A stretch of 64,000 nucleotides of DNA from positions 249,889,252-249,953,251 of the forward strand of contig OW240912.1 in NCBI GenBank assembly GCA_933207985.1. The letters are read 5' to 3'. The notes beneath the pieces were generated by a model that was not told the origin of the DNA, ran no database searches, and saw nothing but the letters and a program-made list of their open reading frames with translations. This document shows positions 1-64,000 of the stretch, piece by piece. How positions within the stretch are numbered: the stretch's first letter is position 1; the number at the start of each line of letters is the position of its first letter. The position numbers and the translations under genes are program-made. This DNA is from Pelobates cultripes (lineage: Eukaryota; Chordata; Amphibia; Anura; Pelobatidae).

Positions 1-59
1 AATTCTCTGGAATTTCGGCCTGGTTTGGCAGGCAGGTCCCTCAAATTGCAATCAATAAA

Positions 60-610
60 ATTACTGAATTATGTAAAAATATTACATAAATACGCACGTA
101 GAATTTAAATATATATGCATATTTATATATTTGAAGTCTAAGTGTATATTTATATAATTATTTATGTAATTTTGTATATGGACATATGTATATTTCTTAT
201 TATTTTTATTTATTTTTATATACATAGATATATATACAAATTCATTCTAAGTGTATTTTGATATAAATATATATATATTAATTTTTAAATACAGTTAGAA
301 TAAAATTTCATATAGATATATAATTTTTTTTTTTTTTATTTATTATTATTTTAAAAAAAATTTATTTAATGTAAATTACTTATTATTTATATTTTATAAT
401 AATATATATATACAATATATATAGTTATTATATATATTATATATATACGTGTGTAATTTAATTATAAATTAATATTTTATATTAATATAAGTACATATTG
501 TATAAAAAGTACATATATAACATTATATATATGATATATAGACATATATTACTATAGATATAATATATGTCTATATATCATATTTATACATATATAATTA
601 TTATTTTTTA
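60..610. repeat. AT-rich low-complexity tract
   Basis: Almost pure A/T with many short TATA/ATAT runs, a poly-T block near 328-338 and no recognisable gene or element. The first 60 bases are ordinary AT-rich DNA. Such tracts are prone to slippage, so the assembled length may be inexact. Confidence 0.85.
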
Positions 611-611
611 A

Positions 612-948
612 TACCCATTGGCATTTTTTTTGATTTTACAGTTGCAGGGGCTGCCTGTCAGTACAGGCAGTCCCCTACACAGGCTAGCTATATGGACACC
701 TATTTAGCTGACATGTGATCGCTGTGTTAAGCGATCACATGGCCACAGGGGTCCTAATCTGCCGTGGGGAGACTGTCTGGGCTGCAGGCAGTCTCCCCAC
801 AACCGGAGGAACACTGATCGCCGCCGGGGGAACGACGGCGATCAGGTAAGTAGCCCCAGACCGTTTGGACGGTTCAGGACCGTCATCGGTCCTCAAGGCA
901 AAAATGCCGATGACGGTCCTGAACCGTCCTCGGTCCTTAAGGGGTTAA
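612..948. mobile_element. Hairpin-chain repeat with TTAA end
   Basis: A GC-rich island in AT-rich DNA made of successive hairpins: about 647-675, 712-741 (12-bp perfect arms), 764-800, 815-844 and 878-920. It ends with CCTTAAGGGGTTAA (about 935-948), the terminus also seen on the 72-bp elements at 11,460 and 35,063. There is no coding capacity. The left boundary is not clear. It is probably a non-autonomous DNA element; the class is inferred only from the TTAA-type end. Confidence 0.55.
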
Positions 949-2000
949 ATGCATGGACTGGGCTAAATAATAAACATAGACAAAAAAAGAGGAATTTAAT
1001 GAAGCAATTAGAAAAAATGCTGGACAGAGATAATAGGGGATAACCCTTAGAAATAAATGGCAAAAAAGAAAAGACTGGACTGTCCAGTGACCTCAATAGT
1101 AGTTAAAAATTAACTTTTAATTTATCAAGGATTAAAAAGGGCTAGAAAAGTACCTAGCTCTTAAAAAGTAAATAGCACTACATTAACCAAAACAGTGAAA
1201 AAAGGGGGAGACATATAGGGTATAGAGTTAGAATATACATATAAATTAATACAAGACTAGTATAGTATCAGCCACACTAATAGATGGAAACAGAGAGGCT
1301 TAACTCTTTTTATCCTGCTACAGTGTATGTTCTTGCTGCTAAAGTAGAAAATGAAACATAATGACTGTTTCACTAAAAAAATAATTGAGAAAGCAAAGTA
1401 TCAAATTAGTCCGTCTGTCTGAGAGACTGAGATGTCTGATTACTGACTAATAAAGAGATCGCAAAGAGAGTTCAACTGGCTAGAATAAAGTAAAATTAAT
1501 ACTAGCAAATTTTACATTATCAGCAGAGCCAGAGCACAATTGTGCATGCACTAAATAGCGTATCTGTCCAAATATATAGTGATGATCTAACTAAGACAAT
1601 AGTAGTTGCAAGGTTAGTGCAGAGCCTGACTTAATCTAATGCCAGAACGGCACTTAATGTCTAAGCGTTGCCTTTAAGGTGCATCTTAGTCTACTGCCAG
1701 ACCTGAACACATAACCGGAAAAATAATAAAATTAGATAATAACCCAGGGTAATAGTGTAAATTATCTATAAAAGCTAATGAAAAAAACTGCTAAATAGAT
1801 TAAAACATTTGTCCTGAGTTTAAAAACACCCAGTGTTTACATGCTTTTTTTTTTTTGCAAGTTATAGGGCTATAAGTACAAATAGGAAATTGCTGTTTCA
1901 AAATATATATTTTTAAAATGTATCAATAGTGACATTGTAACACTGTTATCTGCCATAAATCTCTGAATCACACCTCACATGTACATATTTTTTTAAAGCA
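949..2000. other. No gene seen; possible decayed Penelope-like tail
   Basis: AT-rich sequence without a convincing ORF. Segments such as GGGGATAACCC (about 1,036-1,046) and the nearby TTAACTTTTAATTTATC recall, in inverted orientation, the tail of the Penelope-like element at 27,400-27,540. The similarity is short, so an old Penelope remnant is only a possibility. Confidence 0.3.
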
Positions 2001-2002
2001 GA

Positions 2003-2206
2003 CAACCCAGGGCATTCAATATGGGGTATGTCCAGTCTTTTTTAGTAGCCACTTAGTCACAAACACTGGCCAAAGTTAGCATTTATATTTGATTGTGTGT
2101 TACAAAATGCAAAAAACAATTATGAACGCTAACTTTGGCCAGTGTTTTTGACTAAGTGGCTACTAAAAAAGACTGAACATAACCCATTTGCAATACCTTG
2201 GGTTGT
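2003..2206. mobile_element. Foldback MITE, about 75-bp arms
   Basis: Left arm about 2,003-2,080 and right arm about 2,128-2,206 are inverted copies. The inner part (CACTGGCCAAAGTTAGC and its complement) is nearly perfect, and the outer part (GACAACCCAGG against CCTTGGGTTGTC) is more diverged. The loop is about 47 bp and there is no ORF. The structure is typical of a short foldback/MITE; the superfamily cannot be assigned because target duplications are not clear. Confidence 0.75.
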
Positions 2207-2209
2207 CTT

Positions 2210-2566
2210 CATTTGTGTGTTTCCTTGTGTGGGAGTGTCTGAGTGTATTGTACGCATTGATTGGTTGTTCTGCAAAACCCTGTGGGCAGTACTATGTTTG
2301 TAGAATGTGAATAAAAGAGGCTGTATGTGCCAGTACAGTCAGTTCTACTTCACCCTCAATTTGGAGTGCTGTCTCTTATTGGGGGGAATCTGCTACAAGG
2401 GATTGCTATGCTCTGCTAATCTCTTGTAAGAGCTTGTTCCTGCCTTGCTCTCTGGAGGAGTCTACGGTGGTTATGGTGTCTGCTGGAGTGCTTGGAGCCC
2501 TCAGGAAGCGCTAGGAGCATCCTTCAACGGAGGTACCCAGTCGGGGTGCCAGGTGATCCATTACAA
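2210..2566 (+). mobile_element. Candidate solo LTR
   Basis: GC-richer block with LTR-like layout: an AATAAA signal at about 2,311, then a promoter/R-like stretch, a U5-like segment, and an end in ACA near 2,566. No internal retroelement coding sequence lies on either side, so it would be a solo LTR. Family and 5' boundary are uncertain. Confidence 0.35.
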
Positions 2567-3010
2567 TTTGCAAATGGTATGCCATCATGGGGGTAATTCT
2601 CATTCCTAGGCTACCATACTCTCTCAAATGCAACATAACCAACCTGGCAATTTTCAATGTAAAAAAATTTACCCTTATAGTTGACCCTGTAAGTTTCAAA
2701 AACATGATAAATCCTGTACATTGGGGATACTGTTATACTCGGGATACTTCACTGAACACAAATATCTGCACTGCACTATATCCCTAGGTGGGGATCATAC
2801 CGCCCAGGCGCATACGTTGGAGCTGCATTGAAGCTCCATAAAGGTGTGAGTGCACATTTTTATCTTATTTATACCAACACCAGATTTAATATACTACACT
2901 ATCAGTTTTTTCTGTTCTTTTTCCTTGCCGTTGCATATATTCAAAGAAGAACATTTTGGTGCTGCACCTAGCCACTGTTTTTCCATGTTACTATTAGCGT
3001 CAACTTCCTG
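2567..3010. repeat. Unclassified dispersed-repeat-like segment
   Basis: Moderate-GC sequence without stable ORFs or terminal repeats. Its texture resembles degenerate dispersed repeat rather than unique DNA, but I cannot name a family. No host gene is seen. Confidence 0.25.
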
Positions 3011-3019
3011 TCCCTGCAG

Positions 3020-3245
3020 GCTTTTTAATGTAAACACTTCCTAGGGACTCCAGTCAGTCAGATGGCCACTAAAGGTGCTTCCTGGAGCTGCACAGAGACA
3101 CTGAACGCTCCCAATATAGAAGTATTGATTCAATGCATATCTATGAGGAGATGCTGATTGGTGCAGTGCATCATTTTGTCACGCATGTGCAATAGCCTTT
3201 TAATGCTTTCCTATGGGACCTGCTTAGCGCATAGTGTTTCTTTAA
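3020..3245. mobile_element. Partial TTAA-type MITE
   Basis: The right end reads CATAGTGTTTCT followed by TTAA (3,242-3,245), matching the right end of the MITE at 10,910-11,455. An internal stretch around 3,135-3,155 (AATGCATATCTATGAG) is like one in the MITE at 7,920-8,387. The left terminus is not recognisable, so it is probably truncated. Confidence 0.45.
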
Positions 3246-3249
3246 GTGT

Positions 3250-4420
3250 TACATTTGTAGTTCTACTATTTTTAAACAGTTATTTATATTTGAGTGTACT
3301 GGTAAGCTTTTTTGTTTTTTATGTACTGGGGCTGATGTGTGCTATAGTCATGGCTGCTGCCCAGGAGTAGTGGGGTGTAGAGCTTAACTTTGTATGTTTG
3401 TATTTGATTTTGTTTTACACAGCCACGTTAAAGTGATGCCACCCATCCCATGTGTTCCCTATTATGAGTTAATAATTGTGTAGGGGATTAGAAAAATACC
3501 CCTTTCTGTCTCCTTTGAGCTCAAAGAAACAAGGTGAATTGTTAATGTAATCCTTACCTAAAAACTTTGCCTTGATTTTGCAGGTGAGCTTACACATAAA
3601 TGGGCATTGTAGTAATACTAAAATCCTCTAGTTATTTAAATGTGCATAGGTATTTGGGATAGTGCACAGGTAACCAACCTTTTTTTTATATGTTTTAGCT
3701 CCCAATTCACAAAACAACTAAAGAAACGTACCTATTTTTCTCAAGCTATTTTGCAAATGGGTAGCTACTGATTGTCTTCAGCTCCAGTCTTCTGCATCAG
3801 CTGAGACTCCAAGCCAATGAGGGGGGCCCCTGCCTGAGGCTGTCCAAGGCTTTGGAGTTAAACTGTCCACTAATAGTTTAACCCCTGAATGTAAGCTGGC
3901 ACCATAACAACTTGATTCCAATTTCTTGCAATTCACTAGTCCCTGCCATTATCTTCATATTAAATTCAGGTAATAAATTAGGGAAATAAACTGTAGGCCT
4001 CATTGAAAAAGTAAACAAAAATAAACATAAAAACTAAACTAAACAAACATTAAATGGTTGAATTTATAACATTATCACAATTATCATTGTATGTCAATCA
4101 AATGATTTTAATCTTAGACTGTCGATAAATATCTTTCCTTTTGAGTATTGCGTCATCAATGCATCAATGTAGGATTTGTTTACTAACAGAGAATTGAAAA
4201 TACAACCTCAAAATTCATATTTAAAAAGCCAAGCTATGATTGTTGCTTAAATGAAAGTGTTTTTAATATTTTGCCCTATATTTATCAATTTCCTTTTCAA
4301 TTTACTTCACCTGTTTAGTAAATAAACACCAGATAGATCACAGGAAAACAATAACTTTTTAATATTCTTTGTCAAACGTAAAAAATAAAAAAACGTCTTG
4401 AGATAATAAATCAGCAAAGA
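3250..4420. other. No gene or element recognised
   Basis: AT-rich DNA with short spurious ORFs only. No splice-bounded coding segment, RNA gene or terminal repeat was recognised on either strand. Confidence 0.5.
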
Positions 4421-4436
4421 TAATTGACCTCTGTAT

Positions 4437-5112
4437 CACTTTTCAATTTTCCTACAAACAACCTCTTGAATATATTGTACAATTTTGGGCACTTGTTATG
4501 GAAGGATATTGTGGCACTAGGAAAAGGGCAGAGGTTGACTATACAATTAATAAAAGGAATTAAACATTTTAGTTATGAAGAAAGGTTATCAAATTCAAAC
4601 CTCTTTAGTTTAAAAAAAAACAGCATTTCATAGGGGATATGAAAACATTATACAAATATATCCGTGGCCAATACAAACCATTGTCTGGAAATCTATTCAC
4701 AAACCGGACATTACATGGGACACGAGGCCACTTGTTTAAACTGGAAGAAAGGAGATTTAGTCAAAGGCAAAGGAGAGGTTTTAAAAACAATAAGAATGTG
4801 CAATTCTCTGCCTGAAGAAGTGGTTTTATCAGAATCTGTACAGATGTTTAAACAGCAACTAGATGCATACTTGCAACAACATAATATTCAATTATATAAT
4901 TTTACAATTGTGGGATAATAGTTTCTTGATCCAAGGATAAAGGTGACTGCCATTTTGGGGTCAAGAAGGATTTTTTCTTAGTTTGTTGCAAAATTGGAAG
5001 TGCTTCAAACTGTTTTTTTTTTTTGCCTTCTTTTGAATAAACAGCAAAAACACATGTGAGAAAGGCTGACCTTGATGGACACCTGTCTTTTTCAGCCTAT
5101 GTTACTATGCAA
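4437..5112 (+). mobile_element. CR1/Rex1-like LINE 3' fragment
   Basis: Remnant of the 3' end of a non-LTR retrotransposon. Frame-shifted pieces read like the C-terminal part of the ORF2 reverse transcriptase: LWKDIVALGKGQ, KHFSYEERLSNSNLFSL, and in another frame YKYIRGQYKPLSGNLF, then CNSLPEEVVLSESVQMFKQQ. A 3' UTR follows, ending at a CCTATGTTACTATG-type tail near 5,097-5,110. The plus-strand reading frame is broken several times, so it is a dead 5'-truncated copy. Assignment to the CR1/Rex1 side of the LINE tree rests on these motifs and is not certain. Confidence 0.75.
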
Positions 5113-6440
5113 TAAAATAGGTTACAATTTACAATGTATAACAATGTATGCATTCTGGAAGAACTTTAATTACCACTTTTTCCTTTTTTTATAGTTGCCA
5201 TCATTTGCAAGTATGAATCCATGACATTAGGTGCAGGGTCGTCTTGAGGAAATTCCAGTTTGGCAACTTCACTGGTGAAGCTCACAGATGTGTAAAGTCA
5301 TGTGTGCCAAGATGATAGGTATTCCTTCATTGAAGCCAACCAAGACTGTCTATATTTATATAGTGGCTAATGTGTTCTGCATCACAGGCATATATAATAA
5401 AACCCTTTAAAAGCTAGATTTGGAACAGTTGGTAACTGGTGTTTGTAAACAAAACATAATGAAAATTGCACTATTATCAGTATATATCCCTAGGGCATGA
5501 TTCTCCTTGCTATATTTGAAGAAAAGCTCCAATGATGCTGTGATATACCCCATTTAAAAGAACAGCTGGGTGAACATCCTGCAATTAGTAGTGCAATTAT
5601 TTGATGAACACACTCTTCTAGGAAAGTCCTAAAGAAAATCACTAGACTGAAGCTTTACTTTGAAAATTTGAGTTAAAAATGTAGCCAGTATGTAGCAGGC
5701 ATATATCAACACTATAAGGACAATGCATACATATGACCACATCATCATCAGGGCTTCCTCCAAAAATAAGCAAAGCTTAAAAGGACCCACAAAGTGAAGC
5801 AGTTTTCAGAGTTGAATTGATATGCACTTGATAAAGTGGATGCATAATTTATGCATTATCAAAAAGACTGCTATAAAGGGACACTCCAGTGCCCAAATAA
5901 TAGTACGGGTAGATAAAGACATTTTGCAACAGGCAAGTCATTCTAATCCTTAAATTAACAAGAAAATAAAATATTTCCACCAATGTAAGAGGTATAACCT
6001 CTCCAGCTGCAGCCCAAGTAAGGTCTTGATTTAATAAGCTTTCCAAAGAATTCAGTAATGATTCCAAATTATTTTTCTGCAGAAGCAACCATTATAGTCG
6101 ATTGAATTTTTTATAGATAATTTTCCAACAATATTGAATCATTTGGAAAGCTTATGGAATTAACCCCTATATTGATAAGGCTGATATACTTTTTTTTAAT
6201 CTTGTTTGGTAAATACACTGCTGTGCCAATAAAATATTTTACCATGCTGCTACATCCTGTAAGAGCTACTTGGAACAGTTATAGAGGTAATATCTTTGGT
6301 TATGCAAGCCTTGGGGTCCATCTAGCCCCCAAAAATATTGGAGGGTGTGCCACCATGGAGCTTATTATATATTTTTCATCTTGTGAGTGTATTCATACTT
6401 GCCTGTAATAATTAAATCTTAAAGTAAGTACACTATTGTA
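5113..6440. other. Mostly unique AT-rich DNA; possible MITE end at 5,875
   Basis: No coding segment seen. AAAGGGACACTCCAGTGCCC at about 5,876-5,895 resembles the left terminus of the TTAA MITEs elsewhere in the window, but no matching right end was found. Confidence 0.35.
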
Positions 6441-6449
6441 TGTGTGTAT

Positions 6450-6835
6450 ATATGGATAATGACTTCTCCAGTCTAAAAATTATTCAACTCCCCAAATATA
6501 ATCCCTCACAACAGCACAAATATGCAAAACAGGTGTTGTCTGAAGCACACCTGATGCAACTAATCAATGGCTTCATTAGTTGTACCAAGTGTTTTTGAGC
6601 TGGCTAGGGGTTTGTTGAGTGTCACGTTTGACTGCATGTTAGAAATTTAGCTAAGTCAAAAGAATGGTCTACAAAGTTAAGAGAAGAGATCATCACCCTT
6701 CACAAACAAGGAACAGGATACAAAAAGATAGCACATTTGTTGTGTTGAGCTATTTCAATTGCTTTTGTTTGATTTGTTCATTGCAAAATAGTTGAAACCT
6801 AATTTTCAGTGGGGGTTGAATCATTTTGATTATAT
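6450..6835 (+). mobile_element. Internally deleted Tc1-like transposon
   Basis: Short Tc1-like element. The ends are related inverted repeats (ATTATTCAACTCCC near 6,479 and the complement of a GGGGGTTGAATCATTT end near 6,810-6,825). The only coding left is the start of the DNA-binding helix-turn-helix of the transposase, about 6,663-6,745 on the plus strand (VKREEIITLHKQGTGYKKIA). The rest of the transposase is deleted. It abuts the next Tc1-like element almost directly. Confidence 0.7.
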
Positions 6836-7439
6836 CTGCATATAGTCATGGGGAAAATAAAGTACACCCTCTTTGAATTCTATGGTTATACCTATCAGGA
6901 CATAATAACAATAATCTGCTACTTAACAGGCTTTAAAATTTAGTGAATACAACCTCAGATGAGCAACAACACAGTACATTACATTGTGTCACGATTTACT
7001 TAACAAAAACAAAGCCAAAATGGAGAAGCCATGTTTGAAAAACTAAATACACATGTAGCAGCAATAACTTGAACTAATAGTTTTCTGTATTAATACAAAA
7101 TACAAAAGTGAGAGCACACAATATTGCATAAATATCACAGGTATATGTTGAATGTGGGATTTGAAAAATGCAAATATAAAAAGACCATAGAGTAATATAG
7201 TATACATAGTTAAAACTTATATACACTTTTACAGGTCTAACTTACATGCTTCTGAGCCACTTAATAAAGCTGGCACAGACTAGTAGCTTGAAAAGGAGGA
7301 TGCAGTGGATAGTAGTAGTAGTAGTGGGACAGAGTTTTCTTTTACCAGCCTCAATAAAGTTGATAATACACCATAAACATTCCAGGATGCAGGAAATAGG
7401 TGAAGAAAACAATGAATTTATTGGGTAAAAACAGAAATA

Positions 7440-8761
7440 AATAGCCTCCTATACAACATATAAGTCCACTGTCTTTTCTGTATGACTTTATCGGTCTCTT
7501 ACATTGTTGTGGAGGAGTTTTGGCCCACTCCTTTTTACAACGTTACTTTAGTTCATTGACTGATTCTTTTCTTTTTTTTTCCATTCTGTTGTAGATTTGC
7601 TCATGTGCATGATCCAATTTTGGTCAAGCTTGAGCTTTTGGAAAGATGACCTCACAATTGACTCTAGAACACTTTGGTATACAGAAGAGTTCATGGTCGA
7701 CTCAATGGCTGCAAGGTTCCCAGGACCTGTGGCTGCAAAACAAGCCTAAATCATCAAGCCCCTCCACCACTGTGCTTGGCAGTTGGTATGTGGTGTTTGT
7801 GCTGATATACTGTGTTTGTTTTTTGCCAAATGACTTGTCTGTCCAAAGGACGTTGTTACAGCCGTCTTGCGGTTTGTACAGATGCAACTTTTCAAATCTA
7901 ACTTGTGCTGCCATATTAAAGGATCTCTACAGGGTCAGGAACACAAACATGTTTTCCTGATCCTATAGTGAAAACCCACCATTTAGGTGGCTTGCCGCCC
8001 TCTTAGTCCCCTCAGAAGGGGTCAAAACTCACCTTATTTTCAGCTTTCCACGGGTCCACCGGTGCTGGCCCCGCCCCCATAGGTGACATCATCAAAATGG
8101 CTGATTTTTAGCCAATCCAATGCTTTCCCATGGGGAAAGCATTGGGTTGGCTTAAATTAGCACGGGGCAGGGCAGTTTTTGGCCAATCAGGATCTCCTCA
8201 TAGAGATACATTGAATAAATGCATCTCTATGAGCAAAATTCAGCGTCTCCATGCAGAACGTAGAGACGCTGAATGGCAGGGCTGCTTACTGTGCATCCCT
8301 GAGCCAGGAAGCCCCTCCATTGGCCGTCTGGAGGTGTCCCTAGGGGCAATGTAAACACTACCTTTTCTCTGGTGACTGTAGTGTTCTTTAATTTTAGAGA
8401 GAAGAGGCTTTCTCCTGGCAATCTTTCAAAACAAGCCGTCATTCAATCTTTTTCTAATTATACTGTCATGAACTTTAACATTTAACATGCTAACTGAGGC
8501 CTGAAGATATAACTCTTGTTGTTTGTTTTTTGCAATTTCTTTGGGCATTGCAGAGTTTGACCTTGGGATGAATTTGCTGGAACATCCACTACTGGTAAGA
8601 CTGCCAACTGTCTTCGATGTTTTCCACTTTTGAATAATCTTTTTCACTGTAGAATTATGAACTGTAAATTGTTTGGAAATGGCCTTATAACCCTTCCCAG
8701 TTTGATGGGCAGCAACAATGTCTTCTCTAAGATCATTGTTAATGTCTTTCCTCCCTGACAT
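7440..8761 (-). pseudogene. Tc1-like transposase pseudogene
   Basis: Minus-strand remains of a cut-and-paste Tc1/mariner transposase. A start ATG at 8,759-8,761 opens a paired-like DNA-binding region (NNDLREDIVAAHQTGKGYKA, then a second helix-turn-helix with STVKKIIQKWK). It runs to about 8,426 and is then broken by a TTAA MITE. Coding resumes on the far side at about 7,915 with a catalytic-domain segment including HLYKPQDGCNNVLWTDKS, where the D of WTD corresponds to the family's first or second catalytic aspartate. It then decays with stops and shifts. The expected later motifs of a DD34E enzyme are not intact. No function is expected. Confidence 0.8.
7916..8391. mobile_element. TTAA MITE (piggyBac-type) inside Tc1 element
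   Basis: 468-bp element (7,920-8,387) bounded by TTAA at 7,916-7,919 and 8,388-8,391. The termini are related inverted repeats (AGGATCTCTACAGGGTCAGG against the complement of GGTGACTGTAGTGTTCT). It interrupts the transposase reading frame, so it is younger than the Tc1 copy. The duplicated TTAA target suggests mobilisation by a piggyBac-type transposase (inference). Confidence 0.75.
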
Positions 8762-9040
8762 TGCGTTAATACACACCTGAATGCTCCAGATCAACAAACA
8801 GCTAAAACTTTGACTTTTATGGAGGTTGTCACACTTGCTGATGATCAATGAATCAAGGGCATTTGATTAGAAGCACCTGTCTGCTACTTAGCTTCTTAAT
8901 TCATATGGCATCAGTAAGGGTGTACTTTCACATATGACTTCTCTATTTTAGCTATACTTTTGTTAGATAAATCATGACATGGTGTAATAAATCATGTTTT
9001 GTTGTTCGTCTGAGGTTGTATTAACCTAATTTTAAGACCT

Positions 9041-9386
9041 ATTATACGAGGAAAACAAAAAGAATTAACCTAGGGCCAAAATTTAGATATCACAAGGTAG
9101 AGGGCACAAAAAAAAGGGGGGTAACCCCTAAATGGTGAATATCATAGAGAATAAGCAAAAAAAAAATGCCATTCTACCTGTGTATGATTTACTGAGAAGA
9201 TTGTAAGTTAAAAAGTAACTTCAATAAATAAATCTTAAATAAAAATATTATATTTTTATTTTAGATTTATTAAAAGTTACTTTTTAACCTACAATCTTCT
9301 CAGTAAATCATACACAGGTAGAATGGCATTTTTTTCTTTTTTTCTTTATTCTCTTTTTTTGTTTATTCTCTATAATTTTAAGACCT
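9041..9386. mobile_element. Foldback insertion with 14-bp target duplication
   Basis: A long foldback (arms about 9,145-9,245 and 9,250-9,372) preceded by a G-rich GGGGTAACCCC motif. It is flanked by an exact 14-bp direct repeat, TAATTTTAAGACCT, at 9,027-9,040 and 9,373-9,386, lying within the right arm of the Tc1 element. The arm sequence TTATTAAAAGTTAC resembles the Penelope-like tail near 27,420, so a tail-to-tail Penelope-derived insertion is possible. Confidence 0.7.
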
Positions 9387-9790
9387 GTAAAGGAACAGAT
9401 GATTGTTATTATGTTCTGATATGTAAAATTCATATTGGGTCTTCTATATATTTACATATACGACCTATTTAGGTGACCAATCAAGAAGGTCTTCTGGTAA
9501 AACAGACACCAATAATCAACTACAAAGATACATTAAGAAATAAGTAAACACTATTATTTTATATAAGAAATTGTTTTTGTGCTATTGGTGAAAGTATTTT
9601 CTATCCTGAATAGTAACCATTTTTATGTTTCAAATTCAGGCTACTGCAGCCTCTGTGGTAGATCATCCTAACAGAAAATCTTACATTTTCATTACTTTTG
9701 CAATACGCTTAGCTTGATGTGAATGATCTACTTGGTATCTATGGTATGGGGTTATGAAAGAGAATATTACACGGTAGGAATCAAGCTAAA

Positions 9791-9985
9791 ACAGTAATGT
9801 GGCATAAAGATTGTATAAAGATGACAAGAACAATACATAAGGAATGTTCAAAGAACAAATGTTAAAAATAATACTCACATTTTACAGACAGTAATGTGGC
9901 TTAAAAACTGTACAAAGATGACAGGTATGATACATATGGAATATTTAAACAACAGATATTTGAGATCTTACTAAAGAGTTTGCAG
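9791..9985. repeat. Diverged tandem duplication, period 97 bp
   Basis: Two diverged copies beginning ACAGTAATGTGGC at 9,791 and 9,888. The following blocks (AAAGATGACA, ATACATA-GGAAT) keep register through about 70 bases. Not coding. Confidence 0.6.
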
Positions 9986-9989
9986 TAGC

Positions 9990-10900
9990 CTAAGAATGGC
10001 ATTGTGATGGAAAAATACTTTCTTTCTAACATGCTCATAAATATGAATTTCTCGAACAAAGGAACATTAAAATATAGCATTAAGGTCTCTGCAACAGTGT
10101 CTGAAATAAAATATAGAATATGAATCTGCACTATATCACAGGTTTTTATGATAATTACAGTAATGAATAGATCAGACTGCTATTTACCGGTACTCACATT
10201 TTGTTAGTTGCGTTAATCACAATTTTTGACCAGAATGTTGACTTGTTTTTATGAAATTATTGTTAGCCAGTACACAAAAGCACAAGCCACAAGTATAGTG
10301 AGTTGATTGTAGGCATGGACTAAAGCAAGGCTAGTCAAACCAAGTTCTACTGGAAACAAGCATAAGGCAGTTGAGAATTGTCATTTTCTACCAAGCACTA
10401 AATGGATTAATTGACAACTTCTATGTTTTTAGATTTATTTTTCCATATTCTCAGTACTCCAAGTGCCACAGTAAGTATATGGGCTGCTATACTATGCTGA
10501 ATGAAAATGGTATCCCTTGATATATTTACAGACAGCCAATGTACAATACTGCTCAAAACACTCATCAGCTGGTGGGGGACAAATGGGGGGAAGAGTTAAT
10601 TTGTTGCAAAATTAGCTGGCAGAAAACAGAGTTGCTATACGTTGGTCTTACCATTCGTCAGCAGGAAGGTTGGGCGAGGCTGACTTGCTAGTATTCTCCT
10701 CATGCCCCCCCATCAGTGATAGCGTTTGCATAGGATGGGTTGTTTGTGTGGGTTTGTTTGTTTTTTCCTATTTCTTGTTTTGTCACAGCAGTGGTGCTCC
10801 TGGCATGCTCAACATTTATGGGTAGTGAAGCTCTGCCTACACCACCTTGGGGCATCGTGCTGCAGGGAGGCTGATGGCAAAAAGCAGACTCCTCTGTACT
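9990..10900. other. No gene recognised
   Basis: AT-rich sequence with no convincing exon, RNA gene or repeat boundary before the MITE at 10,906. Confidence 0.45.
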
Positions 10901-10905
10901 CTGTA

Positions 10906-11459
10906 TTAAAGGGACACTATAGTCACCTGAACAACTTTAGCTTAATGAAGCAGTTTTGGTGTATAGAACATGCCCCTGCAGCCTAACTGCTCTATCCTCT
11001 GCCATTTAGGAATTAAATCCCTTTGTTTATGAACTCTAGTCACACCTCCCTGAATGTGACTTGCACAGCCTTCCATAAACACTTCCTGTAAACAGAGCCC
11101 TATTTAGGCTTTCTTTTTTGCAAGTTCTGTTTAATTAAGATTTTCTTATCCCCTTCTATGTTAATAGCTTGCTAGACCCTGCAAGAGCCTCCTGTATGTG
11201 ATTAAAGTTCAATTTAGAGATTGAGATACAATTATTTAAGATAAATTACATCTGTTTGAAAGTGAAACCAGTTTTTTTTTCATGAAGGCTCTGTCAATCA
11301 TAGCCAGGGGAGGTGTGGCTAGTGTTGCATAAACAGAAACAAAGTGATTTAACTCCTAAATGACAGTGAATTGAGCAGTGAAATTGCACGGGAATGATCT
11401 ATACACTAAAACTGCTTTATTTAACTAAAGTAATTTAGGTGACTATAGTGTTTCTTTAA
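10906..11459. mobile_element. TTAA MITE, 546 bp
   Basis: Element 10,910-11,455 bounded by TTAA (10,906-10,909 and 11,456-11,459). Terminal inverted repeats are about 19 bp: AGGGACACTATAGTCACCT at the left, its near-complement AGGTGACTATAGTGTTTCT at the right. There is no transposase. The same family's left end is at 39,309 and 62,712. Confidence 0.85.
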
Positions 11460-11535
11460 CCCCTTAAGGACACATGACATGTGTGACATGTCATGATTCC
11501 ATTTTATTTCAGAAGTTTGGTCCTTAAGGGGTTAA
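11456..11535. mobile_element. 72-bp TTAA mini-element
   Basis: Palindromic-ended element 11,460-11,531 starting CCCCTTAAGGAC and ending GTCCTTAAGGGG, bounded by TTAA at both ends. Its left TTAA is the right TTAA of the preceding 546-bp MITE, so the two share one target copy. A relative of the same length is at 35,063-35,134. Confidence 0.8.
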
Positions 11536-11539
11536 GGTA

Positions 11540-12065
11540 AATTTTAAACTATCTTTTGATTTTCATCACTGACTAGAAAAATGTAAGCCATAGTTGCCAG
11601 TTTGAAAAAAAAAACTCCAGTTCCAACTCTCATATGTTTGAAATTAACAAAAATAATTATTACAAAAGCTCAAGATCTCATCTCATGGCAACAGTAGGGG
11701 GTTGATACACTCTGATTAGTAAGAGTAATTAGTATGTTAGAGTAATCACAATTAACAGAATGGAATTGCATCATTTAGTCCAGATACAGAATACAAAATG
11801 TAAAAAAATGGTTCACTCTTCCCACTCTAATGGTACAATGCATACAAAAGCAATACCATCATGATTTTTTTTATTGTCACCATTATTTAACCATCGTTTT
11901 ATTTTAAAGTGTAAATTGGTATAGTATCACGTCTTAAGTTTTTAAAGATTACAGCAAAAATGTGTGCTCACAAATATAGTAAATAACTGTGTCTATAAGT
12001 GTGGATAAATTATAATAGAAATACAGATGTTCTAATACCTTCTGTTCAGAGGAGATTGTGCAAAG
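11540..12065. other. No gene recognised
   Basis: AT-rich sequence between two TTAA MITEs, with no coding or structural signal recognised. Confidence 0.45.
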
Positions 12066-12070
12066 ATGAT

Positions 12071-12303
12071 TTAAAAGGACACTGTAGACACTATAACTAT
12101 TGCATTTAATTGAATTGGTTATAGTGCCTGTAGTCCACTTGACATTTAACTGACATTCTCAGCCAATTATCAACACTCATTACTGCTCAGGCTAAATCGT
12201 CCTCACTAGCCCAAGCAGCTAAAATGAATAGAATGACGATGTCATGGGACTCCAGGCATTTTATTGAAATGAAGCGGTTACAGTGCTTAGTGTATCCCTT
12301 TAA
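12071..12303. mobile_element. TTAA MITE, 225 bp
   Basis: Element 12,075-12,299 between TTAA at 12,071-12,074 and 12,300-12,303. The left end AAGGACACTGTAGACACTA is related by inversion to the right end TTAGTGTATCCCTT. It is a short non-autonomous copy of the same broad TTAA group. Confidence 0.7.
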
Positions 12304-13560
12304 TTGTTTCCCTATATCTAACAAAAACAACTGAATCAGGGGGTGTGAATGTTAACCCATTGACTGCCAATTTAGATTTGTATTTTATGTATTCTGAAGG
12401 CCTGGCCAATTTTGAGAATTTTATCAACTTTTATTTTCAATCATATTTCTTTAGTGTGCTACTTACCTCTATGTTATTTATATTTAATACCAAATGGTAC
12501 ATACAGTTGTACCTAACGGGTTAAGGTATAGCAGTCAGTTTTAGCATAATGACCTGTTATGACATAGATAAGATTTTAATATTCAGAAAAATAGGCAAAA
12601 AATGAAATGTAACAGATGCTTAATTATGAAGCATTCAAGCCATCACTGTATAACTTTCCAAAATACTTCCTTAAAGTATGCAATGAAAGAAAAATCTCTC
12701 AGTGAAACATGGGATGCTAGCAAATCTGTCAGTAGTGTTTTGTTAGCTTTATACGATGGCAAAGATTTTTACTAAAGCAAAACAACAAAATGGCTGAAGA
12801 CCTTGAGCTTTTGCATTTTCATATTTGAAAACATTCTGCTTATTCAATGAATAATAATCTAAATAACAAAACATGAAAAATACATATTATATAAAAAAAA
12901 ACTCTGTATCACTATAAAAACTCTGTATCGTGGAGCTTCCCATTAGTAAAACTATCTACTTTATGTTTTTTCATGCTTACATTGCCACTTCTGATTATTT
13001 TAATGCTAATGGATATGTACCAATAGGAACAAGAATCCCAAATGATAAGCAGATATGTCAAGAATATGGCTGATATGTATGGATAATCGCATACCTGCAT
13101 TTTTATTAACTTGTTCAAAAATGATAAGTTCTATGTAACAGATCTCATTGTTGATCATCAACTGGAGAGATTAGAGTTTTAGTGTAGAGTTACTGAAGAG
13201 CCACTGTTTGATGTGTGTGTCATCAAAATTATCTTTTTTATTTAGATAGTACTCTTGCGTGGAATAGCCTGCCTAATTAGTCTTACTCTAGCTCTAGAAG
13301 AAGGTAGTTTCTTGCTAGTATATAATATTTTGAAAGGACAGTTTGATTCTCATTAGATGTTCTAACACAAATTTAAACAACATCAAACATCCTGTTTTTG
13401 GTGTGTGTGTGTGTGTGTGTGTAATGCTATCACTAAGTATTGACTGAAGATTACGGATGTAACAATCATAGAAGAAGTTATATAATAACGGGACCACTAA
13501 TGTACAAAAATCTGTTTTAGTAACAAATCAATGGTAAAAGACAGCTTGATATCTATGAGA
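12304..13560. other. No gene recognised; (GT)n at 13,399-13,422
   Basis: AT-rich sequence. The only structured feature is a GT dinucleotide microsatellite of about 12 units at 13,399-13,422. Confidence 0.5.
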
Positions 13561-13569
13561 ATTAAATCC

Positions 13570-14110
13570 TAAATTTCAGGATTACAAGTTGATCCAGCAC
13601 GCAGCACTGTGTCACACCTAGGACTAAGGATAACGTATAGCCATACCTTAGAATGGCCGGACTCAAAAAACTTGCTGAGGTCAGGGACACAGAATCAGAC
13701 ACAAAGATGAGGGAAAGCCAAAAGTCAAGGATACCAGATATCAGGGAAGTCAAAACAAAGCCAAAGTCAAATACCAGAAAATCAAGATCAGGAATGCACT
13801 CTCGGATAACCATAGGCATGAAACCACGACAGGGCAATGAGCAAAAGGAGTGTTGGGTTTAAATACCCCTCCTGTGGATGTGATTGGCTGTAACCGGCCT
13901 TTGACCCCAAAGGCAATTCCTATGGTTTCCATGTGCATGATTGCTGCTCAGCACAAACCCTCCTGTGGATTTGATTGGCCATGACCGGCCTTTGACCCCA
14001 AAAGTAATTACCAGGTTTCCATGTGCATGATTGCTGCTCTGCTCAACTTTTCCTGTCAGGACGGTAATGCTGTTCGGCACAACTTTTCCTCTCAGGACAG
14101 TAAATGCCAT
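13570..14110. mobile_element. LTR-like repeat with internal duplications
   Basis: GC-richer block with a TTTAAATACC TATA-like motif at about 13,858. A 91-bp direct duplication begins CCCTCCTGTGGAT at 13,867 and 13,958. Two shorter copies of an AACTTTTCCT-CAGGACAGTAA-like unit follow at about 14,043-14,103. This recalls LTRs of Ty3/gypsy-type elements, but boundaries and strand are not established and no adjoining coding region exists. Confidence 0.4.
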
Positions 14111-15290
14111 TAACAAAAAATGTTTGTGCGGATGAATATGGGACACTAATATACTTGATGCTCAAGGAGCATGGGGTCTGCTTGTGAGTTTTCTATGTCT
14201 TACTGCACAGACAGAAACAGGGCATTTCCATGAACTCATGGAAATGATGCAGAAACACTAGGTGAACCATGGACTTTGGAAATAGGAGCCACTAAATAGT
14301 GTATAGACCTCAAAACAAAAACAACCAGGAAATTATGGCTGACCTTAATGGATTCTGAATAGACAAAGAGAGCAAACTAAATGACCACAACAAGCACAAT
14401 CAATTCTGGAGAGGAGGTTTACATGCGGAGTGAATATCATGGAATTCAATTAAATGTTCCTCATCGACTCTCCATCTTTGAAATTATGTTCCAGTGTGGC
14501 ACTTTTCTTTCAGTCTCCTATTATTGGGATTAAGTATTGTAAATGCTTCAACAAAGTGGATCAATTATTTAATCAAAATGTTTTGAAATAATTGAAATAA
14601 TGAAAGAAAATAACTTACAACCTCTCAAATATTAAGAGAGAGCTAGATAAAACAAGTCTGATTGTTTTAGCAAATTTAATTACATGAACATTTAGGCAAT
14701 TTTCTTGTGTGTCCAAATATGAAAGCCATGCAGTGCTGTCTTTTGAACACTGTTATGAACAAGTGCTTGGTGATTGAATTGTGGTGTATTTTTCAATGAT
14801 CCATGTCAGACTAATGTTTTTACCTCGGAAAGTATCTAAAGCTTTTCAATTCATTGGTTTTTTTTCTATACTCACTGTGCCACATGCATATTTTATTCAT
14901 TACTACCGAAGTGAAACTAGAACTCAAGGCACATACTCCATAACAATTGAACCTGATCTGAGAGCTGGTATATACAAAAATATACTACTGCACAATATCT
15001 GGTTTGTTGATTTTTTTTTCCTTCAAGTAATGTGTGCTTCGAAATTGTTTATGTACTAATTCAAACTTATGCGTATCTGTTTTTTTTTTTACACATTTTG
15101 ACATATTTTCATGTTTAGACTGTCATTGAACATATTTTTATATGTCTCTTCTGATATAAATTCTCTAATTATTTTTAAAACAAAAACTGTTTGTTTACTC
15201 AAATGTTAAATAAAAAGTGTTTTTTAGTAACAGGTTGAAATTGATTCAAGCAAGAAGAATGTGTCAGGTTGCTCATGAGAATTGGGGGTA
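14111..15290. other. No gene recognised
   Basis: AT-rich sequence with only short open frames. A palindrome TTTCCATGA-ACTCATGGAAA is present near 14,225-14,245. Nothing else supportable. Confidence 0.45.
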
Positions 15291-15305
15291 ACCCCTATAC
15301 ATAGG

Positions 15306-15745
15306 AACACAAATATAAGAACTTAAGGGGAGACTAGGAGGTAAGGAAATATTGAAACCTCTCGAGTCTACCGTCTAAGAAAGGGACAGCAACCCTTACA
15401 TGAAATAATGGTATTAAAGCATCACTTTTAATCAATTATTTTAAAAAGAACCCAAATCAGGGATGTGAAGAAATTATTATAATCAAAATATCCTAATAAA
15501 TCCTAGTTCACAAAAGAAATGTACAGGTTTAGAAATAGAACAATTGTTGTGGGTTTAGAGGGAAATAAAAGCAAAAGGAGGAATCTATCTGTCTGTTAGC
15601 CACTATCGGAGTGGGTGGGGAGGAAGAGAGCCAAGAGCGGATAAATTAATCCTAACCAGCGAGTGCCTTTTCTTAGAGGGTAGACTTGAGAGGTTTCAAT
15701 ATTTCCTTATCTCCTAGTCTCCCCTTAAGTTCTTATATTTTTGTT
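15306..15745. mobile_element. Foldback element, about 80-bp arms
   Basis: Left arm about 15,306-15,384 and right arm about 15,665-15,745 are inverted copies (core ACTTAAGGGGAGACTAGGAG and its complement). The spacer is about 280 bp with no ORF. A GGGGGTAACCCC motif sits just upstream at 15,286, as in the 9,041 insertion, suggesting a related source. Confidence 0.75.
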
Positions 15746-15749
15746 TTTT

Positions 15750-17780
15750 TTAGTAATAACCATGTTTTCTTACATTCTTTGTGATTCGTTCTAGATCATC
15801 TCATTTTAAAACATTAAGAGAGTAGTACTAACGCGGAAAAGCTGAACAATTATTTTGTGTTTAGCAGTAATAATAAGTTATTAGTTATTAGTAAATCTCA
15901 TAACCGCACAAATATATTAACAAGTGAGAACAATTTAAGCACGTTGGTAAACTAAGGTAAAAATACATGGCAATATTTTAACACTCTACTTGCAATTTAT
16001 GCCTTAGTTTCTGAAGATTCTGGTGGTTAAAGAGGCACTGTTAATTGTAGCAACATTGTTAATATTTACTAACAATTTGTTTTCTAATTGCGAGACAAGA
16101 GGACTCACTGTAAAGGCATTTTACCGCATGACCTAACAATGATGTATTCATAGTAAAGCCTAAATAATCGACGATTTAGCATAACATATACTCTGCTTTT
16201 TATAAGAGACTTACTGCTAGTGGATGCAGAAAAGCCCAGCAGGTGTTATGCTACTCAAAATGCCTGTCTGAAACGTCACTCCCATTAATATATATTATCT
16301 CTAAAGCTAAGGTTAAGTGACATAATGACAGTGGGAGTCTAGACCTACAGCTGGTGCTATATTACATTTGTAATAAAACCTCACATCTCATCTCCAGTAC
16401 CTATCAAAGGTGTTTAATGTGAAAATTAGATTTTCTCCATGTTTTTATTTATGTCTGTGATTGCAGGAAATGTAACCATCCACTTTTCTAGGCATTCATT
16501 ACAGAATATTAGCCAGTAAGTATTATATATATATATATATAGGCAGTCACATAATTATTGCTGTTCTGTTTATTTTTTTATGGCTTTTAAAGGAAAAATA
16601 TAATAGACCATGATTTTAAATATTGTTTGTTTATCACAATATTTAACATATAGGTATATGCAAGAGGTTGAAAATAAAATTAAATGTGGAAATACATGCT
16701 ACTTTATCCTGCAACTTGGTTACACATTATGCCCTTTGCACCTGGCAATCAGCATAGAGAAAGCATACAGACAAGAGAAGGTATGAAACAATGTTTCTTC
16801 ATTTACAATGTTTGTCCTGGATTTGCCTTGTCTGAACTGTTTACAATGTAATTGTATAATATAATTAAACAAAACAGAGCATCTCATGAAAAAAAGTAAC
16901 ACAAGTTATAGGGATGGAAAAAAACATTGTTTTCATTTTTGTGTTTTAGGGCGTTTTTACAAAGAGAAAGAAAGAAGATTGGAAGATTCTGATGACCACA
17001 ATCTTTTTCACATGAGATAATCCAATATATCTCAATCATCTTTTTTAAACAATAATATACTATATTAGTTTACAATGGACAAAGATAAAGCTATTTCATG
17101 CAAAATAATTATGAGTGTTATACCCATCTTAAAAAAAGGTTACTACTGGCTTATGAAGCTTATTTTTAACAGCAACTATCACTTCATCTCCAGTGACAAG
17201 CTGATTGTTCGTGCTTTATTCAGCACCTACTATTGGTTATATGGTAGACATTTACTAACAGATTTCAGGATTCATTTTGTTACAAACTATAATTTGTCCA
17301 AATTTAGGCCAATTGGATTTTGAGTCGAATTCATAAACCAAAATGGAGACAAACAAACCAAAATGCGCAGTGGCAAAGAATGCTCATTTTGATGGGTGAT
17401 GCTGAATTCCACACAAGATGCAAAAAACAGGCTGATTAATGGGAAATAAAGGTGGTTGAGGAGTATGGTACAGTCACTAAATGTTGAGAATTCAGTGATG
17501 TAAATTCAGGGCAGACCTGCACCAGTCATAAAAGAGGGAAAATAAAACTTCTTTGTAGCACTAAATCCATTGATGAGCTCATTTCCCATGCAATGGATGG
17601 AGCATTACACAGTTAGCATAGTGTGGAAAATGGACCAAGCATGCACCTGTTAAAATAGTAACAGGAGTGCTCGGTATCCCTTCTGAGAGGTTGTGTTGCC
17701 TTTCGGGTCTGTTTGAGGAATTAAGCTGGGAAGTGGTCCAATGGAATTGGTATAAGCTGTCCAATAAAAATGCTGCAGTG
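15750..17780. other. No gene recognised; (TA)n at 16,525-16,542
   Basis: AT-rich sequence with a short TA microsatellite. Open frames of up to 82 codons exist (for example 17,075-17,323 plus) but show no family resemblance or splice context. Confidence 0.45.
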
Positions 17781-17781
17781 A

Positions 17782-17893
17782 GGCAGCTATGATAGCTGCC
17801 TCCCACTGACAGTAACAGGAAGAGAGCATGTCTTCAGTTAAGACATCCTCCTTCTTGTGACTGTCAGTGATAGGCAGCTATCATAGTTGCCAC
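17782..17893. repeat. Near-perfect 112-bp hairpin
   Basis: The block folds on itself along nearly its whole length: GGCAGCTATGATAGCTGCC at 17,782-17,800 pairs with its counterpart at 17,875-17,893. The centre (ATGTCTT / AAGACAT) is also paired. No ORF. Likely a small MITE or foldback; could be transcribed as a hairpin RNA if within an intron. Confidence 0.7.
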
Positions 17894-17899
17894 CCCTGC

Positions 17900-19460
17900 A
17901 TCTTCTTAACGCATTCTCTGGTAAGATGACACTTTTTGGAGGGAAACAGTAGTAATCTAAATAGCTTTTAATAAGCTTGGGAAGGGCACTGCTACATTTT
18001 GCAGCAGTATAGTGGATAGAGAAAATATGTCATGTATATAAAGTTTTATTCCTGTAGAACATGACATGATGCAGTCATGTGCACTGTAAATAAGAGCCAC
18101 AGAGCTCCACAGCAATAAAGCTCACAGTGACAAAGTGGCATTTATTTTTACTTGGCCTAGGCCATGAGCAGCTATCTGATTAAGGACAGCTGTCTTTGTG
18201 GTTTCCATTGGAAACCACAAAAATATTCTGGCAGATTGCGCTACGTTTTGTAGTTTCCCCATAGTTTATACATAACCCTATGCACATTTACTATGACTAT
18301 ATATCTGGCTCTTATATTAGCCTCACTAGCCTCACCGCACGCCCCAGTGACAAAGTCTATTTACAACTATTTCAAAGTTTTTTTTTGTTTTTTAGCAATT
18401 AATGAACAATACACTAATTACAAAGAGGTTTACTACATCAAGAAAATATAGGAAGTCAGTATAATTAAATTTAGGGCTTACATTCCATGTGACAAATATT
18501 CTATTATAACCAGAAAATTTAACAAAAATCAGGTATGATCAGTACACTATTAATACAAAGGGAAACAATGGTATTTTAATTATCAATTTGTAAAGTTTAA
18601 GGTAAAATAGCTGAGAAACAAATAATATCTTAATTCTGTTGTAGAACACTGTTGTTAAACACTTTAAAAAAAATGTTTGCATCCTCAACTTAAATATTGC
18701 ATATTTGGATTTAGAAAAATATATCACAGTCTGTTTTGAATGATTTTTTTACATTGCTTTTTATTCTATCATTTTGTCGACTTCCTAAAATATTATTTAA
18801 CTTATACTTCTTTGTTTATCTTCCAAAAAAAGAAGCAAATATTGCATGCTGGTATGTTTTTGCCTATAAAAAGAAACACATATTTTCTTGGGTATGTGTA
18901 TTACAATTAAACAATGAAGAACATGAGCTATATCATCCAAAATAATGTTATTTGTTTCTTTAAAATATACGATAAATGACAAGATTCATAACATTGGTAA
19001 AAAGAAGTTAAATGGCTAAAAGTCAATAAGAAGTTAAATAGCAAATAGCCAATAAAAAGTTTAATGGCTAATACTAGTCTAATGTAAACAAAGGAAATAT
19101 CTAAAATTTGAATGTTGGACTACTCAGAAATATTAGGAAATTCTTCACTCTCTGGATTGTGTAAGTGCTAATAATAAACAGGATACATTAAAATGCGTAG
19201 ACCCTAGTTAAGCATTATGATAAATGATCTATGTTTGCTGCAGATTTAGAAACTAATTTAGAAAGTAATGCTTTGCAAGTGTAACAAGAAAAATATTTTA
19301 AAACACACACCAAGGAAAATGGGATATCTACCAAGCAAAGCTCACATTCATGAGAATGAATGAGCTGAGTTGATGATAAGCAAGTTATACTATTTCTTTT
19401 TAACTACTTGTAGGTTAAAACAATGAGGGAACATGTAAACAGTACAAAAACAAAAAGTCA
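17900..19460. other. No gene recognised
   Basis: AT-rich sequence, with no supportable feature before the candidate exon at 19,469. Confidence 0.4.
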
Positions 19461-19468
19461 GTGCTTAC

Positions 19469-19585
19469 CTGAGGAAGAAATCTCTCCCATCTCTGTTTGT
19501 CGCCATCTCCCATCCATAGGGTGGTCCCTGTGGCAAACTCCAGCTTCCTGTGGGTGGAGGCCAGCCTGATGATTTTGCCCTGTGA
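19469..19585 (-). CDS. Candidate internal coding exon, unknown host gene
   Basis: A 117-bp island of clearly higher GC than its surroundings. On the minus strand it is preceded by an acceptor-like ATATTTTACAG (ending at 19,586) and followed by a consensus donor, CAG then GTAAGC (19,468 downward). It is exactly 39 codons, open in the frame starting [17 protein letters not shown] and continuing through [20 protein letters not shown]. The composition (charged, Trp, Gly-Asp) looks like folded protein rather than transposon. I do not recognise the protein. If real, the exon is phase-0 at both ends and symmetric, and higher coordinates are its upstream intron, which would place the duplicated region within that intron. 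It lies outside both duplicated copies, so it is present once in this window. A conserved pseudo-exon is the alternative. Confidence 0.6.
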
Positions 19586-19874
19586 CTGTAAAATATGTTT
19601 ACATTAAAACCCTGTAGTCAACTAAAATACATGATACATAACAAATGTGAACATATACATCTCTGCTGGTGCTGATACGACATTAACGGCAACTGTGAAA
19701 TTTGCAATTAGCTTAGAAACAGTGTGGCCTCTACATGTATAACTGTGCAATATGTATTGCCAATATATGCATAATTGGTAGAAAAACAGCATGTCCTTAA
19801 ACAGAACATAGTTTAACTGTTTTGACCTGATCGGTAGTCCTAACCTTATTATATGTTATGCTAAAAGCTGAAGT

Positions 19875-20042
19875 GGTAGAGATTGATACAGTGACTGAGT
19901 TTAAGCATGTGTGGGATTGGCATAAGGCTATCCTAGACTTAAGATAATGCCAGGGACTAATTAAAAGTATTTCAAATATTGGGAAGACTCGATGGGCCGA
20001 ATGGTTCTTATCTGCCGTCAAATTCTATGTTTCTATGTTTTT
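19875..20042 (+). mobile_element. LINE 3' tail (CR1/Rex1-like)
   Basis: Short fragment ending GATGGGCCGAATGGTTCTTA, then TTCTATGTTTCTATG near 20,037. It resembles the 3' end of a vertebrate CR1/Rex1-type LINE of another subfamily than 4,437-5,112. 5'-truncated. Confidence 0.55.
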
Positions 20043-20141
20043 AAGATACACTATGTACATTAGCCACACATTTTCCATTTCTTTCTAGCTTATTTTATTC
20101 AGAAGAGTTCAAATCTGTATTAACTAAATATAACAGAAGCT

Positions 20142-20327
20142 TAAATGAACACTACAAATACCATAACAGCTATAGGATGCTGTAGTGGTTATTTTACCAG
20201 AAGAGGTTATGGTGCCATCCCAATGTAAGTAGACAAACTGTTTGAGAAGAGTTTGACAACGTACTTGTGGTCTACCAGGCAATAGTTACAACCTCTTCTT
20301 TAGATAAAAGCTGCAGCACTACTTTAA
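20142..20327. mobile_element. Possible TTAA MITE remnant
   Basis: Starts TTAAATGAACACTAC and ends GCAGCACTACTTTAA, with TTAA-like boundaries and weakly related inverted ends. Degenerate; low confidence. Confidence 0.35.
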
Positions 20328-20774
20328 GTTATTTTAATTTTGTATTTATTAATTATGTATAAATGCTAAACTATATGAGGTACAATTAAAAATACCATTG
20401 TTGTCCTGGGAAGGACAGAGTTATAGCTGTGTCTTATTACAGTGGCTTCCCTCAGGATAGTTTTCATGCTTACATTGCCTAACGTGTCTCGATTTTAAAA
20501 TGTTCAGTTAACAAATGGATACTGAAGAGGCAACATTGTTTACTTCTGGTAGATACACTGACCAGTAATGATTTCAAAGACTTATCAGACTTTTCAGCAC
20601 AAAATCAAGAGTGGTATTTCATCAGCCATTTTGTAGCACACTACCTGGAATTTAAAACTTAAAATTGGAATATAAAAATATATGTAAATAATTTATTGCA
20701 TACAAATAAATAAAAAGAAAATTCTGTGCTATGCAGTCTAGAAGGTAGCACAAAATTTTTATCAACAATGTGAG

Positions 20775-21602
20775 CAACATTTTTCTCATATTGTCACAAT
20801 CTCAGCCATATCTTGCTGGCTGCTTTCTTTCTTCCGGCATTGTCCCCGCTTCCCTTAAACATACAACTGTTGTATCCCTGCTAAAAAAGCTATCTTTTGA
20901 CTCACCTTCTCATCTGGCTTCTGTACCATATCTCTACTCCCTTTCCCCTTAAAGTGCGTGGAAGGACTTGTCTGTAATTGTCTAACACATTGACCCTCTT
21001 CAATCTGGATTCTTCATCCTCCATTCTACTCAGACTACTCTGACTAAAGTAATGAATGTCCTAATTGTGGCTATATCCAAAGGCCACTACTCCATACTAA
21101 TTCTTCCATAACTCTCTGCTGCTTTTGACACTGGTGATCATGTACTCCATTTGCAAACTCTGCACACCCTTGGGCTTCATGTCACAGTCCTATCACATCC
21201 TATTTCTCTCAATGATCCTTAACAGTCTCTTTTTCTGGTAATACCTCCTCCCCTCATCTTGTATTGCTTGTAGTCCTCCAAGGCTTTGTCCTCGGGCTAC
21301 CACCTGTATGATGATGACACCGAGATATACCTCATCTCCCCTAATCTTTCTCCAACAGCTTTATATCGAGTCTCCAGTTTCTTCTATCCAATCTCTACTA
21401 CTGGATGTCTACTCTAGGCTTTACTCTCGCCTTCCAGTTCTGCTACTTTTCAACCCTGTCAATTCCTATTCCTCACACTGTATTGTGTTTTATACCCCAT
21501 CTAATCGAAAATTGTAAGCTCATTTGTGCAGGATCCTCATCAACCTATTGTTCATGTGAAATAAGTTAGCACTATATAAATGCCAATAATATTAATAATA
21601 AT
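20775..21602 (+). mobile_element. L2-like LINE fragment, copy 1 (uninterrupted)
   Basis: Degenerate ORF2 reverse transcriptase of an L2-clade LINE. Successive pieces read KHTTVVSLLKKLSFD, then STQTTLTKVMNVL, GHYSILIL, LSAAFDTGDH and YHLYDDDTEIYLIS (corresponding to the YADDTQ catalytic box). A 3' UTR follows, ending in an AATAATATTAATAATAAT tail. There are several stops, so it is dead. Position 20,961/20,962 is the point at which copy 2 is joined to the Gmr1-like LTR, so this is the retrotransposon's empty site. Confidence 0.8.
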
Positions 21603-24180
21603 AGTTACAGCTGTGTTTGTATGTCACAAAATTTTGTGAAAACAATCACAATAATCTTATTATGAATGTGATATTAAATCCTAATTTTTCAAAAAGTCAG
21701 AAAGGTTTTCAAATATGAAAGAGGCTGATATTTTCTCCCAATATAGCAAACACAAATAAACGTATTCCTTTTTTTCCTCCTACAATATGTCCTTTTATCT
21801 TCAGACATTACAAAGGCTGTGGTTTAAGTCAATCAATTCCTCAAGTAACTTCCAGGAAAATCAGTATGAAGTGACAAATTCACTGTTAGGGCTTATTGTC
21901 CTTTAAGTGGGCCACCAAGTTTTCCTCAAGCAAGTGATTCATTATCTATTAATGCATTGCTGCGACATATGGCATGCTTAACTCCGCTGGGTAGCAAATT
22001 CTCTCTCTTGGCTTAAGTTTAGAAAGGCAGTTTTGCATTTGCAGCTTAAGTTTTTCTTTAAAACATTTGGCAGATTGGCAGAAATGTCTACAGCTTTAGT
22101 GAAATAGGGCTGAGCAGATCTACAGTGTGAACAATGCATATACTGGTTTCCATACTGCCTTCTTTATTATTTAGCAGTAAAGTCCGATAATTCATCTCAT
22201 AGATTAAAAAGGTAACATATGATGATATATGACATGTAATTTGATGAATGCTATAAGAACACACAAGTCTACTCTTTATCAGACAACTAGTGCAATAGAT
22301 TTAGCATTTTGTCTTTATTTTAACATGAGAGTGGTGTGGGAGAAGGGATTGGAAGGAGCATGTCAGCAATTAAAACACTATTCTTAGTTGGAGGAACCCA
22401 TTAAAAGTAAGTCTAGCCCTTTTAGAGAGCCCTGGAGCCGTTAGATTTTCTTGCAAACCTGCCTTATCTTTTTTTTTTACCCAAGCCATTTATTTATCAA
22501 CTAATGTTCCTATCTTCATGTCAATAAATAGGAAATATAGAACCAAAACAATAAATGGAATAATAAACATTGTATTTTTTGGGTAAGAACCTATTTCATA
22601 TATTATACTTATGTAGATATATATTCAAACATCTTCATGGTCTTATCATGTTCAAACTTTCATTAAACAATTTCACTAGTTGTTGAAATAGAACAGGAAA
22701 TAAATACATAATTTAAAATGTATATGAAATAGCTCCAAAAAATGCATAACACCATAGATTTTGCTGGGGAGAGGCTTTGATGGCTAAAGTCCCAGATGTG
22801 AGACTCTTTCACCCCTGATTGCTATAGTTGGTATAGGGCAGTCACCTTTTATAAAAAGAAAGATCAATAGTATTGCCAGTCTACTTATGGGGAGGGAATG
22901 GTACCCCTCATGCTGACTGTCAGGAGGGGGTGCTGGAGAACAAAACTTCGATGTACACCTTGCTATTTGTAATGTATTGTGGTGGCCTTGCATTTAATAC
23001 TTGGCTATGTGCTTGTTTATAGTTAGATTTTCTTTGAGATACTAGAAAGTATCAGTAGCATCAAGTTCTTTATGTATAGAGATCTGGGAACCCAGAAAAG
23101 TTGGGATATGTGAAGACATCCAGACCTCCTTGTTAGTGGAAGCGTCATCGATTTTTCCATTGGGTGCACCAGGTGTTTCTGGAATCCCTACAGAGTGCCA
23201 TTTCTTACATTGCATGCACATAATTAAACAGCACAACCCTAATTCTCATATATTTAAAATTAATTTATAAAAAACTATTCAAGAAAAACATTACAGATAA
23301 ATGTTGTAACACTGCCAGGCTACACTAGATTCTTAATGAAAAACAGGACAGGATTCTTACTTGATTTAGAAGATAAAAAGTTCAGCAGTGCAAAGTCTTT
23401 TTAAGAAATGTACTGCACCATGACCACAGACGTCCATTGTATTAAAACACTTTGAAAATGTACCAATTTCTCGTCTTCTTGCTTTTTCCATACAGAAATA
23501 TTTTTTTAGAAATAGTTTATGACATGTACTAGGTACACTGTAAGGTCACTATATTTTATCACAAAAAAAGTTTTACTTAGAGAAAAGTAAGTGTTCTTTT
23601 AGTAATAGCTGTGAAATATATTTGGAAGCTCAACTGTCAGTGGAATTTAGAAACCCCAGAGGGCATAGAGGATGGCATAAAAAAGATCACTGTCATCTTA
23701 GAGAAGAGCAGAAGTATCTGTCGACCAGTAAAGAAATGTGATGCTTCTATAAGACATGCCATAGATGAAAAGCTACAGGTGACTTCTTGTCTGAAAAGGG
23801 CAGACATTGTAAAATGTATGATTTAAATGAACATTCTTACTGTCTTTTATCTTCTGTTCATTAAGTGAAAGGATTAAATATCTGAGTAAAATATTCGTCA
23901 ATGCATTTTAAAGTTTTAAAGCAGCTGCCAATAGTTCTGGTCACATTATATTAATAGTCACAACTACAAAAAAAATTGTGGATTCAGTATATAGGTCAAT
24001 TTAAATAACCAAAATACAATGGAGCTTATTCACACAGCAGCCATTTGTCAACTCACCACTATAAACTTCAGTCTAGGTCAAGTATTGCCTCTTACTTGAC
24101 CTTATGCTCTTGTTTCCTCTATATATCTAGATTTATTTGTGGGCATATGGAAAATGGAGAATCCCTGAAAGATTATACGC
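21603..24180. other. No gene recognised (copy 1)
   Basis: AT-rich sequence. Minus-strand open frames at 23,042-23,236 and 22,784-22,993 and a plus-strand frame at 23,611-23,826 lack stable family resemblance or splice signals. They may be decayed retroelement coding belonging to the DIRS-like copy just downstream, but this is not shown. Repeated in copy 2 at 45,465-48,042. Confidence 0.35.
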
Positions 24181-24184
24181 ATTT

Positions 24185-24800
24185 CAAAATTAGGCGAACT
24201 GAAGATCTCTGCTAGATAAGGAGCCACGATTAATGAAAAAGTCCATGTCTTCCCAAATTAGCTGTATCTTTAATTGATGCAGACTGAACTGCATTAAGGT
24301 AGAATCTAGGTAGATATCTAGCAAAAATAGACTAGTAGTGGGACACATAGTCTTGTCCTGTGAGAGTGGAACATCTAGTATAGAGAACAAAGCAGTGGTG
24401 CTGTTAATGCTATGGGGTATGAACTTACCCTTCCACTGTTAGAAAGTCCTCTAGGTAATGGATCTCAACCAGGCATCTGCAAACATTAAAGAGGTGCCAA
24501 CAGTGGGTTTGAGCAAAAACATCAAATAACGTAGGGATGATTTTGTCCCTGAAAGTAAGTCTTTTAGCAAAATAGTATTGCCCCTCCATTTACTACAATG
24601 TAGGTGCCACAAAGAAAGGACAAATAGAAAGCAATTTAAAGTAGTTGGAAATATCGGTTTTGGTCTTCAAAATTGCTTGTATGGCATTGTCTACTGTAGC
24701 ATATTGGAGTAAAAATTGTTCATATGGTATTAAGGAATTAAGGCTTGGTTTACCTATGGAATGAGGAGCCTAGAGGTTGATTATCTTTTTTTATTGAACT
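24185..24800 (-). mobile_element. Decayed DIRS-like retrotransposon RT, copy 1
   Basis: Read on the minus strand from about 24,790 down, frame-shifted segments follow the order of the DIRS1-type reverse transcriptase. First comes a GKF..IINL region, then SLIPYEQFLLQYATVDNAIQ, KTDISNYFKLLSICP, MEGQYYFAKRL, HYLEDFL (the YLDD-box equivalent) and PTTSLFLLDIYLDSTLMQ. RNase H and the tyrosine recombinase are not recognised. Many stops; dead. Family assignment is by motif order from memory and needs a search. Confidence 0.65.
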
Positions 24801-24901
24801 TACCAGTGGCTATGCCAATAGGGTAAGTACTTCAACACAAAAAAGTGACTGAAAGGTCCCAGCATGAAACCATTGACCCATGCCTACTGTGAGTGGGTTG
24901 T

Positions 24902-25279
24902 AGAATACAGACAGGGCCAGTGCAAGGATTTATGCCACCCTAGGCAAAGTTCAATTTTGCCGCCCCCTCATGTCACTCATTCACTGACAGACACACACCT
25001 GCAGACACAAACACTCCCTGACAGACACACAAACACACGCTCACTGATACACACACACACACACACACACACAGAAACTCACTGACAGACCTACACTCAT
25101 TTACTGACAGACACACACAGACACTCATTGACAGACACACAGACAGACACTCACTGACATACATACACTCACTCACTGACAGATACACATACATACAGAC
25201 AGACAGACAGACAGACGCTCACTGACATACATTCATTCGCTCACTGACAGACACACACACACACACACACACACACATC
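24902..25279. repeat. Dispersed-repeat tail with CA/CAGA-rich satellite, copy 1
   Basis: 24,902-24,968 is a short GC-rich dispersed-repeat-like segment ending GCCGCCCCCTCATGTCACTC. It leads into a compound array of CACTCACTGACAGACACACA-type units and pure (CA)n/(CAGA)n runs to 25,279. Long frames through it on both strands are artefacts of the repeat. Confidence 0.85.
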
Positions 25280-25284
25280 AAATC

Positions 25285-27545
25285 TCAAATTTCAGGCAAT
25301 TGAACAAATATCTCTCAATTCTAGAAAGGGGAATTTTAATCTCAAATTATTAAAACAAGAGTCAAGGTGGATACATACCTTTAGAACACTGACCCCTAGG
25401 GGTCTTAATGAAGAATTTAATTTCACCCCTTTCATCCATTGATAGAGATTTTGATCATTATCTACAAAAACCAAGCTCTGATTTATAAATAATTTCTTTA
25501 AGTATTTCCAACTTGATAGACAAATTGGTCCCTTTCATTAATAGATTCCAATTATTCAAGAGTTATTAAAAGAATAAACGTGCATAGGGGTTTAGACATA
25601 CATACTGAAGGTAAAGCATGTTCGTGTTGAAAATCATTAACACATTCCAGCCCCTACTTAAACAACTTACTCTTTCTTTATAAATAAATCTTGATTAAGA
25701 AGATTTTTTTATTATGAAAGAACTTTAAACATTTGTATTTATTAATTTAATTGAGACGGTCCAAGTATATTTGATACATAAATAACATGCTATTAAGCCA
25801 CATTAGGTTATTATCAGAGACTGAAATCTCGATATAAAATTCTAGTGCCTGTCATTAACGGCAAAGTATGATGGAAGTGTTAGAAATCAACTAGTTGCCC
25901 ACTGTAGTATTATCTAGAGTTGGTTAACATTGAATCCGGGAAATTAAAACGAACATTGTTAGATAATGTAGGCATAATATAAACCTGGGGACGTGACTGA
26001 TAAACCAGCCCAATAGAATATCATTTTGAAATTCCTGAGAAAATGTGCAGTATCCCCAGGAATAAATTGGACTGTATTTGTATAGCTCACAATCCTTAAA
26101 TTATATTAACAATAGATGGCATATTGGACAAAGTTCAGTTTTTTTGCCACGAGTATTGACCCCAGGAAAGGTAAAACATTGATTTATAAACTTCCAAAAG
26201 GGTGATTATTATGAGAAATAATACAATTTATAACAATCTTTCTTTGAAGCTTTTAATAATTTTGCACAATACAATAATAGATCTTTTCCTTATTTATTCA
26301 TATTGTTTTTAAATAACAATTTTCTGATTAGTTCAGCGATCAAAATATAAAGGGTTAATAAACCCGTTCTTAATTTAACAATTACGTCAGTTTGCAATAG
26401 ATGAGTATCTTCTCTTTCATTGGTTAATTTAAAAATAACGGTCACCAATAGTAATAGGGTATCACCCTTAAAAGACCGGGAGGCAAAGGACCCCGGTTTC
26501 CTTCTGATGAGCTGATAAGCGAAACGCGCGTCAGGGATATGTAGGGTGGCGCAGACTTTGATGAAAAACCAAAGATAGTATCTGTATGCCGAGTAGCTCT
26601 AGACTTTGACAATATTATTTCTTCGTAATATAGAGAGAATCTACGTACCAGTGTTTGAGAATTGTAGGGGGGCGTCAACATAGACGAAATAACCCTAAGA
26701 TAGCACCTCTATGCCGAGCAGATCTAGATTCGGAAATGCAATTAGAGAGACGATCTATCTTTCTTTAACAGCTTTGCTGTATTAGTTTTTTGTCGTGGGA
26801 TTTGATGGGACAGGCTAGACAGCCATTTGATTATAAATACCGCCCTACAGGTTGAACTAAGGGGATTACGGTCTATTACTGTGCCCTCTTTTTTCTCTTC
26901 CCACGTCCAATAGTAAACATCACTATACAAGCAGCTAGGCTGTTTAATCAAATTGTATCCACGGTTTAGAAATACTGTTACAATCAGGATAACTTCGTTA
27001 ACAGTAATTAGCAACAATGTTATATTAGGCACCGAGGAAGATCAGTTCAAGCAGTTTGAGTAGCTACTTTTACGTATAGGCATATGAGTATCTAGTAATC
27101 TACTTTACCAGGAGTTGAGGTTTAATTCATCCAAAATTGGAGTGCCAATAATTCAGATTATTTCTTGGTAAATAAATAACAGTACTGTCTGGGTACACCC
27201 TAGAATTGTGTTATTAACAGTTTAGTTTTTTATGACAATTTATTTTGTAGGATTTCACTAAATTAGACTAATACATTTTAGAGTGGGTATTTTTCCCTCT
27301 AGTGAAATCACCATTTTTGCGTTAATTTAGTTATTTAAATGTAGATGTGGTGTATTAACACGTGTTTAAAACAAGAGTGTGTGTAGTGCCCTTATGATTA
27401 AGGGACTTTTTATTTGATTTATTAAAAGTGACGTTTTAATTTATTTGTGCTCCATTGGTGTTAATATTTACCAGTACGGGAATCTCCAACTTTTCTTTTT
27501 TCTTTTTGTCAATTTATAAGGGGTTAACCCCCATGGAGGTTCCAG
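25285..27545 (+). mobile_element. Penelope-like element, 3' part, copy 1
   Basis: The plus strand at about 25,340-25,440 reads as the end of a Penelope-like GIY-YIG endonuclease: LLKQESRWIHTFRTLTPRGL, then NEEFNFTPFI. About 1 kb downstream comes a hammerhead ribozyme core (26,497-26,540), then two related units of about 124 bp (starting near 26,541 and 26,665). A tail region with TTATTAAAAGTGACGTTTTA (27,419) and GGGGTTAACCCCC (about 27,522) follows. The reverse transcriptase is not recognised, so the copy is truncated. Ribozymes in Penelope-like terminal repeats are known for this family; the right boundary is approximate. Confidence 0.7.
26497..26540 (+). ncRNA. Hammerhead ribozyme (type I), copy 1
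   Basis: All conserved core boxes are present in order: CTGATGA (26,504-26,510); stem II GCT-GATA-AGC (26,511-26,520); GAAA (26,521-26,524); a minimal palindromic stem III ACGC/GCGT; then the GTC cleavage triplet (26,530-26,532). Stem I forms from TCCTT before CTGATGA and AGGGA after GTC, including one G-U pair. Short stem III is typical of Penelope-like ribozymes, which are thought to work best as dimers. Activity is not shown. Confidence 0.8.
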
Positions 27546-29260
27546 TAGTCTAAGGCTCCTTTCTTTCTTTTTTCATTCTTTTAAATCAAGGAATATCTGC
27601 TGTTTAACACTTCTTTACATTAATGATTAATTTCGTTTTTCTGTTTGGCGGCCATAATACATTGACTAATTTAGCCTATTAGGTTGATTAAAAGACTTAC
27701 ATTTCTTACAGTCCTCATTGTAAGCTACAGTTCTTTCTGTCAATTATTTACAAGTATACAGCTATTTCTTTTGAATTTGCTATTCAAAAGTGCATGTGTC
27801 AAGGCAAATGTCACTATAATATTATAATAATAAAATGTTGCCTTGTCCATTATTTCAGAAGAAGATGTAAACCCATTTTAGCTGTTACCAATACATTTTG
27901 AGTATAGCTTAATAACCCATTTTAAACAATCAGGCAGCTTTCAAAGCCAAATACAAATACAGTGTAAAGACTATTTAACACTACTTAAATGTTGAATATG
28001 TTATTTGTATGATTTGATATGCTAAAGTTATTTTTTTTCTCTTTGTTTTTCTCAGTTCATGATGTTCTATTTTATTCGGCTCCCAAAAATCTGTTATGTG
28101 CATCACCTGAAATATCGAAACAAAATAATATCATATTATTTTCAGAAATATCCCACTAGCATATCTAGAGTGTAATGGGTTGAATTCCTTATATTTCTGC
28201 CACTATTTATTCCACCAAAAATGCATTATTTATTTCTAATTATTATTAATATTATTATTATTATTATTATTATTTTATAGATCTAATCTAGACACATTAA
28301 ACTGGGAACTATCTTTTATATAGATAAATGTGCAAATAAATTCAAAACCATATTCTATTCTGCAGTTTATTATATATACAGGGTTATTTACTAACGTAAG
28401 AATTCAAAGTAAATTCAAACAGAATTTAAAATTTAATATAGACTAGCTGACTTTTCCAGTTCAGTTATTTCAAGTCAATTTGAATTCACCTTGAACTCTC
28501 AAATCTGATTGTTTGGGGTGCCGCAGCTCTAAATACACAATGTTATTGAGCCAAAATGCAACGGAACACACAGTTCTGGCTATATTTGGTATTTAATTTT
28601 AAGTATATTGCTTGTCCTGTCTGTTTTCCTTGTGCTGAACATAAATAGCTTAAATGTTTTCATGCAAAGGTGGAATATGGTTTGATATCTTTATAAATAA
28701 AGTGAATAAATATTTTCTGTGAATTGAAAAGCTACTACACTGAGCATTCCAGTGGCTTTCAAAAGGGGCTGTTTGGAAAAGTTGTTAAATGACATGAGTT
28801 GTGTTTTAGTTGATTAATTTCAAATCAGTATTCCCTTTGTTCCCATATTTTATTCACTTGGCTGCTAGTAGCTTGTAAATTGAGTGCATTTGTGTGCAGT
28901 AAAATGTTCAGACACAGGAATCTGAAAGAAATATAATTTAATATCACTGGAATACATTTCCTAATGCATGCACATTTAATACACATCTCCCTCTGCTTAA
29001 TGCCATTAGAGCATTCTCGTATGATCAAATGACCTTAGGATAAAAATATGCCAGCAACTATTAAATAATGATTAAACTAGCATCATAAAATTTATATGCA
29101 TGCTTTGTTAAGTGATAGGGCAGTTATTTGGCTCAGCATGAAAATAAACTGCATTTTTAAGTGGGATTGTTAAAATATTTGGCTAAAGCGTCAGTATTAC
29201 ATTGAAATGTAATGTAAAATAGCTTTATGGTTTATTTTGTTTATGATAATTGATCTATAA
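27546..29260. other. No gene recognised; (ATT)n at 28,241-28,275
   Basis: AT-rich sequence with a trinucleotide microsatellite. No exon or element boundary seen. Its copy-2 counterpart is 51,402-53,116. Confidence 0.45.
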
Positions 29261-29264
29261 CTAG

Positions 29265-29907
29265 CGCCGTTACGGTCCATAATGAATGCGGCGGCGAGGC
29301 TCATCTTCCTGTCCGCCCGCACCTCCCATGCCTCACCCTTCTGTCAGTCCCTACATTGGCTTTCTATAAAATATAGAGCTCAATTTAAAATTCTGTTTTT
29401 TGCTTTCAAATCGCTACATAGTGCTGCTCCCACCTATCTATCCTTCCTTATACACAAGTATGTCCCGTCTAGGCCCTTACGATCTGCTGAAGACTTACGT
29501 CTATCTTCTGTCCGTACTCCCACCTCTGATGCTAGCCTTCAAGATTTCTCGAGGGCTGCACCGTTCCTGTGGAACTCGCTTCCCTCCTCCGTTAGATGCT
29601 CACCCAGTCTCCACTCCTTCAAAAAATCATTAAAAACCCACTTCTTCATACAAGCGTATTAATTAAACTGTTAATAGCTCCTGACTGATTCCTCTTCTGC
29701 AACTGTCACTAGTCTAATACTATCCTTACCTTTTTGTGTCATTTTACCCCACTCCCTCTTGCATGTAAGCTCATTGAGCAGGGCCCTCAACCCCTCTGTT
29801 CCTGTGTGTCCAACTTGTATGGTTACAACTACATGTCTGTTCGTCCACCCATTGTAAAGCGCTGAGGAATTTGACGGCGCTCTATAAATATCATAATAAT
29901 AATAATA
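29265..29907 (+). mobile_element. L2 LINE 3' end, copy 1
   Basis: Contains an uninterrupted 126-codon frame (29,282-29,662) corresponding to the C-terminal end of L2 ORF2: it starts MNAAARLIFLSARTSHASPF, with SLHWLSIKYRAQFKILFFAF, PSRPLRSAEDLRL, FLWNSLPSSVR and SLKTHFF. A 3' UTR and the usual microsatellite-like (ATA)n tail near 29,888-29,907 complete it. 5'-truncated. The open frame suggests a fairly young insertion. Copy 2 (53,121-53,763) differs by several substitutions. Confidence 0.85.
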
Positions 29908-29997
29908 TAAGATCATAGTTGATAACTAGAATATGGTGAAATGTAAATATCAAGGATTATTATTGTTTTGATTTGAAGTTGACTATGAGAACATGAT

Positions 29998-30280
29998 TTA
30001 AAGGAAAACTCCAAGCACCATAACCACTAGAGTACCCTTGCACTTATTCATGGAAATTAGTAAAACTGTTTTTCAACAGTTCAACTACTTACCTGGAGTC
30101 AGCTGGACACCACTCTGCCTCCAGGGTACTGGAAGCTCCTAATCAGAAAATACTGTTAGTTATCCTGAGTCAAGCCCTGCAATGTAGGGCTTAGTTCACT
30201 GGATAAGAGGGATCAGCTGACCCTCTTAGAAGGAGTGCCAGGGCACTGTAGCAGTTATGGTGCATGGAGTGTTCCTCTAA
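29998..30280. mobile_element. TTAA MITE, 275 bp, copy 1
   Basis: Element 30,002-30,276. Left TTAA at 29,998-30,001; the right target is mutated to CTAA. Inverted ends: AGGAAAACTCCAAGCACCAT against the complement of ATGGTGCATGGAGTGTTCCT. No coding. Confidence 0.75.
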
Positions 30281-30602
30281 ATCATGGCAGAAACACCAAT
30301 GGTGCAGCAGGGCCCACACGCTTTGAAAGCTCATCTGGGGTCCGTCACACATAGGGGCATGGACATCTGATGGGCATCTCTGATAAGGTTAGGTTAACAG
30401 TGCTTTCAGGAATCCTGAGAAAGTCACTTTCTCTCAGCTAACAGAGAGAGCCACTAAGATAGGGCTAGGAGGCAGAAAGAGAAGGGGTAGAGAGCCTGAA
30501 CCAGACTCCCATAAGCCTTAGCTTACCACCAGCATATATCCCTCCCTTCAGCATCTAAACAGTAAAGAAGCAGTGGGTGGCTAAGATATGTAAACGACTT
30601 GC

Positions 30603-31030
30603 ATTTTAGGGATGTGCATGGGCAAAAAATTTGGTTTGGTTCGGAAATTCGGGTACGTAAAAAAATTAGTCTGCTTTGGCAATCTGGACCAATGTAATTC
30701 GGTTCGGCAATTCGGGACTTCAGCAATTCGGAACTTTGGCAATTTGGACCCTAACTCTTACCCCTAATCCTAACCCTAACTCTAACCCCTAGACCCTAAA
30801 CCTAGCCCTAACCCTAACCCTAGCGCTAAACCCTAACCTCTAACCACTTGTTTTGCCACTCTTCAGAAATCCGAATCACTTCAGCAATTCAGAACTTCTG
30901 CAATTCGGTTTGGCACTTTGTAAATTCTGCAATTTGGAAATTGGGCAATTTGAACTTCAGACATTTGTAAGCATCCGAATGTCCGAATTACACGAAATTC
31001 GTCCGAATGTACATTTGGAACGAAACAAAT
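30603..31030. repeat. AATTCGG-rich minisatellite with telomere-like core, copy 1
   Basis: Short imperfect units around AATTCGG / TTTGG(C/A)AATT flank a core at 30,747-30,845. That core is built of CCCTAA-type hexamers and variants, including perfect runs of CCCTAACCCTAACCCTA. It looks like a degenerate interstitial telomeric tract embedded in a minisatellite. Confidence 0.75.
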
Positions 31031-31034
31031 TGCA

Positions 31035-31262
31035 CATGTCTGAATGTGTGTGTATATGTGTGTGGATCAGTGTGTATGTGTATCTGTGCCAAAATTTGGG
31101 AGTATCTGTGTGTGTGTGCCTCAGTGTGTATGTGTATCTATCTGTGAATGTGTGAGTATCTCTGTGTGTGCCTACATGTGGGTGTGGACAGTGTATTTGT
31201 GTGTGTGTATTATTTATAGTGTTTGCACATGTGTGTGCGGCTGTGTATGTGTGTATGTCCAT
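31035..31262. repeat. TG-rich low-complexity array, copy 1
   Basis: Imperfect (TG)n with TATGTG and TCTGTG variants. Open frames rich in Cys/Val (plus) and Thr/His (minus) across it are repeat artefacts. Confidence 0.85.
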
Positions 31263-31269
31263 TCATCCT

Positions 31270-32390
31270 AGCAAAATAGACCCCTGCATTCAAATGCCAT
31301 TACTATATACCAACACATCCCTGCATACAAACACCAACATTACGTACCACCGCTAGACAGAAATGCAAACCTACATTTGAATGTAAACATTTCATACAAA
31401 CACACCACTGCATTCTAATTGTAACAGTACATACAAATACACACCCACATTCACAAACTTACACAACATACAAAACATTGTACAACAAACACTGTTCATA
31501 AATACAACCATGCAAGGATAGGTAACTGGTACATCCCCAGCTGACAATGCAATGTTGGAGTTGCACACAGTTCAGGATCTACCTTTTGGCCACAAATGTG
31601 CTACACGGGGTCTCAAAAGAATTCTTGCACTTAAGCCTTCTCTACATTAGTTCCACCACTGTCTTTGTTATTAGTAGTGGAGATAGGGAGCAACACCCAC
31701 TGTAGCCCAGGTAAGAAGTCAAACAGGATTATGTTTTACTTAAGGCTTTGGGTCTATACAATCAGCAAGGGGTATTTCCATGGTACTGTCTAAAAATAAA
31801 GATGTGCTGATTTCAGGTTTTAGAAAAAGAGGAGATACAAAAGGGGGATAGATAGTGGTGCAAAAAAGGAAAATATAATTACACAAGGAAATATTTGTGG
31901 GGAGAGTAGAAAAGGCTGAGGAAGAAAGATTTCAAATTTTATTTTCAGTTCAGATGTCCGACACCTTCTGCCTTGAGTACTTTCCACATCTAATCTGTAT
32001 GCTTGTGATAATATTCCAATTTCATGTTAACACAAGGAAAACATGAATTTCATTAAGAAAATGAAATATTATGAATTAAGCATAATTGATTTTTATTGTA
32101 TGTAATTAATTTGCTGCAATTACGATGACCTTCTTGATAATGTTATATTAGCGATAGCTGCCCTTGAAACTGTTTCCTGAATTTTATGCGGAATGAATGG
32201 GACATTTTGAGATGATTTTTTTAAATCTAATCCAACACGTTAGGTTGGCTAATTTTTTTTTATCTATGACTTTGCAGTATTCTGTTTTGCTGAAAAGTTG
32301 TCATACAGCCCAGCAAGACACACAAGATTGCTGAGTTTAGCCATTATTTAATATGATAGAAATACATGCTTTATTACAAATGTGCAAATG
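31270..32390. other. No gene recognised (copy 1)
   Basis: Sequence between repeats with CATACAAACAC-like low-complexity near 31,300-31,480, and no supportable gene. The copy-2 counterpart is about 55,127-56,280. Confidence 0.4.
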
Positions 32391-32399
32391 TCATGTCTA

Positions 32400-32540
32400 G
32401 ACTCTAACCTCATTTGAGCAGGGTCCTCATTTACCTATTGTTCCTGTATCATTTTGTAATTGTCTCATTTATTGTTAAAATTGTAAAGCTCTGCAGAATA
32501 AGCAGAATAAGTTAAATAATAATAATAATAATAATAATAT
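32400..32540 (+). mobile_element. L2-type LINE 3' tail, copy 1
   Basis: TTTGAGCAGGGTCCTCATTTACC-type 3' UTR followed by an (AAT)n tail (about 32,514-32,539), as at the end of the L2 fragment at 20,775. Severely 5'-truncated. Confidence 0.6.
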
Positions 32541-33061
32541 AGTCTATAAATATGGAAATTGCATTCTCATTGCCCAGTTGAGTGTCATTATTAAAAAACA
32601 AACAGTGTGAATAAAACATTTTTTTTATGTTTGAAAATAAACAATTTTCAGACCTTCATATTAAATATGTTTGGTGATATTTTTTGTCTAGTAGTCAATA
32701 TGTTAAATAGTTAAATAGTGAGTTATGGTGTGTTGTAATATACAACTGTAGCTAAAACATTCAAGTTTTGTTTCCATATAGTTACATATTGTAGTAGTTA
32801 GATATAGACGTCTAATTTGAAGTTCATCGAGTTTAATCGTTAATTTATATTACTTTATTAAAATTGCACAAATTTATATGGCTACTCATATTTGTTAGTA
32901 AAATCACCTTTGAATGTAATAATAATTTAATTTAGGAAAATCTTCTGCAAAGGAAGACAATTATTTAAAACATTAATAGATAGGATTAAACAATTAAGGG
33001 CAAATAGAACAATACATTTGCTTGCCTCTTTGCTATTCTTCCATTTTTAATATGATCATCT

Positions 33062-33290
33062 TGTTTACCCACCAATCTTGGCATGTTTCAACAACTCTTA
33101 TCACAGATCTTTAATGGCCCCTGCAGTGCAAGCCTCATTTTGGCTTCTGTGTATGTCTTTTCATGATTGGCCAAAACCTTTGTTAACACCATGAGGGGAC
33201 ATACAAAGCCAAACATTTCAATGGGGCAATTAAATACCTATGAAAAGAGGAGTGGAAATCATGCCAAGATCAGTAGGTCAACAAGATGAT
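33062..33290. repeat. Weak foldback, copy 1
   Basis: TTGTTTACC..CCAATCTTGGCATG (about 33,061-33,084) is inverted as CATGCCAAGATCAGTAGGTCAACAA (about 33,262-33,286). Inner blocks (GGCTTCTGTGTATGTC / GACATACAAAGCC) also pair. Likely an old MITE. Confidence 0.5.
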
Positions 33291-33837
33291 AAGGTATCAC
33301 AAGTGTGATTACAGGAATAGATTATTGACTGAGGAAGCCTGTTATATTTGAGGGGAAGTGTGTTTCAAGGAATATACCTTGTTTTACTTGTTCTATTAAT
33401 TTGATTTTATATCTATCTAGTTTTATGCATATGTGGATAAATACCTGTAGCTAGTTTCCAAATAAGGATCCTGGATTTTCAATGATGTGATTCTATACTA
33501 ATAAAGAGAGGGTGTTGCAATGGTAACAAGTATTGAAGACTAATCATTAAGCCTGATCAGGGAGGCTCTAGGACACGTGAGTGGAAATTTGCTGTTGAAT
33601 TTTATTTATATAGAATCAAAACATACTACACTATATATTTATCTATTCTTATGTGTGGAAGAAAAAGAGGAGAAGGAAAGAATTGTTGAAGGGTGTTTGT
33701 CCCATATAAGATACCCCAAGGCAGAATATGCTGATCCTAACTTTAAGGCTCTGGTCCATGTGTGTTGGCACTTGTAGAGTGTTTAATAGTATGCTTATTT
33801 ATGCTTGCCACCAGACTCTCTGCACTTTTGACTGTAT

Positions 33838-33872
33838 ATTTTATATATATATTTATATATATATATATTGCA
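33838..33872. repeat. (TA)n microsatellite, copy 1
   Basis: Interrupted TA repeat, shorter than its counterpart at about 57,714-57,765, so the locus differs in length between the two copies. Confidence 0.85.
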
Positions 33873-34369
33873 ATTTTTTCCATATAGATATATGAATATA
33901 CATATGAATATATATTTTTTCCCACTTTATTTTTGCTACATCAATTGTCTCTTTTTTTGTGGCACTACAAGCGGAATTCAGAATCATTGCTCAAAACGAA
34001 CATGCTTGGCTTTTGTGCCGCTTGCTTGGTTTGTGATTTAGTTACATTTCAGCTCAGCGTTTAGGAAATGACCCTCACTGGCCTATATTTGGACAAATTG
34101 CAGTTTGGTACGAATAATAATCTCCTATCTCCAAGTCAATTTTCTTTTTTTAATTTCAAGCGAAACATATTACTTAGAAATTCTTTGTGGTCACATTATT
34201 TTTGGTTTTTGCAATTTTGATTCTAAGGTTCAGTCAAGTTTGAATTTATAAAAGATTTCATTAGGCAAGTTTGTGGTGTAGAATATGTCATCAATCATTT
34301 TTCTACATTATATTATATTTATATAGGAGGACATTGTGCTGGTATTTAAATTTTATTTCTATAACAACC

Positions 34370-34859
34370 TTAAAGGACCACTCTAGGCACCCAGACCACT
34401 TCAGCTTAATGAGGTGGTCTGGGTGCCTGGTCCAGCTAGGGTTAACCCATTTTTTCATAAACATAGGAGTTTCAGAGAAACTGCTATGTTTATGAATGGG
34501 TTAAGCCTTCCCCATTTCCTCTAGTGGCTGTCTCATTGACAGCCACTAGAGGCGCTTGCGTGCTTCTCACTGTGATTTTCACAGTGAGAGCACGCAAGCG
34601 TCCATAGGAAAGCATTATGAATGCTTTCCTATGTGACCGGCTGAATGCGCGCGCAGCTCTTGCCGCGCGTGCGCATTCAGCCGACGGGGAGGAGAAGAGG
34701 AGGATCGGAGGAGGAGAGCTCTCCGCCCCGCGCTGGAAAAAGGTAAGTTTCCCCCTTCCAGAGCCGGGCGGAGGGGGACCCTGAGGGTGGGGGCACCCTC
34801 AGGGCACTATAGTGCCAGGAAAACCAGTATGTTTTCCTGGCACTACAGTGGTCCTTTAA
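34370..34859. mobile_element. TTAA MITE present only in copy 1
   Basis: 482-bp element (34,374-34,855) with TTAA at 34,370-34,373 and 34,856-34,859. Inverted ends: AGGACCACTCTAGGCACC and its near-complement near 34,837-34,855. Internally it is a series of hairpins (about 34,393-34,420, 34,520-34,553, 34,554-34,602, 34,639-34,683). Copy 2 has the empty site with one TTAA at 58,269-58,272, which proves both the insertion and the target duplication. Confidence 0.95.
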
Positions 34860-35058
34860 CAACGTAGACTTTTCAATGATATATATGACTTACACATTGT
34901 TTTTCACAGAGGCTATCTAGTTTCAATGTGTATATTGTATCTTGCAATTATATCCTATTATTTACAGTGGTAGAAATTATGTTTTGTATTTTAGTTTTCA
35001 GCATTGTTTATGGACCCCTAAAGCACCACAGGAGGTTCCATGCCAAAAACAAATTTCT

Positions 35059-35138
35059 TTAACCTCTTAAGGACCAAACTTCTAGAATAAAAGGGAATCA
35101 TGACATGCCACACATGTCATGTGTCCTTAAGGGGTTAA
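35059..35138. mobile_element. 72-bp TTAA mini-element, copy 1
   Basis: Element 35,063-35,134 between TTAA sites, ends CCTCTTAAGGAC and GTCCTTAAGGGG. Same length as 11,460-11,531 and related to it in inverted orientation. Confidence 0.75.
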
Positions 35139-35139
35139 A

Positions 35140-38100
35140 GCTCAACAATGTCCTGTAGTTTTGGTGCAGGTAAGGTTAAATAACCTGCTCGGACATGGGA
35201 GACCCAGGTACTAGTAGATAACTGCGGCTCCCATAAGTCAGCACAGGCCAGATTTAGTGGCCTCAAGGAAACAGATTACACATAACAAGCTCTTAAAATA
35301 GACATTTTCACATCTCACTAAAAAAGTGTGACCAAACTTCTGTTGGTTTTCAGCAACATCTCCATAATATCATCTCTGACATGACAATTTACTGGTGACA
35401 GCTGAACCCTATATACCTGATCACCACGTATAAGTGGTGTCAGATCACTATGTATGAAAAGATGCACAGAGAGTCTTCAGAAGCCCTGTGACAGGCTCTG
35501 TGAACTCAATTGAATAGGGAGAGAAACACTGTTAGTGCTGTAAATCGTGTGTGTTTATATTATAGAGCATAGTCTTTACTCAGTTAGCCTAATAATATAT
35601 AACTAATAGTCTTTACTGAGTTAATACTTTTACTGAGTTAGCATTATCATAAACAATAGTCTTTACTGAGTTAGCATAAAATATATTCAAAACACGTTAA
35701 CTTATTTTCCTATAAATATAGATTAACATTTATATAAAATATGGAATGCAAAGCTAACACGTAAAAGTCAGATAGGACAAGACTTTTTTTAGATTGCAGT
35801 CCAGCGATACATAAAAATATTTATTTTTTCTTTAAAAATAAAAAAAAGATTTATTTTTGTTGTGCAAGTAAGTACATTACATACGGGTTTGCGATGCCAC
35901 AACAGCAAGAGCAAAGTTTCAGCAGTAATTATATTTATACAGAGTCTTGGCTTGTAAAGATTTTGCACATTTTTGTATGAGAAAAATAATAAAGTATACT
36001 GATAATAAACGATTCATGGACAATCCCCCGTCAGACAGACAATGGGAGAACATAGTGTAAACGTGTTGGACTTTTGTCTGTGGGGCAATTATCTGCCGTA
36101 ATAACGTGCCACATTATAAACTAAGGGGTAAATACCTGTTGGCACTCATGGTATATTTTAATTTTTCATCAATTTGTTCATTCTTTACATCCATATTGGG
36201 ATGATATACAATTTTACATATATTGCAATATTGGAATCCCTTAAATTACAATCTTTCAGAGAGAGAGATTAGGACAGAAACATAATATTTTTGTCACAAC
36301 CAATACCGTTTACAAAACTAGATTAAAAAGTGCCATGATAATTAATATATTTAAGGAACCTGATAAGATTTTTTTTAAATACAGCATACTAAAATGTCAT
36401 AAGAATGTAAAAATCATGTGGGAATAATTCCTGTATGTTGTAAATACAGTTGTCTGCATGACCCTAGAATCTGTGTATTGCAAACATCTACAAAGAGTCT
36501 TTGTGTTATGCCCAGGGACCATGTCTCTACATCTTTGCATGCTAGACAAAGAAGATGTATGAAGCCATATCAGAAAATTTGTTTCAGTGGAAGGTGAAGA
36601 ACAGGACAGGAGCATGGGGTTGAAATGGGGGGGGATTTTAGACTAAATTGTACAGCATAGTCTTTACTATTAACCATCTATATATAGGGACGGGTAGAAG
36701 CAGTATGTTTTGATTTAGAATGATTTCATAGAAAATATAATTTATTAAAAGCACAGGTCACAATATATCAAATACAATAGCAATAATGTTCCAGATAATG
36801 TAAACATTTACAAGCTAGGGAAACAAGCAGTTTGTATTAGTATTTGTTTGCAATCATTTAGCAAATCCTATGAATATCACATAACATTATGGCACATTGA
36901 CAATTTATTAATATGATGAGAAAGACTTAAAAAATAGCCAATCAACCCTGTTTTTCAGCTTAAATGTAAATAGTATTATTTATGTAACTTTTATTAATTG
37001 TGCTTTAAAAGAGGCAAACTGACATGATAAACTTATGCTGCTTAGTGTACTGGGGATGTAATGGGTTCATTAGTGAAGGTGACCTCTGGAAAAGCCATTG
37101 AAATGGAAAACACTAAACACATGGTATGTTTCTGTGTGTGCATGTGTAACTGGAAGATTTGGAGGTATTTGTAGCTTTTTAGCATAAGTTTAACAACACT
37201 TTTTACTTTTTATTTATAATGTGAGTTTTATTATAGGTCACGGGTTAAAATGTCCGTATATGTTTTGGATGCAACTGTATTTGCTGATCACTATATATGA
37301 CAGACATATCATGTATAAGACTATCTTTTTTCTAAAACAATGTCTAAAATTGCACAGAATCTAAGTTTAAATTGCTCTGATGCATTTCAAGGTGCCACGG
37401 CCCACACACATACCTGGCCTCCCTCCCGCTGATCCCCTTCTGAATGCTGTGGATTAAGAGGTCCCTATATGTGTAGGATCTGCAGCAGACATCAGCACTT
37501 ACCACCAACAGAGCTCCAGAGACATGCCACACCATAAAAGGAACAGCCATTTTAAGGTTTGTTCCACCTCAGGTATAGGTCTTGCTTCCTGATTTATATT
37601 TATAGGGGAAGAAATGTGGATCAGGGAGCAGAGGGAATACTACTGTGCTCTCCCAGCATGCCCTCACATCACCTGCTGCATTGTGGGAGCTGTAGTCTCA
37701 CAGAATGCACTATAGAGCCATTAACTTCACATAGTACCGTAGCAAGTGTTTTGTTCTCCTCAGAAGTCACCTCTAAAATATCAAAGTTGTTTTATTTGAT
37801 GTTTAAAATAATGATTTCTTAATTTTGGGTTTAAAAAATAGGGGTTGTCTTATACACAGAAAAATATGGCATATTCTTAGTCAATTTTAACCTACATGTA
37901 TCTCTCCTCATAGAATAATGCTACTTTGCTAGGGTAGTGAGTATTAGGTTTTCTTTGCTAAATTCTGTCTGTGGTAGAAGAACCTTGTTGCCATGTTACC
38001 ATGATGATATGATGCCTTGTATAATAATATTTTATTTAGATATTTGTTAAATTGTATTTAGATGTTTGTTAATTTAAAAAAACCTTTTGCTTCCCATGTT

Positions 38101-38155
38101 TAAGTTGTCCTTGTGGTGAAGTTATGGTAGTGTTAAGAGTGGATTTTACAGACAT
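35140..38155. other. No gene recognised (copy 1)
   Basis: AT-rich DNA. A recurring AGTCTTTACTGAGTTAG phrase appears about four times in 35,570-35,670. GC-richer patches at 37,390-37,700 contain repeat-like text (CTGCATTGTGGGAGCTGTAG) rather than a convincing exon. Copy 2 counterpart 58,550-61,558. Confidence 0.45.
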
Positions 38156-38159
38156 GTCT

Positions 38160-38375
38160 GTTGTGGCCCTGTTTGTGACATAAAACACTCATGGTACCTC
38201 TTAGGTTAACACTGTTGTGGCCCTTTTTGTGACACAAGACACTCGTGGTACCTTTATAGTTAACACTGTTGTGGCTCTGCTTGTGACACAAAACACTCAT
38301 AGTACCTTTTTAGTTAACACTGTTGTGCCCCTGTTTATGACACAAAACACTTGTGGTACCTTTATAGTTAACAAT
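38160..38375. repeat. Four-copy 54-bp tandem repeat, copy 1
   Basis: Units start GTTGTGG/GTTGTGC at 38,160, 38,214, 38,268 and 38,322, exactly 54 bp apart. Each contains TGTGACA(C/T)AA..ACACT and GGTACCT..GTTAAC with a few substitutions. Not a multiple of a coding motif with an open frame; non-coding minisatellite. Confidence 0.9.
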
Positions 38376-39304
38376 CTACCAAAGTTGCTAGCATGAACAC
38401 AAATAATGAAAACACTGATATATCAATGTAGAGAATATGTCTTCAAATGAAATAACCTCAGCAACTTATGACCCCGGGTGAATCATGAAGCACTGCCATT
38501 TACTTTTTTTGACTAGATGTGTGTGTCATCTCGACAGAACATGATAGTCATATCCGTCCTTCAGAAAAGACTGCTTATTTTTAGAAGACAAATGCAAAAG
38601 CATCAGTTTTCAATTATATGACACACATCATCCCTTTCTCCAACTCATAATGGATAGGATTGTCAATAATTATGCCATTGTGTGTTGCATTTAGAAACTG
38701 CACTAAAAAAAAGAATAGAATAACCCAGCTGGATTCCGTCTTTGAATTCTTTCTTATAATGATATACTTTTTTTTTAAAGTTTAGTTTACTTGTCAATTT
38801 TTTAAAGTAATTAGACAAACAGCCTCTTTACCCTTTGGTCCTTAATTTCATTTTTCATAAGTATTTTTCAAATGTTATATTTTAACTTATGTTAAGTATG
38901 ATAAAGTATTTAAAATATCTGCATAAACTCCCACAATTTCTATTAAAATTGTATGTGCACAGACAGTGAAAATAGCTTCATTTGGAACATTTAAAGCACA
39001 ATTTAATATCCCGTGGAAATATTCTGCAGTACAGATAGTCTTTCTTATGGCTTCATTTTGCAGACACAAGCCATGATGGACAACTGCAGCCCCGGGAGAA
39101 AATCTATTTTAGTAATGTCCATATGTCAAACACTACTCAATTTGATTAGAAAAATGGCTGCTTTCTATTTCTTTTGTGCTAGAAAAATCTTTTGTTCTAA
39201 ATGCTTTTTTTCTTTTACATGCCATATGAATTCATTTTTAAATATACTATTTCAGCTGTGTTTTTTCTAAAACAGTTGGACATCTTTTTAAAGACTTGAT
39301 TCAC

Positions 39305-39703
39305 TTAAAGGGACACTATAGACACCAAATCAACTTCAGCTTAATGAAGCAGTTTTGGTTTACAAATCATGCCCCTGCAGCCTCACTACTTAACTCTCTG
39401 CTGTTTAAAAGATAAATCACTTTGTGTATACAGCCCTAGTCACCCCTTCATGCATGTGATTTATACAGCATTCCTAACCACTTCCTGTAAAGAATGTTTG
39501 AATATCTGCAAAGCTATATTTTTAATAAACTGCATACAATTATTAATTGATATGAAGTATATTAACAAAGCTTCCTAAAATGAACCTAAGTGCATTTTCA
39601 TACATGTTTTACAAGTTTTAAATTACTCAAAAGTGAGAATTTTCTATCTTTCCACTCTAAAGAGAAGTTTAAATATTTTAATATCATGTTATCTTGTTGT
39701 CAT
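39305..39703. mobile_element. TTAA MITE left part, copy 1
   Basis: TTAA at 39,305-39,308, then AGGGACACTATAGACACC and internal sequence like the complete 10,910-11,455 MITE (CTTAATGAAGCAGTTTTGGT, ATGCCCCTGCAGCCT). It runs into a hairpin element; no right terminus is found. Confidence 0.65.
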
Positions 39704-39892
39704 GGTAAGGCTCTGAAAATACAGAAAATCAACACAGGGTAATACGTTTTGACACTAAGTAATGAAAGTGAGAGACTTAGAAAAACTCACAATCTGTAGA
39801 GCATTTCTGAGTTTGCTCTAAACTATGAAGGCAATCAGATGTGTGAATAGCTGTACTTGGTCCCCTCAGGAGGTGTTTGCAGTCCTCTGTGC
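39704..39892. repeat. Left arm of long foldback, cut by contig end
   Basis: Identical to the left arm of the foldback at 63,107-63,626. The contig stops 13 bases into the loop, followed by Ns. Confidence 0.9.
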
Positions 39893-39992
39893 NNNNNNNN
39901 NNNNNNNNNNNNNNNNNNNNNNNNNNNNNNNNNNNNNNNNNNNNNNNNNNNNNNNNNNNNNNNNNNNNNNNNNNNNNNNNNNNNNNNNNNNN
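39893..39992. other. Assembly gap, 100 N
   Basis: Exactly 100 Ns, the conventional placeholder for a gap of unknown size. The left flank ends in a hairpin loop; the right flank starts inside a retrotransposon gag. Translations across it are meaningless. Confidence 1.
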
Positions 39993-39993
39993 G

Positions 39994-41103
39994 CACCAGC
40001 TACAACGAGCTGCCAAAGGGTGGCTGGAGGCCGCCCAAGTTGATACGTTGGAGGGTCTGTTCCAGCTAATGGTACTGGAACAATTCTTCAATGGCGTCCC
40101 GATCTACCTACAAAACTGGATCCGGGACAGGAAACCACACACCCTGCAGGAAGCGGCTAATATGGCAGACGATTTCCAGGACAATCGGAGAGATCAACCC
40201 ATCCCAACCCGAGCCACCATCCCCCCTACAATGGCCAGCCCTCCAGGGGGCCCCGCAACGTACCAGCGGCCAGGGGTAAACCAGAATTCCTACCCCCCCA
40301 GATATTCAGCACGTCCACCAATCCGGTGCCATACCTGCAACCAACAGGGGCACATCCAGAGAGACTGCCCACGGAACCGGCCTCGACCTAGCTGGAATAA
40401 CGCCACCCCGAGCAACCGTGCCGCAGTCCACTGCCTACAGGCCGAATCCGACCAAAATCTGGAGTTGGGGACGACCCGGGAGGAACCTCTCGGTACTCTA
40501 CACGAGGTGAACCCTATCCAGGCCGCCTCCGATAACCGCCAAGGGCACCGCCAGGAAGTACACATGGAAGGGAGGAAAGTACAAGGACTTCGTGACTCGG
40601 GAGCCACCCTACCTCTAGTACGCAGTCATCTGGTACCAAAGCCCAAGCTCACGGGGGACTGTGTGGCTGTGCGGGTGGCTGGGGGAGCCATTTACAAAGT
40701 ACCCACGGCCAAGGTGCACTTGAATTGGGGAGCGGGGCACGGGAATGTATACGTGGGGATGATGCAAGACTTGCCAGCGGATGTGATTTTGGGCAACGAT
40801 TTGGGGGAGCTGACTTCGGCTTTTGTTCCCCAACCCACCGTACAAGAAGCATACCCGGTTGTGACCCGGCAACAGGCCCGCACCACGGCCCCATTCGAAC
40901 ACTCTGAGGCTCAGGTAAGCAATGACCCTCCCCTACCCCCTACCCTGCCCTGGGCCAATTCCCTAGAGTTCGGGGCCGAAGTAGCCCTAGACCCTTCGTT
41001 ACAGGTGTACAAAGACCGCCTAGATAAAAATCAAGCTGGGTTAGAGGGGGAAAGATATATCTGGGACAAGGGGCTACTATATCGGCACACGCGGAGAAGG
41101 TAG
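39994..41103 (+). CDS. Gag C-terminus and protease of Gmr1-like element
   Basis: The 5' end is lost in the gap; the frame runs open to a TAG at 41,101-41,103. It begins with a capsid C-terminal region (about 39,994-40,200) containing LMVLEQFFNGVPIYLQNWIR and EAANMADDF, whose pattern matches the SCAN domain of vertebrate zinc-finger proteins. A proline-rich linker follows. Next is a CCHC zinc knuckle, CHTCNQQGHIQRDC (40,327-40,368), for RNA packaging. An aspartic protease comes after that, with catalytic DSGA (40,594-40,605) and an ILGNDLG flap-side motif (about 40,783-40,803). The last residues (ERYIWDKGLLYRH) are the usual lead-in to the integrase zinc-binding domain, so the stop falls between protease and integrase. 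Integrase continues in the -1 frame. Confidence 0.88.
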   Translation, partial: HQLQRAAKGWLEAAQVDTLEGLFQLMVLEQFFNGVPIYLQNWIRDRKPHTLQEAANMADDFQDNRRDQPIPTRATIPPTMASPPGGPATYQRPGVNQNSYPPRYSARPPIRCHTCNQQGHIQRDCPRNRPRPSWNNATPSNRAAVHCLQAESDQNLELGTTREEPLGTLHEVNPIQAASDNRQGHRQEVHMEGRKVQGLRDSGATLPLVRSHLVPKPKLTGDCVAVRVAGGAIYKVPTAKVHLNWGAGHGNVYVGMMQDLPADVILGNDLGELTSAFVPQPTVQEAYPVVTRQQARTTAPFEHSEAQVSNDPPLPPTLPWANSLEFGAEVALDPSLQVYKDRLDKNQAGLEGERYIWDKGLLYRHTRRR

Positions 41104-43727
41104 TGTCCGGGTCGATACCGTTGCCCATTAAACAGCTAATAGTGCCTCGAAAGTATAGGTTAGAGCTATTACGCATAGCCCATGATATCCCCCTGTCTGG
41201 ACACCTAGGCATCAGTCGGACCAAGCACCGGCTGACCCAAGATTTCTTTTGGCCAGGTATTTCCCAGGATATTAAGCGGTATTGTCAGACCTGCGATACC
41301 TGCCAAAGGGTAGGCAAGAGGGGGGACAGATACAAAGCCCGACTACGGTCTCTGCCCATCATTGAAGAACCATTCAGTAGGGTGGCAGTAGACATTATAG
41401 GTCCCCTCGCAAAACCCAGCCCCTCCGGCAAGAAGTATGTCCTAACCGTGGTGGACTACGCCACCCGGTACCCCGAGGCAGTGGCCCTAACTAACGTACA
41501 CGCAGAAACGGTAGCCGAGGCCCTGATGAGGATATTCACCCGGGTAGGATTTCCCCGGGAGATTATCTCCGATAGAGGCACCCAGTTTACTGCGGACGTG
41601 ACCCATCAGCTCTGGAAAATATGTGGGATACAACAAATCCTCAACTCCCCATATCACCCCCAGTCCAATGGGCTCTGTGAACGATTTAACGGAACCCTGA
41701 AACAAATGATCCGCACGCTCATGGACACCCAAAAGGACTGGGAGCGGTTCTTACCCCACCTACTGTTCGCGTATCGAGAAGTGCCACAAGAATCCACCGG
41801 ATTCTCTCCGTTCGAATTATTATTCGGGAGGAGAGTGAGGGGACCCCTGGACTTGATACGGGAACACTGGGAGGGAGACGAAACCGCTAATGGCACCCCT
41901 ATCTTACCATATGTGCTCGAGTTCCGGGAACGCCTGGAGAGGCTAACCCAGACCGTCCGAGACAATCTCCAGGTAGCGCAACAGCGACAGCGCCGATGGT
42001 ATGATAAGGGAGCCAGGGACCACAGCTTCCAGGTGGGGCAGAAAGTTCTAATCCTGCGACCCGTCCACAAAGATAAGCTGCAGGCTTCCTGGCAGGGCCC
42101 ATACAAAGTGGTGGAACAGATCTGTGACACCACCTATGTGATCGGCCCGGTTACCGGCGTGGGAGGCAAACGCATGCTCCATGTGAACATGCTCAAGCCG
42201 TACCACGAACGGACGGAGGAAGCCACCGCAATCTGTGCCCCTGCCACGGAAGATTTTGATAGCCTACCCCTACCCGATCTCCTAGACCAAGAGGGCCAGA
42301 GCGGAGATCTGGGAGAGGTACAGTTAGGAGAAAGATTAAATACCCAAGAACGGGCCCAGGTACAAAAGTTGCTTCGGGAAAAGAAGGCCACATTTTCCAA
42401 TTTACCCGGCTATACCCCGTTGGCTACCCATAAGGTAGAAACGTTAGATTCGACCCCCTTGCGCCAACCCCCCTACCGCACTCCAGAAGCAGTCAAGGAG
42501 AATATGCGCAAGGAAATTGAGGAGATGATCCAGCTAGGAGTAATAGAGCACTCGGACAGCCCCTGGGCCTCCCCGGTAGTACTGGTGCCGAAACGGGACG
42601 AGACGACCCGTTTCTGCGTAGACTACCGACGGCTCAACGATAAAACGACCTCTGACGCATATCCCATGCCCCGAATAGACGAACTCCTCGACAAAATGGC
42701 CAGGGGTCAGTACCTAACCACTATAGACTTGTGCAAGGGGTACTGGCAGATTCCCTTAGCAGACGACGCCATCCCTAAGTCGGCTTTTGTCACCCCGTTT
42801 GGCCTGTATCAGTTTAAGGTCATGCCATTCGGGATGAAAAACGCTCCAGCTACCTTCCAGAGAATGGTGGACAGACTGTTAGATGGGTTCCAGGAGTATG
42901 CCTGCGCGTATCTAGATGATATCGCCATATTCAGCCACTCCTGGCATGAACATCTGGTTCACATAGGAGCCATTCTAGACCGAATCCGAGAGGCCGGACT
43001 GACCCTAAAACCCAGCAAATGCCATATCGGTATGGCGGAAGTCCAGTATCTGGGACACCGGGTAGGGAGTGGGCAACAGAAACCCGAACCTGCTAAAATA
43101 GAGGCAGTCACCCAATGGCCTACCCCTCGCACCAAGACCCAAGTGCTCGCCTTTTTAGGGACCGCCGGGTACTACCGGAAGTTTGTGGCCAACTATAGCG
43201 CCCTCGCCAAACCCCTCACAGACCTGACCCGCAAGAACCTCCCTAAGTTAGTAGTCTGGGCCCCAGAGTGTGAGCAGGCGTTCCAACAGCTCAAGACGGC
43301 GCTGGTTAACTCTCCTGTACTTTCTGCTCCTGATCCAACTAAACGTTTTCTCGTCCACACAGACGCTTCTATGTTTGGATTGGGAGCAGTACTGAGCCAA
43401 GTTGGACCCGATGGCGGCGAGCACCCCGTAGCTTATCTAAGCCGAAAACTTTTACCCAGGGAAGTAAGCTACGCCACCATTGAAAAGGAGTGCCTGGCTG
43501 TGGTGTGGGCCCTCAAGAAGTTGCAACCCTACTTATACGGGCAACCCTTCACTTTACTCACGGATCACAACCCGTTGGTGTGGCTGAACAGGGTGTCCGG
43601 AGACAATGCCAGGCTGCTGCGCTGGGGTTTGGCGCTGCAGCCTTTTGACTTTACTATCCACTACCGCCCTGGGAAGCAGAATGGCAACGCCGACGGGTTG
43701 TCTAGACAAACCGACTTGGAGCCGTGA
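41103..43727 (+). CDS. Pol: integrase-RT-RNase H, inverted order
   Basis: An 874-residue open frame, also open upstream to 41,028 and overlapping gag-pro; there is no convincing ATG, so 41,103 is a formal start. Integrase: zinc-binding H27, H34, C64, C67; core D97, D157, E193 (35 residues between the last two, as in DD35E); a GPY/F-like module SWQGPYKVVEQ at 329-339. RT: VDYRRLN at 506-512, catalytic D542 in TTIDLCKGYWQ, MPFGMKNAPATFQR and YLDD at 603-606. RNase H: D754, E794/E796, D821, D864. All key residues are present. A domain order of IN before RT is opposite to standard Ty3/gypsy. It would copy the RNA genome and insert the cDNA. No envelope-like ORF follows. Confidence 0.93.
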   Translation: MSGSIPLPIKQLIVPRKYRLELLRIAHDIPLSGHLGISRTKHRLTQDFFWPGISQDIKRYCQTCDTCQRVGKRGDRYKARLRSLPIIEEPFSRVAVDIIGPLAKPSPSGKKYVLTVVDYATRYPEAVALTNVHAETVAEALMRIFTRVGFPREIISDRGTQFTADVTHQLWKICGIQQILNSPYHPQSNGLCERFNGTLKQMIRTLMDTQKDWERFLPHLLFAYREVPQESTGFSPFELLFGRRVRGPLDLIREHWEGDETANGTPILPYVLEFRERLERLTQTVRDNLQVAQQRQRRWYDKGARDHSFQVGQKVLILRPVHKDKLQASWQGPYKVVEQICDTTYVIGPVTGVGGKRMLHVNMLKPYHERTEEATAICAPATEDFDSLPLPDLLDQEGQSGDLGEVQLGERLNTQERAQVQKLLREKKATFSNLPGYTPLATHKVETLDSTPLRQPPYRTPEAVKENMRKEIEEMIQLGVIEHSDSPWASPVVLVPKRDETTRFCVDYRRLNDKTTSDAYPMPRIDELLDKMARGQYLTTIDLCKGYWQIPLADDAIPKSAFVTPFGLYQFKVMPFGMKNAPATFQRMVDRLLDGFQEYACAYLDDIAIFSHSWHEHLVHIGAILDRIREAGLTLKPSKCHIGMAEVQYLGHRVGSGQQKPEPAKIEAVTQWPTPRTKTQVLAFLGTAGYYRKFVANYSALAKPLTDLTRKNLPKLVVWAPECEQAFQQLKTALVNSPVLSAPDPTKRFLVHTDASMFGLGAVLSQVGPDGGEHPVAYLSRKLLPREVSYATIEKECLAVVWALKKLQPYLYGQPFTLLTDHNPLVWLNRVSGDNARLLRWGLALQPFDFTIHYRPGKQNGNADGLSRQTDLEP

Positions 43728-43791
43728 TTCGTGAGTACTCCTCCGGACATCCCCAAGCCGATCCGTTGGGATCAGACTGTGTATGCTGGCT

Positions 43792-43808
43792 TGGTTCTGG
43801 GGGAGCAT
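43792..43808 (+). promoter_or_regulatory. Polypurine tract (plus-strand primer)
   Basis: GGGGGAG-rich stretch immediately 5' of the LTR's TGTGG, in the position where plus-strand DNA synthesis is primed in LTR retrotransposons. It is imperfect, with pyrimidines next to the LTR. Confidence 0.5.
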
Positions 43809-44152
43809 TGTGGCAAACCTAGCCACTCGGACTATAACTGGACACTATGCCTTTAAGGGTTGCCTATAGGTCTGGAGAGAGATGCATTGTACCTGTATGT
43901 GCCTGTTTCATGTGTTTCCTGCATTGCCTGTACTATCTGTTCCGCCGAATGCAAATGGCGGTTTGTATGGGGATTCCCGTTCGTTTCGCGAACGGCATTT
44001 TGGAGGCCCGTTCGTGAAACGAATACGATACCCCCTAATAGCCCACACACTTAGAGGCGTGTGGCGCTAGTTAACCGATTGCAACATTGTTGCAATCGGT
44101 TATTAGAGGCTCTCCTGGGTGGCCGTCGTTCGACTACCGACCATGCGGCGAG

Positions 44153-44164
44153 CGGCCATCTTGG
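44153..44164 (+). promoter_or_regulatory. YY1-like site in LTR
   Basis: CGGCCATCTTGG matches the known CCATCTT core of YY1 binding sites, which are common in retroelement promoters. Motif match only. Confidence 0.4.
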
Positions 44165-44640
44165 ATCCTTGGTTCATCAGCGGGTTCGTGTCGTCGAACG
44201 CATAGCATTCCCTACAGTTATTCGACGGCACGAACACCGTTAAGCCTCCAGGACGTTCGGGAGTTTCAGGACCAGGTTCATTAAAGACAATCGGTTCTTT
44301 TCATGTGTTTTGAGAGAAAGTTGTTTTCTGTGCGGCGTTCGGTTATTTTAGCTGGGATCTGAGCGGCAATCTCACGAATGATGCGCCCAGACCCCAGCTA
44401 TCTACCGAACGTCCATTCGTGTAAATCCACCGTATATTGTACCAACTGTGGATTTTTGTGTGAATTGCCGGTTCTGCTGCACGAGGGGATAATCCCCTTA
44501 ACGGTGCATTCTGGGAGGATGATCCCTCTCGTGCAGCGGTGCCTGATGGGAGAAATATGTAGTACAGTAAGTCCCCCATGTAGTCCCCTCCTGTACAACC
44601 CCTGTAATGTCTGTTTGGAAACCCCTTGCATGGGGAATTG

Positions 44641-44648
44641 CATAAATA
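44641..44648 (+). promoter_or_regulatory. TATA-like box in LTR
   Basis: CATAAATA in the last fifth of the LTR, a plausible core promoter position; it could drive the element and, from this 3' LTR, flanking DNA. Confidence 0.4.
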
Positions 44649-44660
44649 CTGTGACCTGTG

Positions 44661-44666
44661 ATTAAA
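44661..44666 (+). terminator. Polyadenylation signal ATTAAA in LTR
   Basis: Common variant hexamer 13 bases after the TATA-like box. Close spacing leaves the exact R region uncertain. Confidence 0.4.
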
Positions 44667-44823
44667 ACCTCAGTTGACTCCCAGCCTATGTGTCGTCTAG
44701 TTCTTGGGAAGGAAGGGTTACTGCAGTGCTGTTTGGATTATTGTATGCTGATTCCCTGGATTATCCTTTGTTGTTCCTGTTACCCAGCGGAGATATCGTG
44801 GATCATACTGCCTCTCCGCTACA

Positions 44824-45464
44824 AAGGACTTGTCTGTAATTGTCTAACACATTGACCCTCTTCAATCTGGATTCTTCATCCTCCATTCTACTCAGACTAC
44901 TCTGACTAAAGTAATGAATGTCCTAATTGTGGCTATATCCAAAGGCCACTACTCCATACTAATTCTTCCATAACTCTCTGCTGCTTTTGACACTGGTGAT
45001 CATGTACTCCATTTGCAAACTCTGCACACCCTTGGGCTTCATGTCACAGTCCTATCACATCCTATTTCTCTCAATGATCCTTAACAGTCTCTTTTTCTGG
45101 TAATACCTCCTCCCCTCATCTTGTATTGCTTGTAGTCCTCCAAGGCTTTGTCCTCGGGCTACCACCTGTATGATGATGACACCGAGATATACCTCATCTC
45201 CCCTAATCTTTCTCCAACAGCTTTATATCGAGTCTCCAGTTTCTTCTATCCAATCTCTACTACTGGATGTCTACTCTAGGCTTTACTCTCGCCTTCCAGT
45301 TCTGCTACTTTTCAACCCTGTCAATTCCTATTCCTCACACTGTATTGTGTTTTATACCTCATCTAATCGAAAATTGTAAGCTCATTTGTGCAGGATCCTC
45401 ATCAACCTATTGTTCATGTGAAATAAGTTAGCACTATATAAATGCCAATAATATTAATAATAAT
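44824..45464 (+). mobile_element. L2-like LINE fragment, copy 2 (3' part)
   Basis: Same L2 remnant as 20,962-21,602; the upstream part is separated by the LTR retrotransposon and is not seen here. This is the filled-site side of the insertion. Confidence 0.8.
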
Positions 45465-48042
45465 AGTTACAGCTGTGTTTGTATGTCACAAAATTTTGTG
45501 AAAACAATCACAATAATCTTATTATGAATGTGATATTAAATCCTAATTTTTCAAAAAGTCAGAAAGGTTTTCAAATATGAAAGAGGCTGATATTTTCTCC
45601 CAATATAGCAAACACAAATAAACGTATTCCTTTTTTTCCTCCTACAATATGTCCTTTTATCTTCAGACATTACAAAGGCTGTGGTTTAAGTCAATCAATT
45701 CCTCAAGTAACTTCCAGGAAAATCAGTATGAAGTGACAAATTCACTGTTAGGGCTTATTGTCCTTTAAGTGGGCCACCAAGTTTTCCTCAAGCAAGTGAT
45801 TCATTATCTATTAATGCATTGCTGCGACATATGGCATGCTTAACTCCGCTGGGTAGCAAATTCTCTCTCTTGGCTTAAGTTTAGAAAGGCAGTTTTGCAT
45901 TTGCAGCTTAAGTTTTTCTTTAAAACATTTGGCAGATTGGCAGAAATGTCTACAGCTTTAGTGAAATAGGGCTGAGCAGATCTACAGTGTGAACAATGCA
46001 TATACTGGTTTCCATACTGCCTTCTTTATTATTTAGCAGTAAAGTCCGATAATTCATCTCATAGATTAAAAAGGTAACATATGATGATATATGACATGTA
46101 ATTTGATGAATGCTATAAGAACACACAAGTCTACTCTTTATCAGACAACTAGTGCAATAGATTTAGCATTTTGTCTTTATTTTAACATGAGAGTGGTGTG
46201 GGAGAAGGGATTGGAAGGAGCATGTCAGCAATTAAAACACTATTCTTAGTTGGAGGAACCCATTAAAAGTAAGTCTAGCCCTTTTAGAGAGCCCTGGAGC
46301 CGTTAGATTTTCTTGCAAACCTGCCTTATCTTTTTTTTTTACCCAAGCCATTTATTTATCAACTAATGTTCCTATCTTCATGTCAATAAATAGGAAATAT
46401 AGAACCAAAACAATAAATGGAATAATAAACATTGTATTTTTTGAGTAAGAACCTATTTCATATATTATACTTATGTAGATATATATTCAAACATCTTCAT
46501 GGTCTTATCATGTTCAAACTTTCATTAAACAATTTCACTAGTTGTTGAAATAGAACAGGAAATAAATACATAATTTAAAATGTATATGAAATAGCTCCAA
46601 AAAATGCATAACACCATAGATTTTGCTGGGGAGAGGCTTTGATGGCTAAAGTCCCAGATGTGAGACTCTTTCACCCCTGATTGCTATAGTTGGTATAGGG
46701 CAGTCACCTTTTATAAAAAGAAAGATCAATAGTATTGCCAGTCTACTTATGGGGAGGGAATGGTACCCCTCATGCTGACTGTCAGGAGGGGGTGCTGGAG
46801 AACAAAACTTCGATGTACACCTTGCTATTTGTAATGTATTGTGGTGGCCTTGCATTTAATACTTGGCTATGTGCTTGTTTATAGTTAGATTTTCTTTGAG
46901 ATACTAGAAAGGATCAGTAGCATCAAGTTCTTTATGTATAGAGATCTGGGAACCCAGAAAAGTTGGGATATGTGAAGACATCCAGACCTCCTTGTTAGTG
47001 GAAGCGTCATCGATTTTTCCATTGGGTGCACCAGGTGTTTCTGGAATCCCTACAGAGTGCCATTTCTTACATTGCATGCACATAATTAAACAGCACAACC
47101 CTAATTCTCATATATTTAAAATTCATTTATAAAAAACTATTCAAGAAAAACATTACAGATAAATGTTGTAACACTGCCAGGCTACACTAGATTCTTAATG
47201 AAAAACAGGACAGGATTCTTACTTGATTTAGAAGATAAAAAGTTCAGCAGTGCAAAGTCTTTTTAAGAAATGTACTGCACCATGACCACAGACGTCCATT
47301 GTATTAAAACACTTTGAAAATGTACCAATTTCTCGTCTTCTTGCTTTTTCCATACAGAAATATTTTTTTAGAAATAGTTTATGACATGTACTAGGTACAC
47401 TGTAAGGTCACTATATTTTATCACAAAAAAAGTTTTACTTAGAGAAAAGTAAGTGTTCTTTTAGTAATAGCTGTGAAATATATTTGGAAGCTCAACTGTC
47501 AGTGGAATTTAGAAACCCCAGAGGGCATAGAGGATGGCATAAAAAAGATCACTGTCATCTTAGAGAAGAGCAGAAGTATCTGTCGACCAGTAAAGAAATG
47601 TGATGCTTCTATAAGACATGCCATAGATGAAAAGCTACAGGTGACTTCTTGTCTGAAAAGGGCAGACATTGTAAAATGTATGATTTAAATGAACATTCTT
47701 ACTGTCTTTTATCTTCTGTTCATTAAGTGAAAGGATTAAATATCTGAGTAAAATATTCGTCAATGCATTTTAAAGTTTTAAAGCAGCTGCCAATAGTTCT
47801 GGTCACATTATATTAATAGTCACAACTACAAAAAAAATTGTGGATTCAGTATATAGGTCAATTTAAATAACCAAAATACAATGGAGCTTATTCACACAGC
47901 AGCCATTTGTCAACTCACCACTATAAACTTCAGTCTAGGTCAAGTATTGCCTCTTACTTGACCTTATGCTCTTGTTTCCTCTATATATCTAGATTTATTT
48001 GTGGGCATATGGAAAATGGAGAATCCCTGAAAGATTATACGC
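45465..48042. other. No gene recognised (copy 2)
   Basis: Counterpart of 21,603-24,180, with only a few substitutions visible (for example near 46,443, 46,912 and 47,127). Confidence 0.4.
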
Positions 48043-48046
48043 ATTT

Positions 48047-48662
48047 CAAAATTAGGCGAACTGAAGATCTCTGCTAGATAAGGAGCCACGATTAATGAAA
48101 AAGTCCATGTCTTCCCAAATTAGCTGTATCTTTAATTGATGCAGACTGAACTGCATTAAGGTAGAATCTAGGTAGATATCTAGCAAAAATAGACTAGTAG
48201 TGGGACACATAGTCTTGTCCTGTGAGAGTGGAACATCTAGTATAGAGAACAAAGCAGTGGTGCTGTTAATGCTATGGGGTATGAACTTACCCTTCCACTG
48301 TTAGAAAGTCCTCTAGGTAATGGATCTCAACCAGGCATCTGCAAACATTAAAGAGGTGCCAACAGTGGGTTTGAGCAAAAACATCAAATAACGTAGGGAT
48401 GATTTTGTCCCTGAAAGTAAGTCTTTTAGCAAAATAGTATTGCCCCTCCATTTACTACAATGTAGGTGCCACAAAGAAAGGACAAATAGAAAGCAATTTA
48501 AAGTAGTTGGAAATATCGGTTTTGGTCTTCAAAATTGCTTGTATGGCATTGTCTACTGTAGCATATTGGAGTAAAAATTGTTCATATGGTATTAAGGAAT
48601 TAAGGCTTGGTTTACCTATGGAATGAGGAGCCTAGAGGTTGATTATCTTTTTTTATTGAACT
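48047..48662 (-). mobile_element. Decayed DIRS-like RT, copy 2
   Basis: Same remnant as 24,185-24,800, with the same stops and shifts, so the decay predates the duplication or allele split. Confidence 0.65.
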
Positions 48663-48763
48663 TACCAGTGGCTATGCCAATAGGGTAAGTACTTCAACAC
48701 AAAAAAGTGACTGAAAGGTCCCAGCATGAAACCATTGACCCATGCCTACTGTGAGTGGGTTGT

Positions 48764-49141
48764 AGAATACAGACAGGGCCAGTGCAAGGATTTATGCCAC
48801 CCTAGGCAAAGTTCAATTTTGCCGCCCCCTCATGTCACTCATTCACTGACAGACACACACCTGCAGACACAAACACTCCCTGACAGACACACAAACACAC
48901 GCTCACTGATACACACACACACACACACACACACAGAAACTCACTGACAGACCTACACTCATTTACTGACAGACACACACAGACACTCATTGACAGACAC
49001 ACAGACAGACACTCACTGACATACATACACTCACTCACTGACAGATACACATACATACAGACAGACAGACAGACAGACGCTCACTGACATACATTCATTC
49101 GCTCACTGACAGACACACACACACACACACACACACACATC
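48764..49141. repeat. Dispersed-repeat tail with CA/CAGA array, copy 2
   Basis: Counterpart of 24,902-25,279, including the same compound CA and CAGA runs. Confidence 0.85.
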
Positions 49142-49146
49142 AAATC

Positions 49147-51402
49147 TCAAATTTCAGGCAATTGAACAAATATCTCTCAATTCTAGAAAGGGGAATTTTA
49201 ATCTCAAATTATTAAAACAAGAGTCAAGGTGGATACATACCTTTAGAACACTGACCCCTAGGGGTCTTAATGAAGAATTTAATTTCACCCCTTTCATCCA
49301 TTGATAGAGATTTTGATCATTATCTACAAAAACCAAGCTCTGATTTATAAATAATTTCTTTAAGTATTTCCAACTTGATAGACAAATTGGTCCCTTTCAT
49401 TAATAGATTCCAATTATTCAAGAGTTATTAAAAGAATAAACGTGCATAGGGGTTTAGACATACATACTGAAGGTAAAGCATGTTCGTGTTGAAAATCATT
49501 AACACATTCCAGCCCCTACTTAAACAACTTACTCTTTCTTTATAAATAAATCTTGATTAAGAAGATTTTTTTATTATGAAAGAACTTTAAACATTTGTAT
49601 TTATTAATTTAATTGAGACGGTCCAAGTATATTTGATACATAAATAACATGCTATTAAGCCACATTAGGTTATTATCAGAGACTGAAATCTCGATATAAA
49701 ATTCTAGTGCCTGTCATTAACGGCAAAGTATGATGGAAGTGTTAGAAATCAACTAGTTGCCCACTGTAGTATTATCTAGAGTTGGTTAACATTGAATCCG
49801 GGAAATTAAAACGAACATTGTTAGATAATGTAGGCATAATATAAACCTGGGGACGTGACTGATAAACCAGCCCAATAGAATATCATTTTGAAATTCCTGA
49901 GAAAATGTGCAGTATCCCCAGGAATAAATTGGACTGTATTTGTATAGCTCACAATCCTTAAATTATATTAACAATAGATGGCATATTGGACAAAGTTCAG
50001 TTTTTTTGCCATGAGTATTGACCCCAGGAAAGGTAAAACATTGATTTATAAACTTCCAAAAGGGTGATTATTATGAGAAATAATACAATTTATAACAATC
50101 TTTCTTTGAAGCTTTTAATAATTTTGCACAATACAATAATAGATCTTTTCCTTATTTATTCATATTGTTTTTAAATAACAATTTTCTGATTAGTTCAGCG
50201 ATCAAAATATAAAGGGTTAATAAACCCGTTCTTAATTTAACAATTACGTCAGTTTGCAATAGATGAGTATCTTCTCTTTCATTGGTTAATTTAAAAATAA
50301 CGGTCACCAATAGTAATAGGGTATCACCCTTAAAAGACCGGGAGGCAAAGGACCCCGGTTTCCTTCTGATGAGCTGATAAGCGAAACGCGCGTCAGGGAT
50401 ATGTAGGGTGGCGCAGACTTTGATGAAAAACCAAAGATAGTATCTGTATGCCGAGTAGCTCTAGACTTTGACAATATTATTTCTTCGTAATATAGAGAGA
50501 ATCTACGTACCAGTGTTTGAGAATTGTAGGGGGGCGTCAACATAGACGAAATAACCCTAAGATAGCACCTCTATGCCGAGCAGATCTAGATTCGGAAATG
50601 CAATTAGAGAGACGATCTATCTTTCTTTAACAGCTTTGCTGTATTAGTTTTTTGTCGTGGGATTTGATGGGACAGGCTAGACAGCCATTTGATTATAAAT
50701 ACCGCCCTACAGGTTGAACTAAGGGGATTACGGTCTATTACTGTGCCCTCTTTTTTCTCTTCCCACGTCCAATAGTAAACATCACTATACAAGCAGCTAG
50801 GCTGTTTAATCAAATTGTATCCACGGTTTAGAAATACTGTTACAATCAGGATAACTTCGTTAACAGTAATTAGCAACAATGTTATATTAGGCACCGAGGA
50901 AGATCAGTTCAAAGAGTAGCTACTTTTACGTATAGGCATATGAGTATCTAGTAATCTACTTTACCAGGAGTTGAGGTTTAATTCATCCAAAATTGGAGTG
51001 CCAATAATTCAGATTATTTCTTGGTAAATAAATAACAGTACTGTCTGGGTACACCCTAGAATTGTGTTATTAACAGTTTAGTTTTTTATGACAATTTATT
51101 TTGTAGGATTTCACTAAATTAGACTAATACATTTTAGAGTGGGTATTTTTCCCTCTAGTGAAATCACCATTTTTGCGTTAATTTAGTTATTTAAATTTAG
51201 ATGTGGTGTATTAACACGTGTTTAAAACAAGAGTGTGTGTAGTGCCCTTATGATTAAGGGACTTTTTATTTGATTTATTAAAAGTGACGTTTTAATTTAT
51301 TTGTGCTCCATTGGTATTAATATTTACCAGTACGGGAATCTCCAACTTTTCTTTTTTCTTTTTGTCAATTTATAAGGGGTTAACCCCCATGGAGGTTCCA
51401 GT
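49147..51402 (+). mobile_element. Penelope-like element, 3' part, copy 2
   Basis: Counterpart of 25,285-27,545 with the endonuclease tail, ribozyme and terminal units. Differs by a 6-bp deletion near 50,912 and a few substitutions (for example near 50,012). Confidence 0.7.
50359..50402 (+). ncRNA. Hammerhead ribozyme (type I), copy 2
   Basis: Identical core to 26,497-26,540: CTGATGA at 50,366-50,372, stem II, GAAA, minimal stem III and GTC at 50,392-50,394. Confidence 0.8.
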
Positions 51403-53116
51403 AGTCTAAGGCTCCTTTCTTTCTTTTTTCATTCTTTTAAATCAAGGAATATCTGCTGTTTAACACTTCTTTACATTAATGATTAATTTCGTTTTTCTGT
51501 TTGGCGGCCATAATGCATTGACTAATTTAGCCTATTAGGTTGATTAAAAGACTTAAATTTCTTACAGTCCTCATTGTAAGCTACAGTTCTTTCTGTCAAT
51601 TATTTACAAGTATACAGCTATTTCTTTTGAATTTGCTGTTCAAAAGTGCATGTGTCAAGGCAAATGTCACTATAATATTATAATAATAAAATGTTGCCTT
51701 GTCCATTATTTCAGAAGAAGATGTAAACCCATTTTAGCTGTTACCAATACATTTTGAGTATAGCTTAATAACCCATTTTAAACAATCAGGCAGCTTTCAA
51801 AGCCAAATACAAATACAGTGTAAAGACTATTTAACACTACTTAAATGTTGAATATGTTATTTGTATGATTTGATATGCTAAAGTTATTTTTTTTCTCTTT
51901 GTTTTTCTCAGTTCATGATGTTCTATTTTATTCGGCTCCCAAAAATCTGTTATGTGCATCACCTGAAATATCGAAACAAAATAATATCATATTATTTTCA
52001 GAAATATCCCACTAGCATATCTAGAGTGTAATGGGTTGAATTCCTTATATTTCTGCCACTATTTATTCCACCAAAAATGCATTATTTATTTCTAATTATT
52101 ATTAATATTATTATTATTATTATTATTATTTTATAGATCTAATCTAGACACATTAAACTGGGAACTATCTTTTATATAGATAAATGTGCAAATAAATTCA
52201 AAACCATATTCTATTCTGCAGTTTATTATATATACAGGGTTATTTACTAACGTAAGAATTCAAAGTAAATTCAAACAGAATTTAAAATTTAATATAGACT
52301 AGCTGACTTTTCCAGTTCAGTTATTTCAAGTCAATTTGAATTCACCTTGAACTCTCAAATCTGATTGTTTGGGGTGCCGCAGCTCTAAATACACAATGTT
52401 ATTGAGCCAAAATGCAACGGAACACACAGTTCTGGCTATATTTGGTATTTAATTTTAAGTATATTTCTTGTCCTGTCTGTTTTCCTTGTGCTGAACATAA
52501 ATAGCTTAAATGTTTTCATGCAAAGGTGGAATATGGTTTGATATCTTTATAAATAAAGTGAATAAATATTTTCTGTGAATTGAAAAGCTACTACACTGAG
52601 CATTCCAGTGGCTTTCAAAAGGGGCTGTTTGGAAAAGTTGTTAAATGACATGAGTTGTGTTTTAGTTGATTAATTTCAAATCAGTATTCCCTTTGTTCCC
52701 ATATTTTATTCACTTGGCTGCTAGTAGCTTGTAAATTGAGTGCATTTGTGTGCAGTAAAATGTTCAGACACAGGAATCTGAAAGAAATATAATTTAATAT
52801 CACTGGAATACATTTCCTAATGCATGCACATTTAATACACATCTCCCTCTGCTTAATGCCATTAGAGCATTCTCGTATGATCAAATGACCTTAGGATAAA
52901 AATATGCCAGCAACTATTAAATAATGATTAAACTAGCATCATAAAATTTATATGCATGCTTTGTTAAGTGATAGGGCAGTTATTTGGCTCAGCATGAAAA
53001 TAAACTGCATTTTTAAGTGGGATTGTTAAAATATTTGGCTAAAGCGTCAGTATTACATTGAAATGTAATGTAAAATAGCTTTATGGTTTATTTTGTTTAT
53101 GATAATTGATCTATAA
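51403..53116. other. No gene recognised; (ATT)n at 52,097-52,131
   Basis: Counterpart of 27,546-29,260. Confidence 0.45.
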
Positions 53117-53120
53117 CTAG

Positions 53121-53763
53121 CGCCGTTACGGTCCATAATGAATGCGGCGGCGAGGCTCATCTTCCTGTCCGCCCGCACCTCCCATGCCTCACCCTTCTGT
53201 CATTCCCTACATTGGCTTCCTATAAAATATAGAGCTCAATTTAAAATTCTGGTTCTTGCTTTCAAATCTCTACATAATGCTGCTCCCACCTATCTATCCT
53301 CCCTTATACACAAGTATGTCCCGTCTAGGCCCTTACGATCTGCTGAAGACTTACGTCTATCTTCTGTCCGTACTCCCACCTCTGATGCTCGCCTTCAAGA
53401 TTTCTCGAGGGCTGCACCGTTCCTGTGGAACTCGCTTCCCTCCTCCGTTAGATGCTCACCCAGTCTCCACTCCTTCAAAAAATCATTAAAAACCCACTTC
53501 TTCATAAAAGCGTATTAATTAAACTGTTAATAGCTCCTGACTGATTCCTCTTCTGCAACTGTCACTAGTCTAATACTATCCTTACCTTTTTGTGTCATTT
53601 TACCCCACTCCCTCTAGCATGTAAGCTCATTGAGCAGGGCCCTCAACCCCTCTGTTCCTGTGTGTCCAACTTGTATGGTTACAACTACATGTCTGTTCGT
53701 CCACCCATTGTAAAGCGCTGAGGAATTTGACGGCGCTCTATAAATATCATAATAATAATAATA
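53121..53763 (+). mobile_element. L2 LINE 3' end, copy 2
   Basis: Open 126-codon frame 53,138-53,518, as in copy 1 but with about ten residue differences, for example LPIKYRAQFKILVLAFKSLH. Several of the differences look closer to the usual L2 motif (HWLP), so copy 2 may be nearer the ancestral sequence here. 5'-truncated with the same (ATA)n tail. Confidence 0.85.
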
Positions 53764-53853
53764 TAAGATCATAGTTGATAACTAGAATATGGTGAAATGT
53801 AAATATCAAGGATTATTATTGTTTTGATTTGAAGTTGACTATGAGAACATGAT

Positions 53854-54136
53854 TTAAAGGAAAACTCCAAGCACCATAACCACTAGAGTACCCTTGCACT
53901 TATTCATGGAAATTAGTAAAACTGTTTTTCAACAGTTCAACTACTTACCTGGAGTCAGCTGGACACCACTCTGCCTCCAGGGTACTGGAAGCTCCTAATC
54001 AGAAAATACTGTTAGTTATCCTGAGTCAAGCCCTGCAATGTAGGGCTTAGTTCACTGGATAAGAGGGATCAGCTGACCCTCTTAGAAGGAGTGCCAGGGC
54101 ACTGTAGCAGTTATGGTGCATGGAGTGTTCCTCTAA
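53854..54136. mobile_element. TTAA MITE, 275 bp, copy 2
   Basis: Counterpart of 29,998-30,280, with the same mutated right target, so the mutation predates the split. Confidence 0.75.
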
Positions 54137-54458
54137 ATCATGGCAGAAACACCAATGGTGCAGCAGGGCCCACACGCTTTGAAAGCTCATCTGGGGTCCC
54201 TCACACATAGGGGCATGGACATCTGATGGGCATCTCTGATAAGGTTAGGTTAACAGTGCTTTCAGGAATCCTGAGAAAGTCACTTTCTCTCAGCTAACAG
54301 AGAGAGCCACTAAGATAGGGCTAGGAGGCAGAAAGAGAAGGGGTAGAGAGTCTGAACCAGACTCCCATAAGCCTCAGCTTACCACCAGCATATATCCCAC
54401 CCTTCAGCATCTAAACAGTAAAGAAGCAGTGGGTGGCTAAGATATGTAAACGACTTGC

Positions 54459-54887
54459 ATTTTAGGGATGTGCATGGGCAAAAAATTTGGTTTGGTTCGG
54501 AAATTCGGGTACGTAAAAAAATTAGTCTGCTTTGGCAATCTGGACCAATGTAATTCGGTTTGGCAATTCGGGACTTCAGCAATTCGGAACTTTGACAATT
54601 TGGACCCTAACTCTTACCCCTAATCCTAACCCTAACTCTAACCCCTAGACCCTAAACCTAGCCCTAACCCCTAACCCTAGCGCTAAACCCTAACCCCTAA
54701 CCACTTGTTTTGCCACTCTTCAGAAATCCGAATCACTTCAGCAATTCAGAACTTCTGCAATTGGGTTTGGCACTTTGTAAATTCTGCAATTTGGAAATTG
54801 GGCAATTTGAACTTCAGACATTTGTAAGCATCCGAATGTCCGAATTACACGAAATTCGTCCGAATGTACATTTGGAACGAAACAAAT
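54459..54887. repeat. AATTCGG minisatellite with telomere-like core, copy 2
   Basis: Counterpart of 30,603-31,030. The CCCTAA-type core is at about 54,603-54,702 and has one extra C relative to copy 1. Confidence 0.75.
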
Positions 54888-54891
54888 TGCA

Positions 54892-55119
54892 CATGTCTGA
54901 ATGTGTGTGTATATGTGTGTGGATCAGTGTGTATGTGTATCTGTGCCAAAATTTGGGAGTATCTGTGTGTGTGTGCCTCAGTGTGTATGTGTATCTATCT
55001 GTGAATGTGTGAGTATCTCTGTGTGTGCCTACATGTGGGTGTGGACAGTGTATTTGTGTGTGTGTATTATTTATAGTGTTTGCACATGTGTGTGCGGCTG
55101 TGTATGTGTGTATGTCCAT
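54892..55119. repeat. TG-rich low-complexity array, copy 2
   Basis: Counterpart of 31,035-31,262. Confidence 0.85.
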
Positions 55120-55126
55120 TCATCCT

Positions 55127-56280
55127 AGCAAAATAGACCCCTGCATTCAAATGCCATTACTATATACCAACACATCCCTGCATACAAACACCAACATTAC
55201 GTACCACCGCTAGACAGAAATGCAAACCTACATTTGAATGTAAACATTTCATACAAACACACCACTGCATTCTAATTGTAACAGTACATACAAATACACA
55301 CCCACATTCACAAACTTACACAACATACAAAACATTGTACAACAAACACTGTTCATAAATACAACCATGCAAGGATAGGTAACTGGTACATCCCCAGCTG
55401 ACAATGCAATGTTGGAGTTGCACACAGTTCAGGATCTACCTTTTGGCCACAAATGTGCTACACGGGGTCTCAAAAGAATTCTTGCACTTAAGCCTTCTCT
55501 ACATTAGTTCCACCACTGTCTTTGTTATTAGTAGTGGAGATAGGGAGCAACACCCACTGTAGCCCAGGTAAGAAGTCAAACAGGATTATGTTTTACTTAA
55601 GGCTTTGGGTCTATACAATCAGCAAGGGGTATTTCCATGGTACTGTCTAAAAATAAAGATGTGCTGATTTCAGGTTTTAGAAAAAGAGGAGATACAAAAG
55701 GGGGATAGATAGTGGTGCAAAAAAGGAAAATATAATTACACAAGGAAATATTTGTGGGGAGAGTAGAAAAGGCTGAGGAAGAAAGATTTCAAATTTTATT
55801 TTCAGTTCAGATGTCCGACACCTTCTGCCTTGAGTACTTTCCACATCTAATCTGTATGCTTGTGATAATATTCCAATTTCATGTTAACACAAGGAAAACA
55901 TGAATTTCATTAAGAAAATGAAATATTATGAATTAAGCATAATTGATTTTTATTGTATGTAATTAATTTGCTGCAATTACGATGACCTTCTTGATAATGT
56001 TATATTAGCGATAGCTGCCCTTGAAACTGTTTCCTGAATTTTATGCGGAATGAATGGGACAATTTGAGATGATTTTTTAAAATCTAATCCAACACGTTAG
56101 GTTGGCTAATTTAACACAGTTGTGTTTTATGTAATATTTTTTTTTTATCTATGACTTTGCAGTATTCTGTTTTGCTGAAAGGTTGTCATACAGCCCAGCA
56201 AGACACACAAGATTGCTGAGTTTAGCCATTATTTAATATGATAGAAATACATGCTTTATTACAAATGTGCAAATGTCATG
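55127..56280. other. No gene recognised (copy 2)
   Basis: Counterpart of 31,270-32,390, with an additional block of about 25 bases at 56,113-56,140 that copy 1 lacks. Confidence 0.4.
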
Positions 56281-56284
56281 TCTA

Positions 56285-56446
56285 GACTCTAACCTCATTT
56301 GAGCAGGGTCCTCATTTACCTATTGTTCCTGTATCATTTTGTAATTGTCTCATTTATTGTTAAATTTCCCCCTTTCATAAAATTGTAAAGCTCTGCAGAA
56401 TAAGCAGAATAAGTTAAATAATAATAATAATAATAATAATAATATA
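56285..56446 (+). mobile_element. L2-type LINE 3' tail, copy 2
   Basis: Counterpart of 32,400-32,540, with an extra TTTCCCCC-containing block (about 56,365-56,380) and a longer (AAT)n tail. Confidence 0.6.
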
Positions 56447-56939
56447 TTATTATAAATATGGAAATTGCATTCTTATTGCCCAGTTGAGTGTCATTATTAA
56501 AAAATAAACAGTGTGAATAAAACATTTTTTTTATGTTTGAAAATAAACCATTTTCAGACCTTTATATTAAATATGTTTGGTGATATTTTTTTGTCTAGTA
56601 GTCAATATGTTAAATAGTGAGTTATGGTGTGTTGTAATATACAACTGTAGCTAAAACATTCAAGTTTTGTTTCCATATAGTTACATATTGTAGTAGTTAG
56701 ATATAGACGTCTAATTTGAAGTTCATCGAGTTTAATCGTTAATTTATATTACTTTATTAAAATTGCACAAATTTATATGGCTACTCATATTTGTTAGTAA
56801 AATCACCTTTGAATGTAATAATAATTTAATTTAGGAAAATCTTCTGCAAAGGAAGACAATTATTTAAAACATTAATAGATAGGATTAAACAATTAAGGGC
56901 AAATTGAACAATACATTTGCTTGCCTCTTTGCTATTCTT

Positions 56940-57170
56940 GTTTACCCACCAATCTTGGCATGTTTCAACAACTCTTATCACAGATCTTTAATGGCCCCTG
57001 CAGTGCAAGCCTCATTCTGGCTTCTGTGTATGTCTTTTCATGATTGGCCAAAACCTTTTTTAACACCATGAGCGGACATACAAAGCCAAACATTTCATTG
57101 GGGCAATTAAATACCTATGAAAAGAGGAGTGGAAATCATGCCAAGATCAGTAGGTCAACAAGACGATAAG
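56940..57170. repeat. Weak foldback, copy 2
   Basis: Counterpart of the 33,062-33,290 foldback; a deletion of about 20 bases sits just upstream near 56,938. Confidence 0.45.
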
Positions 57171-57711
57171 GTATTACAAGTGTGATTACAGGAATAGATT
57201 ATTGACTGAGGAAGCCTGTTATATTTGAGGGGAAGTGTGTTTCAAAGATTATACCTTGTTTTACTTGTTCTATTAATTTGATTTTATATCTATCTAGTTT
57301 TATGCATATGTGGATAAATACCTGTAGCTAGTTTCCAAATAAGGATCCTGGATTTTCAATGATGTGATTCTATACTAATAAAGAGACGGTGTTGCAATGG
57401 TAACAAGTATTGAAGACTAATCATTAAGCCTGATCAGGGAGGCTCTAGGACACGTGAGTGGAAATTTGCTGTTGAATTTTATTTATATAGAATCAAAACA
57501 TACTACACTATATATTTATCTATTCTTATGTGTGGAAGAAAAAGAGGAGAAGGAAAGAATTGTTGAAGGGTGTTTGTCCCATATAAGATACCCCAAGGCA
57601 GAATATACTGAGCCTAACTTTAAGGCTCTGGTCCATGTGTGTTGGAACTTGGAGAGTGTTTAATAGTATGTTTATTTATGCTTGCCACCAGACTCTCTGC
57701 AGTTTTGACTG

Positions 57712-57713
<2 letters not shown>

Positions 57714-57763
<50 letters not shown>

Positions 57764-57765
57764 TG
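57714..57765. repeat. (TA)n microsatellite, copy 2, longer allele
   Basis: About 50 bases of TA repeat against a shorter, interrupted tract at 33,838-33,872. Confidence 0.85.
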
Positions 57766-58268
57766 CAATTTTTTTCATATAGATATATGAATATATATAT
57801 GAATATATATTTTTTTCCCACTTTATTTTTGTTACATCAATTGTCTCTTTTTTTGTGGCACTACAAGCGGAATTCAGAATCATTGCTCAAAACGAACATG
57901 CTTGGCTTTTGTGCCGCTTGCTTGGTTTGTGATTTAGTTACATTTCAGCTCAGCGTTTAGGAAATGACCCTCACTGGCCCATATTTGGACAAATTGCAGT
58001 TTGGGACGAATAATAATCTCCTATCTCCAAGTCATTTTTTTTTTTTTTTTAATTTCAAGCGAAACATATTACTTAGAAATTATTTGTGGTCACATTATTT
58101 TTGGTTTTTGCAATTTTGATTCTAAGGTTCAGACAAGTTTGTATTTTTACAAGATTTCATTAGGCAAGTTTGTGGTGTAGAATATGTCATCAATCATTTT
58201 TCTACATTACATTATATTTATATAGGAGGACATTGTGCTGGTATTTAAATTTTATTTCTATAACAACC

Positions 58269-58272
58269 TTAA
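58269..58272. other. Empty TTAA target site
   Basis: Single TTAA in ACAACCTTAACAACG, where copy 1 carries the 482-bp MITE plus a second TTAA. Confidence 0.95.
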
Positions 58273-58471
58273 CAACGTAGACTTTTCAATGATATATATG
58301 ACTTACACATTGTTTTTCACAGAGGCTATCTAGTTTCAATGTGTATATTGTATCTTGCAATTATATCCTATTATTTACAGTGTTCGAAATTATGTTTTGT
58401 ATTTTAGTTTTCAGCCTTGTTTATGGACCCTTAAAGCACCACAGGAGGTTCCATGCCAAAAACAAATTTCT

Positions 58472-58549
58472 TTAACCTCTTAAGGACCCAACTTCTAGAA
58501 TAAAAGGGAATCATGACGTCACACATGTCATGTGTCCTTAGGGGGTTAA
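58472..58549. mobile_element. TTAA mini-element, copy 2
   Basis: Counterpart of 35,059-35,138, two bases shorter and with several substitutions, one in the terminal CCTTAAGGGG motif. Confidence 0.7.
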
Positions 58550-61500
58550 AGCTCAACAATGTCCTGTAGTTTTGGTGCAGGTAAGGTTAAATAACCTGCT
58601 CCGACATGGGAGACCCAGGTACTAGTAGATAACTGCGGCTCCCATAAGTCAGCACAGGCCAGATTTAGTGGCCTCAAGGAAACAGATTACACGTAACAAG
58701 CTCTTAAAATAGACACTTTCACATCTCACTAAAAAAGTGTGACCAAACTTCTGTTGGTTTTCAGCAACATATCATCAAAATATCATCTCTGACATGACAA
58801 TTTACTGGTGACAGCTGAACCCTATATACCTGATCACCAGGTATAAGTGGTGTCAGATCACTATGTATGAAAAGATGCACAGAGAGTCTTCAGAAGCCCT
58901 GTGACAGGCTCTGTGAACTCAATTGAATAGGGAGAGAAACACTGTTCGTGCTGTAAATCGTGTGTGTTTATATTATAGAGCATAGTCTTTACTCAGTTAG
59001 CCTAATAATATATAACTAATAGTCTTTACTGAGTTAATACTTTTACTGAGTTAGCATTATCATAAACAATAGTCTTTACTGAGTTAGCATAAAATATATT
59101 CAAAACACTTTAACTTATTTTCCTATAAATATAGATTAACATTTATATAAAATATGGAATGCAAAGATAACACGTAAAAGTCGGATAGGACAACACTTTT
59201 TTTTAGATTGCAGTCCAGCGACAGATAAAAATATTTATTTTTTCTTTAAAAAAAAAAAGATTTATTTTTGTTGTGCGAGTAAGTACATGCGGATTTGCGA
59301 TGCCACAACAGCAAGAGCAAAGTTTCAGCAGTAAATATATTTATACAGAGTCATGGCTTGTAATGATTTTGCACATTTTTGTATAAGAAAAATAATAAAG
59401 TATACTGATGATAAACGATTCATGGACAATCCCCCGTCAGACAGACAAGGGGAGAACATAGTGTAAACGTGTTGGACTTTTGTCTGTGGGGCAATTATCT
59501 GCCGTAATAACGTGCCACATTATAAACTAAGGGGTAAATACCTGTTGGCACTCATGGTATATTTTAGTTTTTCATCAATTTGTTCATTCTTTACATCTAT
59601 ATTGGGATGATATACAATTTTACATATATCGCAATATTGGAATCCCTTAAATTCCAATCTTTCAGAGAGAGAGAGGACAGAAACATAATATTTTTGTCAC
59701 AACCAATACCGTTTACAAAACTAGATTAAAAAGTGCCATGATAATTAATATATTTAAGGAACCTGATAAGATTTTTTTTAAATACAGCATACTAAAATGT
59801 CATAAGAATGTAAAAATCATGTGGGAATAATTCCTGTATGTTGTAAATACAGTTGTCTGCATGACCCTAGAATCTGTGTATTGCAAACTTCTACAAAGAG
59901 TCTTTGTGTTATGCCCAGGGACCATGTCTCTACATCTTTGCATGCTAGACAAAGAAGATGTATGAAGCCATATCAGAAAATTTGTTTCAGTGGAAGGTGA
60001 AGAACAGGACAGGAGCATGGGGTTGAAATGGGGGGGGATTTTAGACTAAATTGTACAGCATAGTCTTTACTATTAACCATCTATATATAGGGACGGGTAG
60101 AAGCAGTATGTTTTGATTTAGAATGATTTCATAGAAAATATAATTTATTAAAAGCACAGGTCAAAATATATCAAATACAATAGCAATAATGTTCCAGATA
60201 ATGTAAACATTTACAAGCTAGGGAAACAAGCAGTTTGTATTAGTATTTGTTTGCAATCATTTAGCAAATCCTATGAATATCACATAACATTATGGCACAT
60301 TGACAATTTATTAATATGATGAGAAAGACTTAAAAAATAGCCAATCAACCCTGTTTTTCAGCTTAAATGTAAATAGTATTATTTATGTAACTTTTATTAA
60401 TTGTGCTTTAAAAGAGGCAAACTGACATGATAAACTTATGCTGCTTAGTGTACTGGGGATGTAATGGGTTCATTAGTGAAGGTGACCTCTGGAAAAGCCA
60501 TTGAAATGGAAAACACTAAACACATGGTATGTTTCTGTGTGTGCATGTGTAACTGGAAGATTTGGAGGTATTTGTAGCTTTTTAGCATAAGTTTAACAAC
60601 ACTTTTTACTTTTTATTTATAATGTGAGTTTTATTATAGGTCACGGGTTAAAATGTCCGTATATGTTTTGGATGCAACTGTATTTGCTGATCACTATATA
60701 TGACAGACATATCATGTATAAGACTATCTTTTTTCTAAAACAATGTCTAAAATTGCACAGAATCTAAGTTTAAATTGCTCTGATGCATTTCAAGGTGCCA
60801 CGGCCCACACACATACCTGGCCTCCCTCCCGCTGATCCCCTTCTGAATGCTGTGGATTAAGAGGTCCCTATATGTGTAGGATCTGCAGCAGACATCAGCA
60901 CTTACCACCAACAGAGCTCCAGAGACATGCCACACCATAAAAGGAACAGCCATTTTAAGGTTTGTTCCACCTCAGGTATAGGTCTTGCTTCCTGATTTAT
61001 ATTTATAGGGGAAGAAATGTGGATCAGGGAGCAGAGGGAATACTACTGTGCTCTCCCAGCATGCCCTCACATCACCTGCTGCATTGTGGGAGCTGTAGTC
61101 TCACAGAATGCACTATAGAGCCATTAACTTCACATAGTACCGTAGCAAGTGTTTTGTTCTCCTCAGAAGTCACCTCTAAAATATCAAAGTTGTTTTATTT
61201 GATGTTTAAAATAATGATTTCTTAATTTTGGGTTTAAAAAATAGGGGTTGTCTTATACACAGAAAAATATGGCATATTCTTAGTCAATTTTAACCTACAT
61301 GTATCTCTCCTCATAGAATAATGCTACTTTGCTAGGGTAGTGAGTATTAGGTTTTCTTTGCTAAATTCTGTCTGTGGTAGAAGAACCTTGTTGCCATGTT
61401 ACCATGATGATATGATGCCTTGTATAATAATATTTTATTTAGATATTTGTTAAATTGTATTTAGATGTTTGTTAATTTAAAAAAACCTTTTGCTTCCCAT

Positions 61501-61558
61501 GTTTAAGTTGTCCTTGTGGTGAAGTTATGGTAGTGTTAAGAGTGGATTTTACAGACAT
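58550..61558. other. No gene recognised (copy 2)
   Basis: Counterpart of 35,140-38,155. Differences are numerous up to about 59,700 and then rare. Confidence 0.45.
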
Positions 61559-61562
61559 GTCT

Positions 61563-61778
61563 GTTGTGGCCCTGTTTGTGACATAAAACACTCATGGTAC
61601 CTCTTAGGTTAACACTGTTGTGGCCCTTTTTGTGACACAAGACACTCGTGGTACCTTTATAGTTAACACTGTTGTGGCTCTGCTTGTGACACAAAACACT
61701 CATAGTACCTTTTTAGTTAACACTGTTGTGCCCCTGTTTATGACACAAAACACTTGTGGTACCTTTATAGTTAACAAT
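61563..61778. repeat. Four-copy 54-bp tandem repeat, copy 2
   Basis: Same four units as at 38,160-38,375, in the same order, with no unit gained or lost. Confidence 0.9.
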
Positions 61779-62707
61779 CTACCAAAGTTGCTAGCATGAA
61801 CACAAATAATGAAAACACTGATATATCAATGTAGAGAATATGTCTTCAAATGAAATAACCTCAGCAACTTATGACCCCGGGTGAATCATGAAGCACTGCC
61901 ATTTACTTTTTTTGACTAGATGTGTGTGTCATCTCGACAGAACATGATAGTCATATCCGTCCTTCAGAAAAGACTGCTTATTTTTAGAAGACAAATGCAA
62001 AAGCATCAGTTTTCAATTATATGACACACATCATCCCTTTCTCCAACTCATAATGGATAGGATTGTCAATAATTATGCCATTGTGTGTTGCATTTAGAAA
62101 CTGCACTAAAAAAAAGAATAGAATAACCCAGCTGGATTCCGTCTTTGAATTCTTTCTTATAATGATATACTTTTTTTTTAAAGTTTAGTTTACTTGTCAA
62201 TTTTTTAAAGTAATTAGACAAACAGCCTCTTTACCCTTTGGTCCTTAATTTCATTTTTCATAAGTATTTTTCAAATGTTATATTTTAACTTATGTTAAGT
62301 ATGATAAAGTATTTAAAATATCTGCATAAACTCCCACAATTTCTATTAAAATTGTATGTGCACAGACAGTGAAAATAGCTTCATTTGGAACATTTAAAGC
62401 ACAATTTAATATCCCGTGGAAATATTCTGCAGTACAGATAGTCTTTCTTATGGCTTCATTTTGCAGACACAAGCCATGATGGACAACTGCAGCCCCGGGA
62501 GAAAATCTATTTTAGTAATGTCCATATGTCAAACACTACTCAATTTGATTAGAAAAATGGCTGCTTTCTATTTCTTTTGTGCTAGAAAAATCTTTTGTTC
62601 TAAATGCTTTTTTTCTTTTACATGCCATATGAATTCATTTTTAAATATACTATTTCAGCTGTGTTTTTTCTAAAACAGTTGGACATCTTTTTAAAGACTT
62701 GATTCAC

Positions 62708-63106
62708 TTAAAGGGACACTATAGACACCAAATCAACTTCAGCTTAATGAAGCAGTTTTGGTTTACAAATCATGCCCCTGCAGCCTCACTACTTAACTCT
62801 CTGCTGTTTAAAAGATAAATCACTTTGTGTATACAGCCCTAGTCACCCCTTCATGCATGTGATTTATACAGCATTCCTAACCACTTCCTGTAAAGAATGT
62901 TTGAATATCTGCAAAGCTATATTTTTAATAAACTGCATACAATTATTAATTGATATGAAGTATATTAACAAAGCTTCCTAAAATGAACCTAAGTGCATTT
63001 TCATACATGTTTTACAAGTTTTAAATTACTCAAAAGTGAGAATTTTCTATCTTTCCACTCTAAAGAGAAGTTTAAATATTTTAATATCATGTTATCTTGT
63101 TGTCAT
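62708..63106. mobile_element. TTAA MITE left part, copy 2
   Basis: Counterpart of 39,305-39,703. No right terminus found beyond the foldback that follows, so it is truncated or split. Confidence 0.65.
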
Positions 63107-63626
63107 GGTAAGGCTCTGAAAATACAGAAAATCAACACAGGGTAATACGTTTTGACACTAAGTAATGAAAGTGAGAGACTTAGAAAAACTCACAATCTGT
63201 AGAGCATTTCTGAGTTTGCTCTAAACTATGAAGGCAATCAGATGTGTGAATAGCTGTACTTGGTCCCCTCAGGAGGTGTTTGCAGTCCTCTGTGCTCTCT
63301 CCTTAATCCCTATGTGTATTTAGACAAATGGAGTTGCTCCAATCGCCATTGGCGGGAATGTCCGCCTGCCAACGTCAAGGCACACCCCCCCTAAAGCGGG
63401 TCCTACACTAACCCTTCAGCCTGCTTCCTTGCGCTTCTGGGAAACACCTCCTGAGGGGACCAAGTACAGCTATTCACACATCTGATTGATGTATCCTGCC
63501 TTCATAGTTTAGAGCAAACTCAGAAATGCTCTACAGATTGTGAGTTTTTCTAAGTCTCTTACTTTCATTACTTAGTGTCAAAACGTATTACCCTATGTTG
63601 GTTTTCTGTATTTTCAGAGCCTTACC
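63107..63626. mobile_element. Long foldback element, about 180-bp arms
   Basis: Left arm 63,107-63,282 (GGTAAGGCTCTGAAAATACAG onward) and right arm 63,442-63,626 are near-complementary, with one short insertion in the right arm (TTGATGTATCC). The loop of about 160 bp is GC-richer and non-coding. The copy-1 version is truncated at the contig end. Confidence 0.88.
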
Positions 63627-63934
63627 TACATAATTTGGGAGTTACACCAAAATTGCGCAATCACCTTTTCTTCTGTTTTGCTATTGTGTATATGTAAGTG
63701 TAACAAAATGACTGTGCACTTAGGTGCTTTTGCTGCATGCTATATTAATAACACTTCTGTTAATTAGCTCCATCCTTTTCCTTTTTCTGTTTTTGTATCT
63801 CTTGTTATCATGTTATCTTGTTAAGTTATATCAAGTAATGTTACGTTGTTATAGTTCTATCAGTTCCATCAGAAACAATCCCTGTTCTCCAACTGAATAC
63901 AGAACATTGTGTAAAAATAAATGTAACGTGTACA
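63627..63934. other. No gene recognised
   Basis: AT-rich sequence between the foldback and the L2 tail. Confidence 0.45.
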
Positions 63935-63935
63935 A

Positions 63936-64000
63936 AATTATTATTATTATTATTATTATGATATTTATAGAGCGCCGTCAAATTCCACAGCGCTTTACAA
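63936..64000 (-). mobile_element. L2 LINE 3' tail, minus strand, cut by window end
   Basis: (ATT)n followed by ATATTTATAGAGCGCCGTCA, the reverse complement of the L2 3' end at 29,858-29,905. The element continues beyond the window. Confidence 0.8.

Follow-up and report, generated by a model that had tools for sequence, protein, structure and literature searches.

A Gmr1-like Ty3/gypsy retrotransposon with a SCAN-type Gag at a probably heterozygous insertion site in Pelobates cultripes

The reordered pol of the Gmr1-like group of retrotransposons, including Gmr1 of cod, was reportedly described by Goodwin and Poulter in 2002. As in the element analyzed here, the domains of the cod Gmr1-like group are of the gypsy type and the integrase (IN) lies upstream of the reverse transcriptase (RT); the present copy is likened to that group by order and domains but, unlike it, is truncated at its 5′ end by an assembly gap and broken in frame. 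A SCAN-type Gag is frequent, though not universal, in Gmr1-like elements.

Published reports state that Silurana (Xenopus) and other frogs have Gmr1-like elements, which are transcribed and number about 200 copies in the genome of Silurana (PMC4131045); infer young insertions and possible Gmr1 activity for the Gmr elements of Tetraodontiformes (PMC11117352); and derive the SCAN domain of vertebrate zinc-finger factors from the Gag of Gmr1-like elements (PMC3424704, PMC4592553). The Tetraodontiformes elements belong to the same group in a fish host and were dated by the insertion age of LTR-bearing copies, whereas a single LTR is present here. In addition, the SCAN domain of the present element still resides within Gag, in contrast to the transcription-factor SCAN domain of zinc-finger factors.

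The 64-kb stretch of Pelobates cultripes DNA analyzed here (the window; Table 1) very probably contains the 3′ portion of an LTR retrotransposon with a SCAN-type Gag, belonging to the Gmr1-like Ty3/gypsy elements, at a locus whose two copies are haplotypes, the insertion being heterozygous (probability roughly 0.83).

Table 1. Features of the locus, in window coordinates
Feature	Position	Strand	Evidence
Left locus copy without element, up to gap	20962..39892	+	self-comparison of window
Empty target site, left locus copy	20961..20962		copy-versus-copy comparison
Assembly gap, 100 N	39893..39992		N-run scan of window
SCAN-type C-terminal capsid domain of Gag, N-terminal side incomplete	39997..40194	+	Pfam PF02023 7.1e-12, 3lhr 5.9e-6
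CCHC zinc knuckle of Gag	40324..40371	+	Pfam PF00098 5.1e-5
Probable aspartic protease, DSGA motif	40555..40803	+	Pfam RVP 0.022 (below cut-off), motif seen in frame
Overlap of Gag-PR frame and pol frame; coding frame switches	41028..41103	+	stop-to-stop frames
Integrase	41103..42290	+	Pfam, solved relatives, residue positions
Reverse transcriptase and RNase H	42291..43724	+	Pfam, solved relatives, residue positions
Probable polypurine tract adjoining LTR	43799..43808	+	read by eye, inferred
3′ LTR, 1015 bp, TG...CA	43809..44823	+	empty-site comparison (3′ end), TG beside purine run (5′ end)
AAGGA, predicted target-site duplication	44824..44828	+	inferred; first bases common with empty site
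Right locus copy, from first base past LTR	44824..63295	+	self-comparison of window

Two locus copies and an empty target site

The initial annotation had placed the element at 39993–44823. The right boundary stands, with the LTR terminus at 44823 and flanking sequence resuming at the next base, but 39993 is merely the edge of the gap, which is the sole N run within the window. The 5′ LTR, the primer-binding site, and the N-terminal portion of Gag lie outside the window, the 5′ part of the element having been lost at the gap.

Absent from that annotation is a head-to-tail repeat in the same orientation, in which 44824–63295 repeats 20962–39892. The match begins at 20962/44824, the first base past the LTR-final TACA, with no common bases before this point and no mismatches over the next 300. 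Pieces of the LTR and of the internal element gave only chance-level matches (E of 0.66 or worse) against the left contig, and the left copy is an undisturbed target, free of LTR or other element sequence. The 3′ end of the LTR is fixed by this empty site, and its 5′ end, in a single LTR, rests on the TG beside the purine run. The 5′ partner of the predicted AAGGA duplication falls outside the window.

The copies differ by 106 substitutions over 18,396 aligned bases (0.58%), distributed unevenly: the first three 2-kb stretches contain 2, 2, and 1, later stretches contain 30 in 1470 and 35 in 1984 bases, and the last 3007 bases compared contain none. Judged from these sequences, the two copies are most likely unmerged haplotypes, one of which carries the element; the assembler would have set both haplotypes of one diploid animal end to end across the gap. 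A real tandem segmental duplication of ∼18–19 kb, with the element inserted in or bordering the second copy, would also place the copies head to tail in one orientation, and gene conversion between duplicates could likewise produce uneven divergence. Such a duplication is nevertheless unlikely, given that the left copy stops at 39892, where the gap begins, while the right contig starts inside the element; that a mosaic divergence of 0 to 2% fits recombining alleles; that the left edge lacks the LTR expected from recombination between two elements; and that a TTAA-flanked insert of 482 bp is found in the left copy only. If the copies are haplotypes, the insertion would therefore be heterozygous and younger than the haplotype split.

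Because the other, nearly identical copy of the locus lacks the element at precisely the point of insertion, the element likely jumped recently. Its RNA was likely packaged in Gag particles and then copied into DNA, and the DNA copy was likely inserted by the element's own integrase. For recent movement, the element-free copy is a stronger argument than the intact motifs: the proposal that the family is currently or recently active is supported by the element-free copy at 20962, but it is not implied by the intact motifs, because this copy is 5′-truncated in the assembly and frame-broken. Alone, the element is one more member of its group, and the connection to SCAN, like the young Gmr insertions of fish, has already been published. 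Finding the site both empty and filled side by side documents movement directly and offers a target for genotyping a frog Gmr1-like family.

Coding regions and the frame break

The upstream frame (39994–41100), which differs from the pol frame, comprises the SCAN, zinc knuckle, and protease matches. The SCAN match covers profile positions 25–89 of 90, and 3lhr, matched by the Gag piece, is the solved SCAN domain of Zinc finger protein 24.

A single open frame (41103–43724, 874 residues) encodes integrase, RT, and RNase H in this order, all of the Ty3/gypsy type. Pfam places Integrase_H2C2 (2.1e-22) at 41142–41318 and the rve core (8.9e-15) at 41367–41660, with D97 and D157 inside the latter and E193 just beyond it. 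A GPY/F-type C-terminal integrase module follows from 42096 (GPY from residue 332), and SH3_Tf2-1 and Integrase_p58_C, each at ∼1e-4, are below the Pfam cut-off. RVT_1 (1.6e-34) is located at 42585–43064, 3′ of the integrase in the same frame, with YLDD from residue 603, and RNase H at 43332–43646 (RT_RNaseH_2, 1.4e-39). Both the order of the gypsy-type domains and the positions of D97, D157, E193, GPY, and YLDD given in the initial annotation were confirmed. The best solved relative of the integrase piece is Ty3 (7q5b). For the RT piece, it is 4ol8 (5.4e-87), labelled RT/RNase H and itself a Ty3 enzyme, with Ty3 7q5b second (1.6e-86). Integrase, positioned between the protease (PR) and RT, would be released by the protease. 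Scans of the window with Rfam at the gathering score and with ARAGORN for tRNAs returned no matches.

The coding frame changes near 41,100, where the stop-to-stop frames 39847–41103 and 41028–43727 meet; this point marks the N-terminal limit of the integrase rather than a gag/pol border. The earlier description of one frame offset only is accurate for the part of the element present; the copy is frame-broken. This break would disable the P. cultripes copy, unless it is a sequencing error. The presence of just one visible offset could instead reflect a programmed frameshift in a working element rather than damage, a reading that we consider highly improbable. Relatives, among them P0005, P0006, P0020, and P0022, read Gag-PR-IN-RT continuously as a single protein, although some continuous relatives are gene models that could mask a break. 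Moreover, a gag/pol shift would be unusual where the break sits, past the protease and at the boundary of the integrase.

Domain order and phylogeny of the relatives

Relatives were taken from the best 120 of 2752 and the best 120 of 7901 matches, together 204 proteins, and conventional controls from the best 120 of 7814 matches, yielding 118 further proteins (P0205–P0322). In a strict profile count, which kept a protein if each of the two core profiles was present to 80% or more, 112 of the 204 listed relatives could be counted (92 were left out, one core wanting), and integrase is first in all 112. The conventional Ty3/gypsy elements of frogs and fish, some from the same host genera (Rana, Bufo, and Pseudophryne), have the same domains but differ in that integrase is last in 85/85 controls with both cores (33 of the 118 were left out, one core wanting). 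Counting by best blastp match over the 204, integrase precedes RT in 167, RT precedes integrase in 2, and only one domain is seen in 35. The two exceptions are P0168, which reads RT-RNase H, then Gag, IN, and an RT start, resembling a fusion of two tandem copies, and P0129, a conventional element in which pieces of RT are repeated; neither holds both cores in the strict count. Under a second rule, requiring enough of both cores, integrase is first in 137/137, with P0168 counted as IN-first through its second RT piece and P0129 failing the rule.

Separate RT and IN trees were built from 64 rows (including 43 of the 112 proteins with integrase first and 19 of the 85 with integrase last) and, more carefully, from 39 rows (26 IN-first and 12 IN-last proteins picked by hand, without the long rows Ty3, P0113, P0083, and P0226); the contrast is one conventional clade, plus Ty3 in the 64-row trees only. 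In the 64-row trees, the IN-first clade has SH-aLRT support of 98 (RT) and 94 (IN, not starred), with long-branch warnings for P0113 with P0083 in the RT tree and for Ty3 in the IN tree, and the window element is nested in the same 11, 18, and 23 rows in both. In the 39-row trees, the IN-first rows constitute one side of a branch supported at 100/100 for both RT and IN, and the 8-row set holding the window element is supported at 100/99 (RT) and 99/96 (IN). Conventional elements form a separate clade in both trees, and RT and IN do not group with unrelated elements, the outcome that the initial annotation had named as refuting its reading.

The Gmr1-like placement made there is thus supported: integrase is upstream of RT in pol, not after RNase H as in conventional Ty3/gypsy elements; RT, RNase H, and integrase are all of the Ty3/gypsy type; Gag is of the SCAN type; and RT and IN each fall within the IN-first clade in congruent trees. 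By eye, PF02023 was seen in none of the best 120 of 7814 matches listed in the conventional search. As predicted from sequence, the element is supported as a further member of the known Gmr1-like group, a membership resting on order and domains. A viral-contig scan for RT relatives matched 26 stretches, of which 0 were confirmed.

The IN-first order is unlike that of the conventional elements compared, and a gap adjoins the element, but the reading that two gypsy elements were joined, as a chimera or by the assembly, is rejected as having next to no probability, because IN and RT share a single 874-residue frame that runs without interruption and at a distance from the gap, the order is common to all 112 countable relatives, and the RT and IN trees give the same frog subclade. 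A Ty1/copia identity, similarly negligible, is suggested by the order PR-IN-RT-RH and rejected because the domains are not of the copia type: Pfam gives RVT_1 and gypsy-type modules, and a copia RT model is absent from its matches up to E 0.1; Ty3 7q5b is first among solved relatives for IN and second for RT.

The IN-first order probably goes back to the group's ancestor rather than having arisen in the P. cultripes copy. The group had been called rare and known from deuterostomes, a description that is out of date: the matches listed here include IN-first proteins annotated from a scallop and from sponges, and published work reports the group in crustaceans (PMC3587641) and an annelid (PMC8220671). 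The sponge-annotated IN-first proteins share a clade with the frog ones in both the RT and IN trees, and a single old origin is therefore testable. A tentative wider reading, which we hold to be somewhat less than an even chance, is that a very young, heterozygous insertion of a live Gmr1-like family lies beside its empty allele and that the IN-first order arose once, either dating back to when sponges diverged from the other animals or having spread among them sideways.

Among the matches listed, the nearest named relatives of the element are from frogs, and the frog subclade to which it belongs is not that of the Silurana (Xenopus) Gmr1-like elements. Within the 11-row frog set, it pairs with P0005 in the RT tree (88), and in the IN tree it lies beside P0006 in a position that is not resolved. 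The RT of the element is 83.5% identical to that of P0005 and 67.9% identical to that of P0020 (Xenopus tropicalis).

Domain architecture and integrase-first order

The Gmr1-like Ty3/gypsy element is a real and correctly read feature of a kind that is already known. Its 874-residue open frame comprises, in order of Pfam matches, Integrase_H2C2 and rve followed by RVT_1 and RNase H, and the residues named in the initial annotation are found at their positions: D97, D157, E193, GPY from 332, and YLDD from 603. The SCAN domain of the upstream Gag piece is also matched by the solved SCAN domain of Zinc finger protein 24. The assembly gap at the left end of the element leaves the 5' LTR, the primer-binding site, and N-terminal Gag out of view.

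Features of the element, the two copies of its locus, and their surroundings
Feature	Position	Description
Sleeping Beauty-type transposase HTH frame	8429-8866	minus strand; PF25787, 3.1e-18
Left copy	20962-39892	without the element
133-residue frame	29261-29662, 53117-53518	present in both copies
482-bp insert	34374-34855	left copy only; TTAA on both flanks
Inverted repeat, left contig end	39704-39878	one arm
Assembly gap	39893-39992	100 N; sole gap in the window
Gag-protease piece	39994-41100	369 residues, frame other than that of pol; SCAN, zinc knuckle, aspartic protease match below Pfam threshold
pol frame	41103-43724	874 residues
Purine-rich run		between pol and LTR
LTR 3' of pol	43809-44823	opens TG at 43809, closes CA at 44823
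Right copy	44824-63295
Inverted repeat, right contig	63107-63281, 63442-63626	both arms, 93% identical

Relatives were gathered by searches with two halves of the element (the best 120 of 2752 and the best 120 of 7901 matches; 204 proteins), and domain order was counted using profiles for the integrase (IN) and reverse transcriptase (RT) cores, with at least 80% of each core required. Among these best-matching proteins, IN is ahead of RT in 112 of the 112 that hold both cores, whereas IN is last in 85 of 85 such controls among the 118 new proteins in the best 120 of 7814 matches to a conventional frog element. The IN-before-RT order proposed from the window is real and shared by these relatives. 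The element is less surprising than was first judged. One predicted protein from Oryzias melastigma (P0168) runs from RT-RNase H into Gag, integrase, and the beginning of RT, as would result from annotating a tandem pair of IN-first copies as a single gene.

RT and IN trees and host range

Quick trees of 64 proteins, built separately for RT and IN, both place the window element inside identical nested sets of 11, 18, and 23 proteins, the named members of which are frogs (11 and 18) or frogs and turtles (23). In each tree, a single branch, with support of 98 (RT) and 94 (IN), separates the IN-first group from the other proteins. Within the 11-protein set, the RT tree joins the window element to the relative P0005 (88), and the IN tree leaves its place open. 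Long-branch warnings were raised for yeast Ty3 (IN) and for P0113 with P0083 (RT). In careful trees of 39 hand-picked proteins, with long-branch members removed, the split between IN-first and IN-last proteins has 100/100 support for RT and IN alike, and an 8-protein set containing the window element has 100/99 (RT) and 99/96 (IN). RT and IN, checked for grouping with unrelated elements, fall in the same clade, and this agreement, together with the order count, leads us to reject a chimeric element. Because the trees set the IN-first group against just one conventional clade and Ty3, they fit a single origin of the IN-first order but do not prove it.

Among the matches listed, frogs (Pelobates, Rana, Bufo, Leptobrachium, Xenopus, and others) account for the top-ranked named relatives, followed by turtles and echinoderms. 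These matches also include IN-first proteins with both cores in sponge-named records from Amphimedon (P0101) and Halichondria (P0163), in P0091 (Em0002g1039a), which we take to be from the sponge Ephydatia, and in the scallop Pecten (P0113). Published reports place the Gmr1 group in crustaceans (PMC3587641) and an annelid (PMC8220671) and list Gmr1 as one of the clades occurring in several phyla (PMC8556966). With members annotated from sponges and a scallop and reported from crustaceans and an annelid, the deuterostome range originally assigned is too narrow. Five Gmr1-like relatives (P0001, P0003, P0013, P0054, and P0057) from Rana temporaria, Pelobates fuscus, Bufo gargarizans, and Bufo bufo, hosts that span three frog families, share 95.8-99.3% identity over the RT core and 98.3-99.1% over the IN core, for which either horizontal transfer or contamination is a candidate explanation.

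State of the copy and proposed life cycle

A stop at 41103 closes the Gag-protease frame; the open stretch of the pol frame reaches back to 41028. Since relatives cross the same place in one continuous protein, the window copy evidently carries a frame break at the integrase edge, by mutation or sequencing error. Given this break and the missing 5' part, the copy cannot be called active; its family may be. For frogs, approximately 200 Gmr1-like copies are reported in Silurana, along with transcripts, and over half of Gmr elements are found to carry SCAN (PMC4131045). Young Gmr insertions are inferred in pufferfish and kin (PMC11117352), and the origin of the vertebrate SCAN domain from Gmr1-like Gag has been reviewed (PMC3424704 and PMC4592553).

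Transcription would proceed from the LTR, as in other LTR retrotransposons, followed by formation of Gag particles with a SCAN-type capsid domain and by protease processing, in which IN, being placed ahead of RT, would need to be released by cleavage from its place between protease and RT. Reverse transcription and then integration would make a short target duplication, predicted to be AAGGA; the element junction is seen in the window on the 3' side only.

A second, empty copy of the locus

The left and right copies are near-identical, head-to-tail stretches separated by the gap and the element. The left copy ends at the base directly before the gap, and the first base of the right copy directly follows the LTR. 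From this junction, the copies share 0 bases backwards and 300 bases forwards without mismatch, and their comparison reveals no LTR in the left copy at the equivalent site. They differ by 106 substitutions in 18,396 aligned bases (0.58%), unevenly distributed (5 in the first 6000 bases, 65 in 3454 further on, and 0 in the last 3007), with 18 alignment gaps, the largest of 486 bases. Most likely, the copies represent one locus in two haplotypes, with the element in one: recombining haplotypes are expected to diverge in such a mosaic, and the end of the left copy at the gap matches a common assembly fault, in which overlapping contigs are placed one after the other with 100 N between them. The inverted repeat at the left contig end may have caused the assembly break at 39892.

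Because clean excision does not occur in LTR elements, the empty state is older than the filled state. If the copies are alleles, the differences in the 6000 bases beside the insertion, at an assumed mutation rate of order 1e-9 per site per year, would date the haplotype split to roughly 0.4 million years ago, which would also be the upper age limit of the insertion. The empty copy argues for recent movement more firmly than do the intact motifs from which current or recent activity was initially proposed; recent movement is thereby strengthened, but activity of the window copy itself is not upheld.

Pfam gives no match to the 133-residue frame at E values up to 0.01; by eye, we take it to resemble a LINE reverse transcriptase tail. 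The 482-bp insert carries terminal inverted repeats (AGGACCACT/AGTGGTCCT) and has the appearance of a miniature element targeting TTAA, which likewise differs between the copies; its predicted fold is a series of linked hairpins (z-score -23.4; 0 of 100 shuffles equally stable).
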